This document shows positions 1 to 47,399 of a stretch of 47,399 bases of DNA, piece by piece (position 1 is the stretch's first letter; each line of letters starts with the position of its first letter). The stretch is from assembly GCA_016875535.1 (NCBI GenBank), contig VGPF01000015.1, positions 1-47,399 on the forward strand, written 5' to 3'. The notes below the pieces were generated by a model that made no database searches, was not told where the DNA came from, and saw only the letters and a program-made list of their open reading frames with translations. This stretch comes from Chloroflexota bacterium. Lineage in GTDB: Bacteria > Chloroflexota > Dehalococcoidia > SHYB01. The translations under genes and the position numbers were made by a program.

Positions 1-141
1 GCGGCCTCGATCAAGTGCTCCCTCGCCCTTTCCATCCATCATGGACACCTCCTTAGAGTTTGTGGCATCATGCCCCAATTCCGTGTCCAAGAAAATCCTA
101 GGGCGGGGGAGCGCCAGGTTTTCCAGCTCGTGATGTTCCAT
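1..141 (-). CDS. Partial ORF downstream of the sigma factor, unknown product
   Basis: An open frame starts at an ATG (complement 139..141) that overlaps the sigma-factor stop as TGATG, and runs off the left edge after about 47 codons. A second ATG in the same frame at complement 40..42 has a much better ribosome binding site (AGGAGGTG, complement 46..53). The true start may therefore be there, with the first part a spacer. Genes directly after ECF sigma factors often encode the cognate anti-sigma factor, and the stop/start overlap suggests co-translation. The visible residues are too few to recognise any anti-sigma or zinc-finger motif, so the function stays open. Confidence 0.4.
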   Translation of the reverse strand, partial: MEHHELENLALPRPRIFLDTELGHDATNSKEVSMMDGKGEGALDRGR

Positions 142-599
142 CAGTCTGCCGACCTTATCCCCTTCGATTCCAAGGAGCTTCTCATCTTGTCCAGGGCCAA
201 TCGCGTACGGCCTTTGACGGTCCCGAGAGGGACAACCATCGCCTCTGCGATCTCGGCTTGGGTATAGCCCTGGAAGTAGGCCATCTCCAGCGTCTTCCTC
301 TGCTCCTCCGGGAGCTCTTGCATCGCTTCCTTCAGCATCGCATGGTCCAGATTCGCGACGACCTCGTGCCACGGATCGGGCCCGGTGACCATATGGGCCG
401 TCTCGTCTATCTCCACGTCCAAGCGCGTCTTACCCCGGCGCTGCCGGACGAAGTCTATGGCGCGGTTGCTGGTGCAGGCCAGGAGCCAGCTGCGCACATT
501 GCCCTTGGCGCCATCGAACTTGCCTGCGTTCCGCCAGAGGTTGAGAAAGACCTCCTGCACAACGTCCTCCGCCATGCTCGCGTCGCCCAGGGTGCGCAC
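141..599 (-). CDS. RNA polymerase sigma-70 family (ECF-type) sigma factor, 5' end interrupted by amber codon
   Basis: The 152-residue readable part has sigma region 2 near its N-terminus (DVVQEVFLNLW, then a segment ending RAIDFVRQRR). It also has region 4 (about residues 90-140: LPEEQRKTLEMAYFQGYTQ, then the AEIAEAM...LGTVKGR helix-turn-helix). This is the ECF/SigK-like architecture, recruiting RNA polymerase to a stress or envelope regulon. The listed GTG start is probably not the native one. The same frame continues upstream through region 2.1-like sequence to an ATG at complement 705..707, broken only by a TAG at complement 639..641. The intact gene would be about 188 codons, normal for the family, so the 152-residue product lacks part of region 2. 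The gene following by TGATG overlap is a candidate anti-sigma factor. Confidence 0.8.
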   Translation of the reverse strand: MRTLGDASMAEDVVQEVFLNLWRNAGKFDGAKGNVRSWLLACTSNRAIDFVRQRRGKTRLDVEIDETAHMVTGPDPWHEVVANLDHAMLKEAMQELPEEQRKTLEMAYFQGYTQAEIAEAMVVPLGTVKGRTRLALDKMRSSLESKGIRSAD

Positions 600-707
600 A
601 GCGACCGAATAGGAAACTTTCCCGTAGCGATCATAGATCTACGCCAGGGCGGAGACGTCCTGTCGCTGGATGGCCCGAAGCAGATCCTGGTCGCTTGGTA
701 TGTTCAT
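600..707 (-). other. Disrupted 5' end of the sigma factor gene (in-frame TAG)
   Basis: In frame with the sigma factor, an ATG at complement 705..707 begins MNIPSDQDLLRAIQRQ and continues to ALA. There is then a TAG at complement 639..641, followed by IYDRYGKVSYSVAV and the retained part of the protein. The ALxxIYDRYG pattern is the usual N-terminus of these sigma factors, so the stop lies inside conserved coding sequence. A residue such as Gln, Ala or Glu normally fills this place, and CAG to TAG is one base change. It may be a real nonsense mutation or an assembly error. Confidence 0.7.
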
Positions 708-749
708 AATCACTACGTAGGCAGAGGGGAAGACGGATGAACGCCTGTG

Positions 750-755
750 ATTATA
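750..755 (-). promoter_or_regulatory. -10 box upstream of the sigma factor
   Basis: TATAAT on the minus strand lies 42 bases before the upstream ATG at 707. It supports that ATG, rather than the GTG at 599, as the original start. No convincing -35 is visible. Confidence 0.45.
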
Positions 756-800
756 CAGAAGCGAATGGGGCAGCCGACCGCGTCGACAGAAGGGGAGAGG

Positions 801-1085
801 CTACTCCTCGTCCTTATCGTCCAGCGCCGCCCCTTCCGGCGAGTTCCGGCGCTTCACGATGAAGCAGACCTCATCGTCTTCCCAGTGCTTCTCGGCGAGC
901 TTGCGGGCCAGGTCCCAAGCGTCCCTATACTCGTCAGGCTCGGCGTCCGACCCATCGAGCCAGAGGTAGAAGTCCTCTTCGTCCGGGTCCTTTACCTTGG
1001 CGTCCACGATGACCTGGACACCGGCGAACTCGGCTTCCACTTCGGATTTCAAGCGTGCAGCGACGCGTCGTACCTTCTGATCCAT
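801..1085 (-). CDS. Small acidic conserved-looking hypothetical protein
   Basis: A 94-residue protein that starts 6 bases after the typA stop, so very likely co-transcribed with it. The sequence alternates a predicted amphipathic N-terminal helix (VRRVAARLKSEVEAEF), two short strand-like stretches (VQVIVDAKV, FYLWLDG), and a helix with a strand (AWDLARKLAEKHWEDDEVCFIVKRR). It ends in an acidic tail. There is no signal peptide, membrane segment or metal motif. The alpha/beta pattern suggests a small soluble protein. I do not recognise the family. Confidence 0.65.
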   Translation of the reverse strand: MDQKVRRVAARLKSEVEAEFAGVQVIVDAKVKDPDEEDFYLWLDGSDAEPDEYRDAWDLARKLAEKHWEDDEVCFIVKRRNSPEGAALDDKDEE

Positions 1086-1091
1086 GGCAGG

Positions 1092-2939
1092 TCACTCTCG
1101 AGCGCCGACCTTGGCCTTATCGCGGCCGGCCCGGTAGCGCTCATCTCCAGATAATATCTTCTTCCGCAAGCGGATGGTCTGCGGCGTCACTTCCACCAGC
1201 TCATCCTCATTGATGAAGTCCAGGCACTCTTCCAGGCTCAGCTTAACGGGCGGCTCCAGCCGCACCAGGACGTCGGCTGAGGCGGCGCGCATATTCGTGA
1301 GCTTCTTCTCTTTGCAGACGTTCACGATGACGTCCTCATCCCGCGGGTGCATACCCACGATCATGCCCTCATAGACGCTGATGCCAGGCTCCCAGAAGGT
1401 TTGCCCGCGTCCCTGGGCGATGTTGAGGCCGTAGCTGGCCACGACGCCCGTCTCGTGGGCTACCAGCGCGCCCTTGCGGGAGGACTTCACTTCGCCCTCC
1501 ATGCGCTGGTAGCTCTGAAAGATGCTGTTCATAACGCCCTCGCCGCGGGTGATGCGCGGGAAGATGGAGCGGAAGCCGATGAGCCCCCGCGTGGGGATCG
1601 AGTATTCCAGGTGGACATTGCCCTGGCCGTCGTTCCGCATGTCCGTCATCTTGGCAAGGCGTCCCGCCAGGTTTTCCGTCAGTGGGCCCACGTACTGCTC
1701 TTTGGTGTCAATCATCAGCAGCTCATTGGGCTCGTGGATCTTGCCGTCCACGATCTTGGTTACCGGCTCGGGCCGGGAAACCTGGAACTCGTAACCCTCC
1801 CGGCGCATGTTTTCGATGAGGATGGCCAGGTGCAGTTCGCCGCGCCCGGAGACCAGGAACTGGTCGGGGTTCTCCGCATCGTCATCCACCTTCAAGCTGA
1901 CGTTGGTCTGGAGCTCCTTGAAGAGGCGCGCGCGGATCTGGCGCGTGGTGCAGTACTGCCCTTCGCGGCCTGCGAAGGTGGAGGTATTGACGCCGAAGGT
2001 CATCTTTACCGTCGGCTCGTCCATCTCGATGCGCGGCAGGGCCTCCGGCGTCTCTTGCGCCGCGATCGTATCGCCGATGGAGACGTTCTCCACCCCGGCC
2101 AGGCAAATGATTTCCCCGGCCTCGGCGGAAGGGACTTCGCGGCGCTCCAGGCCCATGTAGACCCAGAGGCGCTCGATCTTGTGGTTCGTCACCTTGCCGT
2201 CCCGATCAATGTGGGCGATGTTGTCTCCCAGGGAGACCTTGCCCCGGAAGATGCGCCCGATGCCAATCTGCCCCAGGTGATTATCATACGTCAGGGAGGC
2301 TACCAGCATCTGGAACGGCTTGTCCGGCTCCGCGGTGGGTGGCGGGATATGGTTGACGATGGCCTCAAAGACTGGCTCCATGTCCTTGGCTTCAGTCTCC
2401 AGGCTTACGGAGGCGCGGCCCTGGCGGCCGGAGGCGTAGATGATGGGGAAGTCCAGCTGGTCGGCATCCTGAGCCAGCTCAAGGAAGAGGTCTTGCACCA
2501 TGCTCACCACTTCCTTGGGGCGGGCGTTCGGGCGGTCTATCTTGTTGATGACGACGACGGGCTTCAGGTGCTTGAGCAGCGCCTTCTTAAGCACGTAGGT
2601 GGTCTGCGGCATAGGCCCATCGAGGGCGTCCACCAGGAGGAGACAGCCATCGGCCATGTTCAGGACGCGCTCCACTTCGCCGCTGAAATCGGCGTGGCCG
2701 GGGGTGTCAATGATGTTGATCTTGATGCCCCGGTAGCTGATAGCGGTGTTCTTGGCCAGGATGGTGATACCGCGCTCCCGCTCCAGGGGGTTGCTGTCCA
2801 TGATCAGCTCGCCCACCTGCTGGTTCTCGCGGAAGGTATGGCTCTGCTTGAGCAGGGCGTCAACCAGCGTCGTCTTCCCGTGGTCCACATGGGCGATGAT
2901 GGCGACGTTGCGTATATCGGAGCGTCTTGGGGTAGTCAT
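1092..2939 (-). CDS. typA: Translational GTPase TypA/BipA
   Basis: A ribosome-associated GTPase of the EF-G/LepA superfamily, implicated in ribosome assembly and stress or low-temperature adaptation. The N-terminal G domain shows the P-loop ([15 protein letters not shown]), switch motif (RGITI), DTPGHADF and NKIDRP. The EF-G-like domains and the TypA-specific C-terminus follow (the PTRGLIGFR motif and a basic C-terminal tail). At about 615 residues it is full length. The ORF could begin at GTG 2942, but the adjacent ATG at complement 2937..2939 is the more likely start. No Shine-Dalgarno sequence separates the start from the hairpin immediately upstream (2951..2977), which is unusual. The small acidic protein follows in the same operon. 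Confidence 0.96.
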
Positions 2940-2950
2940 CACATACTCGC

Positions 2951-2977
2951 AAAAAAGCGCTGGTCGTTGCCAGCGCT
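2951..2977 (-). terminator. typA leader: Intrinsic-terminator-like hairpin in the typA leader
   Basis: On the minus strand AGCGCTGG pairs perfectly with CCAGCGCT around a 6-base loop (2956..2977) and runs straight into six T (complement 2951..2956). It lies about 40 bases downstream of a putative promoter and 11 bases before the typA ATG. It therefore looks like an attenuator or a structure occluding translation initiation, not the end of an upstream gene. Confidence 0.65.
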
Positions 2978-2996
2978 GTAACCGCCTGACCTTTCA

Positions 2997-3005
2997 ATAA
3001 TAGCA
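2997..3005 (-). promoter_or_regulatory. Extended -10 promoter for typA
   Basis: The minus strand reads TGCTATTAT, an extended -10 (TG-n-TATTAT). The predicted transcription start is near 2990, so the leader of about 50 bases contains the terminator-like hairpin. There is no clear -35. Confidence 0.5.
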
Positions 3006-3060
3006 CAGCCCGCCTGGGTTGTGATGGCGCGGCATCCGGCGGTTTGGGGTGCGATGCCGA

Positions 3061-3089
3061 TTCACGAAGTGGAGCGGCTTCGGTATAAT
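3061..3089 (+). promoter_or_regulatory. Promoter of tRNA-Thr
   Basis: TTCACG (3061..3066), a 17-base spacer and TATAAT (3084..3089), about 31 bases before the mature tRNA 5' end. Confidence 0.6.
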
Positions 3090-3120
3090 ATCCCGGTTGG
3101 CTTGCGCCGAGGCAACAGAA

Positions 3121-3195
3121 GCCACAGTAGCTCAGTGGTAGAGCAGCTGTTTCGTAAACAGCAGGTCGTCAGTTCGATCCTGACCTGTGGCTCCA
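3121..3195 (+). tRNA. tRNA-Thr (anticodon CGT)
   Basis: A full cloverleaf of 75 bases. The acceptor GCCACAG pairs with CTGTGGC, the anticodon stem GCTGT/ACAGC encloses the loop TTCGTAA with anticodon CGT, and the T-loop is TTCGATC. The discriminator is T and CCA is encoded. It decodes ACG. Confidence 0.96.
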
Positions 3196-3252
3196 GTTAA
3201 CTCCATTCTCTCTTTAACTTAATCTGGATACCTCGTCGTTCGGATCGAACCG

Positions 3253-3301
3253 GCAGGTCGTCGGTAGAAGTCGCTTCGCGAGGGCCTGACCTGCGGCTCC
3301 A
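3253..3301 (+). repeat. Partial duplicate of the tRNA-Thr 3' half
   Basis: GCAGGTCGTC (3253..3262) copies the tRNA variable-arm region. The segment 3285..3301 matches the last 17 bases of tRNA-Thr (3179..3195) at 16 of 17 positions, including the terminal GGCTCCA. The T-arm between them is not preserved. This resembles an attachment-site remnant or a decayed tandem tRNA copy. Confidence 0.65.
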
Positions 3302-3321
3302 AAGATTCCCCAACTAGCCTT

Positions 3322-3657
3322 CTACGGACTTTTGATGTCCATTCCTCCGGCCAAGCAGAAGAGATTGGCCCGCAGCAGATTCTTGGTAGGCCCGGTGCCT
3401 GGGGTGATTTTGGACGAGATCCCACCCGCGATGTGGAAGCCGCCGGTCTCTACGCCTGTCCCCGGCGGCACTTTGATCTCTGCGCCGCCGAAGAGCGTCA
3501 CGATGTTGATCCGTGCAGGCTTGTCTGTGGGAAATGTCGCCTGCTGCAGATCAAACTCGGCGCCGCCTGCCAAGGAAACGTGCCAGTACGTGCCGGAAAG
3601 TGCCGCTGCTCCTTTCAACGATGAGCCGCCGAACAGAGAGAAAGAAATCCCGCCCAT
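3322..3657 (-). CDS. LiaF C-terminal-like (cell-wall-active antibiotic response) domain protein
   Basis: 111 residues with the repeating glycine-rich beta pattern of the LiaF/DUF2154 fold: SLAGGAEFDLQ, VTLFGGAEIKVPPGTGVE, FHIAGGISSK and FCLAGGMDIK. In Firmicutes LiaF this domain senses envelope stress and modulates a LiaRS-type system. Here it stands alone without a transmembrane anchor. The start has a strong site (AGGAGGGG, 3 bases before ATG 3657). It follows a 52-residue membrane protein (3682..3840) in the same direction, which may supply membrane association. The exact function is unknown. Confidence 0.6.
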   Translation of the reverse strand: MGGISFSLFGGSSLKGAAALSGTYWHVSLAGGAEFDLQQATFPTDKPARINIVTLFGGAEIKVPPGTGVETGGFHIAGGISSKITPGTGPTKNLLRANLFCLAGGMDIKSP

Positions 3658-3681
3658 AGTCCCCTCCTTTTGTCTGCGGAC

Positions 3682-3840
3682 CTACTTCCAGTAGACCCAA
3701 TGCTCGTGCTTTTCCCTGTGGAAGGGCAGCGTGAGGATAAGGGCAAAGACGGCCCACTTCCACGCGCCTTCAAAGGGAATCACGCCCGTTGCCATCAGCC
3801 CTACGATAACCGCCAGCGCCACCCAACCAGGACCTTTCAT
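3682..3840 (-). CDS. Small two-helix membrane protein (52 aa)
   Basis: ATG at complement 3838..3840, preceded by AGGAGG with suitable spacing, to TAG at complement 3682..3684. There are two hydrophobic stretches (VALAVIVGLMATGVIPF and AVFALILTLPF) with a charged C-terminus (HREKHEHWVYWK). It lies 24 bases before the LiaF-like ORF and its start overlaps the tail of the LLM ORF in another frame. LiaF proteins have N-terminal membrane helices and a soluble C-domain, so this protein and the LiaF-like one could be the split halves of such a protein. That is inference. Confidence 0.6.
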   Translation of the reverse strand: MKGPGWVALAVIVGLMATGVIPFEGAWKWAVFALILTLPFHREKHEHWVYWK

Positions 3841-4825
3841 CGCAACCTCCTTGCCGGTTGTGCCGGAAAAATACCAAGTCTGAGAGGTTGGATGCGTGAA
3901 GTCGCAAAAGGGAGACGTGAAGAAGGCGTGAAGGTTGCGCGCCTAGGGCCTTCATCGCCTGAGGCTTCACCTGCTCCATGAACAGCCGCATGGAGCGGAC
4001 GAGCTTCTCGTGGTCTACGCCGCCGGGGCCGTGCCACAGGAGGAGCCGCCGCACACCCGCCTTGGCTAGCTCCACTACCTGCTCGGCGCAGCGGTCCGGG
4101 TCGCCGTAGATAATGCGGTTCTGCCACCATTCGTCATAGTCAAAGGCCCCGCGCTGTTTGAAGCGGTCGGCCATCTGCTCGTAGGACTTGGGGGCCTTGT
4201 TGGGATCAATCGTGATGCGGTGGAGGATGTCCACGTGCCACTTGAGACCTTCGTACGGCTCTTCCTTTGAGGCCTTGTTCGTGGGCGCCACGTACATCAG
4301 CTTCATGACGACGGTTTGGTCGAGCAGGGATTCAATTTCCTGGGGCGTAGCGCCTGCTTCCACCAGGCATTGCTTGTAGATGGCGATGTCCTCCACCACG
4401 GTCTTGTTGTCATTGAATGGGCGCGCGAGGATGGCGGGCATGCGCTTCTTGGCGGCGATGATGGCGCTGTCCCTGGTGCTGCTGGCCATGAGCAGCGGAA
4501 CATGGGGTTTCGAGACCGGTTTCGGGAGGACGCTGACCTCAGGGAAATGGTGGAACTTGCCCTGGTGGGAGAAGCGCTCATCCGTCCAGGCGCGAGTGAG
4601 GACGTTCAGGGTCTCATCGAAACGCTCGCGGGTGTCCTCCATAGAGACGCCGAAGACGGGGTACTGGATCGGCTGGTAGCCCCGCCCGATGCCCATGTCA
4701 AGGCGGCCGCCGGTCAGGATGTCTGTGATGGCGCCCTGCTCGGCCAGGCGCAGCGGGTGGGCGAAGGAGAGGTTGACAACGGCGATGCCGATGCGGACGC
4801 GCTTGGTGCGCCCGGCGGCGTGCAT
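3770..4825 (-). CDS. LLM class (luciferase-like) flavin-dependent oxidoreductase, probably a pseudogene
   Basis: The readable 351 residues carry the F420/FMN-type TIM-barrel signatures: LTGGRLDMGIGRGYQP, a long substrate-loop region, and the C-terminal YGDPDRCAEQVVELAKAGVRRL with W-H-G-P-G. The family oxidises or hydroxylates varied organics with reduced flavin or F420. Both ends are abnormal. The N-terminal strand-helix module lies upstream in the same frame behind a TAG (complement 4871..4873). After about residue 305 the usual C-terminus gives way to a roughly 45-residue Leu/Arg/His-rich tail that overlaps the start of the next gene. A product starting at 4825 would miss the first barrel strand, so function is doubtful. 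Confidence 0.7.
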   Translation of the reverse strand: MHAAGRTKRVRIGIAVVNLSFAHPLRLAEQGAITDILTGGRLDMGIGRGYQPIQYPVFGVSMEDTRERFDETLNVLTRAWTDERFSHQGKFHHFPEVSVLPKPVSKPHVPLLMASSTRDSAIIAAKKRMPAILARPFNDNKTVVEDIAIYKQCLVEAGATPQEIESLLDQTVVMKLMYVAPTNKASKEEPYEGLKWHVDILHRITIDPNKAPKSYEQMADRFKQRGAFDYDEWWQNRIIYGDPDRCAEQVVELAKAGVRRLLLWHGPGGVDHEKLVRSMRLFMEQVKPQAMKALGAQPSRLLHVSLLRLHASNLSDLVFFRHNRQGGCDERSWLGGAGGYRRADGNGRDSL

Positions 4826-5008
4826 AACGAGGGCGAATGGGTCGCCGGTGAGGCAGTAGGGCGTGAAGTGCTATTCCGGGATCCAGACCTCGTCGTAGCC
4901 CATCTTCTCGGCTAGCTCCAGCCGGTCCATCTCATAGCGAAAGACGTCCGGTTCGCTGATCCACGGCGGATGCTGGAAGGTATGGTAGGTGCCGAAGCGT
5001 AGGCGCAT
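4826..5008 (-). other. Disrupted 5' end of the LLM oxidoreductase gene (in-frame TAG)
   Basis: ATG at complement 5006..5008 opens MRLRFGTYHTFQHPPW and continues to GYDEVWIPE. A TAG follows (complement 4871..4873), then HFTPYCLTGDPF in frame with the ORF ending at 3770. In homologues this position is normally Gln or His (WxxE-[QH]-HF). CAG to TAG would be a single change. Confidence 0.75.
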
Positions 5009-5028
5009 GGCGGTCTAAACGGGGCCGG

Positions 5029-5664
5029 CTATTCTTCGAACCGGAAGGGCGGGTACTTGTCCGTCACGAGGAAGAAGTAGGCGCAGGCGCGGAAGGCCCA
5101 CCGGTTCATGCCTAACAGGATAGGAAAGATGCCCTTGGGGTACTTCGCGGTAAACAGGACGATAAAGCCTGCGATAACCGCAAGAACCATGACGATTCCC
5201 CCAGATTGCCATCCCCATCTTCCGAAGGCAACGCCAAGACCGCCTCCAAAAAGCCCAGCGACGATGAGATGGGGAATGACGAGGAGCCATTTCACCAGGA
5301 CGAGCCATCTATTCAGCGATTCCGGGTATTCAACCGTAAGCTTTGCCGGATAATCGGCAGGGCCAAGGACGAATGGAGGATATTTATCGGTGCCGAGCGC
5401 GCCATAGCCATAAAACTCGGTCCGCCATATCCAGTTCCCCAGATTTACGTGAAAATCGAAGAGCCCCCTGGGATATTTCCCGGTAAAGAGAATGGAGAAC
5501 CAGGAGGCGATGAACGTGAAAACGGCGGCGATGGAGAGGATGCAGAGCACGATCCAATGCGGGATGAGGAGGAGCCATTTCACCAGCCAAAGCCACCGGG
5601 AGAGCGGCTCTTCCAGTTCGCCCGTCAGATTGACAGGATACGGGGCAGGTCTTGTCGCAGCCAT
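5029..5664 (-). CDS. DUF4389 domain membrane protein, two tandem repeats
   Basis: 211 residues containing two copies of a DUF4389-type unit. The first has YPVNLTGELEEPLSRWLWLV, KWLLLIPHWIV, then FTGKYPRGLFDF and TDKYPPF. The second has YPAKLTVEYPESLNRWLVLV, KWLLVIPHLIV, then FTAKYPKGIFPI and TDKYPPF. Each unit has about two transmembrane helices, giving four in total. The family is common in Actinobacteria and Chloroflexota and its function is unknown. The start has a strong site (GGAGGGG, 3 bases before ATG 5664) and its own promoter, divergent from the flavoprotein reductase. Confidence 0.85.
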   Translation of the reverse strand: MAATRPAPYPVNLTGELEEPLSRWLWLVKWLLLIPHWIVLCILSIAAVFTFIASWFSILFTGKYPRGLFDFHVNLGNWIWRTEFYGYGALGTDKYPPFVLGPADYPAKLTVEYPESLNRWLVLVKWLLVIPHLIVAGLFGGGLGVAFGRWGWQSGGIVMVLAVIAGFIVLFTAKYPKGIFPILLGMNRWAFRACAYFFLVTDKYPPFRFEE

Positions 5665-5691
5665 GGTCCCCTCCTATGTGCGCATACCGGA

Positions 5692-5720
5692 AAGGTACAC
5701 TCCTGTGTGGTGTCTGTCAA
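5692..5720 (-). promoter_or_regulatory. Promoter of the DUF4389 gene
   Basis: On the minus strand, TTGACA (5715..5720), a 17-base spacer and TACCTT (5692..5697). Confidence 0.55.
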
Positions 5721-5738
5721 GGTTGCAAGCGTTCTTCC

Positions 5739-5768
5739 TTGACACCCCTCTCGCATGGTTGGGACAAT
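5739..5768 (+). promoter_or_regulatory. Promoter of the flavoprotein reductase
   Basis: TTGACA (5739..5744), an 18-base spacer and GACAAT (5763..5768), about 32 bases before the chosen ATG. It is arranged back to back with the DUF4389 promoter. Confidence 0.55.
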
Positions 5769-5799
5769 AGCCCTCCCCATCTCCCCAGGAAGAGCCCCC

Positions 5800-7026
5800 A
5801 TGGACTCCACCAAATATCTCCTCGCTGGCGGCGGCATCGCCGCGAATGAGGCGCTCAAGCAGATCAAAAAGCTCGACCCCACCGGCTCAGTCACCCTTAT
5901 CTCGGATGAGCCCGTCCTCCCGTATGATCGTCCGCCGCTCTCCAAGTACTTCCTCCGCGGCGAGAAGCCGCGCGAGAAGCTCTTTTTCCTCCCGGAGAGC
6001 TTCTATGCGGAGAACGGTGTCACGACAATCCTTGGGAAGAAAGCCCAAAGCCTAGACGCCGCCCGCGCCACCGTCACCCTTGAGGACGAGACGACGATTC
6101 GCTACGAGAAGCTGCTCATCGCCACCGGCGGGCGTCCCGTGCCGCTCAACGTCCCCGGCGCGCACAGCAAGGGCGTCCACTACCTGCGCTCCCTTGCGGA
6201 CGCGGAGGCCATCGCGGCGGAGGCCAAGCCGGGCAAACGCGCTGTCCTTGTGGGCGCGGGCTTCATCGGCATGGAGCTTGCCGCCTCCCTCGTCCAGATG
6301 GGCCTCCAGGTGACCGTCGTGGAGATGCTGCCGCATATCTGGCCCCGCTTTGCGGGCGAAGGGCTGGCCCAGTACGTCCAACGCTATTGCCAAGAGAGGG
6401 GCATCACCTTCCTCACCAGCGACTCCCTGGCGGAAATCACGGGCCAGGGGCATGTGACGGGAGTGAAGACCAAGGCGGGCAAGGAGATCGCCTGCGATAT
6501 GGTCTGCGTGGGCATCGGCCTTATCCCGAACCTGGAGTTAGCGCGCTCAGGGGGCCTGAAGATTGAGAACGGTCTCGTCGTTGACGAGACGATGCACACC
6601 TCGCATCCCAACATCTATGCCGCGGGCGATATCGCCAGCTTCCCAGACCCCGTCTTCGGCAGGCAGCGGCGCGTGGAGCACTGGGGCCACGCCGAATACT
6701 CGGGCCAAGTGGCCGGGATGAACATGGCGGGCAAAGAGATGAAGTACGACCTGCTCTCCTACGTCTGGTCGGACATCTTTGACCTGCACCTGGAGTTCGC
6801 AGGCGATGAACATGAGCACGACCAGACGCTGCTCCGAGGCGATGTGGCCGCCGGGAAGTTCACGGCGCTCTATCTGAAGGGCGGCGCGCTGACGGCCTAC
6901 TTCTCCATCAACACGGACGCCAAGGAGTTCCCCGTCTACCAGCGCCTTATCCGCCGGAAGAAGGACCTATCGGCCAGCTTGGACAAGCTGAAGGATACGA
7001 CGTTCAACGTAAGAGGATTGCTGTAG
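5800..7026 (+). CDS. FAD/NAD(P)H-dependent ferredoxin/rubredoxin reductase-type oxidoreductase
   Basis: About 408 residues with two Rossmann folds. The FAD fold is at the N-terminus (KYLLAGGGIAANEALK), with PYDRPPLSKYFL as the family signature. The NAD(P)H fold lies centrally (AVLVGAGFIGMELAASL), and NIYAAGDIA near the C-terminus binds the flavin. This matches the ferredoxin-NAD(P) reductase subunits of Rieske dioxygenases and P450 systems, which pass electrons to a small iron-sulfur partner. ATG 5800 is preferred over the upstream ATG 5755 because the fold starts directly after it, AGGAAGAG precedes it and the promoter fits. No oxygenase or ferredoxin partner is adjacent. A methyltransferase follows 8 bases downstream. 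Confidence 0.9.
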   Translation: MDSTKYLLAGGGIAANEALKQIKKLDPTGSVTLISDEPVLPYDRPPLSKYFLRGEKPREKLFFLPESFYAENGVTTILGKKAQSLDAARATVTLEDETTIRYEKLLIATGGRPVPLNVPGAHSKGVHYLRSLADAEAIAAEAKPGKRAVLVGAGFIGMELAASLVQMGLQVTVVEMLPHIWPRFAGEGLAQYVQRYCQERGITFLTSDSLAEITGQGHVTGVKTKAGKEIACDMVCVGIGLIPNLELARSGGLKIENGLVVDETMHTSHPNIYAAGDIASFPDPVFGRQRRVEHWGHAEYSGQVAGMNMAGKEMKYDLLSYVWSDIFDLHLEFAGDEHEHDQTLLRGDVAAGKFTALYLKGGALTAYFSINTDAKEFPVYQRLIRRKKDLSASLDKLKDTTFNVRGLL

Positions 7027-7034
7027 GCGAGCCT

Positions 7035-7865
7035 ATGGGCATAGCGAAACAGATTGCCGCAAATAAGAAAAACTGGGATGACCGTGTGCCAATTCACGTT
7101 GGGTCGACCAACTATGACCTTACTGGTTTTATCGCAGACCCTGCCCTGATACGGCCGGTCATTGAGTTTGCGAGTAAGGAGCTAGGTGACGTTCGAGGCA
7201 AGAGCCTGCTGCACCTACAGTGCCATATTGGGACTGATACGTTATCCTGGGCGCGTTTGGGGGCTGATGTTACGGGCCTCGACTTTTCTCCCAAAGCTAT
7301 CGCAGCAGCTAAGAAATTAAGTCGCGAAGCGAAGACACCAGGCCGATTCGTGGTATCAGACGTCTACGCGGCGCCATCAGTCCTGCGCAAACGGTATGAC
7401 GTTGTCTACACAGGTGTTGGGGCGCTCTGCTGGCTTCCAGATATCCGGAAGTGGGCTCGTGTTGTTGCCCGTTGCCTCAAGCTGGGAGGCGTGTTCTATG
7501 TTCATGATGTCCACCCCATCGCGTTGGCCGCGAGCGACAACTTAGGGCCTGAAGGCCCTCGCTTTGCTAACCCCTACTTCGAAGTGCCGAAGGCAGTGAT
7601 GTACGACGACCCAAAGACATATGCCGGTGATGGAGTGCTTAAACACCCGCGCAGTTATGAATGGAACCATGGCTTAGGTGAAATGGTGACGGCGCTTATC
7701 GACGCTGGCCTGACGCTTGAATGGCTTCGAGAGCATCGAGAGCTATCGTGGGTGCGCTGGCCAGGGATGGTTGAGAAGAGACCTGGCTGGTGGGTTCTAC
7801 CGAAGGGCGCTGTTGACGTTCCGCTAGAATTCTCCATAAAGGCGACGAAAGTGGTGCGGCGATAA
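7035..7865 (+). CDS. Class I SAM-dependent methyltransferase
   Basis: 276 residues with a Rossmann-type SAM site: motif I LLHLQCHIGTDTLSWARLG, the acidic motif II in VTGLDFSPKAI, and a later acidic/hydrophobic strand (YDVVYTGVGALCWLPDI). The C-terminal part (HDVHPIAL, then the WVRWPGMVEKRPGWW region) is typical of an uncharacterised small-molecule methyltransferase family. Substrate unknown. It is placed just behind the reductase. Its base composition is slightly more AT-rich than its neighbours, which hints at a separate origin. Confidence 0.85.
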   Translation: MGIAKQIAANKKNWDDRVPIHVGSTNYDLTGFIADPALIRPVIEFASKELGDVRGKSLLHLQCHIGTDTLSWARLGADVTGLDFSPKAIAAAKKLSREAKTPGRFVVSDVYAAPSVLRKRYDVVYTGVGALCWLPDIRKWARVVARCLKLGGVFYVHDVHPIALAASDNLGPEGPRFANPYFEVPKAVMYDDPKTYAGDGVLKHPRSYEWNHGLGEMVTALIDAGLTLEWLREHRELSWVRWPGMVEKRPGWWVLPKGAVDVPLEFSIKATKVVRR

Positions 7866-7875
7866 CGGGGGGTGC

Positions 7876-8574
7876 CTACCTCGCCGCCTTCGCGCGCTCC
7901 ACGATGGACTTAAAGATGTAGACGCCATCGTGCCCACCTAGGATATCTTCGGCACAGCGCTCCGGGTGCGGCATCATGCCAAGGACGTTCCGCCCCTTAT
8001 TGCAGATGCCCGCGATGTTCTCCAGGGAGCCGTTGGGGTTCGCCGAGTCTGTCAGCGCGCCCTCGGGCGTGCTGTAGCGGAAGACCACCTGGTTGCCCGC
8101 GCTCAGATCCCGCAGCGTCGCCTCGTCGGCGTAGTAGCGCCCTTCGCCGTGGGAGATCGGGATGCGCAGCACTTGGCCTTGCCTGCAGGCGCTGGTGAAC
8201 GGCGTCGCCGTCGTCTCCGTGCGGAGGTGCACCCATTCACAGTGGAACTCCAGGTCCCGGTTGCGCATCAGCACTCCGGGGAGCAGGCCCGATTCACAGA
8301 GGATCTGGAAGCCGTTGCAGATGCCGATGACGAGCTTGCCCTTCGCCGCATGCTCCTCCACCGCCTTCATCACCGGGGAGAAGCGCGCGATGGCGCCGGT
8401 GCGCAAATAATCGCCGTAGGAGAAGCCGCCGGGGAGGATCACGCAGTCGAAGCGCGTGATGTCCGTATCCTTGTGCCACACGTACTCCACCGGTTCATGG
8501 AGCACGTGCTCGATGACGTGATGACAATCTCGGTCGCTCCACGTCCCTGGGAAAACCACTACGCCGAAGCGCAT
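7876..8574 (-). CDS. purQ: Phosphoribosylformylglycinamidine synthase subunit PurQ (glutaminase)
   Basis: The glutamine amidotransferase subunit that feeds ammonia to PurL in step four of purine synthesis. The class I amidotransferase nucleophile is in [13 protein letters not shown], the catalytic His-Glu is in MMPHPERC, and the N-terminal FPGTWSDRD and [12 protein letters not shown] match PurQ. 232 residues is normal. The start has GGAGTGA upstream. It is not next to purL (34.2 kb here) and no purS is visible in the window. Confidence 0.96.
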
Positions 8575-8625
8575 AGCGTCACTCCAACGCCCCGATGTCG
8601 CACCGGGACGCGCTCATTATAAGAG

Positions 8626-8652
8626 AAAAGCCCCGCACTTGGCGGGGCTTTC
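8626..8652 (-). terminator. Rho-independent terminator after yqeY
   Basis: AAAGCCCCGC, a short loop, GCGGGGCTTT: a strong hairpin flanked by A and T runs in both directions. It ends the rpsU-yqeY transcript before purQ. Confidence 0.8.
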
Positions 8653-8673
8653 TGCGTTGCATCTGCGAACGGG

Positions 8674-9123
8674 CTACAGGCTCGCCAGCGTCTCCGTCAC
8701 GATGGTGTTCACCATCTGGCCGTCGGCCTTGCCCTTGACCAGCGGCATCAGCTTGCCCATCACCTTGCCCTTATCGCCGGGGCCTTTCGCGCCCACCTCT
8801 TCGATGATCTTCTTCACCGCGGCCTTGATATCGTCGGCGGACATCTGCTGCGGCAGGTAGGCCTGCAGCACCTTGATCTCCGATTCTTCCTTTGTGGCGA
8901 GGTCCTGCCGGTTGCCCTTCAGGAACATCTCGATGCTCTCCCGGCGTTGTTTCACCAGGCGCGCGATGATCTCCTCAACCTGGGCATCGGTAAGGGCGCT
9001 GCCTTGCTTGACCTCGGCCATCGTGGCGGCCGTTTTGACGTGCCGGATCGTGTCCATGCGCGTCTGATCGCGGGCGCGCATGGCATCCTTCAGGTCAGCG
9101 TCAAGCCGTTGGAGGAGGCTCAT
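8674..9123 (-). CDS. GatB/YqeY domain-containing protein
   Basis: 149 residues, the stand-alone YqeY family related to the C-terminal tRNA-binding domain of the GatB amidotransferase subunit. Family features: the N-terminal LLQRLDADLKDAMRARD followed by an RHVKTA motif, then LQAYLPQQMSADDIKAAV, and the C-terminal GKVMGKLMPLVKGKADGQMV. Thought to bind tRNA, but not an amidotransferase itself. It lies 18 bases downstream of rpsU in the same transcript, a common rpsU-yqeY pairing. Confidence 0.93.
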   Translation of the reverse strand: MSLLQRLDADLKDAMRARDQTRMDTIRHVKTAATMAEVKQGSALTDAQVEEIIARLVKQRRESIEMFLKGNRQDLATKEESEIKVLQAYLPQQMSADDIKAAVKKIIEEVGAKGPGDKGKVMGKLMPLVKGKADGQMVNTIVTETLASL

Positions 9124-9141
9124 AGAAGGTGAGCGGAGAGC

Positions 9142-9330
9142 TTAGGCGTTCTTCTGCCGGGAGCTCTTGCGGCGCTTGGCCGCCTCTTTCTTCTTCCTCA
9201 CAACGCTGGGTGGCTCATAGTGTTCACGACGGCGGGCCTCTGCGAGGATGCCGTCCTGTTGTACTTTCCGGTTGAATCTCTTGAGGAGACTTTCGAAGGT
9301 CTCGTCTGGGGCGAGTCGAACTTCGACCAT
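9142..9330 (-). CDS. rpsU: 30S ribosomal protein S21
   Basis: A 62-residue basic protein: [21 protein letters not shown] with the downstream [10 protein letters not shown], and a lysine/arginine-rich tail ([14 protein letters not shown]), as expected for bS21. It acts in translation initiation near the anti-Shine-Dalgarno end of 16S rRNA. The open frame reaches 9357, but AAAGGGGGTGA lies 5 bases before ATG 9330, which fixes the start there. Confidence 0.93.
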
Positions 9331-9402
9331 GACAGTCACCCCCTTTCGCACGTGCATTTAGGGACAGAAAAATCCCTAGCGAAGGAGTACAGGGGACGAT
9401 TT

Positions 9403-9432
9403 AGTATAGGCGAAGTCCGCTTCAGGTGTCAA
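9403..9432 (-). promoter_or_regulatory. Promoter of rpsU-yqeY
   Basis: On the minus strand, TTGACA (9427..9432), an 18-base spacer and TATACT (9403..9408): near consensus. The 70-base leader contains an AGGGA/TCCCT inverted repeat. Confidence 0.7.
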
Positions 9433-9583
9433 CCCTGGAGCGGCATGCGGAAACGAGCAGCGGATCACTTCTGTTGTCCTTCTGTTGAGACCAGCATGCC
9501 AGCGACTGGACATAATGCACGGCGCGTCGCCAAGACACTTCTACGCACGACCAAACGGCGGTCTAGGCCAGGTGTTTTCTGAA

Positions 9584-10300
9584 CTAGCCGAGGGTGCGCT
9601 TCCAGGCGTCCTCGGCGGCCTCCCGGTTGTAGGCCTGGAGGCGCGCATCGCAGGCAAAGGCATGGCCCACGCCGGGGTAGATCTTGAAATCGTGGACCTT
9701 ACCCAGCCGCCTCAGGTCAGCCTCCACCTGGCGCACGTCGGCCGGCGTAAGGTTCGCGTCCGTCTCGCCGAAGCAGCCCAGCACCGGCGCGGTGAGCAGC
9801 TCCGCATAGCGGTGCGGCGATATGGGTCGCTGAAGCGTCGTCTCCCTGGCCACGATGCTGCCTGAGTAATAGACGGCGGCGGCCTTGATATCCCGATTCA
9901 GGCAGGCGGCCAGCCAGGAGAGCGTCCCTCCCATGCAGTAGCCTGTGCAGGCGATCCTATCGGCCCGGGCCTTGGAAAGGGTCTTGATATAGTCCAGTGC
10001 GATGCGGGTATCGGCGTTCGTCTGCGCATCCACCAGCCCGTTCAAGGTCGGCATGACGCGCGGGTCGCCCATCTGAAATGTGGTCTCCCTACCGGCGCGG
10101 TAGTACATATTGGGCATGACGGCCACAAAGCCCTCTGACGCGAAGCGCTGGGCCGCGCTCTTCATCCAAGCGTCCAGGCCCAGGCCGTGCATGAAGATGA
10201 GCACTACAGAGTACGTCCCGTAGTCCTTCGGCTCCGCGATGTAGGTCTGCATCGGCGCGCCGTCGCCGGGAATGTCCACCATGCGTGTTGTGACGTCCAT
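9584..10300 (-). CDS. Dienelactone hydrolase family protein
   Basis: 238 residues with an alpha/beta-hydrolase fold. The nucleophile elbow is GYCMGG (cysteine nucleophile, as in dienelactone hydrolase), the acid is in GETDANLTP, and the catalytic histidine is in YPGVGHAFAC. FMHGLGLDAWMKS supplies the oxyanion region. Such enzymes hydrolyse dienelactones from chlorocatechol breakdown or other esters and lactones. The start follows GAGGGAGG. No other ring-cleavage gene is adjacent, so the substrate is open. Confidence 0.9.
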   Translation of the reverse strand: MDVTTRMVDIPGDGAPMQTYIAEPKDYGTYSVVLIFMHGLGLDAWMKSAAQRFASEGFVAVMPNMYYRAGRETTFQMGDPRVMPTLNGLVDAQTNADTRIALDYIKTLSKARADRIACTGYCMGGTLSWLAACLNRDIKAAAVYYSGSIVARETTLQRPISPHRYAELLTAPVLGCFGETDANLTPADVRQVEADLRRLGKVHDFKIYPGVGHAFACDARLQAYNREAAEDAWKRTLG

Positions 10301-10464
10301 CGCTCAGCCTCCCTCGGGGAAATTGCCGACATGATACCAGGCGGGACAACCGCATCCGGGGAGGCTTGTAGAGGGCGGGGCGAAGTCGGCTGCGATTGGA
10401 CCTGTGGAGGGACAAAGAATCGGGCACGTGACGCCGTGCGCCTCGGGCATCTGTGGCGCGTGGT

Positions 10465-10887
10465 CTACCCCGCCAGGAGCTTCCGCACCTCTGCGTGCGC
10501 CAGCACCACGTGCGGCTCCCGCTGGATCGCCACGAAGTAGCTCCGGCCGAAGCCGTCGCCCTCCTCCGTCGGCGTCAGCAACGATCGCGTGTAGACCAGC
10601 ACCTTGTGCGCGGCGGAGGCGGTGTTCTCCTCCTCCGATTCCAGGAGCTCGTCTATCCGCACGATGAGCGCCGAGATCTGCCGCAGCCAGGCGAACCACT
10701 CATCGCCGACGACGAGCCGGAAGAACTCGCCGTTCGTCTTGATGCGCCCGAAGGTGCGCTCGTAGGCGGCGCGCTCATCGTCCAGCAGCATCTTGTGGAG
10801 GTGGAGCAGCCTTTCCCGCAGGGTGGACAGGCGTTCGCGCGCATCTGGAGACATCGGCCCGCTTGGGACCGGGGGTTGCTCAGCCAT
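10465..10887 (-). CDS. Hypothetical protein, all-alpha, conserved-looking
   Basis: 140 residues: an N-terminal helix (ARERLSTLRERLLHLHKMLLDDERAAYERTFG is one continuous amphipathic run), then a conserved-looking core (GEFFRLVVGDEWFAWLRQIS) and a second helical half ending EPHVVLAHAEVRKLL. No membrane segment or catalytic motif. Similar unnamed proteins occur in many bacteria as far as I recall. No function can be assigned. Confidence 0.7.
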   Translation of the reverse strand: MAEQPPVPSGPMSPDARERLSTLRERLLHLHKMLLDDERAAYERTFGRIKTNGEFFRLVVGDEWFAWLRQISALIVRIDELLESEEENTASAAHKVLVYTRSLLTPTEEGDGFGRSYFVAIQREPHVVLAHAEVRKLLAG

Positions 10888-10943
10888 AGCGAATCAATTG
10901 TAGCCGAAGGGCCGGGATAGGTTCTCTTTTGGGCGGGGGAGGC

Positions 10944-11075
10944 TCAGAGCGGCGAAAGACTGCCCACGGCCTTTGCGATAAGCCCTAAGACCGCCAGCGG
11001 CAGCGCTAATGGCAGCATCACAAAGCAGCCTAGGCGGTCCAGGTGGGTGTTCAGCGAACGGTGTCTCTTGCTCAT
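10944..11075 (-). CDS. Small single-helix membrane protein (43 aa)
   Basis: ATG at complement 11073..11075 to TGA at complement 10944..10946. A basic N-terminus (MSKRHRSLNTHLDRLG) is followed by one long hydrophobic helix (CFVMLPLALPLAVLGLIA). The ribosome binding site is weak (AAGGGAT). The topology is that of a small inner-membrane protein and no partner is evident. Confidence 0.45.
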   Translation of the reverse strand: MSKRHRSLNTHLDRLGCFVMLPLALPLAVLGLIAKAVGSLSPL

Positions 11076-11285
11076 GGAAGATCCCTTGAACATGTGGAGG
11101 GCATGACTTCGTATATGCCCTTGGCACTATGCCATAGGCGGCTCTCCGCGGCTAGTCGCATAGACCGGCGAGCGGCGCCCTCTATAGCGCAGCACACTAC
11201 GCCCTTGCGAAGGTTTGTCCGTTGCCTCGCCCTATGCGCCTGTGTATCATGTGGCGCGTTCAAGACTCCTTCCCCTGGAGGATGC

Positions 11286-11786
11286 ATGGGTAACAAGGTC
11301 ATCACCAAAGATGCGGAGGCGCTCATCGGCGTTGAGTCCGCCCCCATCAAGACCGAAATCGAAAAGCACGATATCCAGAAGTTTGCGCAGGCCATCGCCT
11401 GGCCCAACAAGCCGAACCCTCTCTACTACGATGAAGAGCACGGCAAAAAGTCCAAGTATGGCTCCATCATCGCGCCCCCCAGCTTCGTCACCAGCATGAA
11501 GTGGCTGGGCCAGACGGTGGAGCGTGTCAACCCCACCATGGGCAAGTATCGAGTGGGCATGAACGGCGGCAACGAGTACGAGATGTATAAGCCTATCAAG
11601 CCGGGCGACGTCCTCACCGCTCGCGGGAAGCTCTCCAGCCTCAAGGAGTCGCCTAGGGACGATGGCGGTGTGATGCTCATCCTTGGCTTCGAGGGCGACT
11701 TCATAGATCAAAAGGGAGAGAAGGTCGCCACCGCCCGCCAGACCCTTCTCCGCATCTACGGCCCCGACCAGGTCCGCAAGGAATAA
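11286..11786 (+). CDS. FAS1-like/MaoC N-terminal dehydratase domain protein
   Basis: 166 residues of the hot-dog fold FAS1-like dehydratase (MaoC N-terminal) family: an N-terminal helix (HDIQKFAQAIAW) with NPLYYDEEHGKKSKYG, APPSFVTSM, and the beta-rich second half with MYKPIKPGDVLTARGKL. This half lacks the catalytic D-H dyad, which sits in its MaoC C-terminal partner (11877..12308). Together they form a two-gene enoyl-CoA hydratase. ATG 11286 is chosen because GGAGG lies 4 bases upstream and the homologous region begins here. The gene opens a rightward catabolic block. Confidence 0.88.
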   Translation: MGNKVITKDAEALIGVESAPIKTEIEKHDIQKFAQAIAWPNKPNPLYYDEEHGKKSKYGSIIAPPSFVTSMKWLGQTVERVNPTMGKYRVGMNGGNEYEMYKPIKPGDVLTARGKLSSLKESPRDDGGVMLILGFEGDFIDQKGEKVATARQTLLRIYGPDQVRKE

Positions 11787-11795
11787 CTAATGATG

Positions 11796-11825
11796 TAGAG
11801 GGCGACCACGCGTGGTCGCCCTCTA
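11796..11825. repeat. 30-base perfect palindrome between the two hydratase genes
   Basis: TAGAGGGCGACCACG is followed directly by its reverse complement. It starts 9 bases after the first hydratase stop codon and ends 51 bases before the second gene. The RNA would form a near-15-pair stem with an AT-rich flank (ATAAAG) but no T run. An mRNA-stability or partial-termination element is likely, setting the ratio of the two subunits. Confidence 0.7.
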
Positions 11826-11876
11826 TAAAGAATCATAGTCGCCCGCTTGAGAAACATAACGCCACAGAGGTTACCA

Positions 11877-12308
11877 ATGGCAAAAGTCTATTTCGAAGAT
11901 GTCCAAGTCGGCCAGGAGCTGCCTTCCTATACGATCAAGGCTGGGTACATGGAGCTCAACCGTTTCGCCGGCGCGAACGATGAGCTGATTCCCATCCATA
12001 TGGATCCTGACTACGCTAAGAACGTCGCCAAGCTGCCCGATGTCATCGTCATGGGCAACCTTAAGCTCGCCTATATGTGCAACGTCCTCACCAATTGGGG
12101 TGGCGACGACCTCTGGGTGCGGAAGCTGGAAGTCTCCTACCGCAAGATGGATGTGGTGAACGAAACGCTGACGGCCAAGGCCGTAGTGAAGGCCAAGAGG
12201 ACAGAGGGCCACGACCACCTGGTTGACCTTGATCTGTGGGTAGAGAACGGTAAAGGCGAAAAGACAGCCCCCGGCAGAGCCGTCGTGGCGCTTCCCGCCA
12301 GAGTGTAA
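11877..12308 (+). CDS. MaoC-like dehydratase (enoyl-CoA hydratase subunit)
   Basis: 143 residues with a hot-dog fold. FEDVQVGQELPSYTIKAGYM leads to the family hydratase motif region: ANDELIPIHMDPDYA supplies the Asp/His dyad. VIVMGNLKLAYMCNVL and the closing strands match MaoC domains. It pairs with the FAS1-like half 91 bases upstream to give a trans-enoyl-CoA hydratase, probably acting on CoA thioesters made by the class III CoA-transferases that follow. ATG 11877 is preferred over 11847 because homology starts there. Confidence 0.9.
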   Translation: MAKVYFEDVQVGQELPSYTIKAGYMELNRFAGANDELIPIHMDPDYAKNVAKLPDVIVMGNLKLAYMCNVLTNWGGDDLWVRKLEVSYRKMDVVNETLTAKAVVKAKRTEGHDHLVDLDLWVENGKGEKTAPGRAVVALPARV

Positions 12309-12433
12309 ACGCAGATAGCGCGTTGCACGCTCGTTCAAACTGCTATGTGCGAACACGCTTGATTAGATGAGCGAAATGCCTATCCCCTCTCAGGGAAGGG
12401 GTTAGGTCGAATCAAGTTCCTCCTTATCCCATC

Positions 12434-12442
12434 TGCTACACT
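12434..12442 (+). promoter_or_regulatory. Extended -10, probable leaderless promoter for the first CoA-transferase
   Basis: TGCTACACT ends 8 bases before ATG 12451, so transcription would start at or next to the start codon. No ribosome binding site is present between them. Confidence 0.5.
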
Positions 12443-12450
12443 ACGCCACT

Positions 12451-13707
12451 ATGTCGCCTGCTCAAGATATGCCGAGCCTCCTGGCCCCCTATCGCGTCCT
12501 CGATCTGACGGACCTGAAAGGCCATCTGTGCGGCAAGGTCCTCGCCGAGATGGGCGCCGACGTCGTGAAGATCGAGCCTCCCGGCGGCGACTCCGCCCGC
12601 GACCTCGGCCCCTTCATTGATGACATCCCCGATCGCAACCGCAGTCTCTATTGGTGCGCCTATAACCTCAGCAAGCGCGGCATCACGCTCAACCTGGAAA
12701 CGGCGGACGGCCGCGACCTCTTCCGTCGCCTCGTCGCCAAGGCCGATTTCGTTCTCGAATCCTTCAAGCCGGGCTATCTTGACCGCCTGGGCTTGGGCTA
12801 TGACTCCCTGCGCAAGATCAAGAAGGACATCGTCCTCACCTCCATCACGCCCTTCGGCCAGACCGGGCCGTACAAGAACTATGAGGCCTCAGACCTCATC
12901 CTGATGGGCATGGGCGGCTTCATGTCGGAGAACGGGTACCATGATTCACCGCCCATTCGCATGAGCCAGGATCAGGCCTACAACCACGGCGGCATCTACG
13001 GCGCGGCGGCGAGCCTGGCCGCCCACTACGACCGTGTGAAGTCGGGCGAAGGTCAGCATATTGATGTCTGCATCCAAGAGGCCCTCGCTCTCATGTTCGA
13101 TCCGCCGATGCAAGAGTGGATCATGAACAAGAAGGAAGGGACCAACCGCGTCGGCGCCAAGATGATACGCGGCAAGATCCTCATGCGCCTCGTCTGGCCC
13201 TGCAAGGACGGCTTCGTCACCTGGCGGCTCTTCACCGGAGGAGCGGTGGGCCGTCGCACCCACCTCATCATTGACTGGGCGGAAGAGGATGGCCAGCACA
13301 CCGGCCTCAAGGGGACCAAGTGGGAAGACATAGACATGCTGGATATCACCCAGCCCCAGCTGGACAAGTGGGACGAAGTCTTCAGCGAGTTCTTCATGCG
13401 CCACACCAAGGAGCAGCTGGTGGAAGGCTCCCTCAAGCGCCACATGATGATCTACCCCGTGAACACGATCAAAGACGCCCTCGCCCATCGCCACTTGAAG
13501 GCGCGCGAATTCTGGGTGGACGTGGAACACCCCGAGCTTGGGCGCGCGTTGAGGTATCCCGGCCCCTATTGGAAGGTCCACGGCGCGCCCTGGGGCACCC
13601 GTGGCCGCGCCCCCCTGGTGGGCGAGCACAACGATGAGATATACCTGAAGGATCTCGGCCTGACCAAGGACGAGCTGATCTCTCTAGCGGAAGCGGGCGT
13701 TATCTGA
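12451..13707 (+). CDS. CaiB/BaiF (class III) CoA-transferase family protein
   Basis: 418 residues. The N-terminus is YRVLDLTDLKGHLCGKVLAEMGADVVKIEPPGGD, the usual CoA-binding opening of family III transferases. It continues with RNRSLYWCAYNLSKRGITLNL and ADFVLESFKPGYLDRLGLGYDSL, and SITPFGQTGPYKNYEASDLIL with the catalytic Asp. These enzymes move CoA between carboxylic acids through Asp-bound intermediates. Its partner at 14089..15297 suggests a heterodimer or two consecutive CoA-transfer steps. The substrate cannot be read from sequence. Confidence 0.93.
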   Translation: MSPAQDMPSLLAPYRVLDLTDLKGHLCGKVLAEMGADVVKIEPPGGDSARDLGPFIDDIPDRNRSLYWCAYNLSKRGITLNLETADGRDLFRRLVAKADFVLESFKPGYLDRLGLGYDSLRKIKKDIVLTSITPFGQTGPYKNYEASDLILMGMGGFMSENGYHDSPPIRMSQDQAYNHGGIYGAAASLAAHYDRVKSGEGQHIDVCIQEALALMFDPPMQEWIMNKKEGTNRVGAKMIRGKILMRLVWPCKDGFVTWRLFTGGAVGRRTHLIIDWAEEDGQHTGLKGTKWEDIDMLDITQPQLDKWDEVFSEFFMRHTKEQLVEGSLKRHMMIYPVNTIKDALAHRHLKAREFWVDVEHPELGRALRYPGPYWKVHGAPWGTRGRAPLVGEHNDEIYLKDLGLTKDELISLAEAGVI

Positions 13708-13792
13708 TGCGAAGGGCATATCTTGAACCTAGGCTTACAGCATTGCACCCCATTCCTTCTCAAGAAAGTGGTGGGGGATTAGGTCGCTCGCG

Positions 13793-14092
13793 ATGAAATA
13801 CCTCCTCCTCACCAAGCACCGCGGCGCCTTCAGCGAACTGCCCCTCGGGAAAGTCCGCGCCGCCAAGGCCTACATAGACGCCCGACGTAAGCGCGGCGTC
13901 ATAGAGGCCATCTACGTCTTCCCCGGCGGTGGAGGCATCACCATCTTCAACGCCGCCTCCCACAAGGCATTGATGGACGACCTCACCTCCTATCCCCTCT
14001 TCAACTGGGTCGAGTTTGAAGTGCGCCCCTTGGTGGAAGTGGACGACTACTTCGCCAAGGCCCTCGGCGCCGGAAAGAGGGCCCGCCCATGA
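13793..14092 (+). CDS. Muconolactone delta-isomerase-like small protein
   Basis: 99 residues with the ferredoxin-like dimeric alpha/beta barrel layout seen in muconolactone isomerases: KYLLLTKHRGAFSELPLGK, an alpha helix (AAKAYIDARRKRGVIEAIYVF), FNAASHKALMDDLTSYPLFNWVEFEVRPLVEV. The pattern of placing the small subunit before an ATGA-overlapping CoA-transferase suggests co-translation. It could also be a ligand-binding or stress-response barrel protein, since catalytic residues are not established in this subfamily. Confidence 0.65.
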   Translation: MKYLLLTKHRGAFSELPLGKVRAAKAYIDARRKRGVIEAIYVFPGGGGITIFNAASHKALMDDLTSYPLFNWVEFEVRPLVEVDDYFAKALGAGKRARP

Positions 14093-15297
14093 AACGCCTC
14101 CTCTCCGATGTGAAAGTCCTCGATTTCTCCTGGATGATCGCCGGGCCCTTCGCCACCAAGTTCCTCTCCGACAATGGCGCGGCAGTGGTGAAGGTCGAGA
14201 CGGTGAAGCGCCAAGACGTCATGCGCCACTTCCAGCCTTACCGGGACAACAAGCCCGGCACCAACCGCAGCGGCGTCTGGGCCGCGATGAACTCCGGCAA
14301 GTTCAGCATGGCGCTGAACATGGGCTCTCCCAAGGGGCGAGAGATCGCCATGAAGCTCGCCGCCTGGGCCGATGTTGTGATCGAGAACTACGCCCCCGGC
14401 ACCATGCAGGAATGGGGCTTCACCTATGAGAACTTCAAGAAGGTGAACGAGGACATCATCATGATCAGCATGTCCTCCCTGGGGCAGACCGGGCCCTTCG
14501 CCCACTACCACGGCCTGGGCTTTCACCTCCAGGGCTTCGCCGGCTTCAACCAGATCACCGGGTTCCCGGATAAAGAGCCCTTCGGCAGCATAGCCTACAC
14601 AGACTTCACGGCGCCGCCCTTCGCCGTCACCGCCGTCCTTGGCGCACTGGATTACCGCCGCCGGACGGGCAAGGGCCTTTACATAGATAACTCCCAGGTA
14701 GAAGCCTCCATGCACTTCTTAGGCCCTACCCTTCTTGAGGGCACCGTCAACAACCGCGATAGCGTGCGCAACGGCAACTATTCCAACTATGCCGCCCCGC
14801 ACAATGCCTACAGGTGCAAAGGCGATGACCGCTGGTGCGCCATCGCCGTCTTCACCGATGCTCACTGGAACGGCCTCCTTCAGGCCATGGGCGACCCTGC
14901 CTGGAGCAAGCAAGAGAAATTCGCCACTCTCTTGGGCCGCCTGGAGCACCTCAAGGAGCTTGACGCGCACATTGAAGCGTGGACCGGTGGGCGCTCCCCG
15001 GAGCAGATCATGCAGACGCTGCAGGCCTTAGGCGTCCCTGCCGGCGTGGTCAACGATGGCCGCCGTCTTGTGGAGGACCCGAACTTTGCCGCCCGAAGCT
15101 TCTTCCAGACATTCGATCACCCGGAGATAGGCAAAGCCGTCACCCGGCGCTCGCCTGTCACCTACTCCAACGCCGATACGTCCGTTCCCCGGGGTGCCCC
15201 CGTCCTTGGCCAGGACACCGAGTACGTCTGCACCCAGATCCTCAAGATGTCAGACGAAGAGTGGCTCGGCCTCATGGAGTCCGGCGTCCTGGCGTAG
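14089..15297 (+). CDS. CaiB/BaiF (class III) CoA-transferase family protein
   Basis: 402 residues, overlapping the previous stop as ATGA. The N-terminus is VKVLDFSWMIAGPFATKFLSDNGAAVVKVE; further on come MNSGKFSMALNMGSPKGREI, WADVVIENYAPGTMQEWG and SMSSLGQTGPFAHYHGLG. The catalytic Asp lies in the IAYTDFTAPPF region typical of the family. The C-terminus has GVPAGVVNDGRRLVEDPNFAAR. Its substrate is unknown. Together with the hydratase pair it points to anaerobic-style activation and breakdown of a carboxylic acid as CoA thioester. Confidence 0.93.
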   Translation: MKRLLSDVKVLDFSWMIAGPFATKFLSDNGAAVVKVETVKRQDVMRHFQPYRDNKPGTNRSGVWAAMNSGKFSMALNMGSPKGREIAMKLAAWADVVIENYAPGTMQEWGFTYENFKKVNEDIIMISMSSLGQTGPFAHYHGLGFHLQGFAGFNQITGFPDKEPFGSIAYTDFTAPPFAVTAVLGALDYRRRTGKGLYIDNSQVEASMHFLGPTLLEGTVNNRDSVRNGNYSNYAAPHNAYRCKGDDRWCAIAVFTDAHWNGLLQAMGDPAWSKQEKFATLLGRLEHLKELDAHIEAWTGGRSPEQIMQTLQALGVPAGVVNDGRRLVEDPNFAARSFFQTFDHPEIGKAVTRRSPVTYSNADTSVPRGAPVLGQDTEYVCTQILKMSDEEWLGLMESGVLA

Positions 15298-15322
15298 CGG
15301 GTTCCCCGGCCCCGTATTTCCA

Positions 15323-15652
15323 GTGTCCCCGGCTGCGCAATCGTCCCTGGCGCCCAGCCAGCCCTCCGGGCTGATCCGCGTGAAGGTGCGCGGCTTTGCC
15401 GGGCGCTACCTTGCCGTGAAGCGCACGCCCATGGGGATCGTCATCGAGACGAGCTCGCCGACGGGCAAGTTCGCCAAGACGCCTGATGGGCCCTTTACCT
15501 CAGAGTCGCTGCATCTGGATATCCCCGTCTCTCAGAGCGAGGCGACCTTCTACTACCAGGACAGCACAGAGGGCAAGCTCAAGCTGAGCGCCCGCGTCCG
15601 AGGCCGCCTCTGGAAGATGGGCCGCCAGAAGGCCACCATCGCCAAGCAGTAG
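15323..15652 (+). CDS. Small orphan protein resembling one repeat of a bacterial surface (Ig-like) protein
   Basis: An open frame with GTG 15323 that starts 25 bases after the CoA-transferase stop and ends at TAG 15650..15652. The core (ETSSPTGKFAKTPDGPF, then SEATFYYQDSTEGKLKLSAR) resembles one Ig-like repeat of large secreted or surface proteins, where a serine-rich strand and a FYYxDxxxG strand are typical. There is no signal peptide and only one repeat, so it may be a fragment. The start is unsure, since no ribosome binding site is clear. Confidence 0.4.
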   Translation: MSPAAQSSLAPSQPSGLIRVKVRGFAGRYLAVKRTPMGIVIETSSPTGKFAKTPDGPFTSESLHLDIPVSQSEATFYYQDSTEGKLKLSARVRGRLWKMGRQKATIAKQ

Positions 15653-15705
15653 GCCGCGCATCGGCCCTCCCGCAGTCGCCGCCCTTTGCGTTGTTCGCCG
15701 CCGCT

Positions 15706-15714
15706 TGCTAGAGT
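15706..15714 (+). promoter_or_regulatory. Extended -10 for the LLM-NIPSNAP operon
   Basis: TGCTAGAGT, 34 bases before GTG 15749. Matches the TGCTANNNT pattern seen in several other upstream regions of the window. Confidence 0.4.
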
Positions 15715-15748
15715 AGCGCCGTCCGCCAGACTCGCCGGGGAGGCGCAC

Positions 15749-16876
15749 GTGAAGATAGACCTGCTGTACGAGATCCAGATGCCCGAGCCGCAGCCCGGGC
15801 CGGACGCCGAGTATCGCAAGTTCTGGGAGACCATCCAACAGGCGGAGCTTGCCGATAAGATGGGCTTTGACACCATCTGGTTAGTCGAGCACCACTTCCT
15901 CAAGGAGTTCTCCCACTCCTCCGCGCCCGAAGTCATCCTGGGCAACCTGGCGGCTCGCACCAACAACATCCGCCTGGGCCACGGCGTGACGCTCCTGCCC
16001 CGGCGCTTCAACCACCCGGTGCGCGTGGCCGAGCGTGTCGCCACCCTGGACATCATCAGCAACGGCCGCGTGGAGTTCGGCACCGGGCGCTCCAGCCCCC
16101 GGGAGAACGAGGGCTTTGGGATGAACGCCGATGAGTCGCGCCAGCAGTGGCAGGAGGCGGTGCGCATCATTCCCCAGATGTGGCAGAAGGACCCCTTCTC
16201 CTATGAGGGGCGCTACTTCAACATCCCCGAGCGCTCCATCGTGCCGAAGCCCCTGCAGAAGCCCCACCCCAGGATGTGGGTGGCCTCCACCGGGCCGGAA
16301 AGCTGGGAGCTTGCCGGCAAGAACGGGCTGGGCGTGCTCGGGATGACGCTCCTGACCGGGGTGGAAGAGCTCCAGCGGCGGATGAAGAACTACTACAAGG
16401 CCATCGAGACCTGCGACCCGGCGGGGGCCTTCGTCAACAACGAGGTGGGCGTCTTCACCATCGTCCACTGCGCCGAGAGCCACAAGCAGGCCTATGCCAA
16501 CGGCGGCGGCGACGGCGCGATGTACTACATCAACTACGCCGCCCGGGGCTTCGCGGCCCTGGAGCAGATGGGGCAGACGGAGACGGCCGCCTACCAGGAC
16601 ATCCTGACGCGGCATCCGCTCATCCAGAAGATCGCGCGCAAAGAGGTCAGTGTGGAGGAGCTGGACGCCCAGGACATGATCATCATCGGCGACCCGGACC
16701 ACTGCATCGAGAAGATCGAGAACTATGAGAAAGCCGGCTTCCAGCGGCTCCTCTGCCTGATGCAGGTGGGCCACATCAAGCATGAGCACATCATGCGCTC
16801 CCTGGAGCTCTTCGGCGAGAAGGTCATCCCGCACTTCAAGGCCAAGGAGCGCCGCCAGCCGGTGAAGAAGGCGTAA
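15749..16876 (+). CDS. LLM class (luciferase-like) flavin-dependent oxidoreductase
   Basis: About 375 residues, intact. The bacterial-luciferase family features are GFDTIWLVEHHFLKEF, RLGHGVTLLPRRFNHPVRVAERVATLDIIS, the glycine-rich NGRVEFGTGRS, and the C-terminal IIGDPDHCIEKIENYEKAGFQRLLCLMQVG. WLVEHHF shows the residue lost to a TAG in the decayed paralogue at 3.8-5.0 kb. The start is GTG 15749, preceded by GGGGAGG; the longer open frame has no site. Likely a flavin-dependent monooxygenase. Substrate unknown. It is followed 5 bases later by small barrel proteins. Confidence 0.92.
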   Translation: MKIDLLYEIQMPEPQPGPDAEYRKFWETIQQAELADKMGFDTIWLVEHHFLKEFSHSSAPEVILGNLAARTNNIRLGHGVTLLPRRFNHPVRVAERVATLDIISNGRVEFGTGRSSPRENEGFGMNADESRQQWQEAVRIIPQMWQKDPFSYEGRYFNIPERSIVPKPLQKPHPRMWVASTGPESWELAGKNGLGVLGMTLLTGVEELQRRMKNYYKAIETCDPAGAFVNNEVGVFTIVHCAESHKQAYANGGGDGAMYYINYAARGFAALEQMGQTETAAYQDILTRHPLIQKIARKEVSVEELDAQDMIIIGDPDHCIEKIENYEKAGFQRLLCLMQVGHIKHEHIMRSLELFGEKVIPHFKAKERRQPVKKA

Positions 16877-16881
16877 CCCAT

Positions 16882-17208
16882 ATGATCTATGTGGTGGACG
16901 AGATCACGCTCAAGCCCGGGAGGCTGCGCGCCTTCAACGCCGCCTTCGCGAAGGACTACCTGCCCAGGGCCAAGGAGCGGGGGCTGGCGCTCATCGGCTC
17001 GTGGGTCACCCCGCCCATGGAGATGAAGGGAGAGGGCAACACGGTGGTTGTCCTCTGGGGGATAGACGGCCTGGACGGCTTTTGGCGGCAGCGCAAGGGC
17101 GTCAGCCAGGACCCGGCCGTCAAGGCCTGGTGGGCGAAGGTGGCCCCCTCCATCGCCTCGCGGTCGCGCCGCTTCCTGGAGGCGACGGACTTTTCGCCCC
17201 TGCAATAG
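16882..17208 (+). CDS. NIPSNAP-like/dimeric alpha-beta barrel protein
   Basis: 108 residues: an N-terminal strand (YVVDEITLKPGRLRAFNAAF), a helix, GSWVTPPMEMKGEGNTVVVLWGIDGLDGFW, and a C-terminal helix (VKAWWAKVAPSIASRSRRFLE). This is the NIPSNAP/EthD-like ferredoxin fold. It begins 5 bases after the LLM stop and shares its operon. The role is unknown; such proteins often accompany oxygenases in degradation clusters. Confidence 0.7.
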   Translation: MIYVVDEITLKPGRLRAFNAAFAKDYLPRAKERGLALIGSWVTPPMEMKGEGNTVVVLWGIDGLDGFWRQRKGVSQDPAVKAWWAKVAPSIASRSRRFLEATDFSPLQ

Positions 17209-17272
17209 GGGCGCTCGGTTCCCTGCCTCGTGCCCGCTTCCATTATTGCTGCGTTGCTGTACCATATCGCCC

Positions 17273-17941
17273 ATGCACGTCTACCTTCAGGAGCGCGTGG
17301 ACATCGCCCCGGGGCAGGTTGAGGCCTACTACGCCCAGCTGGATAAGGGCGCCCGCCGCCTGAACGATATGATCCCCCGGTGCATGGGGCTCTTCCACAC
17401 GGTGGGCGCCACCGGCAAGTGGCACGAGGTCTACTTCCTCTGGGAGTTCGACGACTGGGCGCAGTACGCCAAGGTGATGGAGCGCTACCCCGGCCCAGGT
17501 GGCATCGTCTCCTGGGCCGACCCGGATTGGAAGCTGCGCACCGGCGGCTCGTCCATCACCATGGAGCCGGGCTTCTTCTGCCCCACGCTCCATGACCTCC
17601 AGGCCCAGGGGCTCCAGGCCCGCGTCTTCATGCACGAATATATCCGCGTCCTCCCCGGCAGGCGCAACGACTACCTGAACCACTACCACGATAATTTCCT
17701 GGAGGCGACCCAGCGTGTAGGGCGCCAGCTGGTCGGCGTCTGGTCCATGATCGGCAACGCCAACGACGTCGTCATCCTCCTGGCGATCAAAGACTGGGCC
17801 GCCTACGCCAAAGGGATGGCCATCCGGAAGGCAGACCCGGTCCGCAAGACCTGGCAAGCCACCTCGTCCAGCTACCGCTCGGACTATGATCTGCGGCTCC
17901 TGACTCCAGGCCCCCTTTCGTTCAACCCCCTCGCCTGGTAA
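17273..17941 (+). CDS. Two-domain NIPSNAP-like protein
   Basis: 222 residues formed of two ferredoxin-like halves. The first has VYLQERVDIAPGQVEAYYAQLD and WHEVYFLWEFDDWAQYAKVMERY. The second has VFMHEYIRVLPGRRNDYLNHYHDNFL and VVILLAIKDWAAYAKGMAIR. The halves repeat one pattern, so it is an internal duplication. A TACCAT -10-like box (17260..17265) lies 7 bases before ATG 17273, suggesting a leaderless start. The last 224 bases are directly repeated at 25792..26015, on the far side of the molybdoenzyme operon. Confidence 0.75.
   Translation: MHVYLQERVDIAPGQVEAYYAQLDKGARRLNDMIPRCMGLFHTVGATGKWHEVYFLWEFDDWAQYAKVMERYPGPGGIVSWADPDWKLRTGGSSITMEPGFFCPTLHDLQAQGLQARVFMHEYIRVLPGRRNDYLNHYHDNFLEATQRVGRQLVGVWSMIGNANDVVILLAIKDWAAYAKGMAIRKADPVRKTWQATSSSYRSDYDLRLLTPGPLSFNPLAW
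17717..17940 (+). repeat. Left 224-bp direct repeat flanking the molybdoenzyme cassette
   Basis: The 3' end of the NIPSNAP-like gene. It aligns without gaps to 25792..26015 (constant offset 8075) with 11 differences by my count. Similarity ends at the stop codon on the right and at GTAGGGCGC on the left. Confidence 0.95.
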
Positions 17942-18018
17942 AGCCTGACCGGCCCTACCTAGGCTGCTCTGGTGTAACCAGACCGGTGGGATTGCGCAAA
18001 CCAGCGCTCGTGCTTATT

Positions 18019-18067
18019 TTCACAGGTTTTTCACGGTCTCCACGTTTAGGTTCACAGCTTCTTCACA
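18019..18067 (+). promoter_or_regulatory. PhoB/PhoP-type direct-repeat operator upstream of nxrA
   Basis: TTCACA, TTCACG, TTCACA and TTCACA start at 18019, 18030, 18051 and 18062, so spacings are 11, 21 and 11: two tandem pairs on one helical face. This resembles Gram-positive Pho boxes (TT-A/C-ACA with 5-base spacers) bound by OmpR/PhoB-family response regulators. It lies 72 bases upstream of the nxrA start. Confidence 0.6.
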
Positions 18068-18138
18068 AGGCCTGCTTAGGCTTCGGTTAGCTGGTCACCG
18101 TACAGGACATCACATCCAGTCATCGAAATGAGGTCCTA

Positions 18139-21100
18139 ATGAGCAGCACAGAGGAAGAAGGCAAACCCAGCGGTATCACTCGACGACGATTCTTGAAGGC
18201 TACCGGAGCCCTTGCCCTCGGCGCAGGGGCGCTGCAGATCACGTCGTCGCTCCGCCTGGAACCGGCTCTCGCGTCACGGACCCTGATCCCGCTCACTCAG
18301 GAAACCAACCCGCTCGCGGCATACGCCAACCGTGCCTGGGAAACGGTGTACCGCGATCAATACGCCTATGACTCCTCCTTCACCTGGATCTGCTCGCCGA
18401 ATGACACGCATGCCTGTCGTTTGCGCTCTTTTGTGAAAGATGGGGTCGTGCTGCGGACGGAGCAGAACTACGATTCCGGCAATGTGAGCGACCTTTACGG
18501 CAACAAGGCTACCGCCGCGTGGAATCCGCGCGGGTGCAGCAAGGGATTCACGATGCACCGCCGGGTCTATGGGCCGTACCGCCTCAAGTATCCAACGATA
18601 CGCAAGGGCTGGAAGCAATGGGCCGACGATGGATTCCCGTCTCTCTCGGACAACGCCGCCCTTCGAGATACCTATAAGTTCAACTCCAGAGGCACAGACA
18701 CCTTTGTGCGCGTCACCTGGGATGAAGCCTTCAGCTACATCGCCAGGGCGATGCGGGCGGTCGCCGGGACGTATAGCGGCTCTCGGGGACAGAGCCGTCT
18801 GCGGAATGATGGCTATCAGCCGGAGATGGTGGAGGAGATGCAGGGCGCGGGCACGCGGACGATGAAGCTGCGTGGCGGCATGGGTCTTACCGGCGTCATC
18901 GGGAAGTACGGCCTCTACCGGATGTCCAACCTTTTGGCGGTCCTCGATGCCCACGTGCGCGGCGTGAGCCCGGGGCAAGCCTTGGGCGGCCGCAACTGGT
19001 CCAACTACACCTGGCATGGCGACCAGGCCCCCGGGCAGCCGTTCGTCCACGGACTGCAGGCCTCGGACTGCGATTTCAACGACCTGCGCTATTCGAAGCT
19101 GCACATCCAGGTAGGCAAGAACCTCGTGGAAAACAAGATGCCGGAGAGCCACTTCTTCGTCGAAATCATGGAGCGCGGCGCGAAGATCGTGGTGATCTCC
19201 CCAGAGTACAGCCCCCCGACCACAAAGGCGGACTACTGGATCTCCGCCCGTCCGGGCATATCTGATACCGCCATCTTTCTCTGCGTGTCCAAGATCATCA
19301 TGGAGAACCGCTGGTACGACGAGGCGTTCGTCAAGCAATTCACCGATCTCCCTCTCTTGGTGCGCACGGACACGCTGAAACGGCTGCAAGCCGGTGATGT
19401 GTTCCCCGACTACAAACTCGGCCTTCGCCCTGACGGCCCGAGCTTCGAGGTCCAGCACCTCAAACAGGACCAGTATGAAAGGCTCGGCGACTATGTGGTG
19501 CGCGACCGGGGGACACTGAAGCCCGTGACCCGCGACCATGTTGGCGCGCGCATGATGCAAGCAGGCATAGATCCGGAACTGGAGTGGCAGGGGACCGTCC
19601 GTCTCCGTGATGGAACGTCGGTGCAGGTGATGACACTGTGGGAGCTGTACAAGATACACCTCAAGGATTACGACCTTGGCACCGTCGCGGAGATCACCGG
19701 CTCCCCCAGGGACCTCATCGAGCGGCTCGCCAAGGACATCGCCACGATCAAGCCGGTGGCGATCCACGTGGGGGAAGGCGTCAACCATTACTTCCACGCC
19801 ACGTTGCACAACCGGGCCACGTTCCTCCCGCTCATGCTGACCGGCAATGTGGGGAAGCCCGGCGCCGGCTGTTTCCCATGGGCCGGCAACTACAAGGCCG
19901 CCCTGTTCCAGAGCGCCCCGTGGTCGGGCCCCGGATTCAAGGGGTATATCGCCGAGGACCCGTTCGACCCGGAGTTGAATCCGGCCGCATCAGGCGCCGC
20001 TGTACGGGTCCGCGCCTACACCAAAGACGAGGAGCCGGCCTACTGGGATCATGGCGACCAGGCGCTCATCGTGGATACGCCGAGGTACGGACGACGCAAC
20101 TTCACCGGCAAGACCCACATGCCGACCCCCACCAAGTTCCTCTGGTTCACGAATGTGAACCTGATCAATAACGCCAAGTGGGCCTATGGCGTGGTGAAGA
20201 ACGTCAACCCCAAGATTGACGTTATCATCAACCAGGATATCGAGATGACGTCCTCCGGGGAGTACGCGGATATCAACCTTCCGGCCAACTCCTGGCTGGA
20301 GTTCCAGACGCTGGAAGTCACCGCCTCTTGCTCCAACCCATTCCTTCAGATCTGGGGCGGTGGAGGCCTCAAGCCGCTCTACGATACGAAGGACGACGTG
20401 GCGATCCTGGCGGGGGTGGCGCAGGAGCTGGCACGGCAGCTTAACGACCGCCGGTTTGCGGATTATTGGAGATTCGCCATCGAGGGCAAGCCGGAGGTCT
20501 ACATCCAACGGCTGTTGGACGGTTCGACGACCACGTCGGGCTATAAGGTGAGCGACATCATGGCTGGGAGGTACGGCGTGCCGGGCGCGGCGCTGATGCT
20601 TTTCCGCACCTACCCAAGGCAGCCGTTCTACGAGCAGATCGCGGAGAACCAGCCCTTCTACACGGATACCGGGCGCCTGAACGCCTATACCGATATCCCG
20701 GAAGCCATCACCGCGGGCGAGAACTTCATCGTGCACCGGGAAGGGCCGGAAGCAACCCCGTATCTCCCGAATGTGATCATCTCCACGAACCCCTACGTCC
20801 GCCCGGACAACTTCGGCGTAACTCCGGAGATGCTGCAGCGCGCGGTGCTGGACGCCGATCTTCGCACCATCGCCAACAACAAGATGTCATGGGCCGAGGC
20901 GAAGCGAACGGTCAACCCGCTTTGGCGGCAGGGTTTCTCTTTCTACGCCCTCACCCCCAAGGGCCGCCACCGGGTCCATTCACAGTGGAGCGCCGAAGAC
21001 TGGCATCAAGCGTGGGAATCCAACTTCAGCGATCAGTTCCGCACCGATAAGCGGCTGCCGGGCGTCACCGAACATCAGCTCCACATCCATCCTCAGGCGG

Positions 21101-21657
21101 CAAAGGACCTGGGCATCCAGGACGGCGACTACGTGTATGTTGACGCCAACCCGGCAGACCGCCCGTATCTCAACGCCGACCCGAAGGACCCGTTCTACAA
21201 AGTGGCGCGCCTCATGCTCCGAGTCCGCTTCAATCCGGCGTATCCCTACCAGGTTGTCATGATGAAGCATTCGCCGTTCATGGCGACGGAAAAGAGCGTG
21301 CTGGCCCATGAGACACGCGCCGACGGCCGGGCCCTCTCCCACGACACCGGGTATCAGGCCAACCTGCGGTATGGCTCGCATCAGAGCATCACCCGGGACT
21401 GGTCCATGCCCATGCACCAGACAGACACGCTCTTTCACAAGAAAAAGGTCGAGATGGCCTTCATGTTCGGAGGCGAAGCGGACAACCACGCTGTCAACAC
21501 TGTTCCCAAGGAGACCCTGGTGCGGATCACCAAGGCTGAACCGGGAGGGATCGGCGGCGTGGGCGTGTGGGAGCCTGGAAGAAGCGGCGTAACCCCTGGC
21601 AACGAGAACGCCACAATGCAGCGGTACCTCCAGGGTGACATCACCCGGGTGACATAA
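18139..21657 (+). CDS. nxrA: Type II molybdoenzyme catalytic subunit, nitrite oxidoreductase alpha-like (NxrA)
   Basis: 1172 residues of the DMSO reductase superfamily, type II. A twin-arginine signal (RRRFLK at residues 15-20) predicts folded export to the periplasmic side. The N-terminal iron-sulfur site has Cys85, Asp89, Cys93 and Cys133 (CSPNDTHAC, later RGCSKG), where NarG uses His and three Cys. The expected Mo-ligand Asp lies near Asp310/Asp312 (SDCDFND), followed by GKNLVENKMPE. GKTHMPTPTKF, SHREGPEATPYLPN-type and NPYVRPDNFG motifs, and the C-terminal HAVNTVPKE with ITKAEPGGIG, match my memory of Nitrospira, Nitrospina and anammox NxrA more closely than nitrate, selenate or ethylbenzene enzymes. 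The reaction would be nitrite to nitrate or the reverse. GAGGT precedes the ATG. An uncharacterised type II relative cannot be excluded. Confidence 0.8.
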   Translation: MSSTEEEGKPSGITRRRFLKATGALALGAGALQITSSLRLEPALASRTLIPLTQETNPLAAYANRAWETVYRDQYAYDSSFTWICSPNDTHACRLRSFVKDGVVLRTEQNYDSGNVSDLYGNKATAAWNPRGCSKGFTMHRRVYGPYRLKYPTIRKGWKQWADDGFPSLSDNAALRDTYKFNSRGTDTFVRVTWDEAFSYIARAMRAVAGTYSGSRGQSRLRNDGYQPEMVEEMQGAGTRTMKLRGGMGLTGVIGKYGLYRMSNLLAVLDAHVRGVSPGQALGGRNWSNYTWHGDQAPGQPFVHGLQASDCDFNDLRYSKLHIQVGKNLVENKMPESHFFVEIMERGAKIVVISPEYSPPTTKADYWISARPGISDTAIFLCVSKIIMENRWYDEAFVKQFTDLPLLVRTDTLKRLQAGDVFPDYKLGLRPDGPSFEVQHLKQDQYERLGDYVVRDRGTLKPVTRDHVGARMMQAGIDPELEWQGTVRLRDGTSVQVMTLWELYKIHLKDYDLGTVAEITGSPRDLIERLAKDIATIKPVAIHVGEGVNHYFHATLHNRATFLPLMLTGNVGKPGAGCFPWAGNYKAALFQSAPWSGPGFKGYIAEDPFDPELNPAASGAAVRVRAYTKDEEPAYWDHGDQALIVDTPRYGRRNFTGKTHMPTPTKFLWFTNVNLINNAKWAYGVVKNVNPKIDVIINQDIEMTSSGEYADINLPANSWLEFQTLEVTASCSNPFLQIWGGGGLKPLYDTKDDVAILAGVAQELARQLNDRRFADYWRFAIEGKPEVYIQRLLDGSTTTSGYKVSDIMAGRYGVPGAALMLFRTYPRQPFYEQIAENQPFYTDTGRLNAYTDIPEAITAGENFIVHREGPEATPYLPNVIISTNPYVRPDNFGVTPEMLQRAVLDADLRTIANNKMSWAEAKRTVNPLWRQGFSFYALTPKGRHRVHSQWSAEDWHQAWESNFSDQFRTDKRLPGVTEHQLHIHPQAAKDLGIQDGDYVYVDANPADRPYLNADPKDPFYKVARLMLRVRFNPAYPYQVVMMKHSPFMATEKSVLAHETRADGRALSHDTGYQANLRYGSHQSITRDWSMPMHQTDTLFHKKKVEMAFMFGGEADNHAVNTVPKETLVRITKAEPGGIGGVGVWEPGRSGVTPGNENATMQRYLQGDITRVT

Positions 21658-21669
21658 GGACGGCCATCC

Positions 21670-21945
21670 ATGAGCCAGCAGCACGACGATGGAGACCCGA
21701 TGGAGCTTGTGGCAGTAGCGCTGGAGGGCGCAGACCCCGCGGAAGCGCTCGATCAGATCGTGGTTGAGTACCTTTCGATGGGCTGGCCGGAAGAGCAGAT
21801 ACGCATGCTGTTCAGGTCGCCGTGTTACGGAGCCACGCATCAGTTGTGGCGGTCACTCGGCCCGGAGAATGCGAAGGCGAGGATCGCGGAGTTGGCGCGC
21901 GAATGGCGCGGCGGCTGGATCTCAGGAGGCGGCCACCATGGCTAA
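21670..21945 (+). CDS. Small protein encoded between the alpha and beta subunits, unknown
   Basis: 91 residues, 12 bases after nxrA and overlapping the nxrB start by 8 bases (ATGGCTAA), so translationally coupled. An acidic N-terminus is followed by a helical part (PAEALDQIVVEYLSMGWPEEQIRMLF), then RSPCYGATHQLWRSLGPENAKARI and a glycine/histidine tail (GGGHHG). No signal peptide or metal cluster motif. I remember no equivalent between nxrA and nxrB of Nitrospira. It could be an assembly factor or a small subunit. Confidence 0.8.
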   Translation: MSQQHDDGDPMELVAVALEGADPAEALDQIVVEYLSMGWPEEQIRMLFRSPCYGATHQLWRSLGPENAKARIAELAREWRGGWISGGGHHG

Positions 21946-23212
21946 GGTATACAACTGGCAGATCGGCCGGGAGATGTCGTACCCCTATGCGGCGGCATAC
22001 CCGCGCGAGCAGTGGGCCTTCGTGTTCAACATCAATCGCTGCATCGGCTGTCAAACGTGCACGTTCTCCTGCAAGAGCACCTGGACATTCTCCAAGGGCC
22101 AGGAGCAGATGTGGTGGAACAACGTGGAAACCAAGCCGTACGGGAGCTATCCACGGGGCTGGGATGTGAAGCTGCTGGGGATGCTGGACAGCGCCCACCA
22201 ACAGGCAGGGAAACGGATGTCATGGACCACTGCGAACAAGGACGGCACCGCGCGTCCGTACGGCACCTATGAAGGGATGACGGTCTTTGAGGCAGCGGAG
22301 AGCGAGACCCCGCAGACTCGCGCGGCGCTCGGCTACGAACCATCGGATGAGGAGTGGCGCACCCCCAACTGGTATGAGGACACAGCCACCGGGGTCACAA
22401 GCAAGCCTGGCGACACTGTGATAGAGTCCGGCGCGCTGCCGGAGCACAAGGCGTGGTTCTTTTACCTCCAGCGATTGTGCAATCACTGCGCCTACCCCGC
22501 CTGTCTCGCCGCCTGTCCGAGGAAGGCTATCTATAAGCGCCCTGAAGACGGCGTGGTGCTTATTGATGAATCGCGGTGCCGCGGCTATCGCGAGTGTGTG
22601 GCGGCGTGTCCGTACAAGAAATCCATGTACCGCCCCACCACGCGGACCAGCGAAAAGTGCGTCGGCTGCTACCCGCGCGTGGAAGGCACAGACCCCCTCT
22701 CTCCCGGCACGCCGCTGCAGACACGATGTGTGACCGCATGCCCGGGCAAGATTCGGCTGCAGGGCCTTGTGCCTGTGAGCCGGGACGGATCGTGGACCAC
22801 CGACCGGCAGAACCCGATCTACTACTTGGTCAAGGTTGCCAAGGTCGCGCTTCCGCTGTATCCCCAGTTCGGCCTGGCGCCCAACGGCTTTTATATCCCT
22901 CCGCGCTGGGTCCCCCGGCCATACCTGCGCCAGATGTTCGGGCCAGGGGTGGATGAGGCCCTGGCGAAGTATGCCGCCCCGGACCGGGAGCTGCTTGCGG
23001 TGCAGCAACTCTTTGGCGCTACCCAAAAGGTTATCTACAGGTACGAGATACTGGAAGGGCCCAAGGTCTTTGAAGCCACCATCGCAGGGCGGGCCTGGCA
23101 GATGTACAACGATACCGTGGTGGGGTATGGAAAGGACGGGAAGGAGCTATGCCGCGTGAGCGTGGAAGAGCCACAGCACATCCGCCCGGACAAACACTAC
23201 AACTCGATCTAG
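21938..23212 (+). CDS. nxrB: Iron-sulfur subunit of nitrite oxidoreductase-like molybdoenzyme (NxrB)
   Basis: 424 residues carrying the four-cluster ferredoxin-like set of NarH/NxrB electron-transfer subunits. CIGCQTCTFSCK starts at residue 35. CNHCAYPACLAACP, CRGYRECVAACPYKKSMY and a split C-terminal set (KCVGCYP, later RCVTACPGK) follow. MWWNNVETKPYG, NGFYIPPR and QMFGPGVDEALAKY are stretches I associate with NxrB. The bases at 22109..22121 equal the 3' part of the widely used nxrB169f primer as I recall it. There is no own signal peptide, so co-export with NxrA is expected. ATG 21938 is chosen because the homologous N-terminus (YNWQIGREMSYPY) starts there. Confidence 0.85.
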   Translation: MAKVYNWQIGREMSYPYAAAYPREQWAFVFNINRCIGCQTCTFSCKSTWTFSKGQEQMWWNNVETKPYGSYPRGWDVKLLGMLDSAHQQAGKRMSWTTANKDGTARPYGTYEGMTVFEAAESETPQTRAALGYEPSDEEWRTPNWYEDTATGVTSKPGDTVIESGALPEHKAWFFYLQRLCNHCAYPACLAACPRKAIYKRPEDGVVLIDESRCRGYRECVAACPYKKSMYRPTTRTSEKCVGCYPRVEGTDPLSPGTPLQTRCVTACPGKIRLQGLVPVSRDGSWTTDRQNPIYYLVKVAKVALPLYPQFGLAPNGFYIPPRWVPRPYLRQMFGPGVDEALAKYAAPDRELLAVQQLFGATQKVIYRYEILEGPKVFEATIAGRAWQMYNDTVVGYGKDGKELCRVSVEEPQHIRPDKHYNSI

Positions 23213-23931
23213 CGGCTCCGGCGTTGGCCCGGGCGCGCGTCTACGATTTCCTGTCTCTGGCCTTTCTGTACCCCTTTTCTGGGACCGTGGCGCAGCTCAG
23301 GCAGACCGGGGAGGCCGTTGCCGCCGGCGACTTTCCCGAAGGCCTCCGGAAGGCCGCAGAGAGCGCGCTGCGGATACTGAAGACCATGGAGGACGACGCT
23401 CTTGTGGAGGAATTCATCCGTGTCTTCGGCCACGGCGTCCCCAAGGACTGTCCACCCTATGAGACCGAGTACGGGCAGGCGCATATCTTTCAAAAGACGC
23501 ATGCGATCGCCTCCCTCACTGCCTTTTACCAGGCCTTCGGTGTGAAGCTCAACCCGGAGATTAAGGACCGTCCGGATCATCTGGGGGTGGAGCTGGAGTT
23601 CATGCAGGTGCTCGCCCGGAAAGAGGCCTACTGTCTGCAGCGCGCCGGTACTGAGGAGCAACTGCAGATCTGCCGCGATGCCCAGCGGGCCTTTCTCTCC
23701 GACCATCTGGCCCCGTGGGTACAGTCCTTTGCCCGCCGGGTGACGCGAAAGGCCGGCCAGGCGAGCGCCTACTGGAGCTTGGCCGTGGTTCTGGAGCACC
23801 ACATCAATAACGAGACCGCGCTCTTCCGTCTCCCCATGTCTAGGGATCGGGGGCCGATGCCTCAGGAAGAGCCGGAGACTGACGGCTGCGCCTTTGATCA
23901 GGCGGCAGCCGTTGGAGGAGGAACGACATGA
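23149..23931 (+). CDS. TorD/NarJ-family molybdoenzyme maturation chaperone
   Basis: 260 residues, mostly helical. ALARARVYDFLSLAFLYPF is the typical TorD opening, followed by EEFIRVFGHGVPKDCPPYETEYG (the E-Y-x-x-F/L region), DHLGVELEFMQVLARKEAYCLQ and a C-terminal helical half. Such chaperones bind the Tat signal of the catalytic subunit and hold it until cofactor insertion. ATG 23149 overlaps nxrB by 64 bases and has GGAG unusually close; TTG 23224, right after the nxrB stop, is the other possibility. The end overlaps nxrC as ATGA. Confidence 0.85.
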   Translation: MPRERGRATAHPPGQTLQLDLAAPALARARVYDFLSLAFLYPFSGTVAQLRQTGEAVAAGDFPEGLRKAAESALRILKTMEDDALVEEFIRVFGHGVPKDCPPYETEYGQAHIFQKTHAIASLTAFYQAFGVKLNPEIKDRPDHLGVELEFMQVLARKEAYCLQRAGTEEQLQICRDAQRAFLSDHLAPWVQSFARRVTRKAGQASAYWSLAVVLEHHINNETALFRLPMSRDRGPMPQEEPETDGCAFDQAAAVGGGTT

Positions 23932-25004
23932 GCGTTCTCGAACGTCCCGTAACCAGGCGAGCTGTGGTGACCGCCGGCGCAGCAGCCTCGATGGCATGGC
24001 TGGTTCGCTCCCGCCGTGGCCGGGCGCACGGGCAGGTCCTTCAAGCGGACATCATCGCCGCACCGGTTGCGCAACTTCCGGTATCTCCAAGCGACTCTGC
24101 ATGGCTGAAAGCGCTTCCCGCTACGATCACAATGCATCCGCAAAATATCGTCGTGCCTCGGGTGACGGAGGCTGGAGCCAAGTCCATCCAGGTCCGAGTT
24201 CTATACGATGCGGAGCGAGTCGGATTCCTCGTCGAGTGGCTGGATGCTCACAAGGATGCAGATCTAAGCACCGTGGCCCAGTTCCGCGATGGGGTTGCCA
24301 TCCAGTTTCCCGAAGACCCCCAGGGACAGCCTCCGTCTTTCATGATGGGCGAGGCGGGCAGGGGTGTCACGATCTACCACTGGAAGAGTGACTGGCAGTT
24401 CGCCCGGCTTGTTGATGTGGAAGAAGCGCATCCCAACATGGTCGGGGATCACTACCAGTACTCGGGGGCGCCAGAGGGAAAGATACCGGAGGCGACTGAC
24501 TACCTCACCAAAGGGCGCAAGGAGTATCTTACCGCAGCTGCTGTGGGCAACACCCTTGCAGACCCGCTTGCGCAAGAAAAGATCGGCCCGGTGCAGAAGA
24601 TGCGCGCTGAGGGGTTTGGGACATTGGAGCCCACGGATCACCAAGATGCCCGTGGGCTGGGCGAGTGGGTGAATGGCGGCTGGAAGGTGCTCATCTCCGT
24701 ACCGAGGCAGCAAGCCAAGTTCACATTTGCCGAAGGCCAGGCGGTGCCGGTTGCCTTTGCAGTCTGGGACGGCTCCCGCCAGGAGCGCAACGGAATGAAG
24801 GCCTATTCGCTGTGGAGTCCCGTCGGCCTCCGCACCGCCCCGTCCGCGGTTGCCAGACCGGGCGGAGACGACTGGCTCGTGCCTGGCTTCACTGCATTTT
24901 GGGGCGTGCTCATCGCTGGGCTGACCGGGCTGCTTGCCTTCCAGTTCTGGAAGGAGCGGAAGAGTAAACAGACCAGCCCGCCCAAGCGTCCGGATGCTCA
25001 TTAA
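23928..25004 (+). CDS. nxrC: Heme-binding membrane-anchored gamma subunit, ethylbenzene dehydrogenase/NxrC-like
   Basis: 358 residues. Arg10-Arg11 (VTRRAVVTAG) and the following Ala-rich stretch look like a twin-arginine signal. The body matches the cytochrome b-type gamma subunits of type II molybdoenzymes: VRVLYDAERVGFLVEWLD, FRDGVAIQFPED, then PSFMMGEAG. Met139/Met140 and Lys291 (RNGMKAYSLWSP) correspond in position to the Met and Lys heme ligands known from EbdC. Unlike soluble EbdC it ends with one transmembrane helix (FTAFWGVLIAGLTGLLAFQF) and a basic tail, so it may anchor the complex. Overlaps the chaperone gene by ATGA. Confidence 0.82.
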   Translation: MSVLERPVTRRAVVTAGAAASMAWLVRSRRGRAHGQVLQADIIAAPVAQLPVSPSDSAWLKALPATITMHPQNIVVPRVTEAGAKSIQVRVLYDAERVGFLVEWLDAHKDADLSTVAQFRDGVAIQFPEDPQGQPPSFMMGEAGRGVTIYHWKSDWQFARLVDVEEAHPNMVGDHYQYSGAPEGKIPEATDYLTKGRKEYLTAAAVGNTLADPLAQEKIGPVQKMRAEGFGTLEPTDHQDARGLGEWVNGGWKVLISVPRQQAKFTFAEGQAVPVAFAVWDGSRQERNGMKAYSLWSPVGLRTAPSAVARPGGDDWLVPGFTAFWGVLIAGLTGLLAFQFWKERKSKQTSPPKRPDAH

Positions 25005-25009
25005 CTGCT

Positions 25010-25693
25010 ATGACGATCCCACTCGTGGTCATTTCCGGCTTTTCAGGCAGCGGGAAGACAACCGTCGCATCCGGGCTTGTGCGCCAGCTCGCTGGCCGAG
25101 GATATCGGGTTGCCGCCGTGAAACACGCCGCCCACGGTCATGACTCCGGCGATCCCCGGACCGATAGCGAGCGCCTCTTCGATTCCGGCGCGGAGGCAGT
25201 CGTCGTCAGTTCACCTGGCGCTCTTACCAAGAAGGAGCGTACCATTGGTGATATGCCCCTGGATTGGATCGTTGAGGCCTTGGGACAGGCGTACCACATC
25301 GTCATCGCTGAGGGCTTCAAGCGCTGCTCCGCGCCTAAGATCTGGATTCACAACGGAGAAGACGTCCCGCACGGGATCTCGCACGTTGTCGCCACTGTTG
25401 GCCGAGGCCAGCCTCGCGCCTCTTCTGTTCCTGACTTTGACCGGGATGACACACCGGGCCTCGCAGACTTCGTTGAGCGCTCGTTGCTTCAATCGGCGAA
25501 CGGGGCGCGCGGGTTCTCACTCGCCGTGGATGGCAAGTCGGTAGAGTTACGCCCATTTGTGAGCGCTACCCTGGAAGCCATGATCCGTGCCTTTGTCGGC
25601 GAATTAAAGGGCATGCCTGCGCAGCCGCAGAGCATCGTTTTGACAATCGAAGGACCTTCGCATCAGGCTACAGCTGACGCGGAAGGTTCCTGA
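25010..25693 (+). CDS. mobB: Molybdopterin-guanine dinucleotide biosynthesis protein MobB
   Basis: 227 residues. The N-terminal P-loop (VISGFSGSGKTTVASGLVRQL) and the VAAVKHAAHGHD...TDSERLFDSGA region are MobB hallmarks, as is VIAEGFKRCSAPKIW. MobB assists MobA in forming the bis-MGD cofactor that NxrA needs. It starts 5 bases after nxrC. A C-terminal extension of about 50 residues follows the MobB core. Its presence inside the operon suggests the cassette brings part of its own cofactor supply. Confidence 0.9.
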   Translation: MTIPLVVISGFSGSGKTTVASGLVRQLAGRGYRVAAVKHAAHGHDSGDPRTDSERLFDSGAEAVVVSSPGALTKKERTIGDMPLDWIVEALGQAYHIVIAEGFKRCSAPKIWIHNGEDVPHGISHVVATVGRGQPRASSVPDFDRDDTPGLADFVERSLLQSANGARGFSLAVDGKSVELRPFVSATLEAMIRAFVGELKGMPAQPQSIVLTIEGPSHQATADAEGS

Positions 25694-25766
25694 AGACGGA
25701 TTCCTCCTTTTGCTGGCGACAGGTGTCAGCCGGCTGATGCCCGGGTGTCCGTCGTCCAAGACGGTC

Positions 25767-25780
25767 GGATCGTACGATCC
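25767..25780. repeat. 14-base palindrome next to the right direct repeat
   Basis: GGATCGTACGATCC lies 11 bases before the right 224-bp repeat, in the 98-base gap after mobB. It may mark a junction or a regulatory site. Confidence 0.35.
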
Positions 25781-25791
25781 TCCTTTGTCGC

Positions 25792-26015
25792 GTAGGGCGC
25801 GAGCTGGTCGGCGTCTATTCGATGACCGGCAACGCCAACGACGTCGTCATCCTCCTGGCGATCAAAGACTGGGCCGCCTACGCCAAAGGGATGGCCATCC
25901 GGAAGGCAGACCCGGTCCGCAAGACCTGGCAGGCCACCTCGTCCAGCTACCGCTCGGACTATGATCTGCGGCTATTGGCTCCAGGCCCCCTCTCTTTCAA
26001 CCCCCTCGCCTGGTA
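25792..26015 (+). repeat. Right 224-bp direct repeat flanking the molybdoenzyme cassette
   Basis: Gap-free copy of 17717..17940 with 11 differences, four of them clustered near its left end. Both copies end at a stop codon (TAA left, TAG right). Confidence 0.95.
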
Positions 26016-26016
26016 G
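25792..26016 (+). pseudogene. Truncated 3' fragment of the NIPSNAP-like gene
   Basis: Only the last 74 or so codons of the gene at 17273..17941 are present, in frame to a TAG at 26014..26016. There is no upstream coding part; an ATG at 25822 could start a 64-residue piece but has no ribosome binding site. The substitutions keep the reading frame, so the copy is either young or was once part of an intact second gene. Confidence 0.8.
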
Positions 26017-26345
26017 GGCTTTTCGTTCGGCCCTGTCCTCCCCATCAATGCCGATCCAGGGCCACCTCTGTCCCAAGGGCGATGATGAAGGTCTGTGGTT
26101 CACCCCAACCTCTTGCTGGCCTGGAAATGGAGTAGCCCCCGGCCACCCGGCCCTTGCGCGGAAAGCCCGCCTGCATATGCTGGCGCCAGGCAGGCGTTGG
26201 GGTCGGGCGGCGCTCCAAAACACTCCACTCAAGGCCCTTCAGTCACCCGCTCCGAATCCCCGGCGCTCCAGCAGGACCTCTGTTTATCCCGCCTAGCCGG
26301 ACGTAAGAATGAGCAGTTCATCCCAAATGTTGGGGTCAACCAACA
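26017..26345. other. Intergenic region between the molybdoenzyme cassette and the defence islet
   Basis: No gene recognised; open frames here lack ribosome binding sites and recognisable motifs. Near its right end AATGTTGG (26326..26333) and CCAACATT (26340..26347) form an inverted repeat around a 6-base gap, just ahead of the zinc-finger ORF, possibly an operator. Confidence 0.5.
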
Positions 26346-26523
26346 TTGAAGCGATACCATTGTCCAGTTTGCCAAAAAAAGCTTAAGAACGGAGAATGGG
26401 CTTAAGTGGCACATGGATCACGGTATCCTCGGGATTCCTCTACCCCCAACGAGGGTTTCAAGTGAGCGTCAAGTGCTGCCGCGCCCTAGGGCCACGACGC
26501 CCCTTTCTACCGAGGTCCCATGA
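26346..26523 (+). pseudogene. C2H2 zinc-finger small protein, frameshifted at an A7 run
   Basis: From TTG 26346 the frame reads LKRYHCPVCQK and meets a run of seven A (26373..26379), after which it soon stops. Reading the run as six A joins it to SLRTENGLKWHMDHGIL, giving an exact C-x2-C-x12-H-x3-H zinc finger. The joined frame continues to a TGA at 26521..26523, overlapping the next gene's ATG as ATGA. Such small zinc-finger proteins occur in Chloroflexota. A sequence indel, a true mutation or transcript slippage on A7 are all possible. No ribosome binding site is obvious. Confidence 0.5.
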
Positions 26524-29500
26524 AAGGGCCCGCAGACTCGACGGAAGGAAGCGAAAGAAATAGTAGGTATGCGGTCAATCAGGGAAAGTTGATGGAGGTA
26601 CCCGAAGAGATGGCCGATAAAGCGCAAGACATCCGTCGCCGCATTACCGCAAACTCCATTGCTGATCTGAGGAGTCGACTTCTAGATTTAACGAATCGGA
26701 ATCGACTAGTTAACTTCAGGTTTAACCAGAAAAGCCGTACTCAGGTTAGGGTTATCGACGAATTACCTAATGTCCTCTTTGACAGAATAATTTCCGAGAA
26801 AGAGCTAATTTTTGCAGCTCTTCCTGAGCCTAGCGAATGGCTTTCAGATGAAAAGTCTGGTGAGTTTGCGTTAGCGCTGGCTGAAGCGCGGCTGACTGAT
26901 GAACAATATTTAAAGGACCGATCCAAGTTAGAAAATGAAGACGAGATCTCAGCCGCGGGGCAGAGGATTGAAAGAATGTTGAGAGATCGAGTTCGCCGCC
27001 GGCTGGGGTGGAAGCCACGTGCGACCCAAGAAACTATGTCACCTCAGGAATATGCAAAAGCAAAAGGCTTAGACCCCTCATGGGATTTACCCCGGCAATC
27101 CGCGGGCGAACAAAAGAAGTCGCATGGCGATAACTATATCCAAACGCTACTCTTTCCAGATTTAATGGAGTCTCGTTTGAGTGCAATTCGTGATGGCGCC
27201 CGCACTGCATTTTCAGAGATGGGCGTCAATGTCTTATTCGCAGTGTTCGGATTTTTGGAGTGGTATGAATCAGAATCAGCCGACAGCCCCTTTTTCTCTC
27301 CGCTACTTTTCCAATCTGTGAAGATAGAGCGAACGCTAGTAAGACAGACCTACCGTTACTCCATAGTTACTACTGGGGACGAAACCGAAATCAATCTGAC
27401 GTTACAGGAGCGTTTGTCCAGGGATTTTGGGTTTGTTCTTCCTGAGCTAGAGGAAGAGGACACCCCTGAATCTTATTTTGCAAAGGTTCAATCCGGCATT
27501 AAAGACCACAAGCGCTGGCGGGTCCGTAGGTTTGTGAATTTCGGTTTATTCTCGTTCGCTCGCCTGGCTATGTATCACGATCTAGATCCAACAAGGTGGC
27601 CTGGACATGACCCATTGGACGCCAAGCCTATTCTAAATGACTTGCTTTCCGGCCACGAGCAAACGGACTCCATCCACCCAGAAGAATATGACGTCGATAA
27701 GCCGAAAATCGAGCGAAAAGTTCCGTTGCTTATCACTGATGCAGACTCATCTCAGTTCTCAGCCATCGTTGACATCATGGAAGGGAGAAACCTTGTAATA
27801 AAAGGCCCTCCTGGGACAGGAAAAAGCCAGACCATAACCAATCTCATTGCGGCTGCCTTGAGCAAAGGCCAGTCCATTCTCTTCTTGGCGGAAAAGATGG
27901 CTGCACTAGATGTCGTAAAGAAAAGGCTAGATGACGCTGGTCTTGGAGACTTCATATTAGAACTGCACTCGACCAAAGCCCATAAGAAGGAAGTCCTCAA
28001 TTCCCTTTCCAAACGCTTGGCAATGTCGGGGCTGCCAGACCCGTCGGAATTGGATAAGGCGCTAAGTGAGTTTCAGAGACTCCGAGAACGGCTTACACGC
28101 TATGCAGACATTATGAACGACAACTGTGGAGATACAGGGGAAAAACTCCACGATTTGTTCTGGGCCGGGTTAAGGGCCAGAGATCTAGCTAAAGCATCGC
28201 TGCTACCAGCCACGTTAGATGTCGCCAAGGTAGGCAAAGCCACCAAGTTAACAGCTTTTGACTTGGATACCCAACGGACGGCGCTGTCTTCGCTGGAACA
28301 CATACTGAGATCATTTCCTCCTGAGTATCAAATCCGATCGCGCCACCCTTGGTCGGGGGTCGATGACAGTGATTTGTCGCCTTTTCAACAGGAACAGTTA
28401 TTAAAAGTTCTTGAGGAGTGGCAATCTACATTAAACGCCCTCCGCGAAGTCAGCGCTATGTTGGAGTCTCAGATAGGTATTACGGGCATTGCAACGATTA
28501 ACTCACTGCATTTTTGGGCTTCACTCCTCGATACCTTACCGAAGGAACAGGGGATTGTTGATTTTAGGGTATTGGGAAATCTGTACGATCCGGAAATAAT
28601 GAAGGAAGTGAAGGTATTTTGCTCCTCGGTCGAGTCCTGGCATGCTCAGACTGAGAATTTGCTTCTTGACGTAGAGTCTGGCAAATACGACTTAGCGTCA
28701 GCAGTAGCTTTTCAGGAATTAGTAACGATACTTAAAGAGATTGAACCTTCGACCGCAAAACTTTCTGATCCGATTAGTAAGATTCAGACATATACACTAA
28801 TCGGGTCACTTCCGAAATACAGAGGAGAATTTCGACATGTTGCCCAAAGCATTGACGATCGGTTGGTGCTAGTCAGAAGGCTGGTCGCACTCACTGATCC
28901 AAATGCGCCTTTACACCCTCAGCGTTTGAGAATCTTGCTTGACGCCCTAAGCATTGCCCGTACGACTGCGCCGGAAGTTCTAAGGAAACGTCTTCCATCG
29001 CTATTTCCTGATCATGTGCGTCGCCATTTGGTCGATGCGGAAACGCAAGCATCGCGTCTAAAAAAGGCACGCATTTATATCTCAGAGAATTTCATTCTAG
29101 ATCCCAGAGTTTCATCGGCTTCATATCGCGAACAAGCCAAAATCATAAAAAATGCTGGCTTGGTGGAACGCCTCTTAGGCAAGCGCTACAAGGCCGCTTG
29201 CCAAACCTGGTTATCAAGCTGCAAGAACCACTCCCCTGTCCAAAGAGAATTGAAATCAAAACATCTTGATGACATAGCCACGTATCTTGAGGAAGTCGCA
29301 ACATTCTCTGAAAGTTCAGAGCTTAAGGCCATTTGCGGAATGGAGTTTCTTGGGATTGATTCTGATTTTGCCTCATTGCTGAAAGTGCAAAGCTTCGCAA
29401 GCGCGGTGAATGAGAAGTTCTCCGGCCAAGAGCCATTTGCAAGGGAAGCTAGGAAATTGCTTCTGGAAGAGTCCCCATCAAAAATTGAAGGCATTCTTTC

Positions 29501-31835
29501 AGAAATAACGGAGGAAACTTGCAAGGAGATCGAATTCCTTTTGAAGGAATACATCTCCGTTGGCTTACCGGCAGGTGAAGGTAGCGATCTACGTTTAGTC
29601 CGAGAAAGCTGTGCTTCCGCTGCAGAAACAATTGACAGAATCTATCGCTCCGCAAAGAAAGCAAAGCTAAAGGACACTACCTCTTTGTCTGCGGTGCCAG
29701 ACATAGCTAAGAGGATCTCAGCCGTTTATGAGCGTAAATCGACGATAGATGCTGTAGCCCCAGAGCTCAGGGCCATCCTAGGGCCCGTCTTCGAGGGCGT
29801 GAAGACAGATATTTGGCTGTTGGCTCGGACAGTCGACCTAGCAACCAAACTCAGGAACCAAGCGTTGGAAAAAGATAAGAAACCTGCGCTCTTCGACGCG
29901 CTAAAACACCTGACTCATGAAAAGGTGCAATTTCTATCCGACACCGTAAGCAAGGCGCTCCAACGCGAGGGGACGATTCGAGAAAAACTCAGTCAAACAG
30001 TTCGAATTGATTACGGGGTCTTTTTCCGAACAAAGGATTTTGAGTTAGATTCGTTGGGGCGCTGCGCAGAAAGGGTATCAGTAGCGATTGACCATTCAGG
30101 ATTGTTGCCTTCATGGGTTGAACACAACCGGCTTCGGCTGCATGTCGAGGAACTAGGGCTGGCATCAATCTTAGAAGCGTACGAGAATGCGGAGACACCG
30201 CTTACTAACAGCACGATGGCGTTCAACTACGTGTTCTATCGATCGATTTTGGCTGAGGCCTACAAGCGCTATCCTGAAATCAATGAGTTTTCCGGTATTC
30301 ACCATGAGAGCCTTCGGAGACGTTTCCAAGAAATTGACAAAAGAATCTCCAAACTTCAAAGGCAAAGGCTGGCTTCGGAGCTTTCTAGGAGGCTCATATC
30401 GCCTGGTGTTGGTTCGGGTCCGAAAAAAGAGTGGACTCAACGAGCTCTAATTCTACATGAGATAGCCAAAGAAAGGCGTCATATACCATTGCGTGAGCTT
30501 ATGAAGCGCGCTGACGATGCGATCCAAGAAATGAAACCATGTTGGATGATGTCACCAGCATCGGTAGCGCAGTTCCTTCAACCTGGCAACATTGAGTTTG
30601 ACTTGGTCGTAATTGATGAAGCTTCGCAGATGCGCCCTGAAGAGGCTATCGGTGGGATTGCTCGTGGCAAACAGCTAGTAGTTGTTGGGGATGAGCAACA
30701 ACTACCACCTACCTCCTTTTTTGAGCGAACTGAAACCACGATTGATGACGATGAGGAAAATGAGGATGCTGTAGAAAACACATCAATTCTTGATCAAGCT
30801 CGTTCAATCTATCAACCTCACAGAGAACTAAGATGGCACTACCGCTCCCGTCATGAAAGTCTCATTGCGTTTTCGAACAAAAACTTCTATAACCAAAGCC
30901 TGACTATTTTCCCAACTGCAATGAAAAGGCACGCGGATTATGGAATCGAATTCAGGAAGGTTGATGGCCTCTACAAAGGCGGAGTCAACTTGCCAGAGGC
31001 GCAGGCGGTGGCTCTAGCGGCGGTTGAATTTATGCATAAGCAAGCGATGTTGCCCGAGGCCGATCGCCGCTCACTTGGTGTTGCAATAATCAATCAGAAA
31101 CAGCGAGATATAGTCGCCGAGGAGATTGACCGCTTGCTGGCCGGAGATACCCAAGCCGAAAAGTACCGAATCTACTGGGAAGGCACACTTGAGCCAATGT
31201 TTGTGAAGAATCTCGAGAACGTACAAGGGGACGAGCGAGATGTCATTTTTATTTCTACGGTCTATGGCCCTGAACAACCTGGTGCACGGGTACATCAGCG
31301 CTTCGGCCCTATCAACTCCGTGGTCGGCCATCGTCGCCTAAATGTCCTATTTACTCGCGCCAAGGAAAAGGTTGTGGTGTTCTCTTCCATGGCTTCGACC
31401 GACATTCTTCCCAATGAGTCTACTCGGCGTGGGGTAGGCATTCTTAAAGACTATTTGGTTTATTCCTCTACAGGTAAATTGGACGCCGGAACGACCTCAG
31501 GCCGAGAGCCAGATACTGACTTTGAGATAGTTGTTGCAAATCGTCTTAGGCAGCAAGGGTTTGATGTGGTGCCCCAGGTCGGTGTAGCTGGATATTTCAT
31601 AGATTTAGGGGTCAAAGATCCAAGAAAGCCTGATGTTTTTCTTCTTGGCATAGAGTGTGACGGTGCCACATACCATTCAGCTAAATCTGCCCGAGACCGT
31701 GATCGCCTAAGGGAAGACGTCCTCCGGCAGAAGAAGTGGAACATATATAGGATTTGGTCAACCGATTGGTTCCGCGACCCTGATCGCGAAACCAGCAAAC
31801 TGCTCGCATACATTAAGCAACTCTTGAGACCGTAA
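26520..31835 (+). CDS. DUF4011-superfamily 1 helicase-Vsr-like nuclease protein (Hhe-like defence protein)
   Basis: 1771 residues. A DUF4011 region (about residues 35-330, starting SIADLRSRLLDLTNRNRLVNF) precedes a split superfamily 1 helicase. Walker A GPPGTGKS is near residue 429. A long helical insertion of about 900 residues separates it from Walker B (VVIDEASQM, about 1361), VVGDEQQLPP (1389), WHYRSRHESLIAFSN (1439) and VLFTRAKEKVVVFSS. The last about 110 residues (PDVFLLGIECDGATYH, then DRLREDVLRQKKW and YRIWSTDWF) form a Vsr/MTES_1575-type endonuclease domain. This matches the DUF4011-helicase-Vsr protein reported as antiphage gene hhe. Codon use is markedly AT-richer than the core genes, indicating transfer. 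Starts at 26592 or 26610 are also possible. Confidence 0.85.
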   Translation: MKGPADSTEGSERNSRYAVNQGKLMEVPEEMADKAQDIRRRITANSIADLRSRLLDLTNRNRLVNFRFNQKSRTQVRVIDELPNVLFDRIISEKELIFAALPEPSEWLSDEKSGEFALALAEARLTDEQYLKDRSKLENEDEISAAGQRIERMLRDRVRRRLGWKPRATQETMSPQEYAKAKGLDPSWDLPRQSAGEQKKSHGDNYIQTLLFPDLMESRLSAIRDGARTAFSEMGVNVLFAVFGFLEWYESESADSPFFSPLLFQSVKIERTLVRQTYRYSIVTTGDETEINLTLQERLSRDFGFVLPELEEEDTPESYFAKVQSGIKDHKRWRVRRFVNFGLFSFARLAMYHDLDPTRWPGHDPLDAKPILNDLLSGHEQTDSIHPEEYDVDKPKIERKVPLLITDADSSQFSAIVDIMEGRNLVIKGPPGTGKSQTITNLIAAALSKGQSILFLAEKMAALDVVKKRLDDAGLGDFILELHSTKAHKKEVLNSLSKRLAMSGLPDPSELDKALSEFQRLRERLTRYADIMNDNCGDTGEKLHDLFWAGLRARDLAKASLLPATLDVAKVGKATKLTAFDLDTQRTALSSLEHILRSFPPEYQIRSRHPWSGVDDSDLSPFQQEQLLKVLEEWQSTLNALREVSAMLESQIGITGIATINSLHFWASLLDTLPKEQGIVDFRVLGNLYDPEIMKEVKVFCSSVESWHAQTENLLLDVESGKYDLASAVAFQELVTILKEIEPSTAKLSDPISKIQTYTLIGSLPKYRGEFRHVAQSIDDRLVLVRRLVALTDPNAPLHPQRLRILLDALSIARTTAPEVLRKRLPSLFPDHVRRHLVDAETQASRLKKARIYISENFILDPRVSSASYREQAKIIKNAGLVERLLGKRYKAACQTWLSSCKNHSPVQRELKSKHLDDIATYLEEVATFSESSELKAICGMEFLGIDSDFASLLKVQSFASAVNEKFSGQEPFAREARKLLLEESPSKIEGILSEITEETCKEIEFLLKEYISVGLPAGEGSDLRLVRESCASAAETIDRIYRSAKKAKLKDTTSLSAVPDIAKRISAVYERKSTIDAVAPELRAILGPVFEGVKTDIWLLARTVDLATKLRNQALEKDKKPALFDALKHLTHEKVQFLSDTVSKALQREGTIREKLSQTVRIDYGVFFRTKDFELDSLGRCAERVSVAIDHSGLLPSWVEHNRLRLHVEELGLASILEAYENAETPLTNSTMAFNYVFYRSILAEAYKRYPEINEFSGIHHESLRRRFQEIDKRISKLQRQRLASELSRRLISPGVGSGPKKEWTQRALILHEIAKERRHIPLRELMKRADDAIQEMKPCWMMSPASVAQFLQPGNIEFDLVVIDEASQMRPEEAIGGIARGKQLVVVGDEQQLPPTSFFERTETTIDDDEENEDAVENTSILDQARSIYQPHRELRWHYRSRHESLIAFSNKNFYNQSLTIFPTAMKRHADYGIEFRKVDGLYKGGVNLPEAQAVALAAVEFMHKQAMLPEADRRSLGVAIINQKQRDIVAEEIDRLLAGDTQAEKYRIYWEGTLEPMFVKNLENVQGDERDVIFISTVYGPEQPGARVHQRFGPINSVVGHRRLNVLFTRAKEKVVVFSSMASTDILPNESTRRGVGILKDYLVYSSTGKLDAGTTSGREPDTDFEIVVANRLRQQGFDVVPQVGVAGYFIDLGVKDPRKPDVFLLGIECDGATYHSAKSARDRDRLREDVLRQKKWNIYRIWSTDWFRDPDRETSKLLAYIKQLLRP

Positions 31836-32029
31836 CTGGCCGTCGTTACAACCCAACGGGCCAACTCGCGGTATGCGGCCTTTTATGATTTAGGAAGAGT
31901 CGGGCAGGAATCAACAGACCTGGAACTCCCAACATGTAACAAATCCCCGTCCAAAAGGAATTGTTTCGGGATAGCGGTGACGCAGATTCGGTCAAGTCAA
32001 CAGGTCTAGGGTGAATCAGAAGGAGCACT

Positions 32030-32722
32030 ATGCCGTTACCGTTAAGTGTAAATTCCGACGAAGAGATCGCTCCGGCTATTCTTTCCGTCATCCGGACGGC
32101 GAAAGGCAACGTCGTCATCGTCTCTCCATACGTTCAACTTTGGGGACACGCCGAGAAAGTGATTCAAAGTGCCGTACATCGTGGAGTTCGCGTCCGATTC
32201 CTCGTGAGGTCTGGGGAACAAGGTGCCAAACCTGAAGAGGTCGCGAAACTGCTTGCGATGAAGGTGGAAGTCCTAGCGGTACCAAACCTCCATGCGAAGG
32301 TCTACTGCGGCGACTCCAAAGTCGTCGTGAGCTCGATGAACTTTTACAATTATTCGGCTAGCAATTCGCATGAGATTGCTCTCGTAGTCTCGGATCCCGA
32401 AAGCCAAGCCGCCGTTCGTGCCTATGTGGACGGACTCCTCCCTTTCGCTGCTCCTTGGGGACAAGCGCGCTCCACAGGGGTAGATGTCTCTCGTCCGGCG
32501 CCGAGGTCCGCTCCCAAAAGTATCGGGATTGGGCTGTGCATCCGATGCAGCGACCGAATCGGCTTTGACCCGAATTACCCCCTTTGTGACGACTGCTATG
32601 ACCTGTGGGCCGAGTATGAAAACCCAGACTATACAGAGAAGTTCTGTCACTCCTGCGGTGCCAACGAGCCCGTGACCTATGCAAAGCCGCTCTGCTACAA
32701 GTGTTTCAAGGCGCTCGGGTAA
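32030..32722 (+). CDS. Phospholipase D-like domain protein with C-terminal zinc-binding region
   Basis: 230 residues. The N-terminal part is a single-HKD PLD-like unit (NLHAKVYCGDSKVVVSSMNFYNYSASNSHEIALV), a fold used by nucleases and lipases that usually dimerise to complete the active site. The last about 65 residues hold four CxxC pairs (CIRCSDRIGF, CDDCYDLW, CHSCGANEP, CYKCFKALG), likely two zinc sites for nucleic acid or protein binding. AAGGAG precedes the ATG. It is 195 bases after the helicase and overlaps the next start as TAATG. Likely a nuclease-type companion of the islet, though such proteins also occur alone. Confidence 0.8.
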   Translation: MPLPLSVNSDEEIAPAILSVIRTAKGNVVIVSPYVQLWGHAEKVIQSAVHRGVRVRFLVRSGEQGAKPEEVAKLLAMKVEVLAVPNLHAKVYCGDSKVVVSSMNFYNYSASNSHEIALVVSDPESQAAVRAYVDGLLPFAAPWGQARSTGVDVSRPAPRSAPKSIGIGLCIRCSDRIGFDPNYPLCDDCYDLWAEYENPDYTEKFCHSCGANEPVTYAKPLCYKCFKALG

Positions 32723-33213
32723 TGCTCGCGTTTGCATACGGGTCAAATATGGACTGGCGTCAGGCAAGACTGCGCTGTCCTTCAGCGCGATTCGTATGTA
32801 TAGCCAAGCTGAAGGATTATTGCCTTGTCTTTCCCCGCAAGAATAAGAATGGTCACGGCGTAGCTGGGATCCAACATGAGACCGGTTCGGACGTCTGGGG
32901 CGTGGTATACGAAATAGCTGACATCGACATTGGTAACCTGGACCGATCTGAGGGATACCAACCCGGCCGAAACCGTAACTCTAATTCTTACGTCAGAGAG
33001 GAGCGTCACGTCTACGCCGATGGCGATGAGAGCAAGCCAATATCCGCATGGCTCTACTTAGCTGTTCCCCAGCAAGACCCTCCCCTACCAAATACTGAAT
33101 ACAAGCGCCTAATTACCGAGGGCGCAAAGTTTTGGCATCTTCCCCTTGACTACATCAATCAGCTTGAACAAATCAAGACTTCTGATCGACCGCTTGAGCT
33201 CTCTGAAACGTAA
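32722..33213 (+). CDS. Gamma-glutamylcyclotransferase-like (AIG2/GGCT fold) protein
   Basis: 163 residues. The N-terminal FAYGSNM is the substrate-binding YGSN loop of the GGCT fold; VWGVVYEI and the DRSEGY motif carry the catalytic glutamate position. Known members cyclise gamma-glutamyl groups. ATG 32722 overlaps the preceding stop as TAATG, so the two are co-translated. The longer frame from 32701 lies within the previous gene and is unlikely. In this setting the substrate is unknown. Confidence 0.82.
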   Translation: MLAFAYGSNMDWRQARLRCPSARFVCIAKLKDYCLVFPRKNKNGHGVAGIQHETGSDVWGVVYEIADIDIGNLDRSEGYQPGRNRNSNSYVREERHVYADGDESKPISAWLYLAVPQQDPPLPNTEYKRLITEGAKFWHLPLDYINQLEQIKTSDRPLELSET

Positions 33214-34140
33214 ACGTTCCAGAGAGCTCCTCACCAGGCTCGAGGACTCATTTGATCCTAGGTTTTCATGTCACTGTCCTATTGACAATAGACGTATATT
33301 TGAATTGTAGGAGCCTTCGCTAGGACAAATGACGTGTGGAATCACAGAAAGCTGCGCGTAGCCATGTGCCTCCCTCGTCCTTTGGCCGTTACGCGGGTGG
33401 CCCTCGAATAAAACGATGGAGAGCCTGGATGCCGGACGGCTTCGTTCCTTGGACGCCCTCTCCTTCCGCAACCGGTGCGGACGGGGCAAGGCGCCAACGT
33501 TCAGAAGTGTTGCGCGGGTCTCTGTCCCGCGCCCCGGACGGTCGCCCCGCTCCCCGTCGCGACGGAGCAAGGAGGCTGGTGTGGCGGCTGGCGTGACCTC
33601 TTCTCATAAGCCCGGCCCATCTGCCGTGCCCTATGCCCTTGCATGGCCAGGAGGCTTTGGGTCCTCAAGACTCCCTCCTGGGCCGCAACGGCCCACCGGC
33701 ATGGGCTCTGTGTCGGCGGAGACGGAACGTCGCCCGGAAGGGCCTCCTTCTGTCAGTGCGCCCGCCCATCCCTCCCGCGCCCTTGCTTCCATCGGGGACA
33801 TCGCCTTCCTGGCTGGGGAACCATACGCCGCCCTCCCTCCCAAAGAGGTCGGCGGCAAAGGAGCGCTCGCCCGATTCGCCGGGAATCGAACAACGTGAGC
33901 CCCAGGGCCGGCCCTCGCTCACACCAAAAGATGTGCTCCGGTTGCACCCTCTGCTCTTCGGGGGTCGCGCCGGAGCGCCGCCCGCGTAACGCTTACTAAC
34001 AGCTTCCGCGCTCGCCTCCCCTTCCCTTTGGGGATAGGCTTGGGAGAGGGCTCTCCTCTCCGAACGTTCGGCTCCGCCGAGCGGGCAATCCTCTTCACCC
34101 AAGATTCACCGCTCCCATATCTTGGCTCTCCCCTCCCCTG
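33214..34140. other. Gene-poor region of about 0.93 kb
   Basis: Open frames run on both strands because the DNA is GC-rich from about 33360, but none has a ribosome binding site with a recognisable product, and they overlap one another. Structure seen: a perfect hairpin GCGCGGG-TCTCTGT-CCCGCGC (33512..33532), an imperfect stem GGCCAGGAGG/CCTCCTGGGCC (about 33644..33683), and a CGTTCGGC/GCCGAGCG stem near 34064..34083. It could hold a structured RNA or degraded insert ends. I cannot identify one. Confidence 0.5.
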
Positions 34141-34149
34141 TGCTAGGAT
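34122..34149 (+). promoter_or_regulatory. Promoter of purL
   Basis: TTGGCT (34122..34127), a 16-base spacer, and TAGGAT (34144..34149) preceded by TG (34141..34142) as an extended -10. The purL ATG is at 34181. Confidence 0.5.
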
Positions 34150-34180
34150 GGTACGCGCACTACCCTCCTAGGATGTTCCC

Positions 34181-36385
<2,205 letters not shown>

Positions 36386-36398
36386 GGGGGGAGGAAGC

Positions 36399-36641
36399 GT
36401 GAGCAAGGCACACAAGCGAGCCACCGTTAGCTATCTGAGGAGACATTGGTCAGCAGTGCTCAGTGACGTACGCACGCATGATATGGTGGTTGAAGTTGAA
36501 CGGCGTGATGGAACGACTGTTGCTCTTGTCTCGATCGAGCGGCTTCTAGCCCTGCTGCCGAGGGCGCTCTATGCTAAAAAGGCGACCCCTTGCGGTAGGC
36601 AGCCAGGCGCTTCTTGTCCAGACGTTGCGCCTCTCTTATAA
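36399..36641 (+). CDS. Phd/YefM-like antitoxin, orphan
   Basis: 80 residues. The first 50 (ATVSYLRRHWSAVLSDVR, then VVEVERRDGTTVALVSIERLLAL) follow the Phd/YefM antitoxin N-domain pattern, a DNA-binding dimer that represses its own operon. The remaining 30 residues (KKATPCGRQPGASCPD) do not look like a toxin-binding tail. GTG start with GGGGGGAGGAAGC upstream. No toxin gene follows; rplI is next, and the rplI promoter overlaps its last codons. An orphan antitoxin or a decayed module is the likely reading. Confidence 0.55.
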   Translation: MSKAHKRATVSYLRRHWSAVLSDVRTHDMVVEVERRDGTTVALVSIERLLALLPRALYAKKATPCGRQPGASCPDVAPLL

Positions 36642-36642
36642 T
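36614..36642 (+). promoter_or_regulatory. Promoter of the rplI-dnaB operon
   Basis: TTGTCC (36614..36619), a 17-base spacer and TATAAT (36637..36642), 51 bases before rplI. It overlaps the end of the antitoxin-like gene. Confidence 0.65.
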
Positions 36643-36693
36643 AGAGTGCGTCTCTTTCGCTCCCCCTTGTATTGACTTTAGGATGGTGTGTCC

Positions 36694-37251
36694 ATGAAGG
36701 TGCTCTTCCTGCAAGATGTGGTGGGTACCGCCTACGCAGGCGATATCAAGGATGTGAAGCCGGGTTTCGCCCGGAATTTCCTTCTGCCCCAGAAGCTGGC
36801 CGTGCCGGCGACGGCGGACCAGATGAACCGGGTGAAGGGCCTGCAGGCGGCCGCGGCGAAGCGGAAAGATGCCGCCGAGACCGATATGAAGGCGCTGGGA
36901 GAGAAGCTGAACGGCGCGACGATCACGATCAAGGCGCGGGCCGGACGGAACGACCGGCTGTACGGCTCCATCACGAACGCCAACGTGGCTGAAGAGGTGG
37001 GCAAGCTGGCGGGCCGGGTGATTGACCGCCGCCGCCTGGTGATGGATCCGATCAGGACGCTGGGGACCTACACCGTGCCGGTGAAGCTGTTTCCCGGCAT
37101 CGAGCCGAAGGTGAAGGTGGCGGTGGTGGCCTCCGGCGAGGCGGCTGAAGAGCCGACGGCCGAAGAGGTGATCCAGACGCTCGAGGGCGAGAAGAAGCCA
37201 GAGGCGAAGGCGCCGGAAGCCGCCGAGGACAAAGCCGCCGCAGCCAGCTAA
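36694..37251 (+). CDS. rplI: 50S ribosomal protein L9
   Basis: 185 residues. The N-domain MKVLFLQDVVGTAYAGDIKDVKPGFARNFLLPQ is cut here: MKVLFLQDV, then GFARNFLLPQKLA is the bL9 signature. The connecting helix and C-domain follow (LYGSITNANVAEEV, with the family G-S-x-T). An Ala/Glu/Lys-rich tail of about 35 residues extends beyond the usual length. ATG 36694 is chosen over the GTG two codons earlier because bL9 starts with MKV. dnaB follows 9 bases later, the classical rplI-dnaB pair. Confidence 0.95.
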   Translation: MKVLFLQDVVGTAYAGDIKDVKPGFARNFLLPQKLAVPATADQMNRVKGLQAAAAKRKDAAETDMKALGEKLNGATITIKARAGRNDRLYGSITNANVAEEVGKLAGRVIDRRRLVMDPIRTLGTYTVPVKLFPGIEPKVKVAVVASGEAAEEPTAEEVIQTLEGEKKPEAKAPEAAEDKAAAAS

Positions 37252-37260
37252 GGGGATGCC

Positions 37261-38640
37261 GTGTACCCGAACCGATTGCCGCCCCAAGATACGGAGGCGG
37301 AAGATGCGGTCATCGGCTCTCTCCTGATTGACGGCCAGAGTCTTCCCCGAGTCGCGACCCTCGTTAAAGCCGAGGACTTTTCCGCGGACCGCAACCGCAA
37401 TGCCTTTCAGGCATGCGTGGCGCTCTTCGAGCGCAGCGAGCCGATCAACCAGGTGACGCTGACGCACGAGCTCCAGCGCAGGGGCGTACTGGAGTCCATG
37501 GGCGGTCCGGGGTTCATCGCCGGGCTGATCCTGAAGGTTCCCACCTCGGCGCACATCGAGCATTACGCGCGCATCGTCCAGCGGACTTCGATGATGCGCC
37601 GCCTGATCCGGGCTGCCGAGGCGATCGCGGAGGTGGGCTATGAGGACAACCCGGACGTAGACCAGGCGATCAGCAGGGCCGAGGACTATATCTACAAGCT
37701 GCGCCTCGGCGACGGCAGCCGGGACTTTGTCCATATCCGGGACGTGCTTGACACGTATCTTGAAGAGAAGAAGCTGACGGAGCGCCAGCGCCCAGACGCG
37801 CCGACGCAGATCCCGACGAACTATGTGGACCTGGACCGCCTGCTGGGAGGGCTCCAGCGCTCCGACCTGATCATCCTTGCCGCTCGCCCCAGCTTAGGAA
37901 AGAGCAGTCTGGCGCTGAATATGGCGTACAACGCCTCCAAGAAGTCAGGGGCGCATGTGGGCGTGTTCAGCCTGGAGATGGGCAAGGAGCAGCTGGTGGA
38001 CCGCCTGATCTCCAGCATCTCGCGGATCGAGTCCACGCGGCTGCGGCAGTTCCGGCAGGGGGACCACCCGGAGGCGGAGGAGACGGCGCTGCACCAGGCG
38101 ATCGGCGAGCTGGCGGAGCTGCCGATCTGGATAGACGATACGCCGATGCTGACGGTGGTGGAGATGCGGAGCAAGGCGCGCCGCCTGCATATGGAGGCGG
38201 GGCTGGACTTTATCATCGTGGACTACCTGCAGTTGATGCAGGGGGAGCCTTCGCCGGGGTTCAGCACGAACCGCACGCAGGAGTTGAGCGTCATTACGCG
38301 GTCGCTCAAGGGGATCGCCAGGGACCTGGACGTGCCGGTGCTGGCGCTCTCCCAGCTGCGCCGCGCGGTGGAGACGCGCCCGGGCCAGCGGCCGACGCTC
38401 TTTGATCTTCGCGAAAGCGGCAGCATCGAGCAGGACGCGGACGTGGTGATGTTCATCCACCGGGAGGACAAGATCACGGCGGAGGAGGAGTGGGACAAGC
38501 TCCACCCGGACATGCCCTACCCCAAGGGGATCGCGGAGCTGATCGTGGAGAAGCACCGCCACGGGCCGACGGGAAAGGTGCAGCTCTACTTCGACGAGAA
38601 GACAACGACGTTCAGGAACGCATTCGTCCGATCGAGGTAG
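37261..38640 (+). CDS. dnaB: Replicative DNA helicase DnaB
   Basis: 459 residues, intein-free. The N-terminal primase-interaction domain starts RLPPQDTEAEDAVIGSLLIDG. The RecA-like C-domain has the Walker A variant ARPSLGKSSLALNMA, FSLEMGKEQLVDRLI, Walker B FIIVDYLQLMQG, LSQLRRAVETRPGQRPTLFDLRESGSIEQDADVV and the arginine-finger region ELIVEKHRHGPTG. It forms the hexameric fork helicase. The start is GTG 37261. The following two genes encode a DnaD-like protein and a loader-type ATPase, so this is a replication-initiation operon. Confidence 0.97.
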   Translation: MYPNRLPPQDTEAEDAVIGSLLIDGQSLPRVATLVKAEDFSADRNRNAFQACVALFERSEPINQVTLTHELQRRGVLESMGGPGFIAGLILKVPTSAHIEHYARIVQRTSMMRRLIRAAEAIAEVGYEDNPDVDQAISRAEDYIYKLRLGDGSRDFVHIRDVLDTYLEEKKLTERQRPDAPTQIPTNYVDLDRLLGGLQRSDLIILAARPSLGKSSLALNMAYNASKKSGAHVGVFSLEMGKEQLVDRLISSISRIESTRLRQFRQGDHPEAEETALHQAIGELAELPIWIDDTPMLTVVEMRSKARRLHMEAGLDFIIVDYLQLMQGEPSPGFSTNRTQELSVITRSLKGIARDLDVPVLALSQLRRAVETRPGQRPTLFDLRESGSIEQDADVVMFIHREDKITAEEEWDKLHPDMPYPKGIAELIVEKHRHGPTGKVQLYFDEKTTTFRNAFVRSR

Positions 38641-38644
38641 GGGC

Positions 38645-39367
38645 ATGGCCGCCTTTCAGGGCTTCCCGGACTGGTCGAAGAAGACGCCGGTCCCGAACCT
38701 GTTCTTCAGCGGCGTGCTGCCGCTGATAGACGACCTGGTTGAACTGAAGGTGACGTTACATGTATTCTGGCTCCTCGCGTGGAAGAAGGGGCCGTACCGG
38801 TTCGCCACGGCGCAGGAGCTTGCCGGGGACCTGGACCTGGTGTCCGGCCTGGCGCTGGAGGGGAAGGACCCGGGCAAGGAGCTGACGCGAGGGCTGGAGC
38901 GGGCGACGGCGCGGGGAACGCTGCTGCGGCTGGACCTGGAGAAGAACGGCGCGAGCGAACAGTTATATTTCATCAATACGCCGGCTGACCAGCGGGTGAT
39001 CGAGCAGGCGAGGCGGGGGCAGATAGACCTGGGGGCGATGCCGAAGGCGCAGCCGATCGCGGACGCGGCGCCGGTGAAGCGGACGATCTACGAGCTGTAT
39101 GAGCGGAATATCGGGATGCTGACGCCGCTCATCGCGGAGGAGCTGAAGGAGGCGGAGGGGGAGTATCCGCCGGAGTTCATCGAGGAGGCCTTTCGGGAGG
39201 CGGTACGGCTGAATAAGCGGAACTGGCGATATATCCACCGTATCTTGGAGAACTGGCAGGACCAGGGAAGGTTCAGTGGAAAGCATCAAGGACGTCCTGA
39301 AAAGGTACGGGCTGACGAACAGTCCCGGGAATACAAGGGCGGATACGTCACCAAGCGGCGGAGCTAG
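38645..39367 (+). CDS. DnaD domain replication protein
   Basis: 240 residues. A winged-helix-like N-half (IDDLVELKVTLHVFWLLAWKKG) and a DnaD C-terminal domain (YELYERNIGMLTPLIAEELKEA, then YPPEFIEEAFREAVRLNKRNWRYIHRILENW with the Y-I-x-x-I-L-x-x-W motif) are visible. In Firmicutes DnaD remodels origin DNA and recruits DnaB through the loader. Here it begins 4 bases after dnaB and overlaps the loader-like gene by 92 bases, which fits a conserved helicase-loading set. Confidence 0.88.
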   Translation: MAAFQGFPDWSKKTPVPNLFFSGVLPLIDDLVELKVTLHVFWLLAWKKGPYRFATAQELAGDLDLVSGLALEGKDPGKELTRGLERATARGTLLRLDLEKNGASEQLYFINTPADQRVIEQARRGQIDLGAMPKAQPIADAAPVKRTIYELYERNIGMLTPLIAEELKEAEGEYPPEFIEEAFREAVRLNKRNWRYIHRILENWQDQGRFSGKHQGRPEKVRADEQSREYKGGYVTKRRS

Positions 39368-40697
39368 CGGCGCGGAGAGCGATTGCCCCCGCTGCGGCGG
39401 CATCCGCTGGGTGCGGAAGGACGTGCCGCTGAACGACCCGGACTTCGGGAGGCTGTTCCCGTGCCAGTGCCTGCTGACGGAGCAGGAAGCGAGGCGGCCG
39501 GACCGGCTGGCCCGCTATAGCAACCTTGGATCGCTGACGGGCGTGACGTTCGACACCATCGAGGAGCAACAGAAGGCGGCGAAGGAGTCGGGCGGGGCGA
39601 CGCTCTTCCTTTCGACGGCGATGGCGGTGGCGAAGAAGTATGCCGCGAAGCCGGACGGCTGGCTGGTGATCGCGGGGCCGCCGGGGACGGGGAAGACGCG
39701 GCTGGCGGCGGCGATCGCCAACGAGCGGATGCGGCAGGGCGACCCGGCGCTGTTCATCTCGGCGGCGGACCTGCTGGACCACCTGCGCTCCACCTATGCG
39801 CCGAGCAGTTCAGTGGCCTATGACGAGCTGTTTGAGCAGGTGCGGAACGCGCCGCTCCTTATCCTGGACGACCTGGGCGCGGAGAGCCCGACGCCGTGGG
39901 CGCTGGAGAAGCTGAACCAGATCTTGGGCCACCGGTATAACCACCGGCTGGCGACGATCGTGACGACGGACGGCCCGGTGGAGCGGCTGGACGAGCGGAT
40001 CGGCGCGCGGTTGGGCGACCCGAGCATCAGCCAAATCGTGGCGCTGGCGCGGAAGCCGGGTCACAATGCCCACGGCGCGGAGCGCCTGGACATCGTGCTG
40101 CCGAAGCTGACGTTCGAGAGCTTTGACCCCGGAGGGATGGACCTGAAGGGGGCGATGCGCGATAACCTGCAAGAGGCCTACAACCTGGCGAAGGGGTACG
40201 CGCGCAACCCGGACGGCTGGCTGGTGCTGATCGGCGGGAGCGGGTGCGGGAAGACGCACCTGGCGATGGCCATCGCGAACGAGCGCAGGAAGCAGGGCGA
40301 CGATGTGCTGTTCGTGCTGGTGCCCGATTTCCTGGACTTTCTCCGCTCGAACCTTTCGCGGGAGCGGGAGGCCGGGCCAGCCTATGAGATTTTCGATCGA
40401 GTGAAGCGGGCGGGGCTGCTTATCTTGGACGATTTCATGGAGTCGGCCAACTCCCCGTGGGTGCAGGAGCGGATGGACCTGCTGCTGAACTACCGATCGC
40501 TGAACGAGCTGCCGACGGTGATCACCACGCGGATGCCGGCGGACGAGATGGACGAGCGCATCCGGTCGCGGGTGAACGACCCGAGGCTGAGCAACGTCTT
40601 TGAGATTCGCGCGGGGGACTACCGCACGGGCCGGGATAAGCCTTCGCACGCGCCGCAGCGCGGGGGCCAGCAGAAGCCGAGGGGGCGCGCCGGTTAA
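39276..40697 (+). CDS. Tandem AAA+ DnaC/DnaI-like helicase-loader ATPase with N-terminal zinc finger
   Basis: 473 residues. An N-terminal zinc motif (CPRCGG, then CQC) precedes two complete AAA+ modules. The first has GPPGTGKTRLAAAIAN, LLILDDLGAESPTPWALEKLNQIL and DERIGARLGDP. The second has GGSGCGKTHLAMAIAN, LLILDDFMESANSPWVQERMDLLL and DERIRSRVNDP. Both keep Walker A, Walker B and an arginine-finger-like RI-x-[AS]-R. DnaC/DnaI carry one such module. The start is GTG 39276, inside dnaD. It probably loads DnaB, with the two modules arranged in one chain. Confidence 0.88.
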   Translation: MESIKDVLKRYGLTNSPGNTRADTSPSGGASGAESDCPRCGGIRWVRKDVPLNDPDFGRLFPCQCLLTEQEARRPDRLARYSNLGSLTGVTFDTIEEQQKAAKESGGATLFLSTAMAVAKKYAAKPDGWLVIAGPPGTGKTRLAAAIANERMRQGDPALFISAADLLDHLRSTYAPSSSVAYDELFEQVRNAPLLILDDLGAESPTPWALEKLNQILGHRYNHRLATIVTTDGPVERLDERIGARLGDPSISQIVALARKPGHNAHGAERLDIVLPKLTFESFDPGGMDLKGAMRDNLQEAYNLAKGYARNPDGWLVLIGGSGCGKTHLAMAIANERRKQGDDVLFVLVPDFLDFLRSNLSREREAGPAYEIFDRVKRAGLLILDDFMESANSPWVQERMDLLLNYRSLNELPTVITTRMPADEMDERIRSRVNDPRLSNVFEIRAGDYRTGRDKPSHAPQRGGQQKPRGRAG

Positions 40698-40700
40698 CCT

Positions 40701-41024
40701 ATGGCCGCCTATTGCGTCTTCTGCGAGATCATCGCGCGCCACTCGCCCGCCAAGATCCGGTACGAGGATGACGAGGTCATCGTCATTGACAATATCCTGC
40801 AGTGGGCGCCGGTGATGCTGCTGGCGATGCCGAAGAAGCATATGGCCCAGCAGGAGCTGTGGAAGGATATGGGGCCCATCGGGAAGGTGGCGGTGGAGAT
40901 GGGGGAGAAGTATTGCCCCAACGGGTACCGGCTGATCACGAATGTGGGGCATGACGCGATGCAGAGCCAGGATCATGCGCATGTGCATATCCTGGGCGGA
41001 TATTACCTGGGGCATTACGCGTAA
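40701..41024 (+). CDS. HIT family nucleotide hydrolase/transferase
   Basis: 107 residues. The catalytic histidine triad is DHAHVHILGG, with CVFCEII (CxxC zinc ligands) at the N-terminus and MLLAMPKKHMAQQ in the middle. HIT proteins hydrolyse adenosine phosphoramidates and dinucleoside polyphosphates. It starts 3 bases after the loader gene, so it ends the dnaB operon. Confidence 0.93.
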   Translation: MAAYCVFCEIIARHSPAKIRYEDDEVIVIDNILQWAPVMLLAMPKKHMAQQELWKDMGPIGKVAVEMGEKYCPNGYRLITNVGHDAMQSQDHAHVHILGGYYLGHYA

Positions 41025-41167
41025 GGGGAGAGGCCTCACTCATCCCTAGCCCTTTCGCAGCTACAGGGCTAACAGATCTCCAAGGAGAGCGAAGCTCTTG
41101 GGAAAGAGCACAGGCCATCGGAATGGCGCGGACGAGATCATCTTCGCTGGATTCTGGGAGAGGGTAA

Positions 41168-41229
41168 GGGCACTTGAGGTGCCCGATGAGGATGGGCTGG
41201 CCTCTCCGATAGAATCGGGCCGCCCCTAC
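41168..41229. repeat. REP-like intergenic repeat, copy 1
   Basis: GGGCACTTGAGGTGCCCGATGAGGATGGG begins a unit that ends GCCGCCCCTAC. Core elements GCCCGATG-GGATGGG, AATC and CCCCTAC are shared with copy 2. Such GTAGGGG/CCCCTAC palindromic elements are widespread in Chloroflexota intergenic DNA in my recollection. Confidence 0.6.
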
Positions 41230-41315
41230 AAGGGTGCGAGTTGCGAAGGCAACTTGGACGGCGCAGGCCCTTCGTCGCAGCAATTGGCATAGCTGCTTTT
41301 CGGGGTGACAGAGGA

Positions 41316-41389
41316 TAGGGGCGCACAGAGCGCCCGATGGGGATGGGTGAGCCGCGCCAAGAATCAGACAGGCTTGTCTCACCCCTACG
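41316..41389. repeat. REP-like intergenic repeat, copy 2
   Basis: TAGGGGCGCACAGAGCGCCCGATGGGGATGGG opens this unit and CTCACCCCTACG closes it. The ends are inverted (TAGGGG/CCCCTA) and the middle matches copy 1 with the same order of elements. The region 41025..41528 otherwise shows no gene. Confidence 0.6.
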
Positions 41390-41399
41390 CTTGTGCACC

Positions 41400-41430
41400 G
41401 AGAGGCCGCATGTAGTAGCGGCGTCTCTTT
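41400..41430 (+). terminator. Hairpin with short T run before the SDR gene
   Basis: GAGAGGCCGC and GCGGCGTCTC pair with one mismatch around an 8-base loop, followed by TTT. It may end transcripts from the HIT operon, but it is 375 bases after that stop codon. Confidence 0.45.
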
Positions 41431-41528
41431 AGGCGAAGCCCTGGGAAGGCGTCCTCATGCCATGACGTTTGCCTTTTATCGTTGCCTGATGAAGCTGGCA
41501 GACTGCGCCTCAGAGATGGAGGTGCGTT

Positions 41529-42341
41529 ATGCGGCTTACGGGCAAGATCGCGGTTGTGACGGGGGCGGGGGTAGGAGTGGGCAAGGGGATCGAGGAGGAG
41601 CTCGGGAAGGAGGGGGCGGATCTAGCAGTGGCGGACATCAATAGGGAGTGGGGAGAGCGAACGGCGGCGGAGCTGAGGAAGAGCGGCCGCAGAGCTATCT
41701 TTGTGCAGGCGGACGTATCCAACCGCCCGGACATCGAGCGGATGGTGGCGACGTGCGTGCGGGAGCTGGGCGGGCTAGATATCCTGGTGAACAACGTTGG
41801 CATCTTGCGGGCGACGCCGTTCATTGACCTGACGGATGAGACGTGGGACCTGGTGATGAACACGAACCTGAAGTCGGCGTTCATGGGGTCGCAGGCGGCG
41901 GCGCGGTACTGGATCGCGAACAAGCGACAGGGGCGCATCATCAACATCAGCTCCACGGATGAGCAGCTGCCGTATCCGTTCATCGTGGCGTACTGCTCCT
42001 CCAAGGCGGGGATGAACATGCTGACGAAGACGACGGCGCTGGCGCTGGCGGAGCACGGCATCAACGTGAACAGCATCGCGCCGGGGCTGGTGGAGTCTGA
42101 GATGACGCGGAAGCAGATGGGCGACCCGGCGTATATGGCGGTTCTGCCCGCGCGGGTGGCGCTGGCGAGGATGGGGAGGCCTTCGGAGATCGGGCGGGCG
42201 GCGGTCTTTTTCGCCTCAAGCGATTCGGACTATGTGACGGGGACGACACTCCTAGTGGACGGCGGGCATGTCATCACGCCTGCCTGGCAGGTGATCACGA
42301 AGTTCCGGGAACACCTGAGGGCGGCAGGCCAGCCCAAGTAA
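41529..42341 (+). CDS. SDR family NAD(P)-dependent oxidoreductase
   Basis: 270 residues of the classical short-chain dehydrogenase type. The cofactor motif is TGAGVGVGKG, with DI at the end of strand two, NNVG as the NNAG variant, the catalytic Ser in NISSTDEQ, and YCSSK as YxxxK. The C-terminus closes with GTTLLVDGGHVI. FabG-like ketoreductases and many alcohol dehydrogenases share this layout, so the substrate is open. GGAGGTG precedes the ATG. It is convergent with the aconitase gene. Confidence 0.92.
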   Translation: MRLTGKIAVVTGAGVGVGKGIEEELGKEGADLAVADINREWGERTAAELRKSGRRAIFVQADVSNRPDIERMVATCVRELGGLDILVNNVGILRATPFIDLTDETWDLVMNTNLKSAFMGSQAAARYWIANKRQGRIINISSTDEQLPYPFIVAYCSSKAGMNMLTKTTALALAEHGINVNSIAPGLVESEMTRKQMGDPAYMAVLPARVALARMGRPSEIGRAAVFFASSDSDYVTGTTLLVDGGHVITPAWQVITKFREHLRAAGQPK

Positions 42342-42362
42342 CGGCTCTCTTCTAGGCAAAGG

Positions 42363-42397
42363 AAAGCCCCTCCCGTGGTTCACGGGAGGGGCTTTTT
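42363..42397. terminator. Bidirectional terminator between SDR and aconitase genes
   Basis: AAAGCCCCTCCCGTG-GTT-CACGGGAGGGGCTTT with T tracts outward in both directions: a 15-pair perfect stem serving both convergent genes. Confidence 0.92.
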
Positions 42398-42421
42398 CGT
42401 TTCGAGAACCGGCGTTTCTGC

Positions 42422-44692
42422 CTACGCCTGTTTGGTGAGGGTGTTGAGGGCAGAGCCGGCCTTGAACCACCCGATCTGTTCCTGGTTCAAGGTGTGCTTC
42501 AGCTCGATCCTGTCTTCCTTGCCATCGGCGTGGTGGATGACGGCTTGGAGGTTTTTGCCGGGAGCGAGGTCTTTGAGGCCGAGGATGCTGATCTTGTCCG
42601 TCTCCTGCACCTTCTCGTAGTCGGCGCTGTTGGCGAAGGTGAGAGGCAGGATGCCCTGCTTCTTGAGGTTGGATTCGTGGATGCGGGCGAAGCTGCGGGT
42701 GATGACCGCGCCGCAGCCGAGGAAGCGCGGCGACATGGCGGCGTGCTCGCGGCTGGAGCCTTCGCCGTAGTTGGTATCGCCAACGACGACCCATTTGAGG
42801 CCTGCGGCCTTATAGGCGCGCGCGACCTTGGGGTAGGGCTCCCGGGCGCTGGTGAGCTGATTGAGGCCTTTGCCAGCCTCGCCAGTGAAGGCGTTGATGG
42901 CGCCGAGGAAGGCGTTATCGCTGATCTTATCGAGGTGGCCGCGGTAGCGGAGCCAGACGCCTGCGGGGGAAATATGGTCGGTGGTGCATTTCCCCTTGGC
43001 CTTGACGAGAACGGGGGCCTTTTCTATGTCCTTGCCGTTCCAGCGGTCGAAGGGCTTGAGGATCTGGAGGCGGTCGCTGGTGGGGGAGACGGCGATCTGA
43101 ACGCTACGGCCATCTTTGGGGGGAGCGAGGTAGCCGTTGAGATCGCCCACGAAGCCCTTGGCGGGGACTTCCGGGGCCTGCTTGGGCGGCGCGAGGAGGA
43201 ACTCCTTGCCATCGGCGCCTTTGAGCTTGTCCTTGAGGGGATTGAAGGAGAGGCGGCCAGCGAGGCCATAGGCGACGACGATCTCCGGGCTGGCGATGAA
43301 GGAGGCGGTGGCGGCGTTGCCATCATTGCGGGCGGGGAAGTTGCGGTTGAAGGAGTTGATGATGCTGTTCTTTTCGCCGGGCTTGATGTCGTCGCGCTTC
43401 CACTGGCCGATGCAGGGGCCGCAGGCGTTGGCGAGGACGGTTGCGCCGATGGCTTCCAGGGACTTCATCTGGCCGTCGCGCTCGATGGTGGCGCGGACGG
43501 ACTCGGAGCCGGGGGTGACGAGGAGGGGCGCGGCGACCTTGGCGCCGTGGGCCTTGGCCTGCTCGGCCACATCGGCGGCGCGGGAGATGTCCTCATAGGA
43601 GGAGTTGGTGCAGGAGCCGACGAGGGCAGAGGTGAGCCTATCCGGGTAGCCCTCCTTGGCAACGGCCTCAGCAATCTTGGAGACGGGACGCGCCAGGTCG
43701 GGCGTGTGAGGGCCGACGATGTGGGGCTCGAGCTTGGAGAGGTCAATCTCGATGACGCGGGCGAAGAACTTGTTCGGGTTCGACTCCACCTCGGGATCGG
43801 CCTTGAGGAGGTCCTTATGGGCGTTGGCGATATCGGCCAGGTCGCCGCGGCGGGTGGAACGGAGGTAGGTCTCCATGCGCCTATCGTACGGGAAGAGGGA
43901 GCAGGTGGCTCCAATCTCCGCGCCCATGTTGCAGATGGTGGCCTTGCCGGTGCAGGAGATGCTCTCCACGCCGGGGCCGAAGTATTCGACGATGCGGTTG
44001 GTGCCGCCGGCGACGGTGAGGACGCCTGCGAGGTAGAGAATGACATCTTTGGGGGCGGTCCAGCCGCTCATCTTGCCGGTGAGCTTGACGCCGATGACCT
44101 CCGGGTTGAGGACTTCCCAGGGGAAGCCGGCCATGACATCCACGGCATCGGCGCCGCCGACGCCGCAGGCCACCATGCCGAGGCCGCCGGCGTTGGGGGT
44201 ATGGGAGTCCGTGCCGATCATCATGCCGCCGGGGAAGGCGTAGTTCTCCAGGACGACCTGGTGGATGATGCCGGAGCCCGGTTTCCAGAAGCCGATACCG
44301 TAGCGCTTGGCGACGCTCTCCAGGAACTTGTAGACCTCGTCATTCTCCGCAGCAGCAACGGCGAGGTCCTTGGCGGCGTTAACGCGGGCTTGGATGAGGT
44401 GATCGCAGTGGACGGTGGAGGGAACGGCGACGGAGTCCTTGTTGGCCTGAGAGAACTGGAGGAGGGCCATCTGCGCCGTGGCGTCCTGCATGGCGACGCG
44501 ATCGGGCTTGAGGAGGAGGTAGCTCTTGCCGGGAACCATCTCCTGGCCCTGCGGGTCATCCAGGTGGCCGTAGACGACCTTTTCAGCAAAGGTCATTGGA
44601 CGGTTGAGGCGCTTGCGTACGATGGCGAGGTTGGTCTGGGAGCGCTTGTAGCTCCCCTTGACCATATCCGGGGTGGATTCGATGGTGACCAT
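42422..44692 (-). CDS. acn: Aconitate hydratase
   Basis: 756 residues of the mitochondrial-type (AcnM) aconitase: [17 protein letters not shown] opens, and [26 protein letters not shown] is the substrate-binding region. The [4Fe-4S] ligands are Cys in [10 protein letters not shown] and the CGPC pair in [11 protein letters not shown]. The SRNFPARND-type [11 protein letters not shown] and the swivel-domain [15 protein letters not shown] follow. It isomerises citrate to isocitrate in the TCA cycle. It is the last gene of a leftward gltX-tRNA-ferredoxin-acn run, though an intergenic structure separates it from ferredoxin. Confidence 0.97.
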
Positions 44693-44724
44693 GGGTGACC
44701 TGCTTTCTCTTGCCGGGACAAAGA

Positions 44725-44789
44725 GAGACCGCTACGTCGCTTCCCTATCGCGCGTGCGCGCCGGATGAAGGAAGGTCGGCAGCGGTCTC
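44725..44789 (-). repeat. Inverted repeat in the aconitase leader
   Basis: GAGACCGCT (44725..44733) and AGCGGTCTC (44781..44789) form a 9-pair stem with a 47-base loop that contains its own short GC-rich palindrome. On the minus strand it lies between the ferredoxin stop and the aconitase ATG. It could be a terminator-like or leader regulatory structure. Confidence 0.4.
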
Positions 44790-44815
44790 CTCTGCTCGTG
44801 ACTCGGGGTGTTGGG

Positions 44816-45085
44816 CTAGACCTTGCGGTTACTGTAGAAGTCTTTATTGGTCTGGATGTAGTTCTTCCAGTTGGCGGGAACGGCATCAGCCTCGAAGATG
44901 GCGTTGACGGGGCAGACGGGCTCGCATGCGGCGCAGTCTATGCACTCGTCCGGGTTGATGAAGAGCTGTTTGGCCGCGGCGAAATCGGGCTCGCTATCGC
45001 GCGGGTGGATGCAGTCCACCGGGCAGACCTCCACACAGGAGAGGTCTTTAACGTTGACGCAGGGCTCGGTGATGACGTAGGCCAT
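44816..45085 (-). CDS. Seven-iron-type ferredoxin
   Basis: 89 residues. The N-terminal cluster motif is ITEPCVNVKDLSCVEVCPVDCIH (C-x7-C-x3-C-P), which in this family holds a [3Fe-4S] centre. The second, CIDCAACEPVCP, holds [4Fe-4S]. The C-terminus (IFEADAVPANWKNYIQTN) is typical of the FdxA-like group. The long open frame extends into the tRNA genes, but ATG 45085 starts the conserved MAYVITEPC and is the true start. A small soluble electron carrier. Confidence 0.92.
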   Translation of the reverse strand: MAYVITEPCVNVKDLSCVEVCPVDCIHPRDSEPDFAAAKQLFINPDECIDCAACEPVCPVNAIFEADAVPANWKNYIQTNKDFYSNRKV

Positions 45086-45198
45086 CGGAACGGGACCTCC
45101 ATAAGCTACCGGCGCACTCCCGCGCGCCGTCGTAAGATGCTCACAACCCGACGATTGTACCAGGTGCGACTGCCGCTGTCGCCTCCGGTGTATTGTTT

Positions 45199-45276
45199 CT
45201 GGTAGCGCATACGGGATTCGAACCCGTGATTTTCGCCTTGAGAGGGCGACGTCCTTGGCCGCTAGACGAATGCGCC
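45199..45276 (-). tRNA. tRNA-Glu (anticodon CTC)
   Basis: The minus strand folds into a cloverleaf of 78 bases: acceptor GGCGCAT/ATGCGCT (one G-U pair), anticodon stem TCGCC/GGCGA with loop CTCTCAA and anticodon CTC, T-loop TTCGAAT, discriminator A, encoded CCA. Confidence 0.95.
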
Positions 45277-45279
45277 ATG

Positions 45280-45353
45280 TGGCTGGGGATCCTGGATTCG
45301 AACCAGGGCTCGCAGATCCAGAGTCTGCTGTCCTACCGCTAGACGAATCCCCA
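45280..45353 (-). tRNA. tRNA-Gln (anticodon CTG)
   Basis: The minus strand folds into a 74-base cloverleaf: acceptor TGGGGAT/ATCCCCA, anticodon stem GCAGA/TCTGC with loop CTCTGGA and anticodon CTG, T-loop TTCGAAT, discriminator G, encoded CCA. It is 3 bases from tRNA-Glu, so both are one transcript. Confidence 0.95.
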
Positions 45354-45594
45354 ACGCAAAGTGCCACCCCGAAGGATTCAGGGCACCTTCAGATTTTACC
45401 GGTTTAGGGCAGGGCTGACAACTTGAGAGAGGGAAATAGCTATCCACTGAGAACACTGAAGTCGCTGAATGGGAAGGGGAGGGCTTATCCACCGAGGGCA
45501 CAGAGAGCACAGAGGTGAGGAAGAGGTTCAGGGAGCAGGGAGCAAGGTTCAGGATGTGGAGAATGATCCACTGAACGGAGGCAGCGGATGGGGG
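45354..45594. other. Spacer between gltX and the tRNA pair
   Basis: No gene. It contains purine-rich low-complexity sequence with CACAGAG-type repeats (near 45490..45515) and a repeated TTCAGG(G/A)-type motif near 45528..45555, a composition often seen in Chloroflexota intergenic DNA. Confidence 0.4.
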
Positions 45595-47076
45595 TCAATT
45601 TTTGAGGAGGGGGAGGGTGGAGCGCATCCGGGAGAGGCAGCGGTCACGGCCGAGGACGGCCATGGTTTCAAAGAGGGGAGGAGTTGCCGTTTTGCCGGTG
45701 ACGGCAACGCGGACGACGCCGAAGAGTTGGCCCGTTTTGAGGCCAAGCTGATCGGCGAGGGGACGCATGGCGGCTTCAAGGGTAGGCGCATCGAACGGGT
45801 CGGCGGCTTCGGCCCTGGCGAGGGCGGCTTCGAGGGCTTTTGCGGCGGCGGCCTTGTCCATGCCCTTTGGGACAAGGTCTTTCTCTGCAGGAGAGACCTT
45901 GGGCAGGAAGAAGAAATCGGAGAGGGCAGGGGCATCGTTCAAGGTTTTCATACGGTCTTTGATGAGGGGGACGATAGCGCGGACATAGGCCGTATCAACG
46001 GGGCGCAGGGCCTCCGGCGGAAGCTTTTGCTCCAGGATAGGGGCTATCCGGGCGGCGAGATCGTCCTCGGCGATCTTCTCTCGGATGTAGAGGCCGTTCA
46101 TCCACGAGAGCTTCTCCAGGTTGAAGATAGCCCCTGTTGCGCCGACACGGGCCACATCGAAGTGCTTGATGAGGTCATCGCGGCTGATGATTTCCGTCTT
46201 GTCGTCCAGGGACCAGCCGAGGAGGGCGAGGAAGTTCATCATGGCCTCGGGCAGGTAGCCCTGGTCGCGGTATTCCAGGAGAGAGGTGGCGCCGTGGCGC
46301 TTGCTGAGCTTGGAGCGGTCCGGGCCCAGGATGAGGGGCATGTGGGCGAAGACGGGAGGCGTCCAGCCGAAGGCCTCATAGAGCAGCTTGTGGCGAGGGG
46401 TGCTGGGGAGCCACTCATCGGCGCGAAGGACGTGGGTGATCTCCATGAAATGATCGTCCACGACGTTGGCGAGGTGGTAGGTGGGAAAGCCGTCCGACTT
46501 GAGGAGGACGAAATCGTCCAGGGTCTCGTTCTTGTAGGTGATATCGCCGCGGATGACGTCATGGAAGGAGGTGGCGCCGCCGATGGGGATCTTGAAGCGG
46601 ATGACGTGCTGACCCTCCGAGGGCAGGTCCTTGCTGCGGCAGTGGCGGTCGTACATGGGCGGGATGCCCTTCTCTTGCTGGAGCTTGCGAAGGGCCTCCA
46701 GGCGCTCTGCAGCGCAGGTGCAAACATAGGCGTGGCCGCCGGCGATGAGCGTCTGCGCCCACTGGTGATAGAGGTCGCGCCGCTGGGACTGGAAGTAGGG
46801 GCCGAACGTGCCCTTGCCGGCAAAGTCGTCACCGCTCATACCGGGCCGCCAGTCAGGGCCTTCATCCCAGTCTATACCGAGCCAGTGGAGGCTTTCCAGG
46901 ATGGCGCGGGTTGCGCCTTCCACTTTGCGGGCCTGGTCCGTGTCCTCAATGCGGACGATGAAGGAGCCGCCGTGGCGGCGGGCGAAGAGCCAGTTGAAGA
47001 GGGCGGTGCGGATGTTGCCGACGTGGGGGATGCCCGTTGGGCTTGGGGCGTAGCGGACGCGGACGGAGTGGGTCAT
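45595..47076 (-). CDS. gltX: Glutamate--tRNA ligase (GluRS)
   Basis: 493 residues, class I synthetase. The HIGH-type motif is PTGIPHVGNIRTALFNW and the KMSKS-type motif is SKLSKRHGATS. RIEDTDQARKVEGA and GPDWRPG belong to the catalytic domain, and the helical anticodon-binding C-domain is complete. It attaches Glu to tRNA-Glu and, in organisms without GlnRS, to tRNA-Gln for later amidation by GatCAB. tRNA-Gln and tRNA-Glu are encoded directly downstream. Confidence 0.97.
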   Translation of the reverse strand: MTHSVRVRYAPSPTGIPHVGNIRTALFNWLFARRHGGSFIVRIEDTDQARKVEGATRAILESLHWLGIDWDEGPDWRPGMSGDDFAGKGTFGPYFQSQRRDLYHQWAQTLIAGGHAYVCTCAAERLEALRKLQQEKGIPPMYDRHCRSKDLPSEGQHVIRFKIPIGGATSFHDVIRGDITYKNETLDDFVLLKSDGFPTYHLANVVDDHFMEITHVLRADEWLPSTPRHKLLYEAFGWTPPVFAHMPLILGPDRSKLSKRHGATSLLEYRDQGYLPEAMMNFLALLGWSLDDKTEIISRDDLIKHFDVARVGATGAIFNLEKLSWMNGLYIREKIAEDDLAARIAPILEQKLPPEALRPVDTAYVRAIVPLIKDRMKTLNDAPALSDFFFLPKVSPAEKDLVPKGMDKAAAAKALEAALARAEAADPFDAPTLEAAMRPLADQLGLKTGQLFGVVRVAVTGKTATPPLFETMAVLGRDRCLSRMRSTLPLLKN

Positions 47077-47108
47077 GGGGCCTCAAGGTGCGGATGTATC
47101 TGGAGAAG

Positions 47109-47117
47109 ATGATAGCA
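47109..47117 (-). promoter_or_regulatory. Extended -10 for gltX
   Basis: The minus strand reads TGCTATCAT, 32 bases before the gltX ATG. No clear -35. Confidence 0.5.
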
Positions 47118-47135
47118 CAGGGAGCGGGCGGCAAA

Positions 47136-47144
47136 TGCTACAAT
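47136..47144 (+). promoter_or_regulatory. Extended -10, probable leaderless promoter for the phosphatase
   Basis: TGCTACAAT ends 9 bases before ATG 47154, with no ribosome binding site between, so the transcript likely starts at or very near the start codon. Confidence 0.5.
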
Positions 47145-47153
47145 TCTCCTGTT

Positions 47154-47399
47154 ATGGACTGGGTGACAGAACAGCTCGCGATCTCTGAATATCCATCTTC
47201 CAAGGCGGACCTGAGCATTTTTTCTTCGATTCTGAATCTGGACCGGTACACGCCGTACATCTCGCCGGTGCCTGTGGTGCACTTCCCGCTGATAGACGGC
47301 CCCGGGAACCCGCCGGAGGACGTGGCGCACATTGTGCAGCGGCTGGGCGCGATGGTGGAGGAGGGGAAGGTGCTGGTGCACTGCGCCGCCGGGGTGAGC
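47154..47399 (+). CDS. Dual-specificity protein phosphatase-like protein, partial
   Basis: 82 codons from ATG 47154 to the right edge, still open. DWVTEQLAISEYPS and FPLIDGPGNPPEDVAHIV match the dual-specificity/tyrosine phosphatase fold, and the visible end VLVHCAAGVS is the start of the HC-x5-R active-site loop; the arginine lies beyond the window. It would remove phosphate from Ser/Thr/Tyr or other phosphate esters. Divergent from gltX, with a leaderless-type promoter. Confidence 0.8.
   Translation, partial: MDWVTEQLAISEYPSSKADLSIFSSILNLDRYTPYISPVPVVHFPLIDGPGNPPEDVAHIVQRLGAMVEEGKVLVHCAAGVS

What the first reader, a model, noticed from the sequence alone, without database searches (positions are those of the whole stretch)
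26520..33213. AT-rich defence-like islet around an Hhe-type helicase-nuclease
A DUF4011-helicase-Vsr-like giant protein, a PLD-like protein with zinc tail and a GGCT-like protein form an operon-like run with codon use unlike the flanks. Hhe is known as a single-gene antiphage system, so the two companions may define an extended version.
Basis: partly seen in the sequence, partly recalled or inferred. Interest (0 to 1): 0.6.

Follow-up and report, generated by a model that had tools for sequence, protein, structure and literature searches.

The report
Hhe-like helicase-nuclease gene, chance neighbours
A Chloroflexota bacterium carries one large helicase-nuclease gene related to the known single-gene phage-defence protein Hhe; the two small genes after it are independent genes that most likely just sit next to it, so there is no sign of a new extended system.

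Summary
In detail: an AT-rich patch (47-54% GC against about 60-67% in the flanks) carries a 1771-aa DUF4011 / SF1-helicase / Vsr-like (MTES_1575) protein, a PLD-like protein with an eight-cysteine tail, and a GGCT-like protein, all on the + strand. The interpretation that the two small genes extend Hhe is not supported. In 393 genomes of the class, helicase and PLD-zinc relatives coincide as often as chance predicts (2 of 34 against 2.6 expected, window excluded), over 600 kb apart. Helicase and GGCT coincide below expectation, never on one contig; PLD and GGCT are never adjacent elsewhere. Across 53 helicase loci no partner recurs. A second, insertion-sequence-cut copy of the helicase in the same genome (96% aa identity) matches the window only to 31,961, before the PLD gene starts. 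The helicase scores below NCBI's cut-offs for Hhe and ProA, nearer Hhe, and aligns with plasmid Hhe over 97% of its length (34%). It lacks the 84-199 aa C-terminal tail of its relatives. Best reading: a stand-alone Hhe-like defence gene in a phylum outside Hhe's reported range (Proteobacteria), beside unrelated genes. Ordinary, with minor interest.

The parts
26520..31835 (+). Hhe-like DUF4011-SF1 helicase-Vsr/MTES_1575 REase, 1771 aa, intact frame
26676..27416 (+). DUF4011 domain (residues 53-299)
   Evidence: PF13195, E 1.1e-34
27804..27827 (+). Walker A motif GPPGTGKS
   Evidence: read from the translation
30792..31388 (+). C-terminal SF1 helicase domain (AAA_12, residues 1425-1623)
   Evidence: PF13087
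31521..31811 (+). MTES_1575 Vsr-like endonuclease domain (residues 1668-1764) with the conserved GIECDG..YH / RDRDRLR motif; the protein ends directly after it
   Evidence: PF18741, E 3.5e-35; alignment
32030..32722 (+). PLD-like (single HKD) protein with eight-cysteine C-terminal tail; stand-alone family in the class, probably an unrelated neighbour
   Evidence: PF13091; H88, K90, S102, N104 in 24 of 24 sequences, eight tail Cys in 20-24 of 24
32722..33213 (+). GGCT/AIG2-like protein (alternative start GTG 32701); common in the class, probably an unrelated neighbour
   Evidence: PF06094; relatives in 139 of 393 genomes

Best explanation
The helicase is a stand-alone, Hhe-like phage-defence protein, probably acquired horizontally. 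By domain content it most likely loads on and unwinds foreign or replicating DNA with its SF1 motor and cuts it with the C-terminal Vsr-like nuclease, so that one protein is both sensor and effector. The PLD-zinc gene and the GGCT gene are independent genes that happen to lie downstream. Shown here: domain content, intact motifs, purifying selection on the C-terminal part, absence of conserved partners, presence of a second copy. Inferred: defence function (from homology to Hhe), horizontal origin (from composition) and the unwinding-and-cutting mechanism.
For: Domains and motifs intact. Hhe is the best NCBIfam model, 1452 bits over the whole protein, and the protein aligns with annotated plasmid Hhe over residues 46-1768 at 34%. 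In 393 class genomes: helicase 35, PLD-zinc 31, GGCT 139. With the window genome left out, helicase and PLD coincide in 2 (expected 2.6, Fisher p = 1), helicase and GGCT in 8 (expected 12), PLD and GGCT in 13 (expected 10.6, p = 0.33), and no such pair is adjacent. No PLD-zinc or GGCT near helicase loci, and no neighbour family recurs in more than 6 of 53 helicase loci. No helicase or GGCT near PLD loci. The second copy at G000:C14:97-744 matches the window only to 31961. Its divergence is dN 0.021, dS 0.309, so the part compared was kept by selection.
Against: PLD and GGCT share the low-GC patch and the strand, and overlap by 1 nt. PLD-like and helicase proteins do pair in DISARM, Mokosh and Dpd, and the PLD protein hits DrmC weakly. 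In the nearest full-length relative (L004, 47%) the contig ends about 200 bp after the gene, so its downstream side cannot be seen. The genus and family are thinly sampled (3 other genomes in the search). Defence activity was not tested.
Confidence: 0.8

Rival explanations
1. An extended Hhe system: helicase, PLD-zinc nuclease and GGCT protein act together.
For: Same strand, shared low GC, PLD/GGCT 1-nt overlap; PLD-helicase pairing is known in DISARM and Mokosh, and the PLD protein matches DrmC and MkoB/MkoC weakly.
Against: No co-occurrence and no adjacency in 393 class genomes; no recurrent partner in 53 loci; the second copy's homology stops before the PLD gene.
Confidence: 0.05
2. PLD-zinc and GGCT form their own two-gene unit unrelated to the helicase, and arrived separately.
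For: 1-nt stop/start overlap suggests translational coupling; their GC differs from the helicase.
Against: In 13 other class genomes holding both they are never adjacent, and no neighbour recurs beside PLD-zinc genes in more than 3 loci.
Confidence: 0.1
3. The helicase is a decaying remnant: it has lost the C-terminal tail (DUF3320/winged-helix in ProA-type relatives) and no longer functions.
For: All 11 aligned relatives carry 84-199 residues after the REase; this one carries none. The other copy in the genome is cut by an insertion sequence.
Against: Full-length open frame with conserved motifs. Both copies end at the same stop, and the compared C-terminal part has dN/dS about 0.07, so the tail-less form was under constraint while the copies diverged.
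Confidence: 0.12

Closest known systems
Hhe (Gao_Hhe; NCBIfam NF042953, PADLOC PDLC02194), DUF4011-helicase-Vsr single-gene defence
   Same: Same domain order; aligns over residues 46-1768; 34% identity to annotated Hhe on Klebsiella plasmids.
   Different: Below the equivalog cut-off (1452 of 2000); lacks the last 114 or so model positions; host is Chloroflexota, whereas Gao_Hhe was reported only in Proteobacteria (PMC9090908).
ProA (NCBIfam NF058533) and PADLOC candidate PDC-S37
   Same: DUF4011, SF1 helicase, MTES_1575 REase; PDC-S37 is the best PADLOC model (1251 bits).
   Different: 1086 bits against a ProA cut-off of 1500; the two ProA-level relatives scanned (L183, L074) carry a DUF3320 tail that is missing here.
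DISARM DrmC / Mokosh MkoC PLD nucleases
   Same: Single PLD domain; DrmC is the best PADLOC hit for the PLD protein (E 7e-12).
   Different: 34.8 bits against the DrmC_I cut-off of 133; no DISARM or Mokosh partners here; the zinc tail is not part of the match.

Membership tests
Hhe | DUF4011 + SF1 helicase + Vsr-like/MTES_1575 REase in one protein | tested here: met
Hhe | Score above the NCBIfam equivalog cut-off (2000 bits) | tested here: not met
   1452 bits; so Hhe-like, not filed as Hhe
Hhe | Full-length alignment including the C-terminus | tested here: not met
   ends at model position 1683 of 1797; tail absent
Hhe | Works as a single gene, no required partners | tested here: inconclusive
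   No partner by genome context; function not assayed
Hhe | Anti-phage activity | not testable with these tools
   needs a plaque assay
ProA | Score above the NCBIfam equivalog cut-off (1500 bits) | tested here: not met
   1086 bits
ProA | C-terminal DUF3320/winged-helix tail | tested here: not met
   no DUF3320; no domain after the REase
DISARM (DrmC) | DrmC score above cut-off and DISARM partners next to it | tested here: not met
   34.8 of 133 bits; neighbours are a Hhe-like helicase and GGCT

The most novel reading that the evidence does not exclude
In this lineage the helicase lost its C-terminal tail and the adjacent PLD-zinc nuclease, with GGCT, took over that role, making a lineage-specific three-gene variant.
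Probability: 0.04. Interest if true: 0.4.

Novelty: new member of a known kind. Interest (0 to 1): 0.15.

Why it matters
It shows that DUF4011-helicase-Vsr proteins closer to Hhe than to ProA exist in Chloroflexota, outside the Proteobacteria in which Hhe was reported, and gives a tail-less natural variant that could test whether the C-terminal region is needed. It also removes a false lead: the PLD-zinc and GGCT genes are not general Hhe partners.

Tried and rejected
(1) Extended system: rejected by co-occurrence and neighbourhood tests. (2) Empty-site comparison: same-family genome G355 has the flanking oxidoreductase operon and purL on different contigs, G122 has purL but no mobB match, and the same-genus genome G367 (70% complete) has only a weak purL hit and no mobB match, so the insertion could not be shown directly. 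(3) The genome-contig scan with the single protein returned one relative only; whole-genome searches replaced it. (4) Promoter and terminator scan: no more sites than shuffled sequence, uninformative. (5) Literature: no paper found with a Hhe mechanism. (6) Structure prediction was not run; domain families and conserved motifs were enough for the question.

Full report
What is there. The window is a whole contig (C15) of a 2.5-Mb, 86-contig genome. Its closest full-length helicase relative in named genomes is from a Dehalococcoidia bacterium, so the host is probably in that class of Chloroflexota (inference). The patch at 26.5-33.2 kb is AT-rich (GC 0.47-0.54 in 1-kb bins) with low GC3. It holds a 1771-aa helicase-nuclease (26520-31835), a 230-aa PLD-like protein (32030-32722) and a 163-aa GGCT-like protein (32722-33213) on the + strand. 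The flanks are an ordinary molybdopterin oxidoreductase operon upstream and purL downstream.

The helicase. Pfam gives DUF4011, AAA_11/AAA_12 and a C-terminal MTES_1575 nuclease of Vsr fold (fold named in PMC3710099); Walker A GPPGTGKS is intact. NCBIfam places it nearest Hhe (1452 bits, cut-off 2000), then ProA (1086, cut-off 1500); PADLOC puts the candidate PDC-S37 (1251) ahead of Hhe (1015). The nearest full-length relative, L004 at 47%, scores the same way, so the two lie nearer Hhe than ProA. DefenseFinder reported Gao_Hhe only from Proteobacteria (PMC9090908). In an alignment of 12 proteins every relative has 84-199 residues after the nuclease; this protein has none. In ProA-level relatives that tail holds DUF3320, described as winged helices (PMC3710099).

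A second copy. G000:C14:97-744 encodes the last 216 residues at 96% identity. The contig starts with a repeat end, GTGACCTGCCCCCCAAAAACTAG, found 12 times in the genome with up to two mismatches, mostly close to contig ends: most simply an insertion sequence that cuts this copy. No 5' part was found in the assembly. DNA identity with the window runs to 31961, past the shared stop but not into the PLD gene at 32030. The compared coding part differs mostly at third positions (dN 0.021, dS 0.309), so it was under purifying selection, stop position included.

Are the small genes partners? In 301 genomes of the phylum, full-length PLD-zinc relatives occur in genomes without the helicase. In 393 genomes of the class: helicase in 35, PLD-zinc in 31, GGCT in 139. 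Leaving out the window genome, helicase and PLD coincide in 2 of 34 (2.6 expected, p = 1) and lie over 600 kb apart in both; helicase and GGCT in 8 (12 expected), never on the same contig; PLD and GGCT in 13 (10.6 expected, p = 0.33), never adjacent. With flanks of up to about 8 kb (less where contigs end), helicase loci contain no PLD-zinc or GGCT gene and no recurrent partner: the largest other cluster is 6 of 53 loci. PLD loci contain no helicase or GGCT. An annotated plasmid Hhe lies next to two DUF262 genes and insertion sequences, with no PLD or GGCT listed (that gene table is incomplete).

The PLD protein. The HKD residues H88 and K90 and the downstream S102 and N104 are conserved in 24 of 24 sequences, and the eight tail cysteines in 20-24 of 24. 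It is a coherent stand-alone family, a single-HKD nuclease-like protein with a probable double zinc ribbon (inference). Its DrmC match is far below cut-off.

Mechanism. By domain content and homology to Hhe, an SF1 motor translocates on foreign DNA and the fused Vsr-like nuclease cuts it. This is inference; no activity was tested, and no mechanism paper for Hhe was found in the library.

Conclusion and limits. A Hhe-like stand-alone gene with chance neighbours. The genus and family are thinly sampled, and the best relative's downstream side is cut by its contig end, so a very young, lineage-specific association cannot be fully excluded.

Noticed in passing
window 17714-17940 and 25789-26015: A 227-bp direct repeat (94.7%) of the 3' end of a NIPSNAP-like gene flanks a type-II DMSO-reductase-family operon (molybdopterin subunit, Fe-S subunit, delta, EB_dh, MobB); it looks like a duplication or insertion scar around the operon.
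   Followed up: partly
G000:C14:1-97 and 11 other places: An insertion-sequence-like end (TGACCTGCCCCCCAAAAACTAG) recurs 12 times in the genome, mostly close to contig ends, and appears to break the assembly; one copy cuts the second helicase gene.
   Followed up: partly
window 35001-47000: GC skew is steadily positive (about 0.07-0.22) after being near zero or slightly negative upstream, with a DnaB-like gene at 37261 and an IstB/DnaA-domain gene at 39276; cause not examined.
   Followed up: no
window 39276-40697: One protein matches IstB in its first half and DnaA in its second, with a roughly 130-bp internal repeat (39628-39755 and 40186-40313), possibly a fused tandem pair of helicase loaders.
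   Followed up: no
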